NCBI GenBank assembly: GCA_027619595.1
Contig: JAQCHP010000017.1
Span: 1-50,939 of the forward strand
Source of the DNA: Planctomycetota bacterium
GTDB taxonomy: Bacteria; Planctomycetota; Planctomycetia; Pirellulales; Pirellulaceae
Direction: 5' to 3'
DNA: 50,939 nucleotides
Below, piece after piece: positions 1-50,939 of this stretch. Position numbers and translations under genes: made by a program. How positions within the stretch are numbered: the stretch's first letter is position 1; each line of letters begins with the position of its first letter. The notes under the pieces are model-generated. The model did no database searches and had not been told where the DNA came from. It worked only from the letters and a program-made list of their open reading frames with translations.

Positions 1-250
1 TACCGGTGTTTCCGCTACTGCATTCCAAGATCCGCGTCCCGGGTGGTAGTAGGCCCCGTCGGGTCGCGTCGAGCAGTACCGTCTTGGCAAATCGATCTTT
101 AATACTTCCGCTCGGATTGAGGAATTCGCACTTGGCGTGGACGGTTAAGCCTTCGGGCTCAAAACGGAGGGGGACCAGAGGCGTGTTCCCAATCAAGGAT
201 ATTACAGCCACTCCACCGTCGTGAGATGCGTCTGGCAAACTATTCTTCAT
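1..250 (-). CDS. Cysteine synthase family PLP-dependent enzyme, N-terminal part (cut by window start)
   Basis: The first 83 codons of a fold-type II PLP enzyme, read leftward from an ATG at 248-250 and running off the window edge. Visible motifs are IGNTPL (residues 20-25), NPSGSIKDR (45-53) with Lys51 in the position of the PLP Schiff-base lysine, and SSGNTG (78-83), the loop that binds the substrate carboxylate. These are hallmarks of O-acetylserine sulfhydrylase and cystathionine beta-synthase, so the expected role is sulfur amino-acid synthesis in the cytosol. The N-terminus shows no leader peptide. The gene is divergent from the oxidoreductase that begins near 423. The two activities, and threonine synthase-like relatives, cannot be separated without the missing C-terminal part. 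Confidence 0.85.
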   Translation of the reverse strand, partial: MKNSLPDASHDGGVAVISLIGNTPLVPLRFEPEGLTVHAKCEFLNPSGSIKDRFAKTVLLDATRRGLLPPGTRILECSSGNTG

Positions 251-422
251 GAGTATTGACCCACGGATGGCATCTGTAATTTGCCGCATTCATGTTGAGT
301 GCCGCATGACAATCTGCCCCCTAGTTGTTGATTTGAGCGTTCGGTTAGAATTATAGCGGAAACCGAAGGCTGTGCGTCTATCGATCTTGGCGGAAGTAAG
401 TCATGGAAAAAGGGCTCCTGCA

Positions 423-479
423 ATGAGATACAGTACCCGTCGCAATTTTATGTGCAATGCGGCGATCGCGGCTAGTTGA
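423..479 (+). other. Tat signal-peptide coding segment, out of frame with the downstream oxidoreductase
   Basis: An ATG at 423 opens a short frame reading MRYSTRRNFMCNAAIAAS and then TGA at 477-479. This is a typical planctomycete twin-arginine leader (RRNFM followed by an Ala-rich stretch), of the kind seen at the start of exported Gfo/Idh/MocA oxidoreductases. The oxidoreductase body continues one frame over from position 476. Restoring one base in the short T run at 476-477 would join the two as AAS-L-ISGPTR. Either the gene lost one T or the sequence has a homopolymer error. Confidence 0.7.
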
Positions 480-1747
480 TTTCAGGCCCGACACGCGTTG
501 CGAGAGCCGCGGCCAGTGAGCGAGTTCGAGTGGGAATTGTCGGTGCGGGCGGCCGCGCCTTGTCATTGATTCAATCGTTTGCGGCAAATCCCGAGATCGA
601 GGTTGTCGCTATTTCGGACGTCGATGCGAACTGTTTGCCGAAAGGAATTGCGGTCGCCGAAGAACGCCAAGGCAAGCATCCCCGTGCCGAAAGTGACTTT
701 CGTCGACTCATTGACGATCCGTCGATTGATGCGTTAGTGGTTGGGACGCCTGATCATTGGCATGCCATACCAACAATTTTGGCATGCTTGGCCGACAAGG
801 ATGTTTATGTTGAAAAGCCTGACGGACACAATATTGTCGAGGGGATGCGTATGGTAGCGGCGATGCGAAAGAATAAACGAATCGTACAGATGGGGGTGCA
901 GCATCGATCGACCACTCGGCTACAGTCGGCAATTGCGTTTGCGAAGACCGGTAAGTTGGGGCGGTGTCTGGTGGCAAAGGCGTGGGAGAGTTCCAAGCAA
1001 GGTCCAATTGGCCGCCCACCGGACGGGTCACCGCCAACTGGTGTCGACTACGAAATGTGGATGGGGCCGGCCCCCAAACGCCCGTTCAACGTCAACCGGT
1101 TTCACGGTAACTGGCGCTGGTTTTATGACTACGGCGCAGGCGATCTTGGTAACGACGGCGTACATCGGCTTGACATGGCGCTGGCCGTAATGGATGCGGC
1201 CTGTGTAGCCCAGGGGGAACCACCGCTCGGTTTGCCCACGACAATTTTTGCCAGTGGCGGCAAATGGTACTTCGACGACGCGCAAGAATTTCCCGATACG
1301 ATGCAAGTAAATTACCAATACGACGGACCGTCACCGAAGTTATTAACTTACGAGATGCGAATTTGGGCGCCGTATCCTCATCTGTCCGAACGTGAAGGAG
1401 CGGCCGTGTTTGGTGACCAAGGCTATATCGTCGTAGGCAACAAGAGCTGGACAGCTTACGGCAACGGCGGCGAGGTTCTTGCAACGGACCAGGGAGGGAG
1501 CAGCGAAGTACCCCACGTACAGAACTTTATTGACTGTATTAAATCGCGCCAGAAGCCACACTGTGATCTAGAAACGGTTGGGCATCCGGTCTCACTGCTC
1601 TGTCACGCGGGGAATATTTCCGCACGTGTCGGACGTGTGTTAAAGCTAGATTCGCTCACCGAAACTTTTGTTGATGATGGTGAGGCGAACGCCCTCCGTA
1701 CGCGGCCCGAATATCGAAAACCTTGGCTGTTGCCAGAAGTGACTTGA
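476..1747 (+). CDS. Gfo/Idh/MocA family oxidoreductase (leader frameshifted)
   Basis: NAD(P)-dependent sugar or inositol dehydrogenase-type protein, 423 codons from a TTG at 476. The Rossmann fingerprint GIVGAGGR sits at about residues 20-27. The family EKP motif is present as YVEKPDGHN, followed by the C-terminal Gfo/Idh/MocA alpha/beta domain with a GAGDLGNDGVHRLD stretch typical of planctomycete members. The TTG start is only a formal one: a complete Tat leader lies immediately upstream in another frame (423-479), so the ancestral protein was probably exported in folded form with its cofactor. The substrate cannot be told from sequence. The gene ends 65 bases before the convergent DUF1501 gene. 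Confidence 0.85.
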   Translation: MISGPTRVARAAASERVRVGIVGAGGRALSLIQSFAANPEIEVVAISDVDANCLPKGIAVAEERQGKHPRAESDFRRLIDDPSIDALVVGTPDHWHAIPTILACLADKDVYVEKPDGHNIVEGMRMVAAMRKNKRIVQMGVQHRSTTRLQSAIAFAKTGKLGRCLVAKAWESSKQGPIGRPPDGSPPTGVDYEMWMGPAPKRPFNVNRFHGNWRWFYDYGAGDLGNDGVHRLDMALAVMDAACVAQGEPPLGLPTTIFASGGKWYFDDAQEFPDTMQVNYQYDGPSPKLLTYEMRIWAPYPHLSEREGAAVFGDQGYIVVGNKSWTAYGNGGEVLATDQGGSSEVPHVQNFIDCIKSRQKPHCDLETVGHPVSLLCHAGNISARVGRVLKLDSLTETFVDDGEANALRTRPEYRKPWLLPEVT

Positions 1748-1812
1748 CGAGTTGCAATTGACAAAAATGGCTCGACGCAGTTCGGCGAAGCGTACTGACA
1801 TTCGCGTCAGCG

Positions 1813-3255
1813 TTACGCCAGCAATTTTGTGATCACCTTACCGCCGACATCGGTGAGCCGGAAATCGCGCCCTTGGTATCGGTAGGTCATCCGCTCATGG
1901 TCAACGCCAAGGCAATGCAGGATGGTTGCTTGCAAGTCATGGACGTGGATCGGGTCTTCGGCAATGTTGTAGGAAAAATCATCGGTTTTGCCGAGCACGA
2001 TACCGGGCTTGATTCCGCCACCGGCGAGCCACATGGTAAAACACCGCGGATGGTGGTCACGTCCGTACGTGTCGGCCGTCAGCGTCCCTTGACAATAGGT
2101 TGTACGCCCAAATTCTCCACCCCAAATGACGAGCGTATCCTCCAACAAGCCACGCTGGGCCAGATCGTGAATCAGGGCGGCTGTCGCCTTGTCGGTCTCT
2201 TTGCACTTGGTGGGGAGTCCCTCAGGAATATTCTGGTGGTGATCCCAATCGCGATCATAGAGTTGCACAAATTTGACGCCGCGTTCGATCATGCGTCGAG
2301 CAAGCAGACAATTATTGGCAAACGACGCACGTCCTGGCTCGGCACCGTACAGGTCCAAGACGTGCTGTGGTTCCCGCGTGAGGTCGGTCAGTTCCGGAAC
2401 GGTGGATTGCATGCGAAAAGCCAGTTCAAAGGCGTTGATCCTCGCCTCGATTTCAGGGTCTCCTTGCGATTCAAGCTTCAAAGCGTTGATCTGGTTAACG
2501 GCATCCACGATGTCTCGGCGGTTGGCACGTGAGACTCCGGGTGGGTCGGTCAGGTTCATGACGGGATCTCCCGCAGAACGAAACTGTACTCCTTGATGTC
2601 GCCCTGGCAGGAAGCCGCTATGCCAATACTTTGAAAGTAGCGGTTGGCCGCCGCGGGTATTTCCCGACAAGAGTACAACAAACGCAGGAAGATTCGCATC
2701 TTCCGCACCTAAGCCATAGGAAAGCCAGGAACCCATACATGGGCGGCCCGCCAAGTTACTCCCCGACTGCAAGAACATAACTGCCGGATCGTGGTTGATC
2801 GGTTCAGTATGCATCGAACGGATGACCGCAAGATGGTTGACAACCGACGCGGTATGCGGAAGCAACTCGCTCACCTCGAGGTCCTGGTCTCCTTGTCGCG
2901 CAAAGGAAAATTTCGAACCGGCAATTGGGAATGCCTTTTGCTGCCGTGTCATCGTGGTCAGTCTTTGGGTGCCGATCACTGAAGGCGGTAGCTCTTGCGC
3001 ATGCATCTCGCGTAATTTCGGTTTATGATCGAAGAGTTCCATCTGAGCTGGACCACCTGACATGAACAGGTAAATTACGCGTCGAGCACGCGGCGCAAAA
3101 TGAGTTTGTGCGAGCGTGCCGGCCGATGGTTGCGAGGCAAATACTGGCGAAGCTGCGGGTGAGAAGAGCTGCGATAATGCAACGGCGCCCAAGCCGAGCG
3201 AGGACCGTCCTAAGAATTGACGACGCGCGGTGAGATGTTGAGCTTCCGACGTCAT
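1813..3255 (-). CDS. DUF1501 family protein (sulfatase-like fold, Tat-exported)
   Basis: A 480-residue member of the DUF1501 family, which is expanded in planctomycetes and related to the alkaline phosphatase/sulfatase superfamily. The N-terminus carries a Tat leader: RRQFLGRSSLG at about residue 11, then a hydrophobic Ala-rich segment. Family stretches include YLFMSGGPAQMELFDHKP near the mature N-terminus, DRDWDHHQN, VIWGGEFGRTTY, and GRDHHPRCFTMWLAGGG near the C-terminus. The ATG at 3255 is preferred because it places the twin arginine near the start; an in-frame ATG at 3303 would add 16 residues. It follows the PSCyt1/DUF1549/DUF1553 gene on the same strand, the usual arrangement for this pair. 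The substrate is unknown. Confidence 0.92.
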   Translation of the reverse strand: MTSEAQHLTARRQFLGRSSLGLGAVALSQLFSPAASPVFASQPSAGTLAQTHFAPRARRVIYLFMSGGPAQMELFDHKPKLREMHAQELPPSVIGTQRLTTMTRQQKAFPIAGSKFSFARQGDQDLEVSELLPHTASVVNHLAVIRSMHTEPINHDPAVMFLQSGSNLAGRPCMGSWLSYGLGAEDANLPAFVVLLSGNTRGGQPLLSKYWHSGFLPGRHQGVQFRSAGDPVMNLTDPPGVSRANRRDIVDAVNQINALKLESQGDPEIEARINAFELAFRMQSTVPELTDLTREPQHVLDLYGAEPGRASFANNCLLARRMIERGVKFVQLYDRDWDHHQNIPEGLPTKCKETDKATAALIHDLAQRGLLEDTLVIWGGEFGRTTYCQGTLTADTYGRDHHPRCFTMWLAGGGIKPGIVLGKTDDFSYNIAEDPIHVHDLQATILHCLGVDHERMTYRYQGRDFRLTDVGGKVITKLLA

Positions 3256-3339
3256 TTGTGTTTCCCGGCGATTGAACGTATTTACATTCTGAGTAGAAGA
3301 CATTCGTTTTCACTTGCCTTGTTTACTACGCAGAGACAA

Positions 3340-5781
3340 TTATTCTCGCGTCATCGTTTCATCGAGGTTAAGGACCGCTGCGGCCACGCTGGCCCAAGCA
3401 GCAACCTCCACCGAATTCTCCAGTTTGGCGGCAAAGTCTTTACGCGAACTCTGTCGAACAAGGGCCTGAGCGGACTCAGGGTCTCGCGCATACTGTTCGT
3501 GGGCTGCGGCCAGTAAATTCTCGACGACGCGCTGCTCTTGGGGCGTGGGTGGTCTTGAAATGACCGTGCGGAAGGCAAATTTTACGCGATCGTCCGTGCT
3601 CGATCCTTGGTCGACGATGCGTTCGGCGAATCGACACGCCGCATCGACAAATGTCAATTCATTCAATGTCGTTAACGCCTGCAGAGGCGTATTGGTACGA
3701 GGACGCATTACAGTGCATTCTCCGCGACTCGGGCCGTCAAACGACTGATGGGTCGGATAGGGGGATGTACGTCGCATGAAGGTATAGAGGCCACGTCGAT
3801 AGAGGCCAGAGCCCGGTTCTTGCGGCCATTTCCATTCTCCCACGCGTGTTTCTCGCTCCCGGTAAAAACTTTCCGGTTGGTACGGGTTCACACTGCGGCC
3901 GCCAATCTCCCGAACCAACAACCCTGCGGCGGCCAATGCTCCGTCGCGAATCTCTTCGGCCGAAAGGCGATATCGCCCGCCACGCGTCAAGTATCGATTG
4001 TCAGGATCGATGTCCCGAGCCTGGGGAGTCGACTGCGACGTTTGCCGATAAGTTGCGGAGGTGACAATTTGCCGCAGTATCTGCTTCGTGTCCCACCCGC
4101 GTATTAGCTCATACTCGATCGCGAGCCAATCCAGTAACGCTGGATGTGTCGGCAGTTCCCCGCGGACACCAAAGTCTTCTGGAGTGCGCACGAGTCCGAC
4201 GCCAAAGCATTGTTGCCAGAGTCGATTGATTGCGACGCGCGCTGTGAGCGGATGGTTTCCATCGACCAACCAGCGTGCCAACGCAAGGCGGTCGCTGACG
4301 CCGGTGGAAAGTGGCGGAAAGACCGCCGGTACGCCCCTAGTCACCTGCTCGCCCGGTTGTTGGAAGTCACCACGCGTTAAGATATGTGCCGCCCGCGGTG
4401 GCTCCATTTCTTCCCATACAAATGACCAGGGGATGCGCGCTAAAACGGAGTCCCTTTGCGATGCCAGCTTCTTGCGTTCTTCAGTCGGAGGTGACGATTC
4501 CGGCAGGGCAGCAAGTTGCTGATCAAGTTCCGCCAGCTGACGCTCGTCTTCTTTGTTTGTTGGCAGTAGGACCTTCGGAGGCGAGCTGCTGGTAATTGGA
4601 ACTTCCCCTTTCAGGCTGTTGAAGAAGGCATACAGCTGATAGAATTCCCGCTGGGATATAGGATCGTATTTGTGGTCATGGCATTGTGCGCAACCCATGG
4701 TAAGTCCCATCCACGTTGCAGCGGTAGTATTCGTACGGTCAATCGCGTAGATCACACGAAATTCATCGGGGTCCGATCCCCCTTCTTGGTTGCTGCGGTG
4801 CAATCGATTGAAACCAGAAGCGATTCGCTGGGAAAGAGTCGGGTCGGGTAGTAAGTCCCCTGCCAAGTTTTCCGTGGTGAACTGGTCAAACGGTAGATTG
4901 TCGTTGAAGGCGCGAATGACGTAGTCTCGATACGGGTAGCTCGAGGCGTTGCCATCATCTTGGTATCCGCTCGAATCGCCAAACCGCGCCAAGTCGAGCC
5001 AAGCCTGCGCCATTTTTTCCCCGTAGTGCGGAGACGCCAAGAGTCGGTCGACCAGTCGCTCATACGCGTCAGGCGAACGGTCGGCTAGGAACGCGTCCAC
5101 TTCATTGATCGTGGGTGGCAATCCGGTTAGGTCCAACGAGAGTCGGCGGATCAAGGTCGAGCGGGTAGCCTCGCGCGTGGCCGACGTGTTCAATGCGTCC
5201 AGTTGTGCCAATACAAAGCGATCAATTGGATTACGAGACCAATCTGCGGTTCGTACCATGGGCATCGGTGGCCGTACCGGTCGCTGGTAGGACCAATGTT
5301 GAGTCATCAGCGCGCCGGCATCGATCCAACGACGAAGTATTTGTACGTGTTCCGCACTGAGACGTTTTTTCGTGGAGGGGGGTGGCATGCACAAGTCCGG
5401 ATCGGACATCGTCACACGCTTCATCAATTCGCTATCACGAGCATTGCCGGGTTGGATTGCGATTTGACCACTCTCCAACGGTTGGGTCGCCACGGCAAGG
5501 ACATCGAGACGTAGCCCGGCTTGCCGCTGCTCCTGATCAGGGCCATGGCATTGCAAGCAATGGTCCGCCAGGATCGGATAGACGTCCCGAGAGTAGTCCA
5601 GCGTGGTATCGCTGCGTGATTCGAGCGTCCCAGCGAAACCGAAGGCCGCCACCGCCAGTAGCCGTATTCCGGCCAGAACCAACGTTCTTACGTGGGGCAA
5701 TTCTCGGGTCAGGCGCCGGGTTCGTCGGAGCTGCAATTCGTCGCCATCACCGGCCGGGAGTGACGGGGCAAAATTCACCAT
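3340..5781 (-). CDS. Planctomycete cytochrome-c-like (PSCyt1) DUF1549/DUF1553 protein
   Basis: An 813-residue exported protein with an N-terminal hydrophobic segment at about residues 32-50. A c-type haem site CLQCH lies at 75-79 in a PSCyt1 domain (RDVYPILADHCLQCHGP). The DUF1549 domain follows (PIDRFVLAQLD, LTGLPPT, SPHYGEKMAQAWLDLARFGDS) with a second CAQCHDHKYDPIS motif, and then DUF1553 (LARWLVDGNHPLTARVAINRLWQQCFG, TPLQALTTLNE). The ATG at 5781 is chosen because AAAGG lies about 8 bases upstream and it begins just before the membrane segment; an ATG at 5934 would add 51 unconvincing residues. The downstream partner is the DUF1501 gene. These pairs are assumed to act on complex organic matter outside the cytosol, but the function is unproven. 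Confidence 0.9.
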   Translation of the reverse strand: MVNFAPSLPAGDGDELQLRRTRRLTRELPHVRTLVLAGIRLLAVAAFGFAGTLESRSDTTLDYSRDVYPILADHCLQCHGPDQEQRQAGLRLDVLAVATQPLESGQIAIQPGNARDSELMKRVTMSDPDLCMPPPSTKKRLSAEHVQILRRWIDAGALMTQHWSYQRPVRPPMPMVRTADWSRNPIDRFVLAQLDALNTSATREATRSTLIRRLSLDLTGLPPTINEVDAFLADRSPDAYERLVDRLLASPHYGEKMAQAWLDLARFGDSSGYQDDGNASSYPYRDYVIRAFNDNLPFDQFTTENLAGDLLPDPTLSQRIASGFNRLHRSNQEGGSDPDEFRVIYAIDRTNTTAATWMGLTMGCAQCHDHKYDPISQREFYQLYAFFNSLKGEVPITSSSPPKVLLPTNKEDERQLAELDQQLAALPESSPPTEERKKLASQRDSVLARIPWSFVWEEMEPPRAAHILTRGDFQQPGEQVTRGVPAVFPPLSTGVSDRLALARWLVDGNHPLTARVAINRLWQQCFGVGLVRTPEDFGVRGELPTHPALLDWLAIEYELIRGWDTKQILRQIVTSATYRQTSQSTPQARDIDPDNRYLTRGGRYRLSAEEIRDGALAAAGLLVREIGGRSVNPYQPESFYRERETRVGEWKWPQEPGSGLYRRGLYTFMRRTSPYPTHQSFDGPSRGECTVMRPRTNTPLQALTTLNELTFVDAACRFAERIVDQGSSTDDRVKFAFRTVISRPPTPQEQRVVENLLAAAHEQYARDPESAQALVRQSSRKDFAAKLENSVEVAAWASVAAAVLNLDETMTRE

Positions 5782-5990
5782 CGTTGCAGCCTTTCTTTCG
5801 TATCTGTACTCGCGGACTCCCGGGCGCCGACTTGGGGTACTCTTGAGTTTAACCCCGGTGGGATTCAACCGCCACCATCGGAGTTGCGATAGATTTTTGG
5901 ATCCAGTTGGCGTAAAGTGAAGGAAATGCAACATCTTCGAAGCAGTTTTCTGTCATTGCATGTGGCTGCGGCCGCAGGAGACCTGTCGGC

Positions 5991-6869
5991 ATGGCCTTTC
6001 TTGACAAGCTCAAATCAATTCTGACCGGGGGGCGCTTGGACGTGCAGGGGCGATTTGAATTGGTGCGGGAAGCCATTTCCGGCACTATGTCCAAATTTTA
6101 CCTGGCGCGGGACAGAAAAACGGGGGAACTCTACGGTCTGAAGATTCTTGATTTGGAGAAAACCGCAGCTTTCGAATCCCGTTTTGTTGGTCTTAAGAAG
6201 CCGTCCGAAGGGGAAGTATCGTTAAAGCTAGTACACCCTCGGCTCGTTAAAACATTTGCTGCCGGGCTCACAACCGACGGCCAGGCGTACGTATTGATGG
6301 AGTATCTCGAAGGGCCCGGAATGAATTCCGTCATCCTGGAGCGGTCGGGAAAGCTTCGTGGGAAGCGTCTGCCGCTGTTAGTGCAAATGGCCGAAGGATT
6401 GCGGGCCGTTCATACCGCCGGTTTTATTCATCGTGATATTTGCCCCCGCAACTTCATTTGTTCCAAGGATCTGGACTCCGTCAAGCTCATCGACTTTGGC
6501 CTGACGGTACCGGCTACCAAAGAATACATGTCTCCTGGGAATCGGACGGGAACCCCTAACTACATGGCGCCCGAGATCCTTCGCCGGCGTTCCACCGACC
6601 ATCGGACCGATATTTTTTCCTTAGGGGTCACGATGTACCAGTTATGCGCCTTTCAGTTGCCGTGGCCCACGCAGGATGTTACGGCGAAGGCGGCCGTACT
6701 GCACGACACTCGAAAACATGTCGATATCCAAGAAATATGCCTTGGGATCAACCCGCGACTGGCAAAGTTGATCGACCAGTGTTTGTCCGTCGAGCCCACC
6801 GAACGACCGGCAACCTGCGACATGATCCATCGAGCCCTCCTGGCAATGCCCTCCGAAGGGGAATTTTAG
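5991..6869 (+). CDS. Serine/threonine protein kinase, stand-alone catalytic domain
   Basis: A 292-residue eukaryote-type (Hanks) kinase with almost nothing outside the catalytic domain and no membrane segment, so presumably cytosolic. Seen directly: Lys51 in LYGLKIL (ATP lysine), Glu75 in the alpha-C region, catalytic HRD at 147-149 with Asn154 in HRDICPRN, DFG at 168-170, and the APE motif in GTPNYMAPEI. The Gly-rich loop is poor (AISGTMSKFYLA at about 28-39, with one glycine of the usual three). All catalytic residues are intact, so activity is plausible. AGGAG lies about 10 bases upstream of the ATG. The gene is divergent from the PSCyt1 gene, and the small basic protein lies downstream on the same strand. 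Confidence 0.92.
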   Translation: MAFLDKLKSILTGGRLDVQGRFELVREAISGTMSKFYLARDRKTGELYGLKILDLEKTAAFESRFVGLKKPSEGEVSLKLVHPRLVKTFAAGLTTDGQAYVLMEYLEGPGMNSVILERSGKLRGKRLPLLVQMAEGLRAVHTAGFIHRDICPRNFICSKDLDSVKLIDFGLTVPATKEYMSPGNRTGTPNYMAPEILRRRSTDHRTDIFSLGVTMYQLCAFQLPWPTQDVTAKAAVLHDTRKHVDIQEICLGINPRLAKLIDQCLSVEPTERPATCDMIHRALLAMPSEGEF

Positions 6870-7055
6870 GGTAGATTGGGGCCTTGCTCGTCGGCCCACT
6901 ACATTTGCTGCCGACGGCGATTCGTTCGACCATTTTAAGGGGACAAAGGGACTAGTTGCCCGACTGGCGGTGGGGTGAGGAGTTCGCTATAGTGACCGAT
7001 TCTATGGTCGTATTCAGTTTTCGCAGGATCGAGATTTCGAGGGAGCCGGGTTGTC

Positions 7056-7289
7056 ATGACGATTGACAAGAGCCTCAAAGTTAAACGAGGGATGATCAGT
7101 AGCCGCGGAGTTTTGACGCGGGTTGAGCGTCTGGTAAAGCTTCGTGACGCGGAACGTTGGAGTGATGGCGATCCCGTGATCGGACTGCCCAAGGTTCGTG
7201 TGATCAAGATGTCGCTCAAGAAGAAAAAGAAGACCAAAGAAGCCGATGCTGCTGACGACAAAAAGAAGGGTGCTCCCAAGAAAAAATAG
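7056..7289 (+). CDS. Small basic protein (TIGR04137-like, PVC group)
   Basis: A 77-residue, strongly basic protein. The N-terminal MTIDKSLKVKRG and the central RGVLTRVERLVKL match what I recall of the TIGR04137 small basic protein family of Planctomycetes and relatives. The C-terminus is a low-complexity Lys tail with KKKKK blocks and a final PKKK. Such tails suggest binding to RNA, DNA or ribosomes, but no function has been assigned to the family as far as I know. A GAGGGAG sequence lies about 11 bases before the ATG. It follows the kinase gene by 186 bases. The downstream 220 bases to the convergent MFS gene hold nothing I can name. Confidence 0.8.
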   Translation: MTIDKSLKVKRGMISSRGVLTRVERLVKLRDAERWSDGDPVIGLPKVRVIKMSLKKKKKTKEADAADDKKKGAPKKK

Positions 7290-7513
7290 CCGTCTATTCG
7301 GCGGACAGCGTCAGGAAAAAAAGAGTCGTGCGGGTGACAGAGTCCGCTCGACATTTTTCCCCATTCTAACCTGCCTGTTCTTCTCTGCGTAAATCCGCTT
7401 CGAATTTGGACGCTGTTAACTGTTCAGCGTTGCCTGTCGCGCCTTGGAATGCCACCGTTGGTCGAGCCTCAAATCAAAAATGAGGCCTAAGGGCTGTAAA
7501 CGGTGACGCGGAT

Positions 7514-8965
7514 TTATGGTGTGGGGCGCGATGGCAGCCACCGCCATGCCACGAATAAACCCGATCCTATCAACCCCGCACAAACCAGGAAGCTTAAGCG
7601 AAACCCCAGAGTCGATAGCTCTGTGCTGCTGAGTCCATGTATTTGCTGTTCGCACTCCTTCACAAAGTCTACGATGGCCCCATAAAGATATCCGGCGGGT
7701 GCGGCCGGCGCCATCAGCATGGTCATAAACGCCATGTTTCGGCGGACTTCAGTTGGCTTGGAGGCGGACAGAATGTAGTTAGGGGCATAAACTCCCACGA
7801 GTTCGCCAGCACCGTAAATTCCAAATGCCAGGAGATACCAAGGTCCGGTGACCAGCATCGCCCAGATCTGTGAAAAAAGAAAAATGCCAGAAGTGACAAG
7901 TATCCCAGCACGGGGATTTGTGCGAGTAAGTAACCAGCCGAGGAACAAACCGGCAGTCACTTTAAAGCTGAACCGAATCGTGTTTTGCAATCCGGCAAAT
8001 TTTTCAGGTATATCGCCCAACACGTACTCTGAATAGAGATTCATATTCGACGGAATCATGTTGCCGGCATAGACCAAGACTGTAACGACCGTGGCGGTGA
8101 AAAGTACCCGCTGCTGCAAGATGTCGCGAAAATGATAAACAAGTGCCGCCGTCGCACCAATCGCCGTGACGTAGCCTAACCATCGAATGGCCTCCTGCTC
8201 GGATACTGAGGATATTTGCATGGCGGCGACCGAAACAAACATTAAGGGTATACCAAGCAACAGCCCGTAGACGGTGTGTAGTGGCGTGCGGGCAATGTCG
8301 TTGGTTACTTGTGGCAAGACGAACCATTGGGACAATATCCCACCCAACGCCACAATCGGCGCGCCGGCACCAAATAAAACGATGAAACCGTAAGGGTGTT
8401 CGATACCCGTAAATGTGATGCCGAACAGACTTCCTCCCAGCAATGCGGTCTGGACAAGTGACCCAACGACAGCCATCAATGGTCCCAGGCCGTAGGCCAG
8501 AGCCAAGGTCAAGCCCCGTCGTGACTCTGCCACACCTCGGCCAAGCACCTCCCATTGCAATGCCGTTACCGCCGGCATGGCTGCACCGGAGACTCCCCCT
8601 TGCAGAATCACGGCCGCCATTTTCAGTTGGTTTGAAACCGGAGATGCTAAGAGAATTGCTGTTAACGCCAAAACGGAAACGGTTACGAAATAGCAGCAAA
8701 TTAGATTGCGTTTCAGGGCTGACAATTGTGGCGATAGCCAAGCCAGCAATGCCGGAAACGCCGTCATGGCAAAAAAAAGAGTGCTCGGCAAATTGGACGT
8801 TCTTGTGTCGCCTCCCAATCGGTCGCAGAGCGAAGCTTGCGTGATTCCGACATACAGTACGGGTGCAGCGAGGTACTGAATGCCAGTGCAAACCGCGAAT
8901 AGGATAAGATTTCGTCGCTGGTCGGGCCAAGGCAACGGACACTCGTTGGCACCGGCCGTATTCAT
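7514..8965 (-). CDS. Major facilitator superfamily transporter
   Basis: A 483-residue polytopic inner-membrane protein with about twelve hydrophobic segments, starting near residue 20 (NLILFAVCTGIQYLAAPVLY) and ending with a hydrophobic helix and a short RW-rich tail. The overall pattern fits an MFS carrier. The ATG at 8963-8965 overlaps the TGA of the upstream oxidoreductase (8962-8964) as ATGA, so the two genes are probably translationally coupled. A longer reading from 9031 would run deep into the upstream gene and is not favoured. Coupling to a Gfo/Idh/MocA enzyme suggests uptake or export of the sugar or polyol used by that enzyme; this is inference only. Confidence 0.85.
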   Translation of the reverse strand: MNTAGANECPLPWPDQRRNLILFAVCTGIQYLAAPVLYVGITQASLCDRLGGDTRTSNLPSTLFFAMTAFPALLAWLSPQLSALKRNLICCYFVTVSVLALTAILLASPVSNQLKMAAVILQGGVSGAAMPAVTALQWEVLGRGVAESRRGLTLALAYGLGPLMAVVGSLVQTALLGGSLFGITFTGIEHPYGFIVLFGAGAPIVALGGILSQWFVLPQVTNDIARTPLHTVYGLLLGIPLMFVSVAAMQISSVSEQEAIRWLGYVTAIGATAALVYHFRDILQQRVLFTATVVTVLVYAGNMIPSNMNLYSEYVLGDIPEKFAGLQNTIRFSFKVTAGLFLGWLLTRTNPRAGILVTSGIFLFSQIWAMLVTGPWYLLAFGIYGAGELVGVYAPNYILSASKPTEVRRNMAFMTMLMAPAAPAGYLYGAIVDFVKECEQQIHGLSSTELSTLGFRLSFLVCAGLIGSGLFVAWRWLPSRPTP

Positions 8966-10011
8966 AGCGAATTCGCTAACGGCAAGGTAACGGGCGATCC
9001 AGTACGTGCAGAGATTAAGCAGGCCTCGCAAATTTCCACCGCCGCTCGACCCTCCAAGCCGCCTACCCGCGGTAAACGTTGCTGGACGATACTGTCGACA
9101 AAGTCCTGGATGACTCCGCGGTGTGGAAACAGTCGGATTGGCGACTTAGGTTCTTTTAGATAGTCGAATCTTTCCGGCGTGTAGATGCGGTCCCAGGTCT
9201 CTCCCTTTCCTAAGTCGAGAAATTCAAAGTTCTCAAAATCCAACATGCCGTCTGATCCAAATACCTGGAAGCGAACTTCACTGCTCGGCAGGCTCGGACT
9301 CGGCAATTCACCGGTGATCATCATGTGTGCCATGATTCCACCTTCGAACGTAAGTTGTGCCATCACCGACAGTGCTGGCGCCAGTAATTCACTATAGGTC
9401 GTCGCTTGTGCATAGACATGGGTTACCTCACGGCCGGTGAGCCAGCGCAAAAAATCGGTATTGTGTGAGGCCATGCCCATGAACAGTCCTCCACCGCGAG
9501 GGTCGAGCATCCAGGTTCGGTCTTTTAACAACTCAGAAGTTGTAGGGAGCGGAAATGCAGATACCGTTCGCAGCATCCGAATGGAACCGATCGTCTGGTC
9601 GTCGATAAGTTGTTTTGCACGTTGCGTAAGTTTTCGGTACCGTTCGGTTTTGACGACGGCCAAATTCACTCCGGCTGCTGAGCAGGCCGCGATCATCTGG
9701 TCACATTCTGCCACTGTGGGGGCCATGGGCTTTTCTGCCAACACGTGCTTGCCGGCCGCAGCAGACCGACACGCGATCTCACAACGGTCTTGGTCTGGGG
9801 TGGCCAAGACGACCGCATCGACGTCCGATCTTGCCAAGAGGGAATCAAGATCGGGTGCACAGGGGACGTCGTAGTCGGCCGCCAACTGTGCCGCTCGTCG
9901 ACCGCCGCAGATCGCCGTCAACCGGCAATTTTGGGCATGGTGGGCAATCACTTCACTGTAAGTGAGACCCATGAAGCCGCTTCCCACCATTCCAATTCGC
10001 ACAGTTGTCAT
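8962..10011 (-). CDS. Gfo/Idh/MocA family oxidoreductase
   Basis: A 349-residue cytosolic NAD(P)-dependent oxidoreductase without leader. The Rossmann fingerprint GMVGSGFMG is at residues 7-15, the cofactor/catalytic EKP motif appears as LAEKPMAP, and RGGGLFMGMASHNTDFLRWL matches the conserved region with the active-site His of the C-terminal domain. It begins at an ATG at 10009-10011, 39 bases after the alpha/beta hydrolase gene, and ends in a 4-base ATGA overlap with the MFS gene. Members act on sugars, inositols and related polyols; which substrate this one uses cannot be read from the sequence. Confidence 0.9.
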   Translation of the reverse strand: MTTVRIGMVGSGFMGLTYSEVIAHHAQNCRLTAICGGRRAAQLAADYDVPCAPDLDSLLARSDVDAVVLATPDQDRCEIACRSAAAGKHVLAEKPMAPTVAECDQMIAACSAAGVNLAVVKTERYRKLTQRAKQLIDDQTIGSIRMLRTVSAFPLPTTSELLKDRTWMLDPRGGGLFMGMASHNTDFLRWLTGREVTHVYAQATTYSELLAPALSVMAQLTFEGGIMAHMMITGELPSPSLPSSEVRFQVFGSDGMLDFENFEFLDLGKGETWDRIYTPERFDYLKEPKSPIRLFPHRGVIQDFVDSIVQQRLPRVGGLEGRAAVEICEACLISARTGSPVTLPLANSL

Positions 10012-10050
10012 TGGGGATTCCCAGGAACGGACTCCTGCATGGAGCCATCG

Positions 10051-10872
10051 TCAGAAGCAACAGGAAACGATTGTGTCATGGTTCGCAGCTGTTTCCTTGC
10101 ACGCGCCCGGCGAAATGCTCCCGAGTAACCAATCTGCCAGAGGTTGCAGCGTCGTGCGTTGGCGCGGCGTGAGAGGCGAATCGTGTCCGGCACGGTCGAA
10201 ATGAACTTGGCGTTTCGGGCCACCGTATTGGTAAAATACCTGGTGCTGACAATCGGGTGGAACCACCCGATCTTTCCCCGACGTAACGAACAAGGCCGGC
10301 ATGGAGGAAGTTGCGGCATTTCTGAGGCTGCACAGATCACGTGGAACTCCCGATCCCATCCAGTGCGCGCCGAGGTTCCACCAGCCGTAGCGACGGAGGA
10401 TCACTTCGCGAATCGCCGGTGGGTTCCTCACGATTAGTCCGTCGATCGGACACCGTGCCGAAACGTATAGGCTTATGACAGCGCCGAGACTACTGCCCGA
10501 CACCAAAACTGGACGTCCATTCGCCTCGCGGTGAATCGCATCAAATGCGCAGCGTGCCGCGTGCCCCAGCGATCGTAGGCTTGCGTCTCCAGTGCTCCCT
10601 CCGTACCCAGGTGGATTAAGCGCCCAAGTCACGGTGGGTAGTCCGGGCCAAAAATCGACGGGGTGACTGCCGGATCGCTCCGCGCGTGAACTCGTGCCGC
10701 CAAACTTCAGCACGAATAACTCGGCGTCCGACGCAGATTGGCAACCGTGACACTGGTGCCATATCTCCAACTCACCACCAAGATACGGAACAGTCATTCG
10801 CTTTCGGCTATAACTGAAGACAGTCTGTCGCGTTGGACGCAGGATGAGGCGGTCAAGTGCGAATTTGCGCAT
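10051..10872 (-). CDS. Alpha/beta hydrolase
   Basis: A 273-residue protein of the alpha/beta hydrolase fold. The nucleophile elbow is G-S-S-L-G (in LVSGSSLGAVISLY), the likely oxyanion region is VLKFGGTSS, an acid residue is offered by TSGKDRVVPP, and the C-terminal His by RAGHDSPL, giving a complete Ser-Asp-His set. The N-terminus LDRLILRPTRQ resembles that of planctomycete proteins of this type, which supports the ATG at 10872 despite a weak ribosome binding site. It lies between coaC and the oxidoreductase in the same direction. The natural ester or amide substrate is unknown. Confidence 0.82.
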   Translation of the reverse strand: MRKFALDRLILRPTRQTVFSYSRKRMTVPYLGGELEIWHQCHGCQSASDAELFVLKFGGTSSRAERSGSHPVDFWPGLPTVTWALNPPGYGGSTGDASLRSLGHAARCAFDAIHREANGRPVLVSGSSLGAVISLYVSARCPIDGLIVRNPPAIREVILRRYGWWNLGAHWMGSGVPRDLCSLRNAATSSMPALFVTSGKDRVVPPDCQHQVFYQYGGPKRQVHFDRAGHDSPLTPRQRTTLQPLADWLLGSISPGACKETAANHDTIVSCCF

Positions 10873-10892
10873 GATGCGATAATAGGAGGGGC

Positions 10893-10964
10893 GTGATTTT
10901 GAAAGGAAGGCCCGGCATGACCCGAAAAAAATGCCGGCGGAAAAGCAAGTTTACGTGGTTGTGA
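10893..10964 (+). CDS. Possible tiny basic peptide gene
   Basis: A very short reading frame in the 217-base gap between the hydrolase and coaC, on the opposite strand. A GTG at 10893 follows AGGAGGGG, and an in-frame ATG at 10917 follows AAGGAAGG; both have unusually good Shine-Dalgarno sequences. The product would be 23 or 15 residues, very basic (MTRKKCRRKSKFTWL from the ATG). I do not recognise it. Chance is a real possibility for so short a frame; the reason to list it is the two stacked ribosome binding sites and the charge. Confidence 0.2.
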   Translation: MILKGRPGMTRKKCRRKSKFTWL

Positions 10965-11089
10965 GCCGACCTGTAAACCGCCCTTGGGCACAATTATATG
11001 GCTTGAGGCGATTTTCGAGCCAAAGTTTCGGAACAATGATCATATTCCGAACGTCCGTTGGAAGCTTATTTGGCGCGGACGAGTGCCGG

Positions 11090-11686
11090 TTAGGGAGCCG
11101 AATTCTTAGCCGGGCCGTCGGCCGGTTCGTCTGTAGAATCGGGGCGTCGTTCCCGCAGCCCTGCCTGAATCACAGTACGGATCTGTTCAGGTTCCGCCAT
11201 TCGGCCAGCACCTTCGTCACGACAACTTAGCCATCCGGTCCCAGGAGCTACGATGGTCACTCCGTCTTTCTCCAGTTGCCGTACGTTGCGACGGACCGTC
11301 GCATGCTCCCACATATGGACGTTCATGGCAGGAGCGATGATCACGGTACCAACAAAGCTAAGGTAAAGCGTCGATAGTAGGTCGTCCGCGATTCCGACAG
11401 CCGCTTTGGCCAAAAAATTCGCAGTGGCCGGCGCGATACACAGACAATCACGACCGCGGGCCAATTCAATGTGAGCGCCTAACGGGAACCTTGCGTCGAA
11501 TCGTTGCGTGCAAACGGGTCGGCCCGTGAGAGCAGCAAACGTGGCTGCACCAACGAACTCTTGTGCATCGGACGTCATCACAACGTCTACTTGTATGCCG
11601 CATTGCACAAGATCACTGACAAGTCTCGCCGTCTTAAACGCGGCAATACCACCCGTTACACCCACAACAATCTGCGAAGTACTCAT
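11090..11686 (-). CDS. coaC: Phosphopantothenoylcysteine decarboxylase-type flavoprotein
   Basis: A 198-residue HFCD-family flavoprotein corresponding to the CoaC half of bifunctional CoaBC. Seen: the N-terminal VVGVTGGIAAFKTARLV nucleotide-binding start, the conserved His in GAHIELA, the ATANFLAKAAVGIADDLL segment, and PAMNVHMWEH, the PXMNXXMW substrate-recognition clamp. It should decarboxylate 4'-phosphopantothenoylcysteine in coenzyme A synthesis. There is no CoaB domain here, so the synthetase must be encoded elsewhere. The ATG overlaps the rpoZ stop codon by 4 bases, showing translational coupling at the end of the yicC-gmk-rpoZ-coaC block. Other HFCD flavoproteins (UbiX, EpiD) are less likely in this context. 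Confidence 0.88.
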   Translation of the reverse strand: MSTSQIVVGVTGGIAAFKTARLVSDLVQCGIQVDVVMTSDAQEFVGAATFAALTGRPVCTQRFDARFPLGAHIELARGRDCLCIAPATANFLAKAAVGIADDLLSTLYLSFVGTVIIAPAMNVHMWEHATVRRNVRQLEKDGVTIVAPGTGWLSCRDEGAGRMAEPEQIRTVIQAGLRERRPDSTDEPADGPAKNSAP

Positions 11687-11946
11687 AGATCGTCCGAATC
11701 AATGTCACCAAAGCCAGATAGGATGTCCGGAGTCTCACGTACCTTCAATTCGTTGGATGTATCCAAAAAGATCTTGTCCTGTAAGATCTCCTGCAAGACG
11801 ATCATCATCCGGTCGTCGGTATTGAGCTCTACGAGTGGTCGATGTCCAGCACTTAACGCTAACAATCGCTTTTGAATCAGCGTCGAGAGCTTAAACCGCC
11901 CTCCAACTTTTTGCACAATCGCTTCTTCTTTGAGTTCATCGTACAC
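11683..11946 (-). CDS. rpoZ: DNA-directed RNA polymerase omega subunit
   Basis: An 87-residue protein starting at a GTG (11946) with GAGGG about 9 bases upstream. The omega signature is weak but visible: KVGGRFKLSTLIQKRLLALSAG corresponds to the conserved N-terminal helix region that contacts the beta' subunit. The position directly between gmk and coaC is the classical rpoZ locus and carries much of the weight. Its role is to help fold and stabilise beta' in RNA polymerase. It overlaps coaC by 4 bases. Confidence 0.8.
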   Translation of the reverse strand: MYDELKEEAIVQKVGGRFKLSTLIQKRLLALSAGHRPLVELNTDDRMMIVLQEILQDKIFLDTSNELKVRETPDILSGFGDIDSDDL

Positions 11947-11989
11947 GGCGAAATACCCTCTCTCTTGTTATGTGGCGAAAAAAATGTTG

Positions 11990-12592
11990 CTAGGGGATGT
12001 TTTGACTTGATGTATTTTTCTGTTGTGTGGAAAAGTGCTGTAGAGCCTGGCAAATGTCGCGGGCAGCCTGATCGATCGAATTATTAATAATATCGTATTG
12101 GTATTGTTCAGCCGATTGCCATTCGTGGCGTGCAACTTCTAGTCGCCGCTGAATCGTATCTTCACTTTCTGTTCCGCGGTTACGGAGCCTCAGTTCAAGT
12201 TCTTCGAGGCTTTGTGGTCGGACGAATACCGTAATTGCTTCCGGGAAAACCCGCACGACGGCTTGCATGCCCTGTACATCGATCTCCAGTAAGGGCCAAC
12301 GCCCCAGTTTGCAAATTCGTTCAATCTCTGATTTTAGCGTTCCGTACCAATAGCCGCGCCCAAAAACTTCGAAGCATTCGAGGAAGGCCCCTGAGTTTCG
12401 ACGTTCTTCGAATTCTGTTTTTTTTAAAAAATAGTAGTCGACGCCATTGTTTTCACCGGGTCGTGGCGGTCGTGTCGTCGCAGAAACACTTAAGGATAAG
12501 GGTAATGGGCAATCACGCAGGAGCGCACGGATGACCGTCGTTTTTCCTGCCCCGGACGGGCCGGATATGATTACCAATCTCCCTGCATTCAT
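11990..12592 (-). CDS. gmk: Guanylate kinase
   Basis: A 200-residue enzyme that phosphorylates GMP/dGMP to GDP/dGDP with ATP. The P-loop GPSGAGKTT is near residues 10-18, the GMP-binding region shows SVSATTRPPRPGENNGVDYYF, and VLLEIDVQG-type sequence (LLEIDVQGMQAV) and RLRNRGTESEDTIQRRL complete the family pattern. The length is normal. It lies 44 bases downstream of yicC and 43 upstream of rpoZ, as in many bacteria. Confidence 0.95.
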   Translation of the reverse strand: MNAGRLVIISGPSGAGKTTVIRALLRDCPLPLSLSVSATTRPPRPGENNGVDYYFLKKTEFEERRNSGAFLECFEVFGRGYWYGTLKSEIERICKLGRWPLLEIDVQGMQAVVRVFPEAITVFVRPQSLEELELRLRNRGTESEDTIQRRLEVARHEWQSAEQYQYDIINNSIDQAARDICQALQHFSTQQKNTSSQNIP

Positions 12593-12636
12593 AGCGTGCT
12601 ACGATTTTCTCGGGTTTCTACTGAATTGAGTGGCGG

Positions 12637-13521
12637 TCACTCCACGTTCTGGACCATCTCACGCATACGATCGATGATTGATTTCATCTCTACCACATGG
12701 TGAGCCAACTCGGGGTCATTTGCCTTCGCGCCCATCGTGTTCGTCTCGCGGACCATTTCTTGTATTACGAAATCCAACTTGCGGCCGTTACTCTCCGGTT
12801 GCTGGATCGTCGTGCGGAACTGTTGCACATGACTCTGTAGACGCACCAATTCCTCGGAAATATCACAGCGTTCGCCATACATGCCAACTTCGCGGACCAA
12901 GTCACTCGCCAACAGCGTGATGCCGTGCTCTTGCAAGAGTTGATTGATGCGGTCGTGCAATCGTTGCCGGTAGTTTTCCGCTACGCTAGGAGCCCGTTCA
13001 TTGACTGCCTGCCAATGTTCGGTCAGTTCCACTAAGTTCGCTTCAAGACTCACTTGCATGGCCCGGCCTTCGGTCTCCCGCATCACAGTTAGCCGGCTGA
13101 GACAGTCTTGGACGGCGGTATCAACGATCGCGGCCAAGTCGGCCTGGTTCCCGCCGTCTTCGGTCTCTCGTTCTTGCACCGCGCCGGGCAACTGCAAGAG
13201 AACTCCCAAATTGAGCGAATCCGACTTTGCAAAACCGGCGGGCAATTCTTGGATCTGTTGCAAGTAGGCCCTTACCACCTGATCGTCAATTCGGTAGCGA
13301 TTGCCATTGTTTGTACGAGCAATATGGATGGTCCCATTGACCGTCCCTCGGTGCACCAATTTCCTTACCAGTTCTTCCGCTCGCGATTCGAACGCCAAGT
13401 ACTTGTCACAACGCATCGAAATACGCAGGTAGCGGTTGTTAATAGCGCGCAGCTCGACCTTCACGCGAACGCCGTCGCATTCCTGTGTCGCCTCGCCATA
13501 TCCTGTCATACTGACCAGCAC
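12637..13521 (-). CDS. yicC: YicC family endoribonuclease
   Basis: A 294-residue YicC protein. The N-terminal LVSMTGYGEA and the RAINNRYLRISMR stretch are typical, and the C-terminal DUF1732 part is clear: GRKLDFVIQEMVRETNTMGAKANDPELAHHVVEMKSIIDRMREMVQNVE, quoted here only as evidence of family ending with ...EMKSIIDRMREMVQNVE. The E. coli homologue has been reported as an endoribonuclease that affects small RNA turnover; I carry that over as family knowledge. The start is a GTG at 13521, with an ATG four codons later as alternative. It heads the yicC-gmk-rpoZ-coaC block, 60 bases after secG. Confidence 0.92.
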   Translation of the reverse strand: MLVSMTGYGEATQECDGVRVKVELRAINNRYLRISMRCDKYLAFESRAEELVRKLVHRGTVNGTIHIARTNNGNRYRIDDQVVRAYLQQIQELPAGFAKSDSLNLGVLLQLPGAVQERETEDGGNQADLAAIVDTAVQDCLSRLTVMRETEGRAMQVSLEANLVELTEHWQAVNERAPSVAENYRQRLHDRINQLLQEHGITLLASDLVREVGMYGERCDISEELVRLQSHVQQFRTTIQQPESNGRKLDFVIQEMVRETNTMGAKANDPELAHHVVEMKSIIDRMREMVQNVE

Positions 13522-13581
13522 TGCGTCCCGCTCACCTAGAAAGGCTTCGTTTCCGAAAAAGAACTAGACAACAAAGAACGG

Positions 13582-14049
13582 TTACGAGCCTGAACCCGCC
13601 GGCACATCAGCCACGGGCTCGCTCGGCGCCGTTTCCCCGCTTGAGCCGGCTGAATCGGCTACCGGGGCCGCTACCGGGGCTGCTGCGGGAGGATCGCCGG
13701 TGCCACCCTTGGTCGTGCTGGATCCAGCCCCCGCCTTGTCTTTGGCGGGAGGCGATGACGGTACCGACGTGGTGCCAGCTTCTGCCCCAGTGAACCGATT
13801 GGTGGGAAGTACTTTGATGGCAAGGATACAGACGATGATCCAGCAGGACGCGGCAATAATCGTGACCTTCGTAAAATTGTCTCCCGCTTTAGCGCCAAAA
13901 GCACTTTGGCCACCTAATCCGCCTAAGGCACCCGCCAACCCGCCACCCCGGCCTCTTTGGACCAGAATCAGCAAGATGATGAAAAGGGAGATCAGCCCCA
14001 TCATCCAACCCATTAGGTAGTGCTTAAGTCCGGCATCTGCAATCAACAT
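13582..14049 (-). CDS. secG: Protein-export membrane protein SecG
   Basis: A 155-residue SecG with two membrane helices: about residues 10-29 and 60-79. Between them lies the conserved [14 protein letters not shown] / GGQSAFG segment that marks SecG. It is a small subunit of the SecYEG translocon. The C-terminal half (from about residue 85) is a long, low-complexity Ala/Pro/Ser/Gly tail, roughly doubling the usual SecG length; such tails are cytoplasmic or periplasmic linkers of unknown value. AAGGA lies 7-8 bases before the ATG. It follows tpiA, a common gene neighbour of secG. Confidence 0.93.
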
Positions 14050-14226
14050 ATTGGTTTTCCTTACTCACCAAGACCAGATCGAGTCGCAATTTCCTAACTG
14101 CGCCCCACGTATTAAATCGAATTCCAATTTCGTCAGGCTTATTCGCCCCGTGCCTCACAGCGACACTACCGCATTCAAATTCATTTCGGATCCAAGTACG
14201 TCCTCAATTACCGCCGTGGTTCGTGG

Positions 14227-15027
14227 TCACGCCGCCGTCTCGTTGGCTGCAGCAACTATGACGAGGAAGCTTTCAGCCTGCAAAGACGCGCCGCCGACCA
14301 ATGCTCCGTCTACGTTTGGCTGTCGCAATAGTTCCGACGCGTTTGCGGCATTTACACTGCCGCCGTATTGAATACGTACTGCGTCCGCGACATGGCGATC
14401 GTATTTTTGCTCAATCACTTGCCGCAGTTGTGAGTGCACTTCCTCCGCCTGGGCGGGGGTTGCGACTCTCCCAGTGCCAATTGCCCAGACTGGTTCGTAC
14501 GCCACAACCACGCGCAACATTTGCTCACGGGTTAAGTCTGCGCACGAGCCCAGGAATTGCTCCCGAACAACTTCTACCGTACGACCACTTTCACGTTGCT
14601 CTAGTATCTCGCCCACGCAGACGATGGGGCAGAGGCCACGTCCCAGGACCGCATGAACTTTGCGATGGATAAATTCGTTTGTTTCGGCAAATAGGGTGCG
14701 TCGTTCGCTGTGGCCAAGAATGACGAACGATGCGCCGAGGTCTTGAGCCATTGTCGCGCTGATTTCGCCGGTATACGCCCCCTGCGACTCATGGTGCACA
14801 TTTTGGGCGCCCAATCGGATCTGGGAACCCTGCGTCGCTTGGGAAACACATTCCAAATAACAACTCGGGGGGCACACGACAATCTCAGCCGCAGCAACGC
14901 CCTTAGCTACAGCATTGCCTGGCAGAGGACGTGTCGGGGCAGCGGTGGCAATCGCCGAGGCCAATTGAATGGCCTCCGAACGCGTACCGTTCATCTTCCA
15001 ATTGCCCGCAATTATCGGAACTCGCAC
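14227..15027 (-). CDS. tpiA: Triosephosphate isomerase
   Basis: A 266-residue glycolytic enzyme interconverting dihydroxyacetone phosphate and glyceraldehyde 3-phosphate. All catalytic elements are visible: NWKMNG near the start (Lys), ILGHSERR (electrophile His), AYEPVWAIGTG (catalytic Glu) and YGGSVNAAN (phosphate-binding loop). I choose the GTG at 15025-15027, which gives VRVPIIAGNWKMNG, the normal N-terminus. It is preceded at 3 bases by a run of nine G that can serve as Shine-Dalgarno. A reading from 15120 would add 31 residues with no family counterpart and is rejected. The secG gene follows on the same strand. Confidence 0.96.
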   Translation of the reverse strand: MRVPIIAGNWKMNGTRSEAIQLASAIATAAPTRPLPGNAVAKGVAAAEIVVCPPSCYLECVSQATQGSQIRLGAQNVHHESQGAYTGEISATMAQDLGASFVILGHSERRTLFAETNEFIHRKVHAVLGRGLCPIVCVGEILEQRESGRTVEVVREQFLGSCADLTREQMLRVVVAYEPVWAIGTGRVATPAQAEEVHSQLRQVIEQKYDRHVADAVRIQYGGSVNAANASELLRQPNVDGALVGGASLQAESFLVIVAAANETAA

Positions 15028-15171
15028 GATCCCCCCCCCGGTTACCCGCCTGGAAGAAAGCAGTCTAGCAAACATTCCCGCCAGCGAATAGGCGCAACCC
15101 GAGGCCATTACTCGCAGCACTGCGCCAGTGCTCCTTCAACAGGGTGCTCCCAACTACACAGGCGAGCCCAA

Positions 15172-16323
15172 TTACACAGGGCTCGAGGCGGGGTACGATC
15201 CGAGTACGGTAACCCGAACCGTTTTGGGTTCCAAGTCCCGCAGGGCACGCCGGGTGCGGGGGTCGGACGTGTGTCCCAGGAATTCGACGAAAAAGACGTA
15301 TTCTTGCGGCGAGGCCGGCTTTGGAAAGGACTCAATCCACGTCAGGTTCAACCGATTCTTCTTAAAAACGACCATGGCATCTGCCAATGCTCCCGGGCGG
15401 TGGGGCAATTCGAACATGAGCGAAGTCTTGTCATTTCCCGAGCGTCGGTTCGTCAGTGGGCCGACGACCGCGAAACGGGTCACGTTGTCTGGGCGATCTT
15501 CGATATTTTCGGCCAATAGGTTGAGACCCAACGCGTGGCCGGCAGGTCGGCTCGCTACGGCGGCGACTCGGACATCTTGGAGGGCCAACTGGGCTGCCAC
15601 CGATGTGCTACCGCTCGGCAAGCATTCAACGTCTGGCAGGTGATGAGCCAGCCAATAGCGGCATTGCGACAACGCTTGAGGCTTGCTGTGGACTTGCCGG
15701 ACATCCGAGATCTTCCCGCTGCCCCAAAGGCAGTGATGAATGCGAATTTGTACTTCGCCACAGATCGTCGCCGGTTCGCGGGCTAGTACATCGAGAGTAT
15801 CCGCAATTCGACCGTCAGTAGAGTTTTCTAAGGGGACGATCCCGAATTCCGCCTGCCCGCGTGCAACTTCCTCAAAAACGGTGGAAATCGTGGCGACCGG
15901 CAGCAATGTCACATTTTGCCCAAACCGCTCCAAAGCGGCCAGATGGCTATAGCTGTACTCGGGTCCTAGATAGACGACTCGTAGCGGCTGAATGGCAGCC
16001 ATACATGCGCTACGAATTTCCCGCTCGCAAGGTGCGAAACTTGGCGTTTGTGCCGGTCCTTTCGCAGGTGGTGGCTCGGGTGTGGGGGTACCGGCAAGCA
16101 GAAGCGTTAGCTGTTCGACTAAGTCTGCAGAAGTTGCTTCCGGTGCCCACGCGCGATACGCGTCCGCCCATTGATGGCACCGTTTGACCTGCTCAACAAG
16201 CAATGTTCGTAGCTGTTGATGGCTCGCCGCAATTTCGCTCTCGCTGACCCGCAGAGCATCGGGCCGAGTCACGCTGTCGTTGCAGGCGTCTCCGTCGGCT
16301 TTCGACTCCTTGTCGCGTGTCAT
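15172..16323 (-). CDS. pheA: Prephenate dehydratase with degenerate chorismate-mutase-like N-terminus
   Basis: A 383-residue protein for phenylalanine synthesis (prephenate to phenylpyruvate). The dehydratase domain starts near residue 113 with VVYLGPEYSYSHLAALERFG and includes VPLENSTDGRIADTLD and NVTRFAVVG (the TRF catalytic motif). A C-terminal ACT domain follows (KTSLMFELPHRPGALADAM), with ESFPKP in place of the usual ESRP phenylalanine-binding motif. The N-terminal 110 residues hold a helical segment where chorismate mutase would be, but I cannot find the full set of AroQ catalytic residues. AAGGG precedes the ATG by 8 bases. The zinc-ribbon gene lies 39 bases upstream. Confidence 0.9.
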   Translation of the reverse strand: MTRDKESKADGDACNDSVTRPDALRVSESEIAASHQQLRTLLVEQVKRCHQWADAYRAWAPEATSADLVEQLTLLLAGTPTPEPPPAKGPAQTPSFAPCEREIRSACMAAIQPLRVVYLGPEYSYSHLAALERFGQNVTLLPVATISTVFEEVARGQAEFGIVPLENSTDGRIADTLDVLAREPATICGEVQIRIHHCLWGSGKISDVRQVHSKPQALSQCRYWLAHHLPDVECLPSGSTSVAAQLALQDVRVAAVASRPAGHALGLNLLAENIEDRPDNVTRFAVVGPLTNRRSGNDKTSLMFELPHRPGALADAMVVFKKNRLNLTWIESFPKPASPQEYVFFVEFLGHTSDPRTRRALRDLEPKTVRVTVLGSYPASSPV

Positions 16324-16362
16324 GTCAATCGCCCTTGGCGAAAAAACTACCGTGGATCGACG

Positions 16363-17085
16363 CTACGCCTGCCCGACGCGGCGGTCTTCTGGCAGGTACA
16401 GCAGTCGCCCACAGCTCTTGCAAGATACCGGACGATGTTGCAATAATTCGCTGTAGGACTGCGCCGTGATGGTTTGGTAACAACCCTGACAGATCCCGCC
16501 TTCCACAGCGGCCAGTGTATCTTCGCCGCGCCCCTTCGAGACGCGTAGGTAATCAACACGAATTTCGGCCGGAAGTTGCGCTTCCGCTTCACTGAGCAAG
16601 TTGGTGAGCCGCGCGAGCTCACTTTCCAGCATCTGCTTCTGTTCGTCGACTCGAGACTTTACTTGCGCCAACTCCGCCTTTGCGAGTGTTAGCTGCTGAT
16701 CGCAGTCACGAACCGCCACCTCGGCGTCCTTGGTGCGTTCGAATCCCTCGAGGATTTCGTCAGAGAGTACTTCGTTGGCCTGTTGGTGGGCCGCGATTTG
16801 TTCGAATAAAGCCTGATACTCTCGATTCGAGCTGCAAGCATTCAGCTTGCCGCGGTTCTCCAGGATTTTAGATTCTCGCTCGCTGAGCTGTAGCTCCTTC
16901 CTACTGACCATGAGCTTGGTCTGTTTGACTTCTTCTTTGGCTTTCTTGAGCGTCTCCTCAAGATTCGCAATTTTTGTCTCTTCTGCGCGGATTTGGCGCG
17001 GTCCACGTTCCAATCGCGATCCGACGTCGGACAATTGGATGTGGATGCGGTGCAATTCTCTCAATGTATGCGTGGTCTCCGCCAT
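16363..17085 (-). CDS. Coiled-coil protein with C-terminal C4 zinc ribbon
   Basis: A 240-residue protein. Residues from about 5 to 175 form a long, charged, heptad-rich coiled coil (LREL..., KKAKEEVKQTKL, ESELARLTNLLSEAE). The C-terminus has a CxxC-x20-CxxC zinc ribbon (CQGC ... CKSC). This is the architecture of the family often annotated as C4-type zinc ribbon protein (COG1579), whose molecular function is not settled. The start at 17085 is preferred because AAGGG lies about 9 bases upstream; an upstream ATG at 17121 would add 12 residues. It is the first gene of the minus-strand run into pheA and tpiA. Confidence 0.85.
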   Translation of the reverse strand: MAETTHTLRELHRIHIQLSDVGSRLERGPRQIRAEETKIANLEETLKKAKEEVKQTKLMVSRKELQLSERESKILENRGKLNACSSNREYQALFEQIAAHQQANEVLSDEILEGFERTKDAEVAVRDCDQQLTLAKAELAQVKSRVDEQKQMLESELARLTNLLSEAEAQLPAEIRVDYLRVSKGRGEDTLAAVEGGICQGCYQTITAQSYSELLQHRPVSCKSCGRLLYLPEDRRVGQA

Positions 17086-17121
17086 GCTCGCCACCCTTCC
17101 AGCCCAATTCTTCGGATCCAA

Positions 17122-17541
17122 AACGACTCGCGATTAATGAATATCGGAGCAGCCAGAATCTAACAGTTTGGCGGGCAGAACGAAAGAAGGCATCCCCTTT
17201 ACCGAGAAAAATCCGGCCTTTCCCGTATTTTAATCTTGTCGGCTGTCAAGAGTGGCACTTGTCGCGGGGGGGCTGAATCTGTGCCAGCGAATTTGTCCGA
17301 GGGACTCATCCGCGATCGAGATCTCTTATTAAACGACTTCACATCAGGTTAGGGCAGGCCCTCGGTCGATCGGTAATTACGCCCGAAATGCGGAATAGCG
17401 GGTAGGACGGCCAGCGGATTACCGACTTCGGTCGGAACGATCCACCTGACGAGTTGAGGTACTGCTAAGTAGGTTTTGCTATTAGCCGTACACATCGTCC
17501 GATGATAGCCAATTTCACAGAATCGCTTAGGAGCTGAACCC
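17122..17541. other. Non-coding stretch upstream of the zinc-ribbon gene
   Basis: About 420 bases without a convincing gene. The only structure I see is a compact hairpin at 17422-17435: a CCGAC/GTCGG stem closed by a TTCG tetraloop. It may belong to a 5' leader of the small reading frame that starts at 17542 or be incidental. A reading frame on the minus strand (17349-17705) has no recognisable motif and no ribosome binding site that I would defend. Confidence 0.4.
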
Positions 17542-17811
17542 ATGTTCGCCACGGTTGTACTACAGTCGACCTCACCCACTGCATCAGAGGCTTCGGACGA
17601 CTCCGTGGTACAACTCGATGATCGTCTCTTCTCGATCCCGGTACGTCGAAACCCGGACGTGCCCATCGGCCTACCGGGGGCGTTGCGCGGGCCGGCGCGA
17701 TCCACTAGAGCGCCCGGTTTAATTTTGTTAGCCTACCAAGAGTGTGGGGACCGACAGGCGAAACTGATGGCGGTACGGTTTCCCAAGATCAAAAAAAGTC
17801 GACAACTTTAG
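17542..17811 (+). CDS. Hypothetical small protein, doubtful
   Basis: An 89-codon frame beginning at an ATG with AGGAG 8 bases upstream, in an otherwise empty 766-base interval. The product has an acidic, Ser/Thr-rich N-terminal third and a basic C-terminus (FPKIKKSRQL). There is no signal peptide, membrane segment or motif that I recognise. A perfect 7-bp hairpin, TTGTGAC-ccctgtc-GTCACAA, follows at 17822-17842, just after the stop; it has no T tract, so it is not a clear terminator. The good ribosome binding site is the main support. It could equally be non-coding. Confidence 0.3.
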   Translation: MFATVVLQSTSPTASEASDDSVVQLDDRLFSIPVRRNPDVPIGLPGALRGPARSTRAPGLILLAYQECGDRQAKLMAVRFPKIKKSRQL

Positions 17812-17887
17812 CGGACCAACATTGTGACCCCTGTCGTCACAAGCTTCGCGAGGCAAGACACTGTTTGTCAGTGAAGAAACTACGGTT

Positions 17888-18457
17888 ATGTCAAAGGGTT
17901 CGTTCGAAGGGCGGCGTCAGGCCCTGGAAGACTCGTTTTTTCATGCGTGCGATACGCAGCTTGTCGCAAATCTCCGTCAAGAGATTGTTTCCATGGAAGA
18001 AAAGAGCAAGCTGTCCCATGTTTCTGGAATTGTTGACGAACAGGTTTTGTCAAGTCTTGTTAATGCGGGCGTTCAAGCCGAGTCATTACTAGCGGTCCGA
18101 TTGGTGCCGATGGTCGTCGTGGCATGGGCTGACGGAAAAGTTTCCTCTGAGGAACGCGCGGCCGTACTTACCGCTGCGATTGCCGAAGGGATATCGGCCG
18201 GAAGCACGGCGCACGACTTGCTTGGCAAATGGCTTGAGCATCAACCGGGCCCGAATGTCATGACGGCCTGGGTTGAGTTTGTGGGCGAGCTTGCCAGGGT
18301 TCTTCCGTCCGCTGCGATTGCGGAACTCAAGGAAAAGGTGCTGGAGCGGTGCTGGTGCGTCGCCAAGAGTAGCGGCGGATATTTGGGACTCGGAGCGGTT
18401 TCCCCATCAGAACAAAAGGCAATCGACCAACTCAAAAAAGCATACGATATCGGATAG
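17888..18457 (+). CDS. TerB-like helical protein
   Basis: A 189-residue cytosolic, all-helical protein of uncertain function. The stretch MVVVAWADGKVSSEERAAVL (about residues 75-94) matches the TerB-like (tellurite resistance / COG3793) motif, in which a DG-x-(V/I)-x-x-x-E segment forms a metal-binding helix pair. The rest, including LGAVSPSEQKAIDQLKKAY at the end, is helical and unremarkable. The ATG has only a weak ribosome binding site. It precedes the disulfide-reductase gene by 68 bases on the same strand and might be cotranscribed. TerB-like proteins occur in stress and membrane contexts; no specific role can be inferred. Confidence 0.7.
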   Translation: MSKGSFEGRRQALEDSFFHACDTQLVANLRQEIVSMEEKSKLSHVSGIVDEQVLSSLVNAGVQAESLLAVRLVPMVVVAWADGKVSSEERAAVLTAAIAEGISAGSTAHDLLGKWLEHQPGPNVMTAWVEFVGELARVLPSAAIAELKEKVLERCWCVAKSSGGYLGLGAVSPSEQKAIDQLKKAYDIG

Positions 18458-18525
18458 TCACTTTGCGCATTGCGTGAGTGACTTTCCCTACAATTCTTGC
18501 CCCTCAACTCGAGGGTATCGCAGCA

Positions 18526-20166
18526 ATGAAAATCGTGATTGTGGGTGGCGTTGCGGGCGGCGCGTCGGCGGCAGCGCGAGCCCGCCGACTCCAGGAAAAT
18601 TGCCACATTGTCATCTTCGAACGGGGAAAAGATCCGTCATTCGCCAATTGCGGAATGCCGTATTATATTGGCGGAGAAATCCAAGAACGGAACAAGTTGC
18701 TGGTCGCGCCCGTGGCTCGACTGCGTGAACGGTATCAGTTGGACGTTCGCACCGAGACGCAAGTGGAATCGATTGACCGTCACGCCAAGACGGTTCGTGC
18801 ACGCAACTTGGCCTCCGGCGAATGTTATGATGAGCCCTACGACAAGCTTATCTTAGCTACCGGCGCAATGCCCCTACGACCACCCCTACCGGGGATTGAT
18901 GGCGCCGGGATTCATACGTTGCGCGACCTGGGCGATGCCGACCGTATTTACAAGATCGTAGGTGAGGGCGCGCGGTCTGTGGTCATCGTCGGTGCGGGCT
19001 TTATCGGCATGGAAATGGCCGAAAATTTGGTCCGGCGGAATCTAAACGTTTCGGTCGTGGAACTCGCAAATCAAATCCTGCCACCTTGGGACCGCGAAAT
19101 GGTCCTCGATCTTACCAAGCACCTCGAATCGGAAGGGGTAAAACTCTACCTGAACGCATCCGCGCAATCGTTCCGATCCGGCAAGGGTGGTGTTCAAATT
19201 GACCTGTCGACGGGAACTTCCTTACAAGCCGATTTTGTGGTGTTGTCGATCGGTGTCCGTCCCGAAAACACGATCGCCTTGGCTGCTGGGCTGGAGGCCG
19301 GACCGCGGGGTGGCGTGCGCGTTAATGCCAACATGCAAACGGCTGACCCCGACATCTACGCGGTCGGCGATGTTGTCGAAGTCGAGGACGTCGTGAGCGG
19401 CACCCCGACCCAGATCCCACTTGCAGGACCGGCGAACCGCCAAGGTCGGATCGCGGCTGATCATTGTGCTGGCCGAGACTCGCGATATCGAGGCACGCAA
19501 GGGACGGCCATCGTCGGACTCTTCGGAAAAACAGCTGCAATGACCGGGCTGAGCGAAAAAACGTTGCAACGTCTCGGTCTGCCCTACGAAAAGATTTACA
19601 TTCACCCGACGCATCATGCGGGATATTACCCCGGCGCGGAGGCCCTCACCCTGAAGCTACTATTCGACCCCACTACGGGAAAGGTCCTTGGTGCACAGTG
19701 CGTCGGTGGATTAGGTGTCGACAAACGCATCGACGTGCTGGCCGTAGCAATCCAGGCCCAAATGACCGTCTTTGACTTGGAGGAAATGGAGCTTTGTTAT
19801 GCTCCCCAATTCGGTTCCGCCAAAGATCCTGTCAACATGGCCGGTTTTGTGGCGGCAGGACTTTTGCGTGGCGATCATCCGATCGTACATGCCGCAGAGT
19901 TAGCAACGCTTTACGAAAGCGGAACCCAAATTATCGATGTGCGAACACCACAAGAATTTAATCAAGGGCACGTGCCCAATGCCCTGAACATCGAAGTCGA
20001 CCAGCTACGACGTCGGTTGCCTGAAATTGAAAACCAGCGACCTGTTGTTTGCTACTGCCAAGTAGGAATGCGCGGTTATCTCGCCACCACGATTCTTCGG
20101 CAGCGAGGGTTTTCAGCTCGCAACCTCTCGGGAGGCTATACGAGCTACAGGCAATGGTTGAGTTAG
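18526..20166 (+). CDS. CoA-disulfide reductase-type flavoprotein fused to rhodanese
   Basis: A 546-residue FAD/NAD(P)H enzyme. The N-terminal IVGGVAGGASAAARARRL binds FAD. The redox Cys is in SFANCGMPYYIGG (about residues 38-50), the signature of CoA-disulfide reductases and NADH oxidases. GAGFIGMEMAENL is the NAD(P)H site, and IYAVGDVVEV the second FAD contact. After the dimerisation domain a rhodanese domain begins near residue 460 (IIDVRTPQEFNQGHVPNALNI) with active loop CQVGMR. The fusion matches CoADR-RHD proteins that reduce CoA disulfides or persulfides, linking it to sulfur or redox homeostasis. The ATG at 18526 follows GAGGG; a start at 18478 is rejected because it adds residues before the FAD motif. 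Confidence 0.9.
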   Translation: MKIVIVGGVAGGASAAARARRLQENCHIVIFERGKDPSFANCGMPYYIGGEIQERNKLLVAPVARLRERYQLDVRTETQVESIDRHAKTVRARNLASGECYDEPYDKLILATGAMPLRPPLPGIDGAGIHTLRDLGDADRIYKIVGEGARSVVIVGAGFIGMEMAENLVRRNLNVSVVELANQILPPWDREMVLDLTKHLESEGVKLYLNASAQSFRSGKGGVQIDLSTGTSLQADFVVLSIGVRPENTIALAAGLEAGPRGGVRVNANMQTADPDIYAVGDVVEVEDVVSGTPTQIPLAGPANRQGRIAADHCAGRDSRYRGTQGTAIVGLFGKTAAMTGLSEKTLQRLGLPYEKIYIHPTHHAGYYPGAEALTLKLLFDPTTGKVLGAQCVGGLGVDKRIDVLAVAIQAQMTVFDLEEMELCYAPQFGSAKDPVNMAGFVAAGLLRGDHPIVHAAELATLYESGTQIIDVRTPQEFNQGHVPNALNIEVDQLRRRLPEIENQRPVVCYCQVGMRGYLATTILRQRGFSARNLSGGYTSYRQWLS

Positions 20167-20271
20167 CATGGGCTAAAGGTCCATTCGTTTGCGTTGACAC
20201 GTGGCCTGACATCCGAGCAACGAACGACGCGTCCGTCCATCGAACTCTGCGGTGAGACTCATCAATCGACG

Positions 20272-21675
20272 TCAGGCATCGATCTGAGATGCAATGATTT
20301 CGTACATCGCTTGCAGGTAGGTTTCGGCCTCGTCACACGGCATGACAAGTGGCGGCGCGACACGTAGTACCTTGCCAGCCAACGGGCCTAACAAGTGAAG
20401 GCTGTGCCCATGGCTATCGCCAAGGTAACAGCCCTCGACAATTCTCCGGGCCACTTCTGCCGCTGTTGCCGACGACGTGCCAACGCATTCCACGCCCCAC
20501 ACAGTGCCCTCACCACGTACGGCAGAAATCGTGGGTAATTCCGTCAATCGTGACAATCCACGGTGCAGCACCGCGGAAAGCGCATGGGAGCGGTCCACGA
20601 CGGGGGCCGATTCGAATTCGTCGAGAGTCGCCAAAACGGCCGCACATCCTAGTGGATGGGCGCTCCAAGTATCGGAACCTTCTCCATACTTTAGTGCTTG
20701 AAAAATATCGGCGCGTGCAACGGCCGCATTTACCGGAATTCCATTCCCCATGCCTTTACCCAAAACAACGATGTCGGGTTCCACTCCATAAGTCGTATAC
20801 GCGTACATGGAACCCGTTCGGCCAAAGTTCGCCTGGACCTCGTCCAAAATAAACACAAGATCGTGCGTTCGACAAAATTCCTGCAGTAGCTGCAAGTACT
20901 CTATCTGGGGATGGTACGAACCACCCCCTCCCAGATACGGTTCGGTAATGAGGCAACACAGACGTTGACCGTAGGTATGGACGAGGCTGTCCAGCTCGCG
21001 ACGGTGGGACGTCAAGTCCAAGGGCCGTTGCCGACGTTGCCAGGAATTGCAAGCGTCTCGTGGAAAGTCAATAAACCGTACTCGCGGGTCACGCTCACGA
21101 TCTTGCTCGCTGCCTGTCACGGCACCTGACAGTCCCTTCTTGCCGTGAAATCCGTGTCGTGTCGCCAGGATGATGTCAGATCCCTTCCGGAATTCCAAGG
21201 CCGCCCACAATGCTTTCTGCACCGCCTCACTACCGCTGGCCGCCCACATGACCTGTTCTAAACGCTGTCCACCCACTTCTGCACGCAGACTCTTGAGCAA
21301 TCGCGTGGTGGCTTCGCATTCTAAATGCGTGATCGCGTTGTAAGCATTGAGCGGTACACCACGCAAGAACGGGGCATCACCGTTGGGCGATGATAACCCC
21401 ATATAATTGAGCACTCGCTGCCACCATCGTTGCGGATAGTGACCGAGATTGGTGACGAGGACACCCGACGTAAAATCGGCTAATTTTCGACCGTCTGCGG
21501 TGTAGTGGTAGCACCCTTCACTTTTCTCGATCACAGCCAAACTTGGTGTATACGTACGCAGTGCCCGTGGCTCAATCTTCGACGTCTCCACCCGAATGCG
21601 ATTGGACTCGTCTTCTCCAAAGAAGAATGGCAGTACTGCTTCAGGCTGAATCGCAGGAGTCTTTGCAGTTTTCAT
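20272..21675 (-). CDS. Class III PLP-dependent aminotransferase
   Basis: A 467-residue omega-aminotransferase-type enzyme. PLP features: ASGSEAVQKALWAA (phosphate-binding region, about 146-159), the HGFHGKKG aromatic/His segment, Asp278 in FILDEVQANFGRTG, and Lys307 in VVLGKGMGNGIPV as Schiff-base lysine. Family relatives act on acetylornithine, GABA, beta-alanine or glutamate-1-semialdehyde; I cannot choose. GAGG lies 6 bases upstream of the ATG. It is the last gene of a minus-strand group containing a GT2, a GT-C-like membrane protein and a Gfo/Idh/MocA oxidoreductase, which makes an amino-sugar or lipid-amine donor role possible but unproven. Confidence 0.88.
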   Translation of the reverse strand: MKTAKTPAIQPEAVLPFFFGEDESNRIRVETSKIEPRALRTYTPSLAVIEKSEGCYHYTADGRKLADFTSGVLVTNLGHYPQRWWQRVLNYMGLSSPNGDAPFLRGVPLNAYNAITHLECEATTRLLKSLRAEVGGQRLEQVMWAASGSEAVQKALWAALEFRKGSDIILATRHGFHGKKGLSGAVTGSEQDRERDPRVRFIDFPRDACNSWQRRQRPLDLTSHRRELDSLVHTYGQRLCCLITEPYLGGGGSYHPQIEYLQLLQEFCRTHDLVFILDEVQANFGRTGSMYAYTTYGVEPDIVVLGKGMGNGIPVNAAVARADIFQALKYGEGSDTWSAHPLGCAAVLATLDEFESAPVVDRSHALSAVLHRGLSRLTELPTISAVRGEGTVWGVECVGTSSATAAEVARRIVEGCYLGDSHGHSLHLLGPLAGKVLRVAPPLVMPCDEAETYLQAMYEIIASQIDA

Positions 21676-21729
21676 GTTGGCCTCACCGTCCTTTTGGGTT
21701 TCAGCACCGTAACTCGCTTAGACCCGATT

Positions 21730-21757
21730 TGACATCCCAGTGGTGACATCCCAGTGC
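21730..21757. repeat. 14-bp direct tandem repeat, two copies
   Basis: TGACATCCCAGTGG followed at once by TGACATCCCAGTGC, in the 114-base gap between the oxidoreductase and the aminotransferase genes. Two copies differ only in the last base. It may be a simple duplication or a paired binding site; it lies 55-82 bases upstream of the aminotransferase start. Confidence 0.7.
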
Positions 21758-21789
21758 CCCGTTGATTGTCGTCGTTTCGAATCATCGCG

Positions 21790-23079
21790 TCAAACTTGTC
21801 CAGCATACAACGGATGCGGTTCGGACTTACCTGGTAGGTAAAGCGATAGACCACCGTGTGAATCATTTACTCGCACAACGCCATCCGGGTACCCCTGTGC
21901 GTGAGCGGTCAGCAGGCTCTCCATGGCCTGCACGGCTGCTACGACCTGTCGGTCACTGGCGAGTTCATTATAGTTGCGTTCGGCCATCGATTTTAGTCGG
22001 CTGTTTCGGTCGGATGCACTGCCACCGTGCTCCACATAGGCAACTTCACGCATGAACTGTTCGATCGCTTCCACACCGTACCCACGTCGCGTTGTCTCGT
22101 TCCAGGGTTCCAGAAATGCAGCGCTGTAGTGGTTGTTCAGCGAGATCTTAAAATCGGTTGGAGTACGATCTTCGATGGTACATTCGACTCCGCGACGCCG
22201 GCCATGCGCCAGCCACACTCCGTTGTCGAAGCGAAATTGCACCTCCTGTTCCACATAGCCAGGGAAATTATTTGGCGTGACCCAACTCGTATGGATATCA
22301 AACGTCGCGTCTCGTCCCGATTCGTATCGGTAGTTGAGTCTCAGCTGTGTCGAGTCCCACGTATTGCCGGTAGCAGGTCCAACAATCCCGCGTTGCCCTG
22401 AACACTGGACGCTCAACAGCTTCCCACCGAACGTGAAATCAATCAGTTTAATGTAGTGAACGGCGACGTAGGTTCCCGGGTTGCGTCCCTGAATCCATTC
22501 GGAAAATTGATTGGATGAAATCGATTTGGGTTCCAATAACGAGCAGTAACCGTGATTGACATGCCTCAGGCTTCCGTTCATGACCAGCGTCCTGAGCCGC
22601 TTATGATCGGGATCCAGCAGCTTGTGATAGACAACTTTGGCTAACACTTTGTTTGATTGGGCTACGGCGACAAGTTCATCGAGTTGTGACAACTCAAGTA
22701 CGGATGGCTTTTCGATAAGTACATGTTTTCCGGCACGAAGGGCTCGCAGGGCGATGTCAAAATGTCGGTCATCAGGGGTCGCCACGCAAACCACGTCCAC
22801 CGGATGTCGCAACAGATCATCCACGGAATTTTCCCCACAATAGCTGGAAAAATCCGGTAACCTACCTGCCAATTTTTGGCGACAGGCCTCCACGCGACTG
22901 CCCGTCCGGCTGGCCACTGCCGCCAACGTAACTTCGCACACTCCGTGGGCTCGGTCGTAGATGGGCCGACGCCATACCGTCTCAAAAAAAGGCTCGTAGG
23001 TATCGCTAAAGATCATGCCCAGGCCGACCATTCCCACGCGCAAACCGCCTAGCGAACGATCGTGATCGACGGAGTTCAT
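21790..23079 (-). CDS. Gfo/Idh/MocA family oxidoreductase
   Basis: A 429-residue NAD(P)-dependent oxidoreductase, longer than usual. The Rossmann fingerprint appears as VGMVGLGMIF (about 14-23), followed by the family DVVCVATPDDRHFD and VLIEKPSVLEL (EKP motif). The C-terminal domain shows VAVHYIKLIDFTFGG in the region of the active-site His. There is no leader, so the enzyme should be cytosolic. AGGA lies 10 bases before the ATG. It sits between a GT-C-like membrane protein and the class III aminotransferase; oxidation of a sugar hydroxyl followed by amination would fit the order, but this is inference. Confidence 0.88.
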   Translation of the reverse strand: MNSVDHDRSLGGLRVGMVGLGMIFSDTYEPFFETVWRRPIYDRAHGVCEVTLAAVASRTGSRVEACRQKLAGRLPDFSSYCGENSVDDLLRHPVDVVCVATPDDRHFDIALRALRAGKHVLIEKPSVLELSQLDELVAVAQSNKVLAKVVYHKLLDPDHKRLRTLVMNGSLRHVNHGYCSLLEPKSISSNQFSEWIQGRNPGTYVAVHYIKLIDFTFGGKLLSVQCSGQRGIVGPATGNTWDSTQLRLNYRYESGRDATFDIHTSWVTPNNFPGYVEQEVQFRFDNGVWLAHGRRRGVECTIEDRTPTDFKISLNNHYSAAFLEPWNETTRRGYGVEAIEQFMREVAYVEHGGSASDRNSRLKSMAERNYNELASDRQVVAAVQAMESLLTAHAQGYPDGVVRVNDSHGGLSLYLPGKSEPHPLYAGQV

Positions 23080-23124
23080 GCTGATTTATCCTGACAAGTT
23101 AGATCCGCAAATGTTCGCAACAGA

Positions 23125-24447
23125 TCACTTCGCAATCCAGCCCTGCGCGACACCGTAACTGTAGGGCCATGGATTCACCCATGGATTGGGCCAACCGTAG
23201 GCAGCCGAGAACGTCGATATTATAAGGAAAATTGCACACACGAGACGGGAACGTGAAGACGACGCCAGTACGTCGACCCCTCGAATCATGCTCACCAGCG
23301 CCAGCGGTGTGAGCCAAAACAACCAACGCAGACCACACGTGACGCCTCCGTAGTTACGGTCAATTTCAGGACGAGTGACATAGAACCCAACGCACACGAT
23401 GGCCAAAGTCAAAGTGACAGCGGAGATCCATCTCAACAGGATATCCTCTTGCGACCGGAGTCCAAGCCGTATGCCCCAGGCCGAAATGCACCAAATTGGC
23501 GTCAACGTGAATAGACCGTGATGACCTATCAATACGTGGAAAAGGTACACAAGTTGAGATGGTTCGCCACGATCTGGGCCGCTACGCGCCCCGGTCCAAT
23601 ACGATCCTGGATAATCGTACCATTCGCGATGGCTGTAGGCGACGCGCCAGTCGCCGTGGGCAATAAAATTGGTGACAAAAAAGGCCACGGCGATCAGTAA
23701 GGCCGCTGGCAGGAAGTAGAACACCAAATTGCGCAGCTGGTGCCAGCCCAGCCAGCCTACGATCAAGCAGAAGAATGCGAGGGCTGGCAATTCGCACGCA
23801 ACCGCAAAAGCCGAACTGCAACCTGCCAGAATCCAAACCCATCGGGTATCGCTACCATCTCGAATCCGCCACAGGCAATAGAGTGTCACCATCACACATA
23901 CTGCTGCCGGCAAGTGATTGTTGAACGTAACCGCAAACGTCGTGAGGAAGGTCGCCCAACAGCCAGCCGTAACAACAAAGACCCGTCCCCAGTCGGTCTG
24001 GCCCCACCTTTCGACGAGATAGGCTAAGACGACGAGATAGACCGTGAGCGCAGGTATATTTGTCAACCAGATCAGTGCTCGACCCAGTATGAATGGATGT
24101 TCTTCCAGACGAAGTCCAGTGACACGCTGAATGAGCCAATATCCGCCCGCCGCGATGGTTGGCAAGAGGGGGGGCTTACTTGAATAAAAATGGGGTACCC
24201 CATCCCGGTCAGAGTGCCGTACCTTGTCGATTGTTTGCCAACTTCCGTTCGCCTGAAACCGATCAATCACGTACGTGCCGTCGTCGACCAACGCAACCAC
24301 GGTCGACCAGCGACTGCGATCGTTAGCACTGAGAAACGGCGTTTGCTGATCGCGGGCCGTGATGGACATAATGCGGCCCGATGCACCGGCAAGGGCTGAA
24401 CCAATCAAAAGACAATATATCGCTAGTCGCCATTGTGGAGAATTCAA
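23125..24447 (-). CDS. Polytopic membrane protein, GT-C (GT39-like) glycosyltransferase candidate
   Basis: A 440-residue protein with about ten hydrophobic helices. Near residues 75-100 a soluble loop holds DKVRHSDRDGVPHFYSSKPP; acidic and SSKPP-like loops after the first helix are common in GT-C enzymes that take sugars from polyprenyl phosphate. It also has the WG-x-LxLEEHPF-type loop followed by repeated helices. The start is a TTG at 24447 with AAGGA about 10 bases upstream. It lies 13 bases after the GT2 gene, which would make the lipid-linked donor. Assignment rests on topology and context rather than on a decisive motif. Confidence 0.65.
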   Translation of the reverse strand: MNSPQWRLAIYCLLIGSALAGASGRIMSITARDQQTPFLSANDRSRWSTVVALVDDGTYVIDRFQANGSWQTIDKVRHSDRDGVPHFYSSKPPLLPTIAAGGYWLIQRVTGLRLEEHPFILGRALIWLTNIPALTVYLVVLAYLVERWGQTDWGRVFVVTAGCWATFLTTFAVTFNNHLPAAVCVMVTLYCLWRIRDGSDTRWVWILAGCSSAFAVACELPALAFFCLIVGWLGWHQLRNLVFYFLPAALLIAVAFFVTNFIAHGDWRVAYSHREWYDYPGSYWTGARSGPDRGEPSQLVYLFHVLIGHHGLFTLTPIWCISAWGIRLGLRSQEDILLRWISAVTLTLAIVCVGFYVTRPEIDRNYGGVTCGLRWLFWLTPLALVSMIRGVDVLASSSRSRLVCAIFLIISTFSAAYGWPNPWVNPWPYSYGVAQGWIAK

Positions 24448-24460
24448 GACACTTGGATCC

Positions 24461-25438
24461 TTAATTTCCGGAACTCGTCTTTTCTGGATTTTTGCCTACC
24501 CGTTCCGAAACGGAATAGAGACGCGTTTTAGACCAATTGAGCGATGTCACGAGTTCGGCCAAGAATCCCACGGACATGAATTGGCCGCCGAGTAACATCG
24601 CAGCCAGTGAGTAGTAAAAGATTGCACGTTCATGTAGATGCAGAGGATGCTCCCACCCGGGAAGACGCGTAATAAGCCATGCCACGGTCAATCCCATAAC
24701 GCCCACAGTACCTATAACAAAGCACAGCATCCCGAATGCGCCAAACAAGTGTTGTGGTCGGTTACCATATCCGGTGATTAATTTAACCGTCATCAGATCA
24801 AGAAAGCCCTTGGGGATCCTCAAGAGTCCGTATTTCGACACACCAAATTGTCGACGTCGATGGTGCACTTCAATCTCACCGATACGCCATCCTTGCGCTG
24901 CTGCCAGCACGGGAATAAAACGGTGCAGTTCGCCGTAAAGATTTAAGCCCTGGAGTGCTTCAGCTCGGTAGCTTTTGAAGCCACAATTGTGGTCATGCAG
25001 GTGGACACCGGTTAGCCAACTTACCATCCAATTGAAGACTCGTGATGGCCCAACCTTGTGCCAAGGATCGTGGCGGGCGCGTTTCCATCCACTCACCACA
25101 TCGGCACCCTGGTTCAAACGTTGTAAAAAGCGAGGGATTTCTGCCGGATCATCCTGCAAATCGGCGTCCAGAGTGATGATAATTTCTCCGACGGCATTCT
25201 GAAAACCCGCACTCAACGCGGCGGCTTTGCCAAAATTGCGGCGAAAACGGATCCCGCCGACTCGCACATCTGTGGCTGCGATTCTTGTGATGATCTCCCA
25301 CGAAGCGTCACGCGATCCATCATCGACAAATAGGATCTCGACATCGTATCCGTTTTGTTGAGCTACAGCGTCAATTTCGCGGTGCAGGTCGACCAAACTA
25401 TCGGCCTCGTTAAACACCGGAATTACAAGTGACAGCAT
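24461..25438 (-). CDS. Family 2 glycosyltransferase, DPM1/ArnC-like with C-terminal membrane helices
   Basis: A 325-residue enzyme. The GT-A domain begins LSLVIPVFNEADSLVDL and shows VLFVDDGSRDAS and ITLDADLQDDPAEIPRF (metal-binding DAD with the downstream QDDPAEIP typical of polyprenyl-phosphate glycosyltransferases). Two C-terminal membrane helices (about residues 235-260 and 275-298) anchor it, as in ArnC, GtrB and dolichyl-phosphate mannose synthase. Expected reaction: transfer of a sugar from a nucleotide sugar to undecaprenyl phosphate on the inner face of the membrane. The ATG at 25438 starts exactly at the fold; the longer reading from 25585 would overlap the upstream gene by over 100 bases. 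Confidence 0.92.
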   Translation of the reverse strand: MLSLVIPVFNEADSLVDLHREIDAVAQQNGYDVEILFVDDGSRDASWEIITRIAATDVRVGGIRFRRNFGKAAALSAGFQNAVGEIIITLDADLQDDPAEIPRFLQRLNQGADVVSGWKRARHDPWHKVGPSRVFNWMVSWLTGVHLHDHNCGFKSYRAEALQGLNLYGELHRFIPVLAAAQGWRIGEIEVHHRRRQFGVSKYGLLRIPKGFLDLMTVKLITGYGNRPQHLFGAFGMLCFVIGTVGVMGLTVAWLITRLPGWEHPLHLHERAIFYYSLAAMLLGGQFMSVGFLAELVTSLNWSKTRLYSVSERVGKNPEKTSSGN

Positions 25439-25478
25439 CACGATGTCGTGCTCACATGGATCAAAGGGAGTCAGGGGA

Positions 25479-26642
25479 TCAGCGAAACGATGAGGTGCGG
25501 GACGCAGGTCGAGGATGAGCCGCTTTGAGCGATAAGTGCCACAGTCTGCTTGCCGCCATGGCAGCCGCAATGCCTGCCTCAGCACCCAGCCAAATCAACC
25601 GCAACCAAATGGCGGCGATGATCGCGGCCGAGGTTCCTACGGCTGGTGACATGAGTTCTTGCAAGACCCATTCGCGCACAAAGGCTCCACCGGGCAGTAG
25701 CGATACAAATCCTGCTACGACGCTCAGCCCGACCGATGCCGTAAGTCTGGGAAGTAATACAAATGAAATATTCTCGACTTCGGGAATTGGTAATGAGCGG
25801 AGCGCCGCCCAAAAACTAATCCCCAAGAGGAACCAGCCCGGAAGATTCATCAGCCATCCGAGCCCGATCAGGCGTCCGTTCAACGCATCGATCGACTTCT
25901 CGGGTGCCGTCGAACGATTTTTAACGCGAGTGAGAATATGCAATACGATTCGTAATAAGGGCGGCGCCGTGGGGATTCCAGCGATTGCTAACAGTGCTAC
26001 GGCGACGGCCAGCATCGACAAATTGTGGTGTGGGTCGGCATACCAAAGTGACAACGAGAATATCGCTCCGCACGCTGCCCCTACGGCCATCATGGTGAGC
26101 GTCTCCACGAATACGCTCAAGGTTACGAGTCGAATGCTATGACACTGCCCCTGTAATACCGACATGCGTAAAAGTACGACCGTGACTTTTCCGGGCACGT
26201 ACTTGCCCAAATGACTGATGTAATATGCTTGCAAGGTACGGAAAAAGGTCGGCTGTTCACCGACCGCCCACAGCACGCGATACCAAAACACTCCCATGGG
26301 TAGCATTCCGGCCAAATAAGCAATCAGCGACGCTCCCACCCATTGCCAGCGAATCCCCGACCAAGTCACCCCCTTGGTTTCAAGATCTCTCCAAGCCGTG
26401 CCCAGCGAACGGACTACGAACGTACAAACAACCACCGCCAAGGCGAGTTTGCAGAGCGAAAACCAACTGAACCGCGAGCGTGGTGTGCCCGAACGGGAAT
26501 TGAAAGCGGCACGTTCCCCGGCGGTACGTTCAACGGGCGAATCAAGTTGGTCGTCGTGTGCGTGCACGTTTTCGCGTTGCCCGGCTGGGCCTCTTGGACG
26601 CGGGGGGAGCAGGTTTCGTTGTCGACCCGCATTGTCCTGCAT
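25479..26642 (-). CDS. YbhN/LPG-synthase-type transmembrane protein (UPF0104)
   Basis: A 387-residue integral membrane protein of the lysylphosphatidylglycerol synthase TM-region family (YbhN, AglD relatives). A hydrophilic 55-residue N-terminus is followed by about eight helices. YYISHLGKYVPGKVTVVLLRMSVL holds the family motif (Y...GKYxPGK), and SLLPGGAFVREWVLQELM matches the conserved loop near the C-terminus. The ATG at 26642 has AAGGA 7 bases upstream; a GTG at 26657 is an alternative. Members are thought to move or present lipid-linked substrates across the membrane. It is the first gene of the minus-strand cluster ending in the aminotransferase. Confidence 0.86.
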   Translation of the reverse strand: MQDNAGRQRNLLPPRPRGPAGQRENVHAHDDQLDSPVERTAGERAAFNSRSGTPRSRFSWFSLCKLALAVVVCTFVVRSLGTAWRDLETKGVTWSGIRWQWVGASLIAYLAGMLPMGVFWYRVLWAVGEQPTFFRTLQAYYISHLGKYVPGKVTVVLLRMSVLQGQCHSIRLVTLSVFVETLTMMAVGAACGAIFSLSLWYADPHHNLSMLAVAVALLAIAGIPTAPPLLRIVLHILTRVKNRSTAPEKSIDALNGRLIGLGWLMNLPGWFLLGISFWAALRSLPIPEVENISFVLLPRLTASVGLSVVAGFVSLLPGGAFVREWVLQELMSPAVGTSAAIIAAIWLRLIWLGAEAGIAAAMAASRLWHLSLKAAHPRPASRTSSFR

Positions 26643-26737
26643 CCCAATTCCTTTCACAAGGCGAACTTGTGAAGAATGCTCGAATGATCGATATTGTCAC
26701 CTGGCGATGTCCCCACGATTTTAACGGAGAACGGACG

Positions 26738-28447
26738 ATGACTCGGTATGTCTCACTGGCTGCTTTGCTGGCTGTCATCGCTATTATGGGGGTGCTGTCA
26801 TACCGCGTAATGTCAGGTTTTCTTCTGCCGCTGTTCTTGGCGGCACTTCTGGCGGCCCTGTTTCATCCGATCCATCGTCGTTTCCTGCAGACTTGTGGAG
26901 GTCGCTCCACGCTTGCCGCGGGATTGACAACAGGGTTCATTCTCATGGTTGTTCTGCTGCCGGTTGCCGGAGTCCTTGGTCTCGCGTTGTTTGACGCCCA
27001 GCAGACGTTGGCCAATCTGGCTAAGGACAAGGACCAGATCGACCAAAAACTCAAAGACCTACTGGACAATGCCGGACTAAGCATCCCATTCGCCCCCACC
27101 ATACAGCAGATCCAAGCGGAATTCCAACGCATTCACAACGATGCAATTCGCGATCAGGTTGGGCTACCGCTATCGACTCTCGACAAAGCATTTTGCCCTC
27201 ACGTCAATGAGCTGGACCGACGCATGAAGGAGGAATTGGCTCGAGTAAAACAGTTGTTACCGGCAAATCCGGAACACGAAACTCGCAGTTGGTTCGCATG
27301 GGCATCGCCTGTTTCGGACGTCAACTTATATGTCGATCCGTTATACAACGACAATGATCATCCGGAAATCACTTGGGAAAAATCGGAAGCCTCCCGGGTT
27401 GTGCAATTGCTGCGCAACCCGACAGTCCTGAAGCAGTTCAACGATAATTTGCAACAGTTGGAGAAGCTTTGCTCGACGATGCAAGACGCCATCGTCCAAC
27501 AAGACACCACTGGCTATCGCGTTGCTATTGTGGAAGCCGAGGCACGATTTCAAACGATCCAGTCGATCCTTCTCGGCAGTTCACTTCGCGGTCCCATCGT
27601 GCAGGCTGTCAACCCAAGCAAGTCTCAAATCGAATCGTGGGTACTGGCGGGACGAGACCAACTACAAAACTGGCTGCCGTCGATCACTGGGCAGGCAACA
27701 TCGATGATGGTGCAGCTACTGGTAGGTGCGGGTATCATGACGATAGCCATGTTTTATTTTCTAGCCGATGGTTCCGCCATGATTCGAGCCGCGATGCGAC
27801 TGTCGCCGTTGGATGACCGGTACGAAGCGGAGTTGCTTCGCGAATTCGACACTGTCAGTCGTGCCGTTGTGATGGCGACGCTCTTGTCGGCACTGGCGCA
27901 GGGGATCTTGGCCGCGATCGGATATTTTGTGGCCGGGGTGGAAAAGACTGTCTTGATGACGTTGATGACCACCGTCCTGGCGTTGGTTCCTTTTGTCGGA
28001 GCCTCTGTCGTGTGGGTACCCGTTTGCCTCTGGTTAGTATTTGTCGAACAGCGCATCGTCGCCGGCGCGGGGCTGGCACTTTATTGTGCGAGTGTGGTAA
28101 GCACGGTGGACAACCTGATAAAGCCTTACATTCTCCAGGGCCAGTCTCGACTCCATCCGCTGTTGGCACTCCTGAGCGTTTTAGGAGGTGTCCAAACACT
28201 CGGACCGGTGGGCCTTATCGTGGGGCCTATGGTGGTGTCCTTCCTGCAAGCGCTACTGAATATGCTGCGCAGCGAAATATCGGAAATCGAAGCAGCCGCA
28301 ACGCCCGACGGCCAATTGCCACCGGTCAAAGTTGCCTCCGTCATTTCCGTAACGAACGCTGCCCATTCCGTTGCGACTACAGTCCCATTGGCACCCGAAC
28401 CAACGTTAAAATCGCCGTCGCCTACCGACCCAACTCCACCCAGTTGA
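26738..28447 (+). CDS. AI-2E family (PF01594-type) membrane protein with large insert
   Basis: A 569-residue protein, clearly longer than the usual 340-400 residues. Two N-terminal helices (about 5-40) and a third at about 65-85 are followed by an insert of some 250 hydrophilic, helical residues. After it come the typical C-terminal helices with MIRAAMRLSPLDDRYEAELLREFDTV, QGILAAIGYFVAGVEKTVLMT and LIKPYILQGQSRLHPLLALLSVLGG, which are characteristic of the family. A Pro/Ser/Thr-rich tail ends the protein. The ATG at 26738 has GGAG about 10 bases upstream. The family includes exporters and Na+/H+ antiporters; the name does not prove autoinducer transport. It is divergent from the YbhN-type gene. 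Confidence 0.88.
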   Translation: MTRYVSLAALLAVIAIMGVLSYRVMSGFLLPLFLAALLAALFHPIHRRFLQTCGGRSTLAAGLTTGFILMVVLLPVAGVLGLALFDAQQTLANLAKDKDQIDQKLKDLLDNAGLSIPFAPTIQQIQAEFQRIHNDAIRDQVGLPLSTLDKAFCPHVNELDRRMKEELARVKQLLPANPEHETRSWFAWASPVSDVNLYVDPLYNDNDHPEITWEKSEASRVVQLLRNPTVLKQFNDNLQQLEKLCSTMQDAIVQQDTTGYRVAIVEAEARFQTIQSILLGSSLRGPIVQAVNPSKSQIESWVLAGRDQLQNWLPSITGQATSMMVQLLVGAGIMTIAMFYFLADGSAMIRAAMRLSPLDDRYEAELLREFDTVSRAVVMATLLSALAQGILAAIGYFVAGVEKTVLMTLMTTVLALVPFVGASVVWVPVCLWLVFVEQRIVAGAGLALYCASVVSTVDNLIKPYILQGQSRLHPLLALLSVLGGVQTLGPVGLIVGPMVVSFLQALLNMLRSEISEIEAAATPDGQLPPVKVASVISVTNAAHSVATTVPLAPEPTLKSPSPTDPTPPS

Positions 28448-28577
28448 CGATCCATCAGCCAATAAATGCGAAATGAACTGCCTCCGACGCGGGATTCACC
28501 ATGCGGTGAAATACTGTCGGGCAAGAATCTGTTCGGTAAGGTCCTCTCAGTCGCAATCAATGGATGCGCATACTCGG

Positions 28578-29024
28578 TCAACTCTTTGGCGAATGCTTGT
28601 ACACGATTGCTTTATATTTCCCTGATGCACCGAAGTCCCGTGGCACTTGAATCTCGTAGCGAGGCCATCCGAGCGCATCGATTGTCTCGACGTGCAGTCC
28701 GTAGAACAATATCATCGACTCTCGAGGCAGATGGCTCAGGGAACTCGCGATATTTTTGCACACGGACTGCATGACATTCTGTCTGAACGGCGAATAGAAA
28801 ATGTGAAGCGTGGACAATTCTGCAGGGGCAAATTCGATTGCGTCGCCGTAGACCGATTTAATATCGCGACAAACCTGTTTCGGGTTCCGGTATCGACGGA
28901 TATTCTCTTGAGCAATGGCATGTAGATCTTGAGAAAACTCTACGCCGCAAATGACGTCAAAAGGAAATTCCGAGGCGACCAACATGGCACGCCCTTTTCC
29001 GGAACCGTAGTCGACAAATCTCAC
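28578..29024 (-). CDS. Class I SAM-dependent methyltransferase, probably N-terminally truncated
   Basis: 148 codons from a GTG at 29024. SAM motif I is intact at the very start (RFVDYGSGKGRAMLVASE), followed by VICGVEFSQDLHAIAQEN (motif II acidic residue) and the strand-helix pattern of a Rossmann methyltransferase. Relatives I know carry about 80-100 residues before motif I; here a TGA stands four codons upstream. In the adjacent frame the DNA reads SLTEKLFVSIRKRGVV, which resembles the N-terminus of such enzymes. The simplest view is a gene damaged by deletion or frameshift. A functional short form starting at the GTG is possible but has no good ribosome binding site. Confidence 0.6.
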   Translation of the reverse strand: MRFVDYGSGKGRAMLVASEFPFDVICGVEFSQDLHAIAQENIRRYRNPKQVCRDIKSVYGDAIEFAPAELSTLHIFYSPFRQNVMQSVCKNIASSLSHLPRESMILFYGLHVETIDALGWPRYEIQVPRDFGASGKYKAIVYKHSPKS

Positions 29025-29225
29025 GCGTTGTGCTCACCACACCCCGCTTACGTATGGAGACGAATAACTTTTCCGTCAGCGATTTCGGCACACGACATCA
29101 GCGTTATTCAACACGCCCCCCGAAGGCAGGCCTCGTCCGTCTTGCCACCGACAAGGCCGTTCATGCATCTTCACTCGACCGAACCAATTCAACAAGCGGT
29201 CATTCAATGTCGCGATACTATCCAA

Positions 29226-29840
29226 TTAGGGACTTTCGACCCTGAAACCAGCGGATTCACGTGGCCATAAGCGCAATGGCAGGGCGGCCAGAACGGGGAC
29301 GGGGTCACAGGCGACGGTGGCCTCGGCGTTCTGCAACAACCATTGGGATGCTTGTCGGAGCTCTTCGAGTTCCAATCCGCCGGCAGCAGGAGCAAATTTA
29401 CAGATGTCCCAGAGCTCGGCAGAGCGTCGAGCGTGTCGCCGCACGCCTTCGACGACTCCTTCGCGCGCCTTGACACCACAGGCCGCCAACTTGATCAGCC
29501 CCTGTATGAAGCGGGCTGCGCATGTCGTCCGACCTGCTTGAATCCAAACCAACTCCCAGGCTTCGTGTGCTTCCCAGTAGTATCCGGCATTGAACAAGTC
29601 GATGCCGGCAAGATACGCTGTACAGGCTTGCCAGTTTTCCGGATCAAAGGTGGTTGTGTTCGGTGTACCAGCAATCCATGGAGTGCATGTGCCGTGATTT
29701 GCTGGGCGAGGCCAAAGACCCGGGACATAGCTATAACTAGGCAGCCCAAAATCGGTCCATCGCGGAACCACAAGTCGCTGGTTGGTGTCTGGCTGACGAC
29801 TGGTACTATCCACCGGGAGTAGGACGGTGCGTGAAGGCAT
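29226..29840 (-). CDS. DUF309 domain protein
   Basis: A 204-residue cytosolic protein. The DUF309 signature is GIDLFNAGYYWEAHEAWELVW (about residues 78-98), followed by RFIQGLIKLAAC and a run of helices, forming a compact four-helix domain of unknown function. The first 70 residues are Pro/Thr-rich and variable, containing PRWTDFGLPSYSYVPG. The ATG at 29840 is used; a TTG two codons earlier is equivalent. It is divergent from the release-factor-like gene, with 82 bases between the starts. Confidence 0.85.
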   Translation of the reverse strand: MPSRTVLLPVDSTSRQPDTNQRLVVPRWTDFGLPSYSYVPGLWPRPANHGTCTPWIAGTPNTTTFDPENWQACTAYLAGIDLFNAGYYWEAHEAWELVWIQAGRTTCAARFIQGLIKLAACGVKAREGVVEGVRRHARRSAELWDICKFAPAAGGLELEELRQASQWLLQNAEATVACDPVPVLAALPLRLWPRESAGFRVESP

Positions 29841-29922
29841 GTTCAATTTTGACCGCTATTGGCGACGGAAGTAACCCCGCCTCGTTGTATTCCGTTCTCT
29901 CGCTCGATACGGAAATAGGATT

Positions 29923-30429
29923 GTGCCGATTCACCCGTCCAGCCTCACCGAACCAGAGCTACTGGCGGCCTGCGACCAGCGATTTGATCGACGGTCGGGG
30001 CCCGGGGGCCAACATCGAAATAAGGTGGAAACCGCCGTCATCCTAACGCACCGCGAATCGGGTCTGTCGGCTGAGGCCAACGAACGGAGGAGCCAACAGG
30101 CTAACCGTGATCAGGCCATCTTTCGCCTACGACTGACGCTCGCCGTCAAATTGCGAACGGACCGTCACGGATCGGCGGTTCCTAGCCCGGAATGGTTGGC
30201 TCGTGTCAAGCAGGGTCCGCTCCGTGTTAACCCGGAGCACCAAGACTTTCCGCTGCTGTTGGCGGAGGTTTTGGACATCCTTGCACAGACCGAGTACCAA
30301 CCGGCCGCTGCCGCCGCGATCCTGCAGTGCAGTTCGTCACAGCTTGTTCGATTGTGCCGATTATTCCCGCCGGCGTTTAAGCATGTGAACGACGAACGAC
30401 TTCACCGCGGACTCCATCGGCTCAAGTAA
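29923..30429 (+). CDS. Peptide chain release factor-like protein (GGQ domain only)
   Basis: A 168-residue protein starting at a GTG with AGGA 4-5 bases upstream. Residues 22-45 contain the catalytic domain of class I release factors: RSGPGGQHRNKVETAV, with the GGQ that triggers peptidyl-tRNA hydrolysis. The codon-recognition domain of RF1/RF2 is absent. In this it resembles ArfB, which rescues stalled ribosomes, but the C-terminus lacks ArfB's Lys/Arg-rich tail and is instead a helical segment (QPAAAAAILQCSSSQLVRL). It probably acts in ribosome rescue; planctomycetes carry similar proteins annotated as release factor-like. Confidence 0.85.
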   Translation: MPIHPSSLTEPELLAACDQRFDRRSGPGGQHRNKVETAVILTHRESGLSAEANERRSQQANRDQAIFRLRLTLAVKLRTDRHGSAVPSPEWLARVKQGPLRVNPEHQDFPLLLAEVLDILAQTEYQPAAAAAILQCSSSQLVRLCRLFPPAFKHVNDERLHRGLHRLK

Positions 30430-30566
30430 GTGGTCCCAACCTCCAATCGCGAAGCCTTCGTAGTATACTTGCCTGAGGCAGTTGGCGTGGGCTTCCTGCG
30501 AACTTGCACCATAACGGATGTTACTACCGACCGCGCCGATCGGTCGAAAAGAAGGATCCCTGGTCT

Positions 30567-32543
30567 GTGAAATGGATACGAATTGCCGCCGCTGTCCTGA
30601 ATCAAACGCCACTGGCATGGGATCAGAATAGCAAAAACATTCGCACGGCAATCCAGATGGCACGTCAGGCCGGCGCGCACGTACTTTGTTTACCCGAACT
30701 GTGTGTGACAGGGTATGGTTGCGAGGATGCCTTCCTTTCGCCGGCAGTTCAACACGAAGCATTATGTGTTGTGCAGGAGCTTTTGCCAGAGACTCGCGGT
30801 ATGGTGGTCTCATTCGGTCTGCCCTTAGAATTCCGTGGGGGTCTCTATAACGCGGCTGGACTGGCGGCCGACGGAAAGATTTTAGGGTTCGTCGCCAAGC
30901 AAAATTTGGCCGGCGAAGGACTGCATTACGAACCGCGTTGGTTCAAACCTTGGCCGAACGGAGTCGCAGTCAACTGGATTCGTGATGAACTCACCGCTCC
31001 GCTCGGAGATCTCGTCTTCGATTGTGGAGGAGTCCGAATTGGGTTTGAGATTTGCGAGGACGCGTGGGTCGCCAACCGGCCCGGAGTCGATCTCGCCCGT
31101 CGCGGCGTGGATGTCTTGCTAAACCCCAGCGCCAGTCATTTTGCCTTTGGAAAACATCAAGTTCGCCGTCGATTTGTCTTGGATGGATCTCGCGCGTTTC
31201 ATGTGGCCTACGCCTATGCAAATCTGCTCGGCAACGAGGCAGGAAGGGCCATTTTTGACGGCGACTCGATGATTGCGTCGTGCGGCCAAATGCTGGTAAC
31301 AGGGCGGCGGTTCTCCTACGCCGATGTAGAGCTTATTCATGAGGCGGTCGACATCGATTTGATCCGTACACAGAAGATACGAACCCATAGCCATCGAGCT
31401 GACCCAACTGCTGCATCCGTGGGCGTCATATCGGCAGAGTTTTCATTTCCGGAGATATCTCCTCCGGCTACGCCCACTCATAGCCAGTCAGCGGAAGATG
31501 CGACGAGCAAGTACGAAGAATTTACTCAAGCAGTATCGCTGGGACTATTCGACTATCTCCGCAAGAGTCGCTCACGCGGCTTTGTTGTTTCGCTGAGCGG
31601 TGGGGCCGATTCGGCCGCCGTATCGTGCCTCGTCGCAAACATGATTGATGCTTCCGTAGCGGAATTGGGGCTCCAAGGGTTCAAGAATAAACTGGACTAC
31701 GACCCTGTCGTCGCCGCCTGTCAGTCGATCGCAGAATTCAAGTCGCAATTGCTCACGTGCGTTTACCAATCAACTCGGAATAGCTCCAAGGTCACACTGC
31801 ACGCAGCGCAGGAGGTCGCCCGCGGAATTCAGGCGAAGTTCTTGCAGCTGGATGTGGATCCCCTGGTCGAAGCTTATACGAACATGATTTCCAAGGCTGT
31901 TGATCGCAGCTTGACTTGGGAACAGGACGACGTCGCCTTACAAAACATCCAAGCGCGGGTCCGTGCCCCGAGTGTCTGGATGCTCGCCAATTTGTCGGGA
32001 GCCCTGCTGTTAGCAACGAGCAATCGGTCGGAAGCAGCCGTGGGGTATGCCACAATGGATGGAGACACTTGCGGGGGGCTTGCGCCGATCGCGGGAATTG
32101 ACAAGGCGTTTCTGAGAGAGTGGCTCCAATGGATGGAAACCGATGGCCCAGCAGCCGGACACCCGATTCCTGGCTTACGGCATGTCAATGAGCAGGCGCC
32201 CACAGCGGAACTTCGTCCGCAATCGAAGGGGCAAACTGACGAGTCGGACCTGATGCCGTATGAGGTACTCGATTCCATCGAGCGATCCGCAGTCCGGGAC
32301 AAGCGTGGTCCAGCAGAGGTCCTCCGCCAATTGCAGGCCGATTATCCTCAGGCGACTCCGCACGAATTAAAAACTTGGGTGACGAAATTCTTTCAGCTCT
32401 GGTCCCGCAATCAATGGAAACGGGAACGATTTGCGCCGTCTTTTCACTTGGATGACGAGAATCTCGATCCAAAAACATGGTGCCGATTCCCGATTTTGTC
32501 CGGGGGATTCCAACGGGAGTTGGATCAACTGAACGAGCCGTGA
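30567..32543 (+). CDS. nadE: Glutamine-dependent NAD+ synthetase
   Basis: A 658-residue two-domain enzyme that amidates deamido-NAD+ to NAD+ with ammonia from glutamine. The N-terminal nitrilase-fold glutaminase has the complete triad: Glu44 (LPELCVTGYG), Lys111 (VAKQNLAGEG) and Cys163 (FEICEDAWV). The C-terminal synthetase has the ATP pyrophosphatase loop SLSGGADSAAVSCLV, LATSNRSEAAVGYATMDGD and the C-terminal RFPILSGGF. The GTG at 30567 (VKWIRIAAAV) is chosen because it gives the normal N-terminus and has AAGGA upstream; starting at 30504 would add 21 residues. Length and domains are normal. Confidence 0.95.
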   Translation: MKWIRIAAAVLNQTPLAWDQNSKNIRTAIQMARQAGAHVLCLPELCVTGYGCEDAFLSPAVQHEALCVVQELLPETRGMVVSFGLPLEFRGGLYNAAGLAADGKILGFVAKQNLAGEGLHYEPRWFKPWPNGVAVNWIRDELTAPLGDLVFDCGGVRIGFEICEDAWVANRPGVDLARRGVDVLLNPSASHFAFGKHQVRRRFVLDGSRAFHVAYAYANLLGNEAGRAIFDGDSMIASCGQMLVTGRRFSYADVELIHEAVDIDLIRTQKIRTHSHRADPTAASVGVISAEFSFPEISPPATPTHSQSAEDATSKYEEFTQAVSLGLFDYLRKSRSRGFVVSLSGGADSAAVSCLVANMIDASVAELGLQGFKNKLDYDPVVAACQSIAEFKSQLLTCVYQSTRNSSKVTLHAAQEVARGIQAKFLQLDVDPLVEAYTNMISKAVDRSLTWEQDDVALQNIQARVRAPSVWMLANLSGALLLATSNRSEAAVGYATMDGDTCGGLAPIAGIDKAFLREWLQWMETDGPAAGHPIPGLRHVNEQAPTAELRPQSKGQTDESDLMPYEVLDSIERSAVRDKRGPAEVLRQLQADYPQATPHELKTWVTKFFQLWSRNQWKRERFAPSFHLDDENLDPKTWCRFPILSGGFQRELDQLNEP

Positions 32544-32585
32544 TGCGATCGTCGATCGTGTGGCCGACGAACCGGCAGATTTCCG

Positions 32586-33005
32586 TTAGCGACGCGTATC
32601 GAATTTTCGCAGGGCACTTGGACCTACGGTCGACGGTGCCGGGCTCGATGGGTGCGCGGGCGTGGGGAGTGACTCAGCGGGATTTCCTGGCGTGGCGATA
32701 CCAGGCACTGTGTGGAGCGGTACGGTGTATCCCGTTGGACCAGGCCATCCCGTCGGACCAGCCCATTGCCCGGGATTTCCATATCTCGGTCCGGTGACGC
32801 CTCCGTTTCGTCCAGGCCACCATCCACGTCCGCTCGAGGTGGGTTGTGCAGCGGGCTGAGCATGATAACCATCGCTCCAACCATAGCCGACAAGTCGCGC
32901 GGGCCACAACAGTGGGCGACCATTTGTGTACGCACTCAGACTCCCCTGTTGCGCTACAATGATCGCGAATGCCAACACGACGGACCCGTAGACACTTCGC
33001 AACAT
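32586..33005 (-). CDS. Secreted Gly/Pro/Trp-rich hypothetical protein
   Basis: A 139-residue protein with a clean Sec-type signal: MLRSVYGSVVLAFAIIVAQQ then a probable cleavage after LSAYT or nearby. The mature part has no fold I recognise and is dominated by Gly, Pro and Trp (RGWWPGRNGGVTGPRYG, GQWAGPTGWPGPTGY), with a Pro/Ser-rich C-terminus. It would be exported and mostly disordered. AGGA lies 9 bases before the ATG at 33005; a reading from 33185 is rejected because it puts the signal in the middle. It is convergent with nadE, 42 bases apart. Confidence 0.6.
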   Translation of the reverse strand: MLRSVYGSVVLAFAIIVAQQGSLSAYTNGRPLLWPARLVGYGWSDGYHAQPAAQPTSSGRGWWPGRNGGVTGPRYGNPGQWAGPTGWPGPTGYTVPLHTVPGIATPGNPAESLPTPAHPSSPAPSTVGPSALRKFDTRR

Positions 33006-33204
33006 AGCGTCGATTCCTGTACCCAGAGCCGAGAAAAGTGATAGCAATATGTGCCTACGCTCATGTCGACGAGCGCCAGCACGCTCCCTCAATACGAAGC
33101 CGAAGGAATGGGCTACGACGATTCGCAACAGATTCCCGATTGGAGAATCTTGACGGGATTTGGCAAGTGACGGGGCGCGGTACAACCGCGCGAAACGTTC
33201 GATC

Positions 33205-34455
33205 TTAGGTGTCCGTCACGGGCGGGATCACAAGATCGTCTCGCGGCCCTACCGCGCAAGTTGCGTTACGGCTGAGGCCATACCTTTCGATCACACGATG
33301 GACATCGTCCAAGGTCACGGCGCGGTAGCGCGCGACTGTCTCCGCGACCGTCAGATACGAGCGACGCTGGATCCAGCCATTGCCAACAGAAAACATCCGA
33401 CTGGAAGGTCGTTCGGCGCGGAGCACCACATGCGAACACGCCTTGTTTTTTGCCAGTTCGAGTTCTTCCGCCGTCACAAATTCGCTTTCTACTTGCCGCT
33501 GTACATCCAACACCCGCTGTAGATTTTCGGAGGCATCGTCGGGTTCACAACAAAGATAGCTCATATTCATCCCAGCACCTTGGAATTCGTGCGAAGAGAT
33601 GCCGGCGTATTCTGCGCGTCCCGAGTCGACTAAATCCCAGTAAAGCCGACTACTGGTATCATCACCTACAATCATCGTCAGCAATCGATTGGCATAGCGC
33701 TGCGGATCGGTTGCATCGGGTGCGGCGCCAATTTGAATGATATATTGCTGCGTGGCTTGTTCGCGTCGTTCTTGTCGTGACGCGCAAAGATGTCGAGCCG
33801 ACGAAGCGGACCGTTGGGTGATGAATGGCTCCCAAGTTCCGCACCATTTTTCCAAATCGCGTTCGAGTCGATCGAAATCGACTCGGCCTGCGGCGGCGAA
33901 CACGATATTTGAAGGGCTATATCGAGCGCGGAAGTAGTCTCGCATCTGGGCGACGGTAAGCGCTCCGACCGACTTCTCGGTCCCCAAAATGCTATTGGCC
34001 AACGGGTGACCTTGAAAAAACAGCGCCATACATTTTTCATGTGCGCCGTAAGGCGGCTGATCATCGTACTTGCGAATTTCTTCGATAATCACTTTTTTTT
34101 CGGTTTCGAAATCCGAATCTCGCAGTTCCGGACGCATGATATCGGCCAGCAACTGGGTAGTTTGCGACTGCAATTCGGGCAGCACCGTAGCGTAATAGAC
34201 AGTTTGCTCTTCGCTGGTATAGGCATTCGAATTTGCACCTAGTTCGTCCAGCTCAAGATTAACATCGGCCGCCGAACGGGTGGGCGTGCCCTTGAAGACC
34301 ATGTGCTCCAGAAAATGACTCACTCCCGACACCGACTCGGGTTCGTCCCGCGCTCCGGCCCGCACAAAAAAGGCCAGCGAGGTTGAATAGGCGTGTGGAT
34401 TACATTCGGCGACGATTTCGAGGCCGTTTTCCAGCCGGGAATTACGAAACTCCAT
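33205..34455 (-). CDS. M16 family zinc metallopeptidase, active subunit
   Basis: A 416-residue M16B-type peptidase. The inverted zinc motif HXXEH is present as HFLEH (in GVSHFLEHMVFKGT, about residues 46-59), with the distal Glu in ELDELGANSNAYTSEEQTVYY and the TEKKVIIEEIRKYDD region. The second half is the catalytically empty M16 C domain. The ATG at 34455 overlaps the end of the preceding M16 gene by 14 bases, with GGAG 6 bases upstream, so the pair is coupled. No leader is seen, so it is likely cytosolic. Paired M16 proteins form heterodimers; the substrate is unknown. Confidence 0.9.
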   Translation of the reverse strand: MEFRNSRLENGLEIVAECNPHAYSTSLAFFVRAGARDEPESVSGVSHFLEHMVFKGTPTRSAADVNLELDELGANSNAYTSEEQTVYYATVLPELQSQTTQLLADIMRPELRDSDFETEKKVIIEEIRKYDDQPPYGAHEKCMALFFQGHPLANSILGTEKSVGALTVAQMRDYFRARYSPSNIVFAAAGRVDFDRLERDLEKWCGTWEPFITQRSASSARHLCASRQERREQATQQYIIQIGAAPDATDPQRYANRLLTMIVGDDTSSRLYWDLVDSGRAEYAGISSHEFQGAGMNMSYLCCEPDDASENLQRVLDVQRQVESEFVTAEELELAKNKACSHVVLRAERPSSRMFSVGNGWIQRRSYLTVAETVARYRAVTLDDVHRVIERYGLSRNATCAVGPRDDLVIPPVTDT

Positions 34456-35740
34456 TGGGTATCTCCAACGGTTGTGCCCCCAGGGTGACGACGGTAAATC
34501 CTTGAGGTGCATTTCCAGCGAGATAGGCATTGATGCTATCGCAGGATAACGCGTCGACTTTTCTACCGATTTCCTGCAGGGTCCGCACCGATTGCAAATG
34601 AAACCAATCTCCCGCGATCGACCCAGCGCGGGACGACGAGGACTCTTGTTGCATGATGAGATTGCTCTTGATTCTGGCCTTCAACCGCCTCAATTCTTCG
34701 GGCTGAATCCCCTCGCGGAGGCGGCGTAGTTCATACAGCAACACGTCCAGCGTTTGCTGCGCCAGTTCGGTGCTCGTTCCGGCATAGCACATTACTGCGC
34801 CGCGGTCCCTCAAGGAATGACACGACGCAAAGACGCTGTAAGCGAGCCCCCGATTTTCACGTACTTCGGTGAACAGACGGGAACTCATGCCATCGCTCAA
34901 CACACCCACGGCTCCACGGGCTTCGTAATAGTCCGGATGCGAATACGGTACGGAATCGTAACTCACCGCGATTTGCGTTTGCGCTGAATCGTGAGGCAAG
35001 TGTACGTGGGTCTCGCCGCGGGCTCCGCTCACCAGTGGCGGCGAATCCCGGGGCGTCCAGTCACCAAACAGTCGCTCGGTCAAAGACCGTAAATCGGGCC
35101 AAGAAAATTTGCCCGCTACAGCGAGCACCGCACCGCGTGGCTGGTAATGTTGTGCAAAAAAAGCCTGCACATCGTCCAACTTGGCAGCCATGACCCCTGC
35201 TAGGTCGCCTGTGCTGGGACGCCCCCAAGGGGATGGATATTGGCACCGACGGAGTTCCAGCATGACGCGCTGAGCCAAATCATCCTCCAGGGCACGTAAC
35301 TCCTGTAGGCAAACCTGACGGCCGTCTTCAAATTGGTCCGCGGGTAAGTGGGGACGTCGCACCAAATCGGCGTAGATTGCCAGTGCCGCCGGCAGTCGCT
35401 CGAAGGGCATCGCCGCGCCGTAGGTCGTATGGGATGACGAAACACCACACGATCGTTCGACCCCCAGGCCATCTAACTCCTCGATAAACTGACGACTATC
35501 ACGGGAACCACATCCCCGTTGCACCATTTCACAGGCGAAATTACTCAGCCCTAATCGATCCCCGGGATCCAAGACGCATCCCGCCGGCAGTAACAGGCAA
35601 AACGAGACCGATTCGAGCCAATCCATGCTCTCGGCCAACACGACCATCCCATTGGCAAGCTCATGCACCTGAATGTTGTCGGACCGCTCAAGCCTCGAAA
35701 CAATGGGTGATGAATCAGCCGCCGGTGAAGAATCTGCCAT
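34442..35740 (-). CDS. M16 family peptidase-like protein, inactive subunit
   Basis: A 432-residue M16 homologue in which the zinc motif is lost: where HXXEH should be, the sequence is LSNFACEMVQRGCG. The rest of the fold is kept: MVVLAESMDWLESVSFCLLLPAG, RRPHLPADQFEDGRQVCLQELRALEDD and the YYEARGAVGVLSDGMSSRLFTEVRENRGLAYS segment with the substrate-binding R/Y pair of the C domain. Inactive M16 partners complete the chamber of an active partner, here the downstream gene that it overlaps. The ATG at 35740 is preferred over one at 35818 because the extra residues contain a Cys-rich, non-homologous start. Confidence 0.88.
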   Translation of the reverse strand: MADSSPAADSSPIVSRLERSDNIQVHELANGMVVLAESMDWLESVSFCLLLPAGCVLDPGDRLGLSNFACEMVQRGCGSRDSRQFIEELDGLGVERSCGVSSSHTTYGAAMPFERLPAALAIYADLVRRPHLPADQFEDGRQVCLQELRALEDDLAQRVMLELRRCQYPSPWGRPSTGDLAGVMAAKLDDVQAFFAQHYQPRGAVLAVAGKFSWPDLRSLTERLFGDWTPRDSPPLVSGARGETHVHLPHDSAQTQIAVSYDSVPYSHPDYYEARGAVGVLSDGMSSRLFTEVRENRGLAYSVFASCHSLRDRGAVMCYAGTSTELAQQTLDVLLYELRRLREGIQPEELRRLKARIKSNLIMQQESSSSRAGSIAGDWFHLQSVRTLQEIGRKVDALSCDSINAYLAGNAPQGFTVVTLGAQPLEIPNGVS

Positions 35741-35916
35741 GGAACAGCGCAAAGGGTTGTAAGGTACGGCCAAGGGAGCAGCGATACGCAACTCGACACT
35801 ACAATCTCGACAATACAACTCTGTCGAAACACTTCTGTCGAAACTACACTTATCCCTGCCGGCCGACGAATGGAATCGGCTCCGAGTCTATGGCAGTTTC
35901 TATTGCAGTCGACGTC

Positions 35917-36474
35917 TCAAGAGTAGGCAACTTCAACCGCTTTGTATACGGTACGTACGGTGCGAAACCCGTACCGCTGATAAAGTCGAACGGCGTCGAC
36001 GTTTTCGGCAGTTACTTCCAGGTTGGCGTAGCGTAGCCCCAATTCCTGAAATCCTTTGAGAGCCAGTAGCAGGAGGGTCGAACCGATCCCCAGACCGCGA
36101 TGTCGCGGCACAACGCCAATGTTCTGAATACTGGCATGATCGCCAGTCGCCCTCAACGACTGGATGGTACCACAGGGTTCCACGGTACCGTCCTGCGACA
36201 CATACTTGGCCAGCCAAGTGGCATTCGGTAAGAAACCCTCGCGTGTGGAAATTTCTCGCATGAGGCGGTCACATCCTTCCAGTTGCCCTAAACAGGGAAA
36301 GACACTGGCGTCGATTTCACCGCAGAAACTCTGGTACTTGCACTCAATATGGGCCTCCAGCAGCTCGGAATTCCAGGGGGCCACACGGTACCCCGTCGGC
36401 AGAATTGGAAAGCCGGCTGAAAAATACTTCAGCGGCGTTTGCATCTGAAAACGTTTAAAATACGTGAGACCCAT
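35917..36474 (-). CDS. GNAT family N-acetyltransferase
   Basis: A 185-residue protein from the ATG at 36474, with GGGAAG about 8 bases upstream. The C-terminal half is a GNAT fold: IQNIGVVPRHRGLGIGSTLL carries the acetyl-CoA binding RxxGxG motif, and NLEVTAENVDAVRLYQRYGFR is the usual motif B region. The N-terminal 90 residues (FKRFQMQ..., IECKYQSFCGEIDASVFPCL) are specific to this type. The open frame extends up to 36822, but those 116 codons have no homology I recognise and no ribosome binding site. The acceptor substrate is unknown. Confidence 0.82.
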   Translation of the reverse strand: MGLTYFKRFQMQTPLKYFSAGFPILPTGYRVAPWNSELLEAHIECKYQSFCGEIDASVFPCLGQLEGCDRLMREISTREGFLPNATWLAKYVSQDGTVEPCGTIQSLRATGDHASIQNIGVVPRHRGLGIGSTLLLLALKGFQELGLRYANLEVTAENVDAVRLYQRYGFRTVRTVYKAVEVAYS

Positions 36475-36876
36475 CGGCAGGCTTCCCGACATCAAATTGG
36501 TCCGCAGCGTTGAGCAACACCACCAATTCAAATGTACCCGCCAAGCGGCCCGGGTCAACTCAGGGATGGCAAATTCTGCAACCAGGCCCAGGCCGGCGAC
36601 ACATGTAATGGCTACCGCCCGCTTGATCGCCCCACTACGGACTACCCAGTTTAACGCTGCCGCCACGACATTCCGGTTCGACCCGGTCGTACCGTGCAGG
36701 CCGATTGCCCTGCCGCCCAGGGTCAGGGGCACTGGACACGATTCAGTCGATCCTGGGTAATTACGCTTCCCGAAATGGGGTCTATACGCAATAATACATG
36801 GCAGATGCGTAGGTCGGTGCACGCAGCCGATTTTTGTCGTTTACCACTGAATACTGAATATTGGAGATAGATCATC

Positions 36877-37209
36877 ATGGGAGTTATTCTTTCCGAGCGC
36901 GCCGCCACTGAAGTCAAGCGAATCATGGATGAACAAAAATACAGCGAGGGTACGGTATTGCGAGTCGGTGTGACCGGTGGTGGTTGCAGTGGCTTTTCCT
37001 ACTCGTTGGGCTTCGACGCAAACATCGACGAAAAAGCGGACGTTGCCACGGATCAGCACGGAATCAAGATGGTGGTCGATCGCAAGAGTTCGCTTTACCT
37101 CGACGGAACGACTGTTGACTTCTACGAAGGACTCGACAAACGTGGATTCACTTTCGATAACCCGAACGCCGTTAAGTCGTGTGGCTGTGGAAGCTCGTTC
37201 CAAGCCTAG
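36877..37209 (+). CDS. erpA: A-type iron-sulfur carrier (IscA/ErpA/HesB family)
   Basis: A 110-residue Fe-S cluster carrier. The three cluster-binding cysteines are all visible: one in [11 protein letters not shown] and two in the C-terminal CGCGSSF. The protein receives clusters from the assembly scaffold and hands them to apo-enzymes in the cytosol. GGAG precedes the ATG by about 10 bases. Length is normal. The symbol is indicative: IscA, SufA and ErpA cannot be separated by sequence alone. The SRP-like RNA gene begins 125 bases downstream on the same strand with its own promoter. Confidence 0.9.
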
Positions 37210-37299
37210 CCGAATTGGCATCAAATTTTCCCTGTCCCGTACGACCTGAACTTTTTTGAAAATTATTTTCTCGGAGAATTTATAAATCGATTTTTTCCG

Positions 37300-37328
37300 T
37301 TGGTGAATCCGCGAGAACTTGGTAAAAT
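37300..37328 (+). promoter_or_regulatory. Sigma-70-type promoter of the structured RNA
   Basis: A -35 like TTGGTG at 37300-37305, exactly 17 bases of spacer, and a -10 TAAAAT at 37323-37328 (five of six consensus bases). Transcription should begin at about 37335-37337. An AT-rich stretch lies just upstream, as is common for strong stable-RNA promoters. Confidence 0.65.
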
Positions 37329-37335
37329 AGCTTTC

Positions 37336-37637
37336 GTTGCGTGTGAGTAGTCACTACCTGAGTCCAAGTGGAGGGCCGTGCATGCAAGATCCGTCCGGTT
37401 GGTGTTGTTGTTAGGAGCATTTAGCTCCTGTGTGCTTTAACTCAATCCCTGGAACCCCTTTTCAATGGTACTTTACCAGATCGGATGCCGACGGTGGCAG
37501 CAAGTTTGGTAATCGGGCGCACTTGTCCGAGGAAGTGATTGAGCGGCCTATTGAGTGCCGCCATTCCACCGCAAGGGTAATGGATGTGTGCGTGATAACG
37601 ACTTAGCTATCGACGGCCTTACAACCTAAATCCAAGC
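37336..37637 (+). ncRNA. ffs: Structured RNA, best fit large bacterial SRP RNA
   Basis: About 300 bases without a reading frame, framed by promoter and terminator. AGGGCCGT (37372-37379) pairs with ACGGCCTT (37613-37620); inside it CTCAATC (37441-37447) pairs with GATTGAG (37537-37543), forming a long hairpin whose tip is TTTACCAG-ATCGGATGCC, then GACGGTGGCAGCA. Aligned without gaps to the tip of E. coli 4.5S RNA it shares TTTACCAG and GCAGC and the spacing between them. TGCAAGATCCGTCC near the 5' end resembles the TGCAATCCGCTC of the Alu part of large SRP RNAs. The apical loop is not the usual GGAA. SRP RNA binds Ffh and directs membrane protein insertion. 6S RNA is the main alternative. Confidence 0.6.
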
Positions 37638-37672
37638 AAACCACCCCGGGAGACCGGGGTGGTTTCGTTTTT
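37638..37672 (+). terminator. Rho-independent terminator
   Basis: A 12-bp GC-rich hairpin: AAACCACCCCGG, loop GAGA, CCGGGGTGGTTT, followed by CGTTTTT. It is the strongest terminator in the window and closes the SRP-like RNA. The amidohydrolase gene ends 84 bases beyond on the other strand. Confidence 0.92.
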
Positions 37673-37755
37673 GGGGAGTCGCTGCGTGCTGCAAACGATC
37701 CGGGATTTCGCGAATCTCCCATCGTACTCTCTCGACTGGAAATTACGACTGAGAA

Positions 37756-38715
37756 TTACGACGCGAAAAACTGAGCTTCAGCGGTCTTGCGCAGGATCCA
37801 TTCGCGATCTTCATTAGAAAGGAAGTCGAGTTCCGTGCGGATAAGATCGATCGAATCTCGATACGTGCGATTGCCTTGTACTTGGTAGGGACAATCGGTG
37901 GCCCACATGAGTCGCTCTCGCCCGAATCGTGACAGCATTTTTTCGATCATCGGCCCTAATTCTCGATGGGGCGGCCGTTTGTCTCCCAGTGCGTAGAAAG
38001 CCGAAAGTTTGACTCGAACACGATCGAAGTCAGCCAATCGACTGAGTGCTTCCAGATCTTGGGGATCGATCGTACCTTCAGCACCGATCCGAGCAATATG
38101 ATCAATGACAACCGGCGTACGCGGGTAGTCGCGGCACATGGCGGACACGGCTGGCAGTTCTTGTGGATTGATCAGTAGGCACATGGCGAGCTCTTGCTCG
38201 GCACCGCAGGTCCACATCGTACGCATTTCAAGGGAATCTCGCCACCTCTTTGCATCGCCGATGCGAAAGCCACGCACACCTGCAGACCGCAACTCCGCCA
38301 TTTTTGTGCGCGGATCTTGACTTGTATCAATGACGGCAACTCCGCGATAAACGCTCGGCTGCTCGGCGATCACGTCCAACATATATTTGTTATCAAAACC
38401 ATAGAAACTCATTTGAATCAGCACGACACGAGTTACGTCACAAGGCGCAGCGTGCGTCATTAATTCGACGGGGGTAAAGCTAGGTGGCTGCAAGCTCGAG
38501 GGACCATATTCTTTTGCCAGCGGGTAGGCTTGGACATCGGGCGTCCAAATATGCACGTGTGCATCGATCCAACCGTTCCTGATGCGGGATTCTTCGGTGT
38601 CGGATGAACTGGCAGCTGCCGACTTCTCCGCAGAGCCGATCGTTAGACAGGTTGCGGCAAGGCCCGCCTGTAGGATTTGGCGACGATCGAGTATCAACCG
38701 CTGGTTGTTCTTCAT
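37756..38715 (-). CDS. Amidohydrolase family protein (COG3618-like TIM barrel), Tat-type leader
   Basis: A 319-residue metal-dependent hydrolase. It starts at ATG 38715 with a Tat-type leader (LDRRQILQAGLAATCL). The mature part begins WIDAHVHIW, the HxH metal motif of the amidohydrolase-2 family, then shows VVIDHIARIG (metal or substrate His) and LMWATDCPYQ (catalytic Asp near the C-terminus). Relatives hydrolyse lactones such as fuconolactone, or decarboxylate aromatic acids. Being exported suggests use in degradation of external carbohydrates. A longer reading to 38985 would run across the rsmH start and is not supported. Confidence 0.88.
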   Translation of the reverse strand: MKNNQRLILDRRQILQAGLAATCLTIGSAEKSAAASSSDTEESRIRNGWIDAHVHIWTPDVQAYPLAKEYGPSSLQPPSFTPVELMTHAAPCDVTRVVLIQMSFYGFDNKYMLDVIAEQPSVYRGVAVIDTSQDPRTKMAELRSAGVRGFRIGDAKRWRDSLEMRTMWTCGAEQELAMCLLINPQELPAVSAMCRDYPRTPVVIDHIARIGAEGTIDPQDLEALSRLADFDRVRVKLSAFYALGDKRPPHRELGPMIEKMLSRFGRERLMWATDCPYQVQGNRTYRDSIDLIRTELDFLSNEDREWILRKTAEAQFFAS

Positions 38716-38983
38716 GTTCAAAGCCGGGTGAAATCGGGGTGGCAAGTAAGACCCTGGGGAGAGATTCGATTCGCGCCTACCGGGCGGTAATTCCCCGACG
38801 AAAACGAACCGTCCTGAAGATTGTAACGGGGTTCGGCCCAGGCTGCACGGCAAGCCCGTCTTCCACATACCGATTAATTCGTCCCCACCTGGACTTGCCG
38901 CAGTTGTCCCATGATAATGCGGACGCTGGAACAATGACGCCCCAGCGTTTCTCGGCTTGTACTCTTCTGGTCCACACTTTTGC

Positions 38984-39871
38984 ATGACCTCTTCGTGTCA
39001 CCTTCCAGTCCTCCTGTCGGAAATCGTGGAGTGGCTTCAACCCCAACCGGGGCAGACGATCGTAGATGGGACGGTAGGTGGTGGCGGGCACGCCGTCGCA
39101 TTGGCCGGACAAATTGGCTTAGCGGGGCAAGTACTGGGGCTCGATCGAGATCCGTCGGCCTTGGAACGTGCTGCCATCACGACCCAGGGACTTCCGGTCA
39201 CGTTGATCCATGGCAGCTACGGAGACCTGCCGGAGATCCTGGCCGAGCGGCAGATCGGCTCTGTCGATGGTATCGTGTTGGACCTCGGGCTATCCAGCGA
39301 CCAGCTGGCCGATACGGAGCGAGGATTTAGTTTTCAATCGGAAGGGTTGCTCGACTTACGTTTCGATCCGACACGTGGAGAACCTGCGTGGCGTCTCTTA
39401 CAGCGTTTGAGTGCCGAACATTTGGCGGATTTGATTTACAAATATGGCGAAGAACGCCGAAGCCGCCGCATTGCCCGAGCGTTGGTGGAAGCCTGCCGCT
39501 CTCGTAGGAAATTGACGGCCCAGGAAACGGCGGAAATTATTCGGCGTTCCGTACCCCCGTCCCGCGACAGCCACCGTATCCCCCCCGCCACACGCACCTT
39601 TCAGGCGCTGCGGATTGCCATCAATGGCGAGCTAGAGATTCTTGAGACTGCCTTGCGCCGCATGTCGAGTTGTCTCGTGCCGGGCGGACGATTGGCAATT
39701 ATCAGCTTTCATTCGTTAGAAGACCGAGCCGTCAAGACGGCATTTCGCGCCATGGACCAATGGGACGTGCTGACACGCAAGCCGGTGACCCCGACAGACC
39801 TTGAAATTGATAGTAATCCGCGCAGTCGCTCTGCCAAGCTCCGTGTCGCCGCCTGTCGTCCGACCGATTGA
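38984..39871 (+). CDS. rsmH: 16S rRNA (cytosine-1402-N4) methyltransferase
   Basis: A 295-residue RsmH (MraW). Seen: HLPVLLSEIVEWL near the start, SAM motif DGTVGGGGHA (about 28-37), GLDRDPSAL, VLDLGLSSDQLADTERGFSF and RTFQALRIAINGELE, followed by AIISFHSLEDRAVK, all strongly conserved. It methylates C1402 in the ribosomal decoding centre. In most bacteria it heads the division and cell-wall (dcw) cluster; here it stands alone, next to a convergent nagA, with no mraZ, ftsL or ftsI nearby. This agrees with the reduced and scattered division genes of planctomycetes. A start at 38957 would add nine residues before the conserved part. Confidence 0.95.
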   Translation: MTSSCHLPVLLSEIVEWLQPQPGQTIVDGTVGGGGHAVALAGQIGLAGQVLGLDRDPSALERAAITTQGLPVTLIHGSYGDLPEILAERQIGSVDGIVLDLGLSSDQLADTERGFSFQSEGLLDLRFDPTRGEPAWRLLQRLSAEHLADLIYKYGEERRSRRIARALVEACRSRRKLTAQETAEIIRRSVPPSRDSHRIPPATRTFQALRIAINGELEILETALRRMSSCLVPGGRLAIISFHSLEDRAVKTAFRAMDQWDVLTRKPVTPTDLEIDSNPRSRSAKLRVAACRPTD

Positions 39872-39897
39872 AGATCGCCGGCGAAAGTAACAACGAA

Positions 39898-40812
39898 CTA
39901 GGGGGTGGGCTTTTCGCGCCGGAGAACTCGCTGCGGGTTAATTACACACAATCGATGTGCCGTCTCGTCCGAGTATCCCTGCCCTACGAGATTGTCATGT
40001 GCTTGACGCATCGTAGTCGAGGCTCCAATAAAATGGCTGCGATCAGGCGCGCAGGGAACCAAATCGGTTCCTATGGAAACGGTCGTGCCTCCGAGCTGAT
40101 AAGTACCTGGCCCTAAGCCGGCAGCGGAAATGGCGTCACTCACCACGATCACGCGATCGACACTGATTCGCGACAAAAAGTTGTCAAAGACAAACCACGG
40201 CAAATGAGCGCCATCGGCAATCAAACTGACCCACATGCGACTCGATAGCGACAATGCGCGTTGAATGATATTGTCGTGCCGATGCATCTCGGACGGGCAG
40301 CCATTCCCGAGGTGGGTGAACATCGACATCCCGCATTGCAAACCCAGCCGAAGTTCGTCCAGCGTTGCATCGGTATGTCCCGCAGCAACGACAATTCCGC
40401 GATCGACCAGATATTGCGTCACGGTCCCCCGTGGGTCACATTCTGGCGCCAGGGTGAATATGCGAGTCAGACTGCCGGCCGCGTCGAGCAGGCGTTGTGT
40501 CGCTTCGATTTTAGCGATGCGCGCGTGCTGTGGCGGGTGCGCGCCGATAAAGCCGGGATTGGAATTCAGGAACGGTCCCTCAATATGTACGCCCATCACA
40601 ACTTGGCGAACGATTTCATCCTGACGATGGCTATCGCGAATACGGCGCAGGCACGCTTGCATTTGCTCAAGGTCTGCCGTAATAATCGTTGGCAAGCAGC
40701 CAGTGATTCCGTCAGCAATTAAGCTCTCGCAGGCCGCTCGGAACTGCTCGTGAGTAAGTTGCGGGTCATTGAAATCAATTCCGTGGTAACCATTCACCTG
40801 TAAATCGATCAT
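39898..40812 (-). CDS. nagA: N-acetylglucosamine-6-phosphate deacetylase, short form
   Basis: A 304-residue TIM-barrel deacetylase of amino-sugar catabolism. MIDLQVNGYHGIDFND at the very start corresponds to a stretch found about 55-60 residues into typical NagA, so the N-terminal half of the small beta domain is missing. Metal and active-site elements: HIEGPFLN (Glu), AGHTDATLDEL and MFTHLGNG (His ligands), and VVSDAISAAG (catalytic Asp). GGAG lies 10 bases upstream of the ATG at 40812. That site is within the last copy of a 17-bp tandem repeat. It is convergent with rsmH, 26 bases apart. Confidence 0.85.
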   Translation of the reverse strand: MIDLQVNGYHGIDFNDPQLTHEQFRAACESLIADGITGCLPTIITADLEQMQACLRRIRDSHRQDEIVRQVVMGVHIEGPFLNSNPGFIGAHPPQHARIAKIEATQRLLDAAGSLTRIFTLAPECDPRGTVTQYLVDRGIVVAAGHTDATLDELRLGLQCGMSMFTHLGNGCPSEMHRHDNIIQRALSLSSRMWVSLIADGAHLPWFVFDNFLSRISVDRVIVVSDAISAAGLGPGTYQLGGTTVSIGTDLVPCAPDRSHFIGASTTMRQAHDNLVGQGYSDETAHRLCVINPQRVLRREKPTP

Positions 40813-40893
40813 CTCTGTGTTTCTCCGATGGCACAGTTTCTGCGATGACGCAGTTTCGCCGATGACGCAGTCCCTGCGGTCGCACTGTTTCTG
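40809..40893. repeat. Imperfect 17-bp tandem repeat, four copies plus a decayed fifth
   Basis: Copies at 40826-40842, 40843-40859, 40860-40876 and 40877-40893, with plus-strand units like CGATGACGCAGTTTCGC; a weaker fifth copy (40809-40825) holds the Shine-Dalgarno and start codon of nagA. On the coding strand each unit reads approximately CAGAAACTGYGYCATCG. Units differ at 3-6 positions, so the array is not very young. The spacing of 17 bases is not a multiple of three and does not encode a repeat peptide in nagA. Confidence 0.85.
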
Positions 40894-41024
40894 CATACAT
40901 ACAGTGCGTAGGTAGTGAAAATCAAAGACCCGGGTCGACAAAACCCCAACTGCGTTCCTATGCTATCAGCTGGCGCGGGCGAGCAATAGTAAGCCAACAC
41001 AGAGTTCAGGGCCATTGTTTCACG

Positions 41025-41053
41025 TTGACCTTACCCTGTTAGATTGCTATAAT
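41025..41053 (+). promoter_or_regulatory. Near-consensus sigma-70 promoter for dnaG-rpoD
   Basis: TTGACC at 41025-41030 (five of six), a 17-base spacer and a perfect TATAAT at 41048-41053. Transcription should begin near 41060, leaving a leader of about 145 bases before the dnaG GTG. Confidence 0.85.
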
Positions 41054-41203
41054 GTCCGACTGTGCTAGGGAGGGCACGTGCAGCTGGCAAGTTCGGCTGC
41101 CGGTGGCAGTAAGGCGAAATTGCGATGAGGTCATCTGATCGCATCGTTCGCCGTGGCCTGTGTGCGGACCCTTGCCTTACCGCTTGAACCACAGGAGCCA
41201 TCG

Positions 41204-43099
41204 GTGTCTCACGCCGCAGGATCACCTCTATCGCTGCAAGATGCCAAAGAGCGGATTCGACAGTCGATTGACATTGTCGAGTTGGTTGGTCGGTATCTGG
41301 AATTACGGCCTCAGGGTCGTATTTTCGTGGCGCTTTGCCCGTGGCATAACGATTCGCGACCAAGCCTGCAGGTCAATCCCGAAAGGCAATCGTGGAAATG
41401 CTGGCCCTGTGATTTAGGGGGCGATATTTTCAGCTTCGTAATGCAACAAGAGGGTGTCGAGTTTGGTCAGGCTTTGCGGATCCTCGCCGAGATCACCGGC
41501 ATAGCTCTCGCGCCTACTCGTGCCTCGTCCCATTCGGCTGGTACCGATAAGGATGTGATGTACCGCTTGAGTGCTTGGGCAGAGGCGCAGTTTCACGATT
41601 GCTTGGTCGATCAAAGCGATGGCCAGGAGGCCCGTGAATACCTGCAAGAACGTGGTATCAGTCATGACAGTATTGCTCGCTATCGGATTGGTTATTCCCC
41701 CGCTTCCTGGCAGTGGATTGTTGATCGAGCTAGGAATACGGAATTTTCCACAGAGGCGCTAGAAAAAGTCGGGATCGTCTGCCGTAGTCAAAGGAGTGGT
41801 AAGCACTTTGATCGGTTTCGCGGTCGTGCAGTTTTTCCTATCCGCGATCCCATGGGTCGAACGATTGCGTTTGGTGGTAGGATTTTGCCTAAGCACAAGA
41901 CGGACGACCAGACGGCGAAGTACGTCAATAGTCCAGAGTCACCGCTGTATTCGAAAAGCCATCAGCTTTACGGTCTCGACGTCGCCCGCGACGCCATTCG
42001 CAAAAAAGGCGAAGTGGTCGTCATGGAGGGATACACGGATGTTGTGGCGGCTCGGCAAGCCGGGTTGCTCAATGGTGTGGCTGTTTTGGGTACTGCTCTC
42101 ACTGCCTTTCACCTGCAGCTTTTGCGAAGATTCTGCGATCGTGTTGTGCTGCTGTTGGATGGTGACGAAGCGGGCCAACGCCGTACGAACGAGATTCTTG
42201 AGCTGTTTGTCGCACAGCAGGTTGACCTCCGGATCGTGACGCTACCGGAAGGCCTTGATCCGTGCGACTTTGTTCATCAACGCGGAATAATCGCCTTGGA
42301 AACCGAAATTGCTCAGGCAAAAGATGCCTTGGAGCACAAAATGACCACTGTGATGCAGGGTCTTGATCCGCGGCGCGACACGCACCAAATTCATCAATCG
42401 CTCGAAGAGTTGCTGGGGCTGATGAGTCGTGCTCCTCGTCACGTGGCGTCAACTGGCCAGGGCATGCAGCTTCGCGAGCAGCAGATCCTGACACGTCTTT
42501 CCCGCCAATTTCAATTGCCGGCAGAGGACCTTCGAAAGCGTCTGAATGACCTGCGTCGTAAGTCGCCAGCATCATCAGCAGCACGGCCTCGGCGTCCAGA
42601 GGATCGTCGGCAACTTCTGCAGGATCTTGGTGCCATGGAGCGTGAGTTGCTGGAGTTATTGACTCAATATCCTGAGGCTATGGACGTCCTGCGTTTAGAG
42701 CTTGATGTACGTGAGATTCATTCTGCTCCGGCTCGTGAGATCTATGATGTCTATCTCGAATTCGCCGAACAAGGACAGATTGGCGAATTTACCCGTGTGT
42801 TGGCCAGTTTCGACTCGCCCCTGATGAAGAATTTACTCGTGGAAATTGATGAGGCGGCAGCAGCGAAATGGCAAAGGGCCATTTCGGACGGCATGTCGGC
42901 CAATGCGGCTTCGCCTCAAGAACGGTTGCAAGCGTTGGTGGCAGCGTTGCACCGAGGTCGCGCCGATCAGGAAAGAACGTCGCTGACACGCGTGCTCGAC
43001 AATGACACTTTGGATGAATCTGAAGAAATTCGTTTGCTCAAGAGTTTGTGTGAGCAGCAAAAAAATCGGCAAGGAATTTCAGCGCCCACGGAAGGGTAG
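41204..43099 (+). CDS. dnaG: DNA primase
   Basis: A 631-residue primase that makes RNA primers for replication. The N-terminal zinc finger is [14 protein letters not shown] ... CWPC (CHC2 type). The catalytic core shows [22 protein letters not shown] and the TOPRIM motifs [17 protein letters not shown] and [10 protein letters not shown] with the metal-binding acidic residues. The C-terminal helicase-interaction region is helical. The GTG at 41204 is chosen because AGGAG lies 7 bases upstream; a GTG at 41153 would add 17 residues. rpoD follows 103 bases downstream, as in the classical macromolecular synthesis operon, though rpsU is not present here. Confidence 0.95.
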
Positions 43100-43122
43100 C
43101 TCCTCGTCGTCCTACGCGACTC

Positions 43123-43139
43123 CGTCGCCCGCAAGGCGA
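43123..43139 (+). promoter_or_regulatory. Hairpin between dnaG and rpoD
   Basis: GTCGCC, loop CGCAA, GGCGAC: a 6-bp GC-rich hairpin in the 103-base spacer. No T tract follows, so it is not a terminator. In E. coli the dnaG-rpoD spacer holds an RNA processing site; a similar role is possible here but not shown. Confidence 0.4.
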
Positions 43140-43187
43140 CCCAACGGAATGCGTGGGGAATTGTTCCCGTATTGCGCACGAAGCTGC

Positions 43188-43195
43188 AAGGAGGA
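43188..43195 (+). promoter_or_regulatory. Strong Shine-Dalgarno of rpoD
   Basis: AAGGAGGA, 7 bases before the ATG at 43203. It is the best ribosome binding site in the window and fixes the rpoD start against a longer open frame that begins inside dnaG at 43002. Confidence 0.85.
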
Positions 43196-43202
43196 TACGA
43201 AC

Positions 43203-44846
43203 ATGGGTTATATCGACACCGAACTAACGACTTTGGTCCGAAAAGGGTGCGATCAAGGTTATCTGACCTATGACGATGTTAACGCATATCTGCCCGATGA
43301 AGACGCCAACCCTGAAAAGGTCAACAGCCTTCTACTAGCGTTGGAAGAGCAGGGGATTGAACTCGTCGAACAATCTTCCAAAAAAGACGATCCAACGGTG
43401 GCCAAAGGTGCCGGCGACGACGTTCAATTCGATCCCACGTTGCCGCTTCGTCCGGAAGAACTCTCGAAGATCAGCAGCGATCCCATCCGCATGTATCTTT
43501 CGCAGATGTCGGGAATTCCACTGTTGACGCGCGAAGAAGAAGTGGCTTTGGCCAAAAAGATTGAAGTGACTCGCAAGCGTTTCCGTCGATCGATCCTCAG
43601 CTGCCAGTTCACGATGCGTGCAACGGTAGAAACACTGGAACGGGTTTACCAAGGTGACCTCCCGTTCGACCGCACGATCAAGGTTTCGTTGACCGAGCGA
43701 GTGACCAAGGAGCAGGTTCTGGCGCGGATGCCTCATAATTTGCGGACGCTGCGTCATCTCATGAACGAAAACGATCGAGATTTTCAGCTCCTGATTAGCA
43801 AATCGACCGGTGCCGAAAAAAGATTGGAAGTCCGACGTAACTTGATCCGTAGGCGCCACCGTTGCCTCCAATTGGTCGAGGAAATGAGTCTGCGTACGCG
43901 TCGAGTGCAACCGTACCTGCGACAAATGGAAGACTATGCGACGCGAATTGACGAGGTGGTGAAACGCCTGCGAAATCTTCCGGCGGGCACGATGCATAGT
44001 CAGGACCGCCAGGAACTGCGCCAGCAGCTCAAGGCTCTTTTGCTGGTAACCCAAGAAAGCCCGCGCAGCTTGCGTTTGCGACTCGACCGTTGTCAGCGTG
44101 AATTCCGGATGTATGAACATGTCAAGCGACAGCTCTCGAGCGGTAACTTGCGGCTGGTGGTCTCTATTGCCAAACGGTATCGAAATCGTGGACTTAGCTT
44201 CTTGGACTTGATTCAGGAAGGGAATACCGGGTTAATGCGTGCCGTGGACAAATACGAGTATCGCCGCGGTTTCAAGTTTTCCACCTATGCAACGTGGTGG
44301 ATCCGGCAGGCGATCACCCGTGCGATTGCTGACCAGGCGCGCACGATCCGCATCCCCGTCCATATGATTGATGTCCTGTCCCGCCTCAGGAACGTCCAGA
44401 AGAAACTGCAACAGGAATTGCGGCGTGAACCGTCGAGTGCCGAAATTGCCGATCGGGCCAACCTATGTGTCGATGAAGTTCGTCGCGTGATGGACATGGG
44501 GCGTCATCCGGTCAGTCTCGATCGGCCAGTTGGCGAAAGTGAGGACAGTGCGTTTGGTGAGTTCATTGAAGATCACACCAGCGACAATCCGGTGCGGAAT
44601 GCTTCCAACAGCGTTTTGCGTGACAAGATCGAAAACCTGCTAAAAACACTTACGTATCGCGAACGAGAAATTATCCGTCTACGGTACGGGCTGGGAGACG
44701 GCTATACCTACACGCTGGAAGAAGTTGGCAGAATCTTCCGAGTAACCCGCGAGCGGGTGCGGCAAATTGAAGCTAAGGCCGTCAGCAAGCTGCGGCACCC
44801 TGTCCGTAGTCAACAGTTGGAGGGATTTCTCCGCCAAGCAGGCTAA
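43203..44846 (+). CDS. rpoD: RNA polymerase primary sigma factor (sigma-70 type)
   Basis: A 547-residue group 1 sigma factor. The N-terminus ([21 protein letters not shown]) is region 1.1. Region 1.2 is [23 protein letters not shown] non-conserved insert of about 190 residues follows. Then come regions 2.1-2.4 ([40 protein letters not shown]), region 3 ([11 protein letters not shown]) and region 4.2 ([24 protein letters not shown]), which reads the -35. It should direct most transcription in the cell. Start fixed by AAGGAGGA. Gene order with dnaG supports the primary sigma assignment. Confidence 0.95.
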
Positions 44847-44958
44847 CGAAGTCTTTTCGGAAATTTCGAAATCGACATTCGTGATAGTGTGTATGTTCGT
44901 AGCCGTTTCCAGCCTTTCGGGCAGTGAACGGTTACGTTCATTTTATGGGGTCCGTAGA

Positions 44959-47166
44959 ATGCCGTCGCCTACGCATAGTCGCCTCGACTTACTCGGATCC
45001 AGAGGACCCGTCATGGGACTCGGTGCTGTTCTCGTATTATGCATTGCGACGTGGACCAGATTTTCGCCAGCCGCGCGGGGAAGTGAGCGCGGCGTTAAGG
45101 GACAAGTGGAACACATGGACAATCCGTTGTTGGGCGTTAACGGTTTAGCTTTTGAGGCCCCAGACTTCAGTCGCATTCGCGACGAGCATTTTCTCCCTGC
45201 GTTTGAAGCTGGCATGGAGCAACAGAAACAGCAAATGCAGGCCGTTGCCATCGATAAAGAAGAGCCTTCCTTTGCCAATACATTGGAGATGATGGAGCGG
45301 AGCGGTGAGATTTTTACACGCGTCCAATCGGTTTTTTTTAATCTAGCCGCGGCCAATACGAATGCCGAGATACAGAAAATACAATTGGCGATTTCACCCC
45401 GTTTGGCTGCTCACGCAGACGATATTTACCTCAATTCTCAACTTTTTCAACGTGTCGAAAAACTGCATCAGCAGACCGATTCTTTGCAACTCCGTGATGA
45501 GCAGCGGCAACTTTTAAAAGAGACCTATAGGTCGTTCGTGCGCGCTGGTGCAAAACTCAACGCCGAGCAACAAAATCGTATTCGGCAAATTAATGCCGAA
45601 CTAGCTTCAGCTACCACTGAGTTTCAAAACAATCTGCTCGCAGTGACGGCCGAGCGTGCTGTACTGGTGGAGACGAAAGCCGAACTTGCTGGCCTGGGGG
45701 ACGACGAAATTGCTGCGGCAGCCGATGCTGCCCAGAAAAAGGGTCACGAGGGCAAGTATTTGCTGCAAATTACCAATACGACGCGCCAGCCCGTGCTTAT
45801 TCCGCTCACCAATCGCGAATTGCGACGTCGCATTTGGGAGGCATCTGCGTTCCGGGCCCTCGGGCAAAATGGAGGCGTTGACAATCGCAATCTGGTCAAA
45901 AAACTGGCAACACTACGTGCGGAAAAGGCTGCCATTCTGGGCTATTCTTCCCATGCACACTACGCCTTGGAAAACCAGATGGCGAAGAATCCCGACGTCG
46001 CTCGTAAGATGCTGACCAACCTCATATCGGACGTTGTGGCAAAAGTGCACTTAGAGGCCGGCGACATCCGTGCCAAGATGCGAGCCGATGGCGTTGATGA
46101 TGCAATTCAGCCTTGGGACTGGGAGCACTATGCGGATCAAGTGCGACGGGACAGATATGGTCTCAACGAAAACGAGGTTCGCCAGTATTTGGAGCTCGAT
46201 AGCGTGCTCAAGAATGGTGTTTTCTACACTATGAAGCAACTGTTCGGCGTTCGCTTCGAAGAACGCAAGGATCTTCCGGTGTATCATCCGGATGTTCGAA
46301 CTTTCGACGTCCTGAGTTCCGACGGTGCACCCATTGGGCTATTCTACGCCGACTATTTCGCGCGACCCAACAAACGTGGGGGAGCTTGGATGAATAGCAT
46401 TGTGGAGCAATCAAGGCTATTAGGCAAGAAACCGATCATCATCAACGTCATGAATATTCCCAAGCCCGTCGACGGTGCACCCGCTCTGATCAGTTTTGAC
46501 CATGCAACAACGATGTTTCACGAAATGGGACATGCGGTCCATGGATTGTTTTCCGACGTCGAATACCCATCGTTGGCCGGGACGTCCGTACCGCGGGACT
46601 TCGTAGAGTTTCCCTCAACCTTCCAAGAAGATTGGGCAATTCATCCTGAAGTTTTAGCAAATTATGCTCGCCATCATAAGTCAGGCGAAGTGATGCCTGC
46701 TGAGTTGCTGCGGCAGGTAATTGCTGCCGGGAAATTTAATCAAGGCTTTGATACGCTGGAATACCTTTCTGCTGCACTACTCGATCTGCGTTGGCATGCG
46801 CTGCGTGCAGAAGAAGTCCCCGAAGATGTTGAGGCCTTCGAAGCCACAGTGCTTCAGGCAGAAGGCGTAGACCTTGCAATGGTTCCACCACGATACAAAT
46901 CTGCCTATTTTGCACATGTATGGTCGGGCGGTTACTCCGCCAGCTATTACGCGTATCTGTGGAGTGAAGTTCTAGCCGCTGACAGTTTTGAATTTGTAGG
47001 CCGCCAGGGTGGACTCACGTCAGCTAATGGCGAGAGGTTTCGTACCTCTGTACTCTCCAAGGGCGGCACCAAGGAGGCTGGGGAACTCTATCGCGACTTC
47101 ATTGGTCGCGATCCTCGGGTAGATGGTTTGCTGATTCGGCGTGGATTGAAGCCCAGCGGGCAGTGA
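44959..47166 (+). CDS. M3 family metallopeptidase (oligopeptidase/Dcp-like), exported
   Basis: A 735-residue zinc peptidase of family M3. The zinc motif is HEMGHAVHG (HExxH, two-thirds along), followed by GTSVPRDFVEFPSTFQEDW with the third ligand Glu region, and near the end FAHVWSGGYSASYYAYLWSEVLAADSFE, typical of dipeptidyl carboxypeptidases. A hydrophobic N-terminal segment (MGLGAVLVLCIATW) before the conserved NPLLG start suggests export. ATGs at 44959 and 45013 both give a leader; the second has GAGG 8 bases upstream and is an equal choice. It follows rpoD by 112 bases. The role is degradation of short peptides outside the cytosol. Confidence 0.9.
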   Translation: MPSPTHSRLDLLGSRGPVMGLGAVLVLCIATWTRFSPAARGSERGVKGQVEHMDNPLLGVNGLAFEAPDFSRIRDEHFLPAFEAGMEQQKQQMQAVAIDKEEPSFANTLEMMERSGEIFTRVQSVFFNLAAANTNAEIQKIQLAISPRLAAHADDIYLNSQLFQRVEKLHQQTDSLQLRDEQRQLLKETYRSFVRAGAKLNAEQQNRIRQINAELASATTEFQNNLLAVTAERAVLVETKAELAGLGDDEIAAAADAAQKKGHEGKYLLQITNTTRQPVLIPLTNRELRRRIWEASAFRALGQNGGVDNRNLVKKLATLRAEKAAILGYSSHAHYALENQMAKNPDVARKMLTNLISDVVAKVHLEAGDIRAKMRADGVDDAIQPWDWEHYADQVRRDRYGLNENEVRQYLELDSVLKNGVFYTMKQLFGVRFEERKDLPVYHPDVRTFDVLSSDGAPIGLFYADYFARPNKRGGAWMNSIVEQSRLLGKKPIIINVMNIPKPVDGAPALISFDHATTMFHEMGHAVHGLFSDVEYPSLAGTSVPRDFVEFPSTFQEDWAIHPEVLANYARHHKSGEVMPAELLRQVIAAGKFNQGFDTLEYLSAALLDLRWHALRAEEVPEDVEAFEATVLQAEGVDLAMVPPRYKSAYFAHVWSGGYSASYYAYLWSEVLAADSFEFVGRQGGLTSANGERFRTSVLSKGGTKEAGELYRDFIGRDPRVDGLLIRRGLKPSGQ

Positions 47167-47337
47167 TCACCCACCCGGGCTGATTGAAAAATTTCCCAAT
47201 CTTGTCGACAGTCATGGCCACGAAGATTGGCCTGTATCTTGTGCGCCTCTCTATCCGAATGATTGACTGCCGGGTAGGCTGACGAATCATGTGATCGTGC
47301 AAGCCTGATTGGTTCCTGAGTTCCGAAGGTGGTTAGT

Positions 47338-48180
47338 ATGTCTGAGACATTCCGTATCGCGGGTGCACAGATCGATATTCAACTCGGCAACAAGACGGCC
47401 AATTTGGCGCACATGATTGGCAAAATGGAGGAAGCGGCCGCGGCAAGTGCGCGACTTGTAATTTTCCCGGAGTGTGCCCTCACAGGATATTGCTTTGATA
47501 GCTTTGAAGAGGGATTGCCCTACGCTGAGCCGATCCCCGGTGAGAGTACCGAACAGATGCAACGAGTTTGCCAGCGGCTCAATCTGCACGTCGTATATGG
47601 CTTGCTGGAGCGTTGCGCGGCCGAAGGCGGTCCGAAAATGTTCAATGCGGCAGCTTTGGTGGGGCCTGCTGGATTGGTGGCAAGTTACCGCAAGATACAT
47701 CTCCCGCATTTGGGAGTCGATCACTTTGTCACGCCAGGGGACCGCCCCTTTGCTGTTCATGACCTCGACGGCGTCCGAGTCGGCTTGAACATCTGCTACG
47801 ACAGTGCCTTTCCGGAATCGGCGCGCGTCATGTCGTTGCTGGGTGCCGACTTGATTATTTTACCTACCAATTTTCCGCCCGGTGCGGAATGTGTCATCGG
47901 TCACGTGATCCATGCACGAGCCATGGAGAATGGCGTCTATTTTGCTGCTGTCAATCGAATCGGTAACGAACGAGGATTCGAATTCTTAGGAGGCAGCAAA
48001 ATCTGCGACCCAGACGGGCATGCCGTGGCGACTGCGGGAGTATCGGAAGAGGCGTTGATCTACGCCGACCTGGACGTGCGCAGATCTCGCGACAAACAAC
48101 GAGTTCGCGCACCCGGACGGCATTCAATCAATCGTTTTACCGACCGCCGTCCGGAAATGTACGGACGACTGGTTGAGTAA
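47338..48180 (+). CDS. Carbon-nitrogen hydrolase (nitrilase superfamily)
   Basis: A 280-residue cytosolic amidase-type enzyme. The nitrilase catalytic triad is complete: Glu45 (IFPECALTGYCF), Lys119 (SYRKIHLPH) and Cys153 (NICYDSAFPE). The remaining sequence follows the family (ADLIILPTNFP, ARAMENGVYFAAVNRIG). AAGGTGG lies 5-6 bases before the ATG; a GTG three codons upstream is a weaker choice. Substrates could be omega-amides, N-carbamoyl compounds or similar. The gene stands alone, followed by the scarred region at 48.2-48.7 kb. Confidence 0.9.
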   Translation: MSETFRIAGAQIDIQLGNKTANLAHMIGKMEEAAAASARLVIFPECALTGYCFDSFEEGLPYAEPIPGESTEQMQRVCQRLNLHVVYGLLERCAAEGGPKMFNAAALVGPAGLVASYRKIHLPHLGVDHFVTPGDRPFAVHDLDGVRVGLNICYDSAFPESARVMSLLGADLIILPTNFPPGAECVIGHVIHARAMENGVYFAAVNRIGNERGFEFLGGSKICDPDGHAVATAGVSEEALIYADLDVRRSRDKQRVRAPGRHSINRFTDRRPEMYGRLVE

Positions 48181-48310
48181 GCATTAGCATCCGACTTTCA
48201 GCGTCTTTGCCGCACTTGTCACAGCACGCACGTGCCACCGTCAGACAGGGGGTTTGCAAATCCGATGGCTGCACGAAAGGCTGGCATTCGAAAAACACAC
48301 AAGGAGAGCC
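48181..48310. other. Non-coding flank of the inverted-repeat element
   Basis: No supported gene. Reading frames here cross the inverted-repeat element and encode the kind of fragment (KESQGDSLCF...) that I recall from interspersed planctomycete repeats, not a conserved protein. Confidence 0.4.
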
Positions 48311-48419
48311 AAGGTGACAGTCTTTGTTTCTCGGGGACCTGGTGGAAATGGGTAATTCCGTTGTCGAAGCGATCTTCCCTAGGCCGCCCACCTTTCCTCA
48401 AAACAAAGACTGTCACTTT
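48311..48419. mobile_element. Small inverted-repeat element (MITE- or REP-like)
   Basis: The ends are AAGGTGACAGTCTTTGTTT (48311-48329) and AAACAAAGACTGTCACTTT (48401-48419), inverted repeats matching at 18 of 19 positions and enclosing 71 bases without a gene. No transposase and no clear target-site duplication are visible. Directly beside it (48420-48460) are further TGTC, GGATC and GTCACCTTT fragments, as if an older copy had decayed. It abuts the end of a PSCyt1 gene remnant. Such a form fits a non-autonomous element moved by a transposase elsewhere in the genome. Confidence 0.65.
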
Positions 48420-48727
48420 GGATCAATACTGTCTCCTTGGATCTTGGATCGTCACCTTTAAGCATTGCGGCTAGCGATCGCATATCGAGACGACCCTGAA
48501 TATCGGACTCGTCGTGGCCGTGACAGGCTAAGCATTTTTCACTCAGCAGTGGCTGAATGCGACGGACGAACTGCAACTTGGCTTCTTTGTTGGCTCGGCT
48601 GTGCTGTGAGGTAAATGAACAGGACGGCTAGGCCGAATCCCGCCAGATCCGTGCTCGCTCGAAGATCTCTTCCCTCGACTTTGCGGAAACGGGGCGAGGG
48701 GGAGGAATTGTTGATTTTTCTTCTCAT
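48379..48727 (-). pseudogene. Remnant of a PSCyt1 (planctomycete cytochrome c-like) gene
   Basis: From 48727 leftward one frame gives a start, a hydrophobic segment (LAGFGLAVLFIYLTAQ), and then a stop. The neighbouring frame continues without a start as SRANKEAKLQFVRRIQPLL, then SEKCLACHGHDESDIQGRLD, an unmistakable PSCyt1 haem motif CLACH. After about 25 more codons the homology ends at the inverted-repeat element. So the leader and haem domain are in different frames, and the large DUF1549/DUF1553 part is gone. Only about the first 90 residues of a protein of roughly 800-1000 remain. Confidence 0.7.
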
Positions 48728-48858
48728 ACCACTATCTCAAAATGAGCACCGTTTTGTTTGGCGGACCTATAAAGTGCTGCGACGATTCGAATGTCTTTCG
48801 AACCCATTTTGTCAGAACACTTCTGCGGTCGCTTCTTGGCATGTCATCGCTTTTACAC

Positions 48859-49929
48859 TTACTTCAATGCGATCGGTCGCAATGCAAAACCGGCGGCTGT
48901 GCCGCGAATCTTGGCGGTGGTGCATAGGTAACAAAACTCATGGACTTTTTCCTTCGCAAGTGTTTCTAAGTAATGGAGCTCTCCGACATGAACACCTTGT
49001 TCGATCAATAAATAGTTGTGCACCGGCATGAAGGAACCAAGTTTCTGTTGATAGGCTGCAGCATCATCGGGCGCTGGCCCTACTTCCAATCCACTAGTAT
49101 CGCTGCCGATTAACATGGCTCCGTTCTGTTCGACTAGCCAACGAGCTGCTTCTAGGCCGATCCCAGCTGAATCGTGAGCAGTGATCAGCTCACGCATCTT
49201 TTTGTCGCCGCTACCCCAGAACTGAATCGCGCCGGTGCGAATCAACACGACATCGCCGGGACGAAGAGACGTTTGCTGCTTGGCCAACGTTTCTTTGAGA
49301 TCTTTTACTGTAATCTCATAATGCGCTGGTAGAGCCCGCACTTGATGATTGCTGGCAACATCGATCAATACTCCGCGGGCTATGATCGGCGGTATGGTGG
49401 TTGCGTCACATTTGCGCGGACCAAAGTTGCCTCCCCACTCGGATGACTTGAAACCGTTGTACCAATGGTTATCATCACCTTCGACCGCATGTGCTAACCC
49501 ATCGATTTGCGTACCTACGTTGTCGTTCATGAAGACGGCAGCGCTATGCCAAGTTGTCTTGCGGGGGTCCAAGGCGGCTGCAGGGAAATCATTTTGTCGC
49601 TTTATGTTCTCTGGTGAACGAAAAGTGATGATCTCGCCTGGGCTGTGCCCGGGCCACTTGAAGGAATCGCGATCATAAACGACGCCAAGGTCAAAGACTT
49701 TGCCTGTTCTCGCAAGTTGCATTGCTGCCAAGCGACTGGCATCGGTCATTTCATTCAGGCTTCCGACTTCGTCATCAGCACCCCATACCCAGCCCCAACC
49801 CTTGTTAAGCTGCCACTTTTTCAGGCCATGATTGGTCGCTAACTGAGCCAGCGTCCATGACGTTGCGCAAAACATGATCAACACACAGGCCGAAAAAACT
49901 GGAGTGATTCTTCGAATTGAAATTCGCAT
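48859..49929 (-). CDS. Secreted cyclase family protein (PF04199-type)
   Basis: A 356-residue protein with an N-terminal signal segment (VFSACVLIMFCATSWTLAQ). The fold is that of the cyclase / kynurenine formamidase-like family: DEVGSLNEMTDASRLAAMQL, NVGTQIDGLAHAVEG in place of the canonical HxGTHxDxxxH, and GDVVLIRTGAIQFW. The first two His of the metal motif are replaced by Asn and Gln, as in a subgroup of the family, so metal binding may differ. AAGGTG lies 7 bases upstream of the ATG. Its substrate is unknown; ring-opening or amide hydrolysis outside the cytosol is plausible. Confidence 0.85.
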   Translation of the reverse strand: MRISIRRITPVFSACVLIMFCATSWTLAQLATNHGLKKWQLNKGWGWVWGADDEVGSLNEMTDASRLAAMQLARTGKVFDLGVVYDRDSFKWPGHSPGEIITFRSPENIKRQNDFPAAALDPRKTTWHSAAVFMNDNVGTQIDGLAHAVEGDDNHWYNGFKSSEWGGNFGPRKCDATTIPPIIARGVLIDVASNHQVRALPAHYEITVKDLKETLAKQQTSLRPGDVVLIRTGAIQFWGSGDKKMRELITAHDSAGIGLEAARWLVEQNGAMLIGSDTSGLEVGPAPDDAAAYQQKLGSFMPVHNYLLIEQGVHVGELHYLETLAKEKVHEFCYLCTTAKIRGTAAGFALRPIALK

Positions 49930-50365
49930 TGGTTCACCTTTTGGGGTCGAAGTTATGTCTTTTGAGGTTAAGTAGGCCCGTAACGTGTTGGCGTTGCTCG
50001 CGTGCCATCTCCAAGCCTCGAGTATACTCGGTCAAAAAAATCCGTCTCGCACGCGGTTAAGTTGCTGAGAATGTCACGTTGATTTTATGCGATGTCTTAG
50101 GAATGTGCTCAGGATAGTTACTCGCCGTAGCGTTTTTCTGGGCAATCTTCGGAAGGATTGTCACCTTTCGTCGGCAGCTCGCCTTACGGCAACTCACAGT
50201 GGGTATCCCTATCCTTTGCACTGATGCGCGGCGTGTTTCAATCTGTTATTGGATATACTATGCTAACGACGCAAAGGCATGATCGAAGCTCGGAAGTTGC
50301 GCGTACCCAATCAGCGGTTCGGATGCTATCGATTCACTTTCGCGCGGAAGGAAGATGTATCCGAA
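49930..50365. other. Intergenic region between divergent secreted-protein genes
   Basis: About 436 bases with no convincing gene. It contains a perfect 12-bp palindrome, CGAGTATACTCG, at 50019-50030, about 90 bases upstream of the cyclase start. A TATACT hexamer near 50264-50269 might be a -10 for the rightward gene, but no matching -35 is clear. Confidence 0.45.
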
Positions 50366-50939
50366 ATGAGCTGCCCCCCATTTCTTCGCGAATTGCAATA
50401 TCGTGCACTCAAGGTTTGCTGCCTTCTTTCGCTGTCCGCTTTTGCTTCGGCCGCCGAGCCATCCCCCACGAAGCCGGACATCACCAATCCAGACTCCGCC
50501 AATCGAGATAACGAGAGCGTGGCACCGGATTGGAATCTGGAAGGGAGAGCGGCATGGCAGGAAAGGGATTCTCAGGCCGAATGGGTCTTTAAGGAGAAGC
50601 TTTGGATCAGCGGTGGCTGGTTTCAGTCGTTTGAGGAACCTCCGCGAGATGTGTGGGCCAGCAGCGAAGGCAAAGCGTGGGTGCTGATCGAAAAAGACGC
50701 GCCGTGGGTGCACAGCGACTTGCCGATGAATATTACGTTTGCGGACCGAATGTGGATCATGGGTGGGTGGTTCAAAGGCCGACTGCCCGGTCACTCGGCG
50801 AGCAATCAAGTGTGGTCTTCCGCCGACGGACGGAAGTGGGAACAAGTCACCGCCAGCGCTGGATGGTCGCCGCGGTTGGCGGCGGGTCTGGTCGAACATC
50901 GCGGTAAGATGTGGATGCTCGGCGGCACGGAGAATTATT
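50366..50939 (+). CDS. Secreted Kelch-like repeat protein, N-terminal part (cut by window end)
   Basis: 191 codons, open at the window end. The N-terminus has a signal segment (VCCLLSLSAFASAAE), then a variable Pro/Asn/Asp-rich linker. After that come repeated units of about 60 residues: KLWISGGWFQ ... DVWASSEGKAW, RMWIMGGWFKG ... QVWSSADGRKWEQV, and KMWMLGGTENY. The pattern (hydrophobic-W-hydrophobic-GG, then VW-S-DG--W) is that of Kelch / galactose-oxidase-like beta-propellers. It is probably exported and may bind carbohydrate or protein. AAGGAAG lies about 10 bases before the ATG at 50366; an in-frame ATG at 50279 would bury the signal. Confidence 0.75.
   Translation, partial: MSCPPFLRELQYRALKVCCLLSLSAFASAAEPSPTKPDITNPDSANRDNESVAPDWNLEGRAAWQERDSQAEWVFKEKLWISGGWFQSFEEPPRDVWASSEGKAWVLIEKDAPWVHSDLPMNITFADRMWIMGGWFKGRLPGHSASNQVWSSADGRKWEQVTASAGWSPRLAAGLVEHRGKMWMLGGTENY

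Follow-up and report, generated by a model that had tools for sequence, protein, structure and literature searches.

A five-gene membrane sugar locus in a Pirellulaceae genome as a probable meeting point of two independent gene modules

The analyzed window, a stretch of 50,939 nucleotides from contig JAQCHP010000017.1 of a bacterium of the Pirellulaceae (Planctomycetota), contains five consecutive minus-strand genes at positions 20272-26657. A preliminary description had listed them in this order and assigned each to a family; the order was found as described, and the assignments were confirmed by Pfam for the YbhN, GT2, Gfo and aminotransferase proteins and probably also hold for the third protein, which is without a Pfam family. 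The row starts with a YbhN/UPF0104-type polytopic protein (25479..26657; PF03706, LPG_synthase_TM, 40.4 bits with a cut-off of 33.4), given here as the longest open reading frame (ORF), with a true start that may be further in. It continues with an ArnC/GtrB/DPMS-type GT2 (24461..25438; Glycos_transf_2, 109.5 bits), the ORF of which reaches 25585 as listed while the ATG at 25438 is the start used in relatives, and with a GT-C-like integral membrane protein of 440 amino acids (23125..24447). These three genes are referred to as module A. They are separated by a junction of 45 bp (23080..23124), which is absent from every other genome examined, from module B, consisting of a Gfo/Idh/MocA dehydrogenase (Gfo; 21790..23079; GFO_IDH_MocA, PF01408, 77 bits) and a class III PLP aminotransferase (AT; 20272..21675; Aminotran_3, PF00202, 239.2 bits). 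An AI-2E family transporter gene (26558..28447, plus strand; PF01594) diverges from module A, the listed starts of its ORF and the YbhN ORF overlap, and gene strings place its relatives next to YbhN in 10 of 20 module-A loci. Since the intergenic gaps within the five-gene row are short (about 40, 13, 45, and 114 bp), a single transcript of all five genes is possible; a promoter and terminator scan of the locus returned numbers close to those of shuffled sequences.

Gene positions were compared in 60 genomes, comprising the window's own and 59 relatives; the relatives are often draft assemblies, in which different contigs need not mean a large distance. The 20 module-A loci were chosen rather than sampled, the named module-B loci are the best 80 of 223, and the 117 loci around module B include short ones as well as at least eight (within L078-L097, n = 20) that represent the same places as named loci, as recognized by contigs of equal length or by identical rows. 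Alignments were made of 27 of 38 GT-C matches (A1; the remainder being mostly duplicates or partial), the GT2 rows except four of 17 (A2; L101, L105, L110, and L111 omitted), the window's AT with 26 of 29 chosen rows (A3), and the window's Gfo with 37 of 57 rows (A4).

In a profile comparison with PDB sequences, the GT2 of module A was nearest to ArnC (9hwj, 1.1e-66), followed by the GtrB-type sll0501 (5eke, 1.1e-41) and DPMS (5mlz, 1.8e-27), and its best NCBIfam match was likewise ArnC, with 184.5 bits against an equivalog cut-off of 529. The best NCBIfam match of the GT-C protein was the putative glycosyltransferase family LA_3751/LA_3752 (40.9 bits against a cut-off of 200), which was matched by 25 of 28 GT-C proteins and on which a literature search found nothing to the point. 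A simple scan detected six hydrophobic segments in the window's GT-C protein, which matched no Pfam family at an E-value of 0.05 and PDB sequences at chance level only; among the 28 members, single weak matches to six Pfam families occurred, with PMT_2 and GT87 represented by one protein each. Two motifs, NDRSRW (N42-W47) and YSSKP (Y88-P92), are invariant in all 28 proteins and may be the counterparts of the RYA and YFEKP motifs in the first loop of ArnT. The YbhN-type protein had no match in the PDB and is possibly a flippase or a helper of one. Judging from these similarities, module A probably acts like ArnC/ArnT or AglD/AglS, with the GT2 charging a polyprenyl phosphate and the GT-C enzyme transferring the sugar. 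The designation of the locus as an Arn-like cluster in the preliminary description thus stands for the membrane half, with its ArnC-type GT2 and putative ArnT motif counterparts, but its extension to the dehydrogenase and the aminotransferase does not.

The GT-C gene is present in 59 of the 60 genomes and YbhN is matched in 55, and the two lie at most 10 kb apart in 36 of the 55 genomes that have both, more than 1 Mb apart in four, and on different contigs in 15. The order YbhN-GT2-GT-C is uninterrupted in 15 of the 20 chosen loci, and in the family f21 the GT2 and GT-C genes are neighbors in none of 16 genomes.

The assignment of Gfo to the Gfo/Idh/MocA dehydrogenases is supported jointly by its Rossmann domain, an EKP motif (E123, K124, and P125) that is invariant in alignment A4, and its fold. 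The clade is strongly conserved, with a mean column identity of 68% in the same alignment, and the predicted structure matches GFOR, levoglucosan dehydrogenase, and inositol dehydrogenase. Most of the 50 Foldseek matches listed are dehydrogenases of sugars or cyclitols, or relatives without an assignment. AT belongs to class III according to its PLP residues and its fold: D278 and K307, which we take to be the PLP residues, are invariant in alignment A3 together with R438, and the predicted structure (pLDDT 83.7) has class III type enzymes as its listed fold matches. The preliminary description had stressed that the aminotransferase is of class III and not of the DegT type, which PF00202 bears out, although this does not in itself make it a new kind of enzyme, as sugar amination by class III enzymes is known. 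Orthology to a housekeeping amino-acid enzyme, which had been named there as speaking against a new route, found no support: the seven other homologs detected in the same genome are at most 33% identical to AT, and the best 25 of 69 matching NCBIfam models all remained under their cut-offs (the top one with 207.8 against 574), so that ArgD and GabT were rejected as orthologs.

Module B was found in Planctomycetes and Verrucomicrobia. AT is present in 27 of the 60 genomes and Gfo in at least 22, a number that may be an undercount as at most 29 candidates per genome were scored. The two genes lie at most 10 kb apart in 15 of the 22 genomes that have both and are split between contigs in the remaining seven. 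Among the 75 named loci with room (from the best 80 of 223), Gfo is followed by AT at a distance of up to 1 kb in 50 and is not followed by AT in 25, and in a phylum search, for which five candidates were scored, Gfo was absent from seven of 17 loci. The distances within AT and within Gfo are correlated (r = 0.80; none of 500 permutations as high; 63 rows including at least six duplicates). We found no described function for such a dehydrogenase-aminotransferase pair in the open-licence PMC literature.

The five genes could form one operon for a new pathway, in which Gfo would oxidize a sugar nucleotide, AT would aminate it, the GT2 would load it onto undecaprenyl phosphate, and the GT-C enzyme would transfer it to an outer-membrane lipid or glycan. 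Their tight packing on the same strand fits this proposal, and elsewhere a dehydrogenase and an aminotransferase, encoded by gnnA and gnnB, make a lipid A amino sugar according to PMC7663294. The comparison across genomes argues against it. AT and GT-C are close in one of the 26 genomes that contain both, which is the window's own, and are split between contigs in the remaining 25; Gfo and GT-C are likewise close in one of 21 genomes, again the window's own. No GT-C or YbhN gene occurs in the 117 loci around module B, many of which are short and at least eight duplicates, and the near-universal occurrence of GT-C and YbhN differs from that of AT. The genus g65 (G146 and G164) bears on both sides, as AT adjoins an orthologous GT2 there (in L215 with about 20 bp between them, in L210 with about 0.95 kb), but GT-C is located elsewhere and the 20 kb read around AT contain no Gfo. 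One new amino-sugar pathway is improbable because the relatives hold the five genes as two separate sets. The five-gene order, whose scattering in relatives the preliminary description had named as speaking against its reading, is not maintained between the two halves, and a single Arn-type pathway was rejected as the five-gene set is not conserved. We therefore regard the five genes as two independent modules that became neighbors in the window's lineage, with a probability of roughly 0.8.

An AT-GT2 neighborhood is thus known from a second lineage, the genus g65. It would be a long shot to conclude that AT was recruited to an ArnC-type GT2 in the window's lineage and separately in g65, and that an amino sugar made without a DegT enzyme is loaded onto undecaprenyl phosphate and passed to the planctomycete envelope.

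With respect to the origin of the neighborhood, the window's AT fell into a tree set of 19 rows that also holds 15 verrucomicrobial rows and L140, L189, and L191, the last from Lacipirellula limnantheis (support 100/96), and trees place the window's Gfo-AT pair near verrucomicrobial copies, which fits a later insertion beside module A. We infer that the pair was inserted there. An artificial join during assembly, for which one could cite the 281 contigs of the source genome and the lack of the junction in all relatives examined, is the least probable of the alternatives. The stretch 22980-23240 has one match in its own genome, namely itself, so that a repeat does not explain a false join, and misassembly caused by a repeat found no support; GC3 also hardly differs across the junction (0.572 against 0.594), which is weak evidence.

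We read module B as performing the amination or deamination of a keto-sugar or cyclitol, and rate a sugar or cyclitol substrate at about even odds. Within the two-module reading, AT could instead transaminate omega-amino acids or amines, with Gfo reducing or oxidizing the keto partner in a GntR-regulated catabolism. This is a tentative, less probable alternative that draws on the sequence and fold neighbors of AT, which include GABA, ornithine, and putrescine transaminases and amino-acid racemases, on the absence of any sugar aminotransferase label among the 50 Foldseek matches listed for AT, which does not favor a sugar, and on the GntR regulator encoded at 19 loci among the best 80 of 223 (of the FCD type in the single example tested with Pfam). 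However, the fold neighbors of Gfo are mostly sugar and cyclitol enzymes, and the motifs differ: the three GABA-type transaminases that align best with AT carry HGR and GEGG, the Arg and Glu of which are taken to have a role in them, and the AT family carries HGKK and GGGG at these positions.

Other neighbors in the best 80 of 223 loci are a xylose-isomerase-like TIM barrel (in 30), which matched only Art22 and AsbF weakly in the PDB, and QueF, QueE, and QueC (in 14, 12, and five, in two arrangements). These neighbors, and the 14 of 27 genomes in which the TIM barrel or QueF is at most 10 kb from AT or Gfo, might assign module B to 7-deazaguanine/queuosine metabolism. This is very improbable, as QueF (58 of 60 genomes), QueA (59), and the TIM barrel (56) are near-universal, unlike AT (27), in 21 of 29 genomes the TIM barrel and QueF lie within 10 kb of each other with neither AT nor Gfo beside them, and Que genes are lacking in the 16 verrucomicrobial loci among the best 80 of 223 and in the 17 phylum-search loci. 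AT as a replacement of QueA in queuosine synthesis was rejected because of the presence of QueA. In the window's genome, the TIM barrel and QueF genes are 68 bp apart on another contig, which fits an insertion of the Gfo-AT pair beside module A. In G031, which is without AT, GT-C is located 4 to 6 kb from both, an arrangement that speaks against the two-module reading.

In module A, the GT2 would use a nucleotide sugar to charge undecaprenyl phosphate at the cytoplasmic face of the membrane. The charged lipid would reach the outer side with the YbhN-type protein as putative flippase or helper, and the GT-C enzyme would pass the sugar to an envelope acceptor. In module B, the substrate of Gfo would be a sugar, sugar acid, or cyclitol, on which it would turn an alcohol group into a ketone or the reverse; AT would turn this ketone into an amine or the reverse, with an amino acid as the second reactant. 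The analysis removes an unlikely reading, the single new Arn-type amino-sugar operon, and leaves two units for testing: a probable module for lipid-linked sugars, with a GT-C gene that is nearly universal in the genomes compared, and a highly conserved dehydrogenase-aminotransferase pair of Planctomycetes and Verrucomicrobia. It also illustrates that the neighborhood in a single genome can mimic a pathway.

Among known systems, ArnC/ArnT of the undecaprenyl-phosphate Ara4N route resembles module A in combining a GT2, which here is nearest to ArnC among solved structures, with a polytopic protein. ArnT has RYA and YFEKP motifs, 13 helices, and a C-terminal periplasmic part, whereas the GT-C protein has RW and YSSKP at the corresponding positions and is too short for that part. 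Unlike the Arn route, the five genes include no deacetylase, ArnA, or DegT-type ArnB, the aminotransferase being of class III. In Haloferax volcanii, AglD, AglR, and AglS follow a scheme like that proposed for module A, as a polyprenyl-phosphate sugar is made at the cytoplasmic face, moved across the membrane, and transferred (PMC3871713); the carrier there is archaeal dolichol phosphate, and AglR is the flippase or helper, a role perhaps taken here by the YbhN-type protein. GpgF of gpgSDF in Pseudomonas aeruginosa is, according to PMC12713373, a predicted flippase, a YbhN/UPF0104 protein encoded beside a glycosyltransferase, but GpgS is of the GT4 type and acts on phosphatidylglycerol. For module B, gnnA/gnnB offers a similar sequence of NAD-dependent sugar oxidation and transamination, but the gnnB homolog listed in PMC7663294 is of the DegT/DnrJ type, and Gfo shares 17% identity with GnnA in a fold alignment. 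A further comparison is GenB1, to which Neo18 is related: according to PMC4039129, the GenB enzymes belong to class III, use PLP, and attach an amino group to an oxidized sugar. Their site of action is C-6' of aminoglycosides, following a flavin dehydrogenase; they are not named among the 50 fold matches listed for AT, and they provide a precedent for sugar amination by an enzyme of its class.

The five genes described in the preliminary description are present on the minus strand of the window in the order claimed there, coding for a YbhN-type protein (PF03706), a family 2 glycosyltransferase (GT2; PF00535), a GT-C-like membrane protein (GTC), for which the Pfam search matched no family, a Gfo/Idh/MocA dehydrogenase (Gfo; PF01408), and a class III aminotransferase (AT; PF00202). 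The gaps between successive genes are about 40, 13, 45, and 114 bp. The GT2 ORF as listed is overlong at its 5' end; the start used in relatives is the ATG at 25438. The first three genes are referred to here as module A (23125–26657) and the last two as module B (20272–23079). Other genes of the window include a plus-strand gene (18478–20166) for a CoA-disulfide-reductase-like enzyme that ends in a rhodanese domain (456 bits versus a cut-off of 579), two M16 peptidase genes in tandem on the minus strand (33205–35818), whose listed ORFs overlap by 89 bp, and consecutive plus-strand genes for DnaG primase, a sigma-70 family factor, and an M3 peptidase (41153–47166). The combination of DnaG primase and sigma-70 factor is reminiscent of the classical macromolecular synthesis operon.

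The arrangement of these genes was compared in 60 genomes, comprising the window's own, 36 from the same family, and 23 from the same order. Matches to AT were found in 27 genomes, to Gfo in 22, to GTC in 59, and to YbhN in 55. Of the 55 genomes containing both GTC and YbhN, 36 have them within 10 kb of each other, 4 at a distance of more than 1 Mb, and 15 on separate contigs, and the 22 genomes with both AT and Gfo carry them within 10 kb (n = 15) or on separate contigs (n = 7). Across the modules, 26 genomes contain both AT and GTC; the two are close only in the window's own and lie on separate contigs in the other 25. Likewise, of 21 genomes containing Gfo and GTC, the window's own is the only one in which they are close, and the rest have them on separate contigs. 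Because many of the relatives' genomes are drafts, the surroundings of module B were read more widely, covering 11–20 kb around it in 117 loci (1.53 Mb in total; some short and at least eight duplicated). These consisted of 20 loci from 19 relatives (L078–L097), the best 80 of 223 named loci (L118–L197), and 17 obtained by searching the phylum (L201–L217). Neither GTC nor YbhN was detected at an E-value of 1e-6 in these 117 loci, some of them short, and GT2 occurred in three (L210, 52%; L215, 53%; L167, 34%). The separation in relatives and the lack of GTC and YbhN at module B loci thus indicate, with a probability of roughly 0.8, that the five genes represent two modules found adjoining only in the window's genome. 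The proposed single five-gene amino-sugar pathway is therefore unsupported.

One observation points in the other direction. In genus g65 (genomes G146 and G164), AT directly precedes an orthologous ArnC-type GT2 on the same strand, with a spacing of about 20 bp in L215 (8713–11168) and about 0.95 kb in L210 (7389–10791); no Gfo occurs within the 20 kb read around AT, and GTC is located elsewhere. By a rough, uncomputed estimate, the likelihood of a second chance neighborhood of AT and GT2 over the genomes examined is a few per cent. Due to this adjacency, a link of AT to the polyprenyl GT2 is retained as a possibility of low probability.

In the AT tree (63 rows, 57 different), the window copy belongs to a set of 19 rows (support 100/96) that also contains 15 verrucomicrobial rows and L140, L189, and L191 (Lacipirellula limnantheis). 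In the tree for Gfo, computed with a bootstrap that had not converged, the window copy joins three verrucomicrobial rows at weaker support (91/86); its branches are long, which makes its placement unsure. According to the simplest reading of the two-module arrangement, transfer or separate descent of the Gfo–AT pair would have been followed by its insertion beside module A. An assembly error at the A/B junction is not indicated, since the junction sequence matched only itself in the genome and the codon composition is similar on both sides.

Both proteins of module B are highly conserved, with mean column identities of 68% for Gfo (alignment A4) and 64% for AT (alignment A3), and the distances of the two proteins correlated (r = 0.80; 0 of 500 permutations as high). 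AT was found in 18 of 294 genomes of the phylum sample, the window's genome included. Among the best 80 of 223 named loci, where Gfo and AT records carry Planctomycetes and Verrucomicrobia titles, AT is located less than 1 kb downstream of Gfo in 50 of the 75 loci with room; a xylose-isomerase-like TIM barrel protein (TIM) occurs in 30 of the 80, a GntR regulator in 19, QueF in 14, QueE in 12, and QueC in 5. At the 17 phylum-search loci, Gfo adjoins AT in 10 and is absent from 7, with TIM nearby in 8 and GntR in 6. In L191, L189, and L140, two more Gfo/Idh-like proteins (judged by eye), one of which has a signal-like start in L191, precede the Gfo–AT pair and suggest a sugar-related context.

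QueF and QueE, at some loci with QueC, a TadA-like deaminase, and a nucleoside-hydrolase-like protein, adjoin Gfo–AT in two arrangements (L119, L126, L136, L142, L148, L154, L168, L170, L192, and others). In 14 of 27 genomes of the 60-genome sample, AT or Gfo has TIM or QueF within 10 kb. TIM (n = 56), QueF (n = 58), and QueA (n = 59) are near-universal. Of the 55 genomes that contain TIM as well as QueF, 30 have the two genes within 10 kb of each other, and the same holds for 21 of the 29 that contain TIM and QueF but neither AT nor Gfo. Since TIM and QueF are kept together also without AT or Gfo, the old TIM–QueF locus seems to be a frequent site of the Gfo–AT pair. The window's genome carries TIM and QueF on contig C219 with 68 bp between them, and its Gfo–AT pair at a different place, beside module A. 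Genome G031 gave no match to AT; there, GTC itself is found at a distance of 4 to 6 kb from QueF and TIM (C22:139818–148402).

The lysine, aspartate, and C-terminal arginine of class III enzymes are retained in AT as K307, D278, and R438 (alignment A3), and the protein has HGKK and GGGG at sites where three GABA-type transaminases show HGR and GEGG. The folds nearest to its model (pLDDT 83.7) are amino-acid racemases and GABA, ornithine, and putrescine transaminases, and no sugar aminotransferase label was present among the 50 structure matches listed. For the Gfo model (pLDDT 83.9), the closest folds are mostly those of sugar and cyclitol dehydrogenases, including GnnA, KanD2, and GenD2 (14–20% identity); phthalate-diol dehydrogenase and biliverdin reductase are likewise among the matches listed. 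The substrate of module B may be a keto-sugar or cyclitol, which these models allow without proving it and which the AT evidence does not favor, and the GntR regulator hints at a catabolic direction. Among known enzymes, the class III enzyme GenB1 aminates a sugar (PMC4039129), and gnnA/gnnB encode a dehydrogenase and a DegT-type partner (PMC7663294).

For module A, the suggested Arn-like character was supported. The nearest solved relatives of GT2 are ArnC, followed by sll0501 (GtrB type) and dolichol-phosphate mannose synthase. YbhN, GT2, and GTC are contiguous in 15 of 20 module A loci chosen by us, and an AI-2E transporter (26558–28447 in the window) adjoins YbhN in 10 of 20 loci. The three-gene order is not universal, as GT2 and GTC, both present in 16 genomes of f21 (another family of the class), are neighbors in none. 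At an E-value of 0.001, 25 of 28 GTC proteins matched the LA_3751/LA_3752 putative glycosyltransferase family, the window's GTC falling under the curated cut-off. Invariant in all 28 sequences are NDRSRW (42–47) and YSSKP (88–92). These motifs would be the counterparts of RYA and YFEKP in the first periplasmic loop of ArnT, whose activity requires Tyr43 and Lys69 (PMC5377068). GTC is not long enough to include the C-terminal part of ArnT. Among other known systems, GpgF of P. aeruginosa is a YbhN-type predicted flippase (PMC12713373), and AglD, AglR, and AglS represent a known scheme of charging, flipping, and transfer (PMC3871713).
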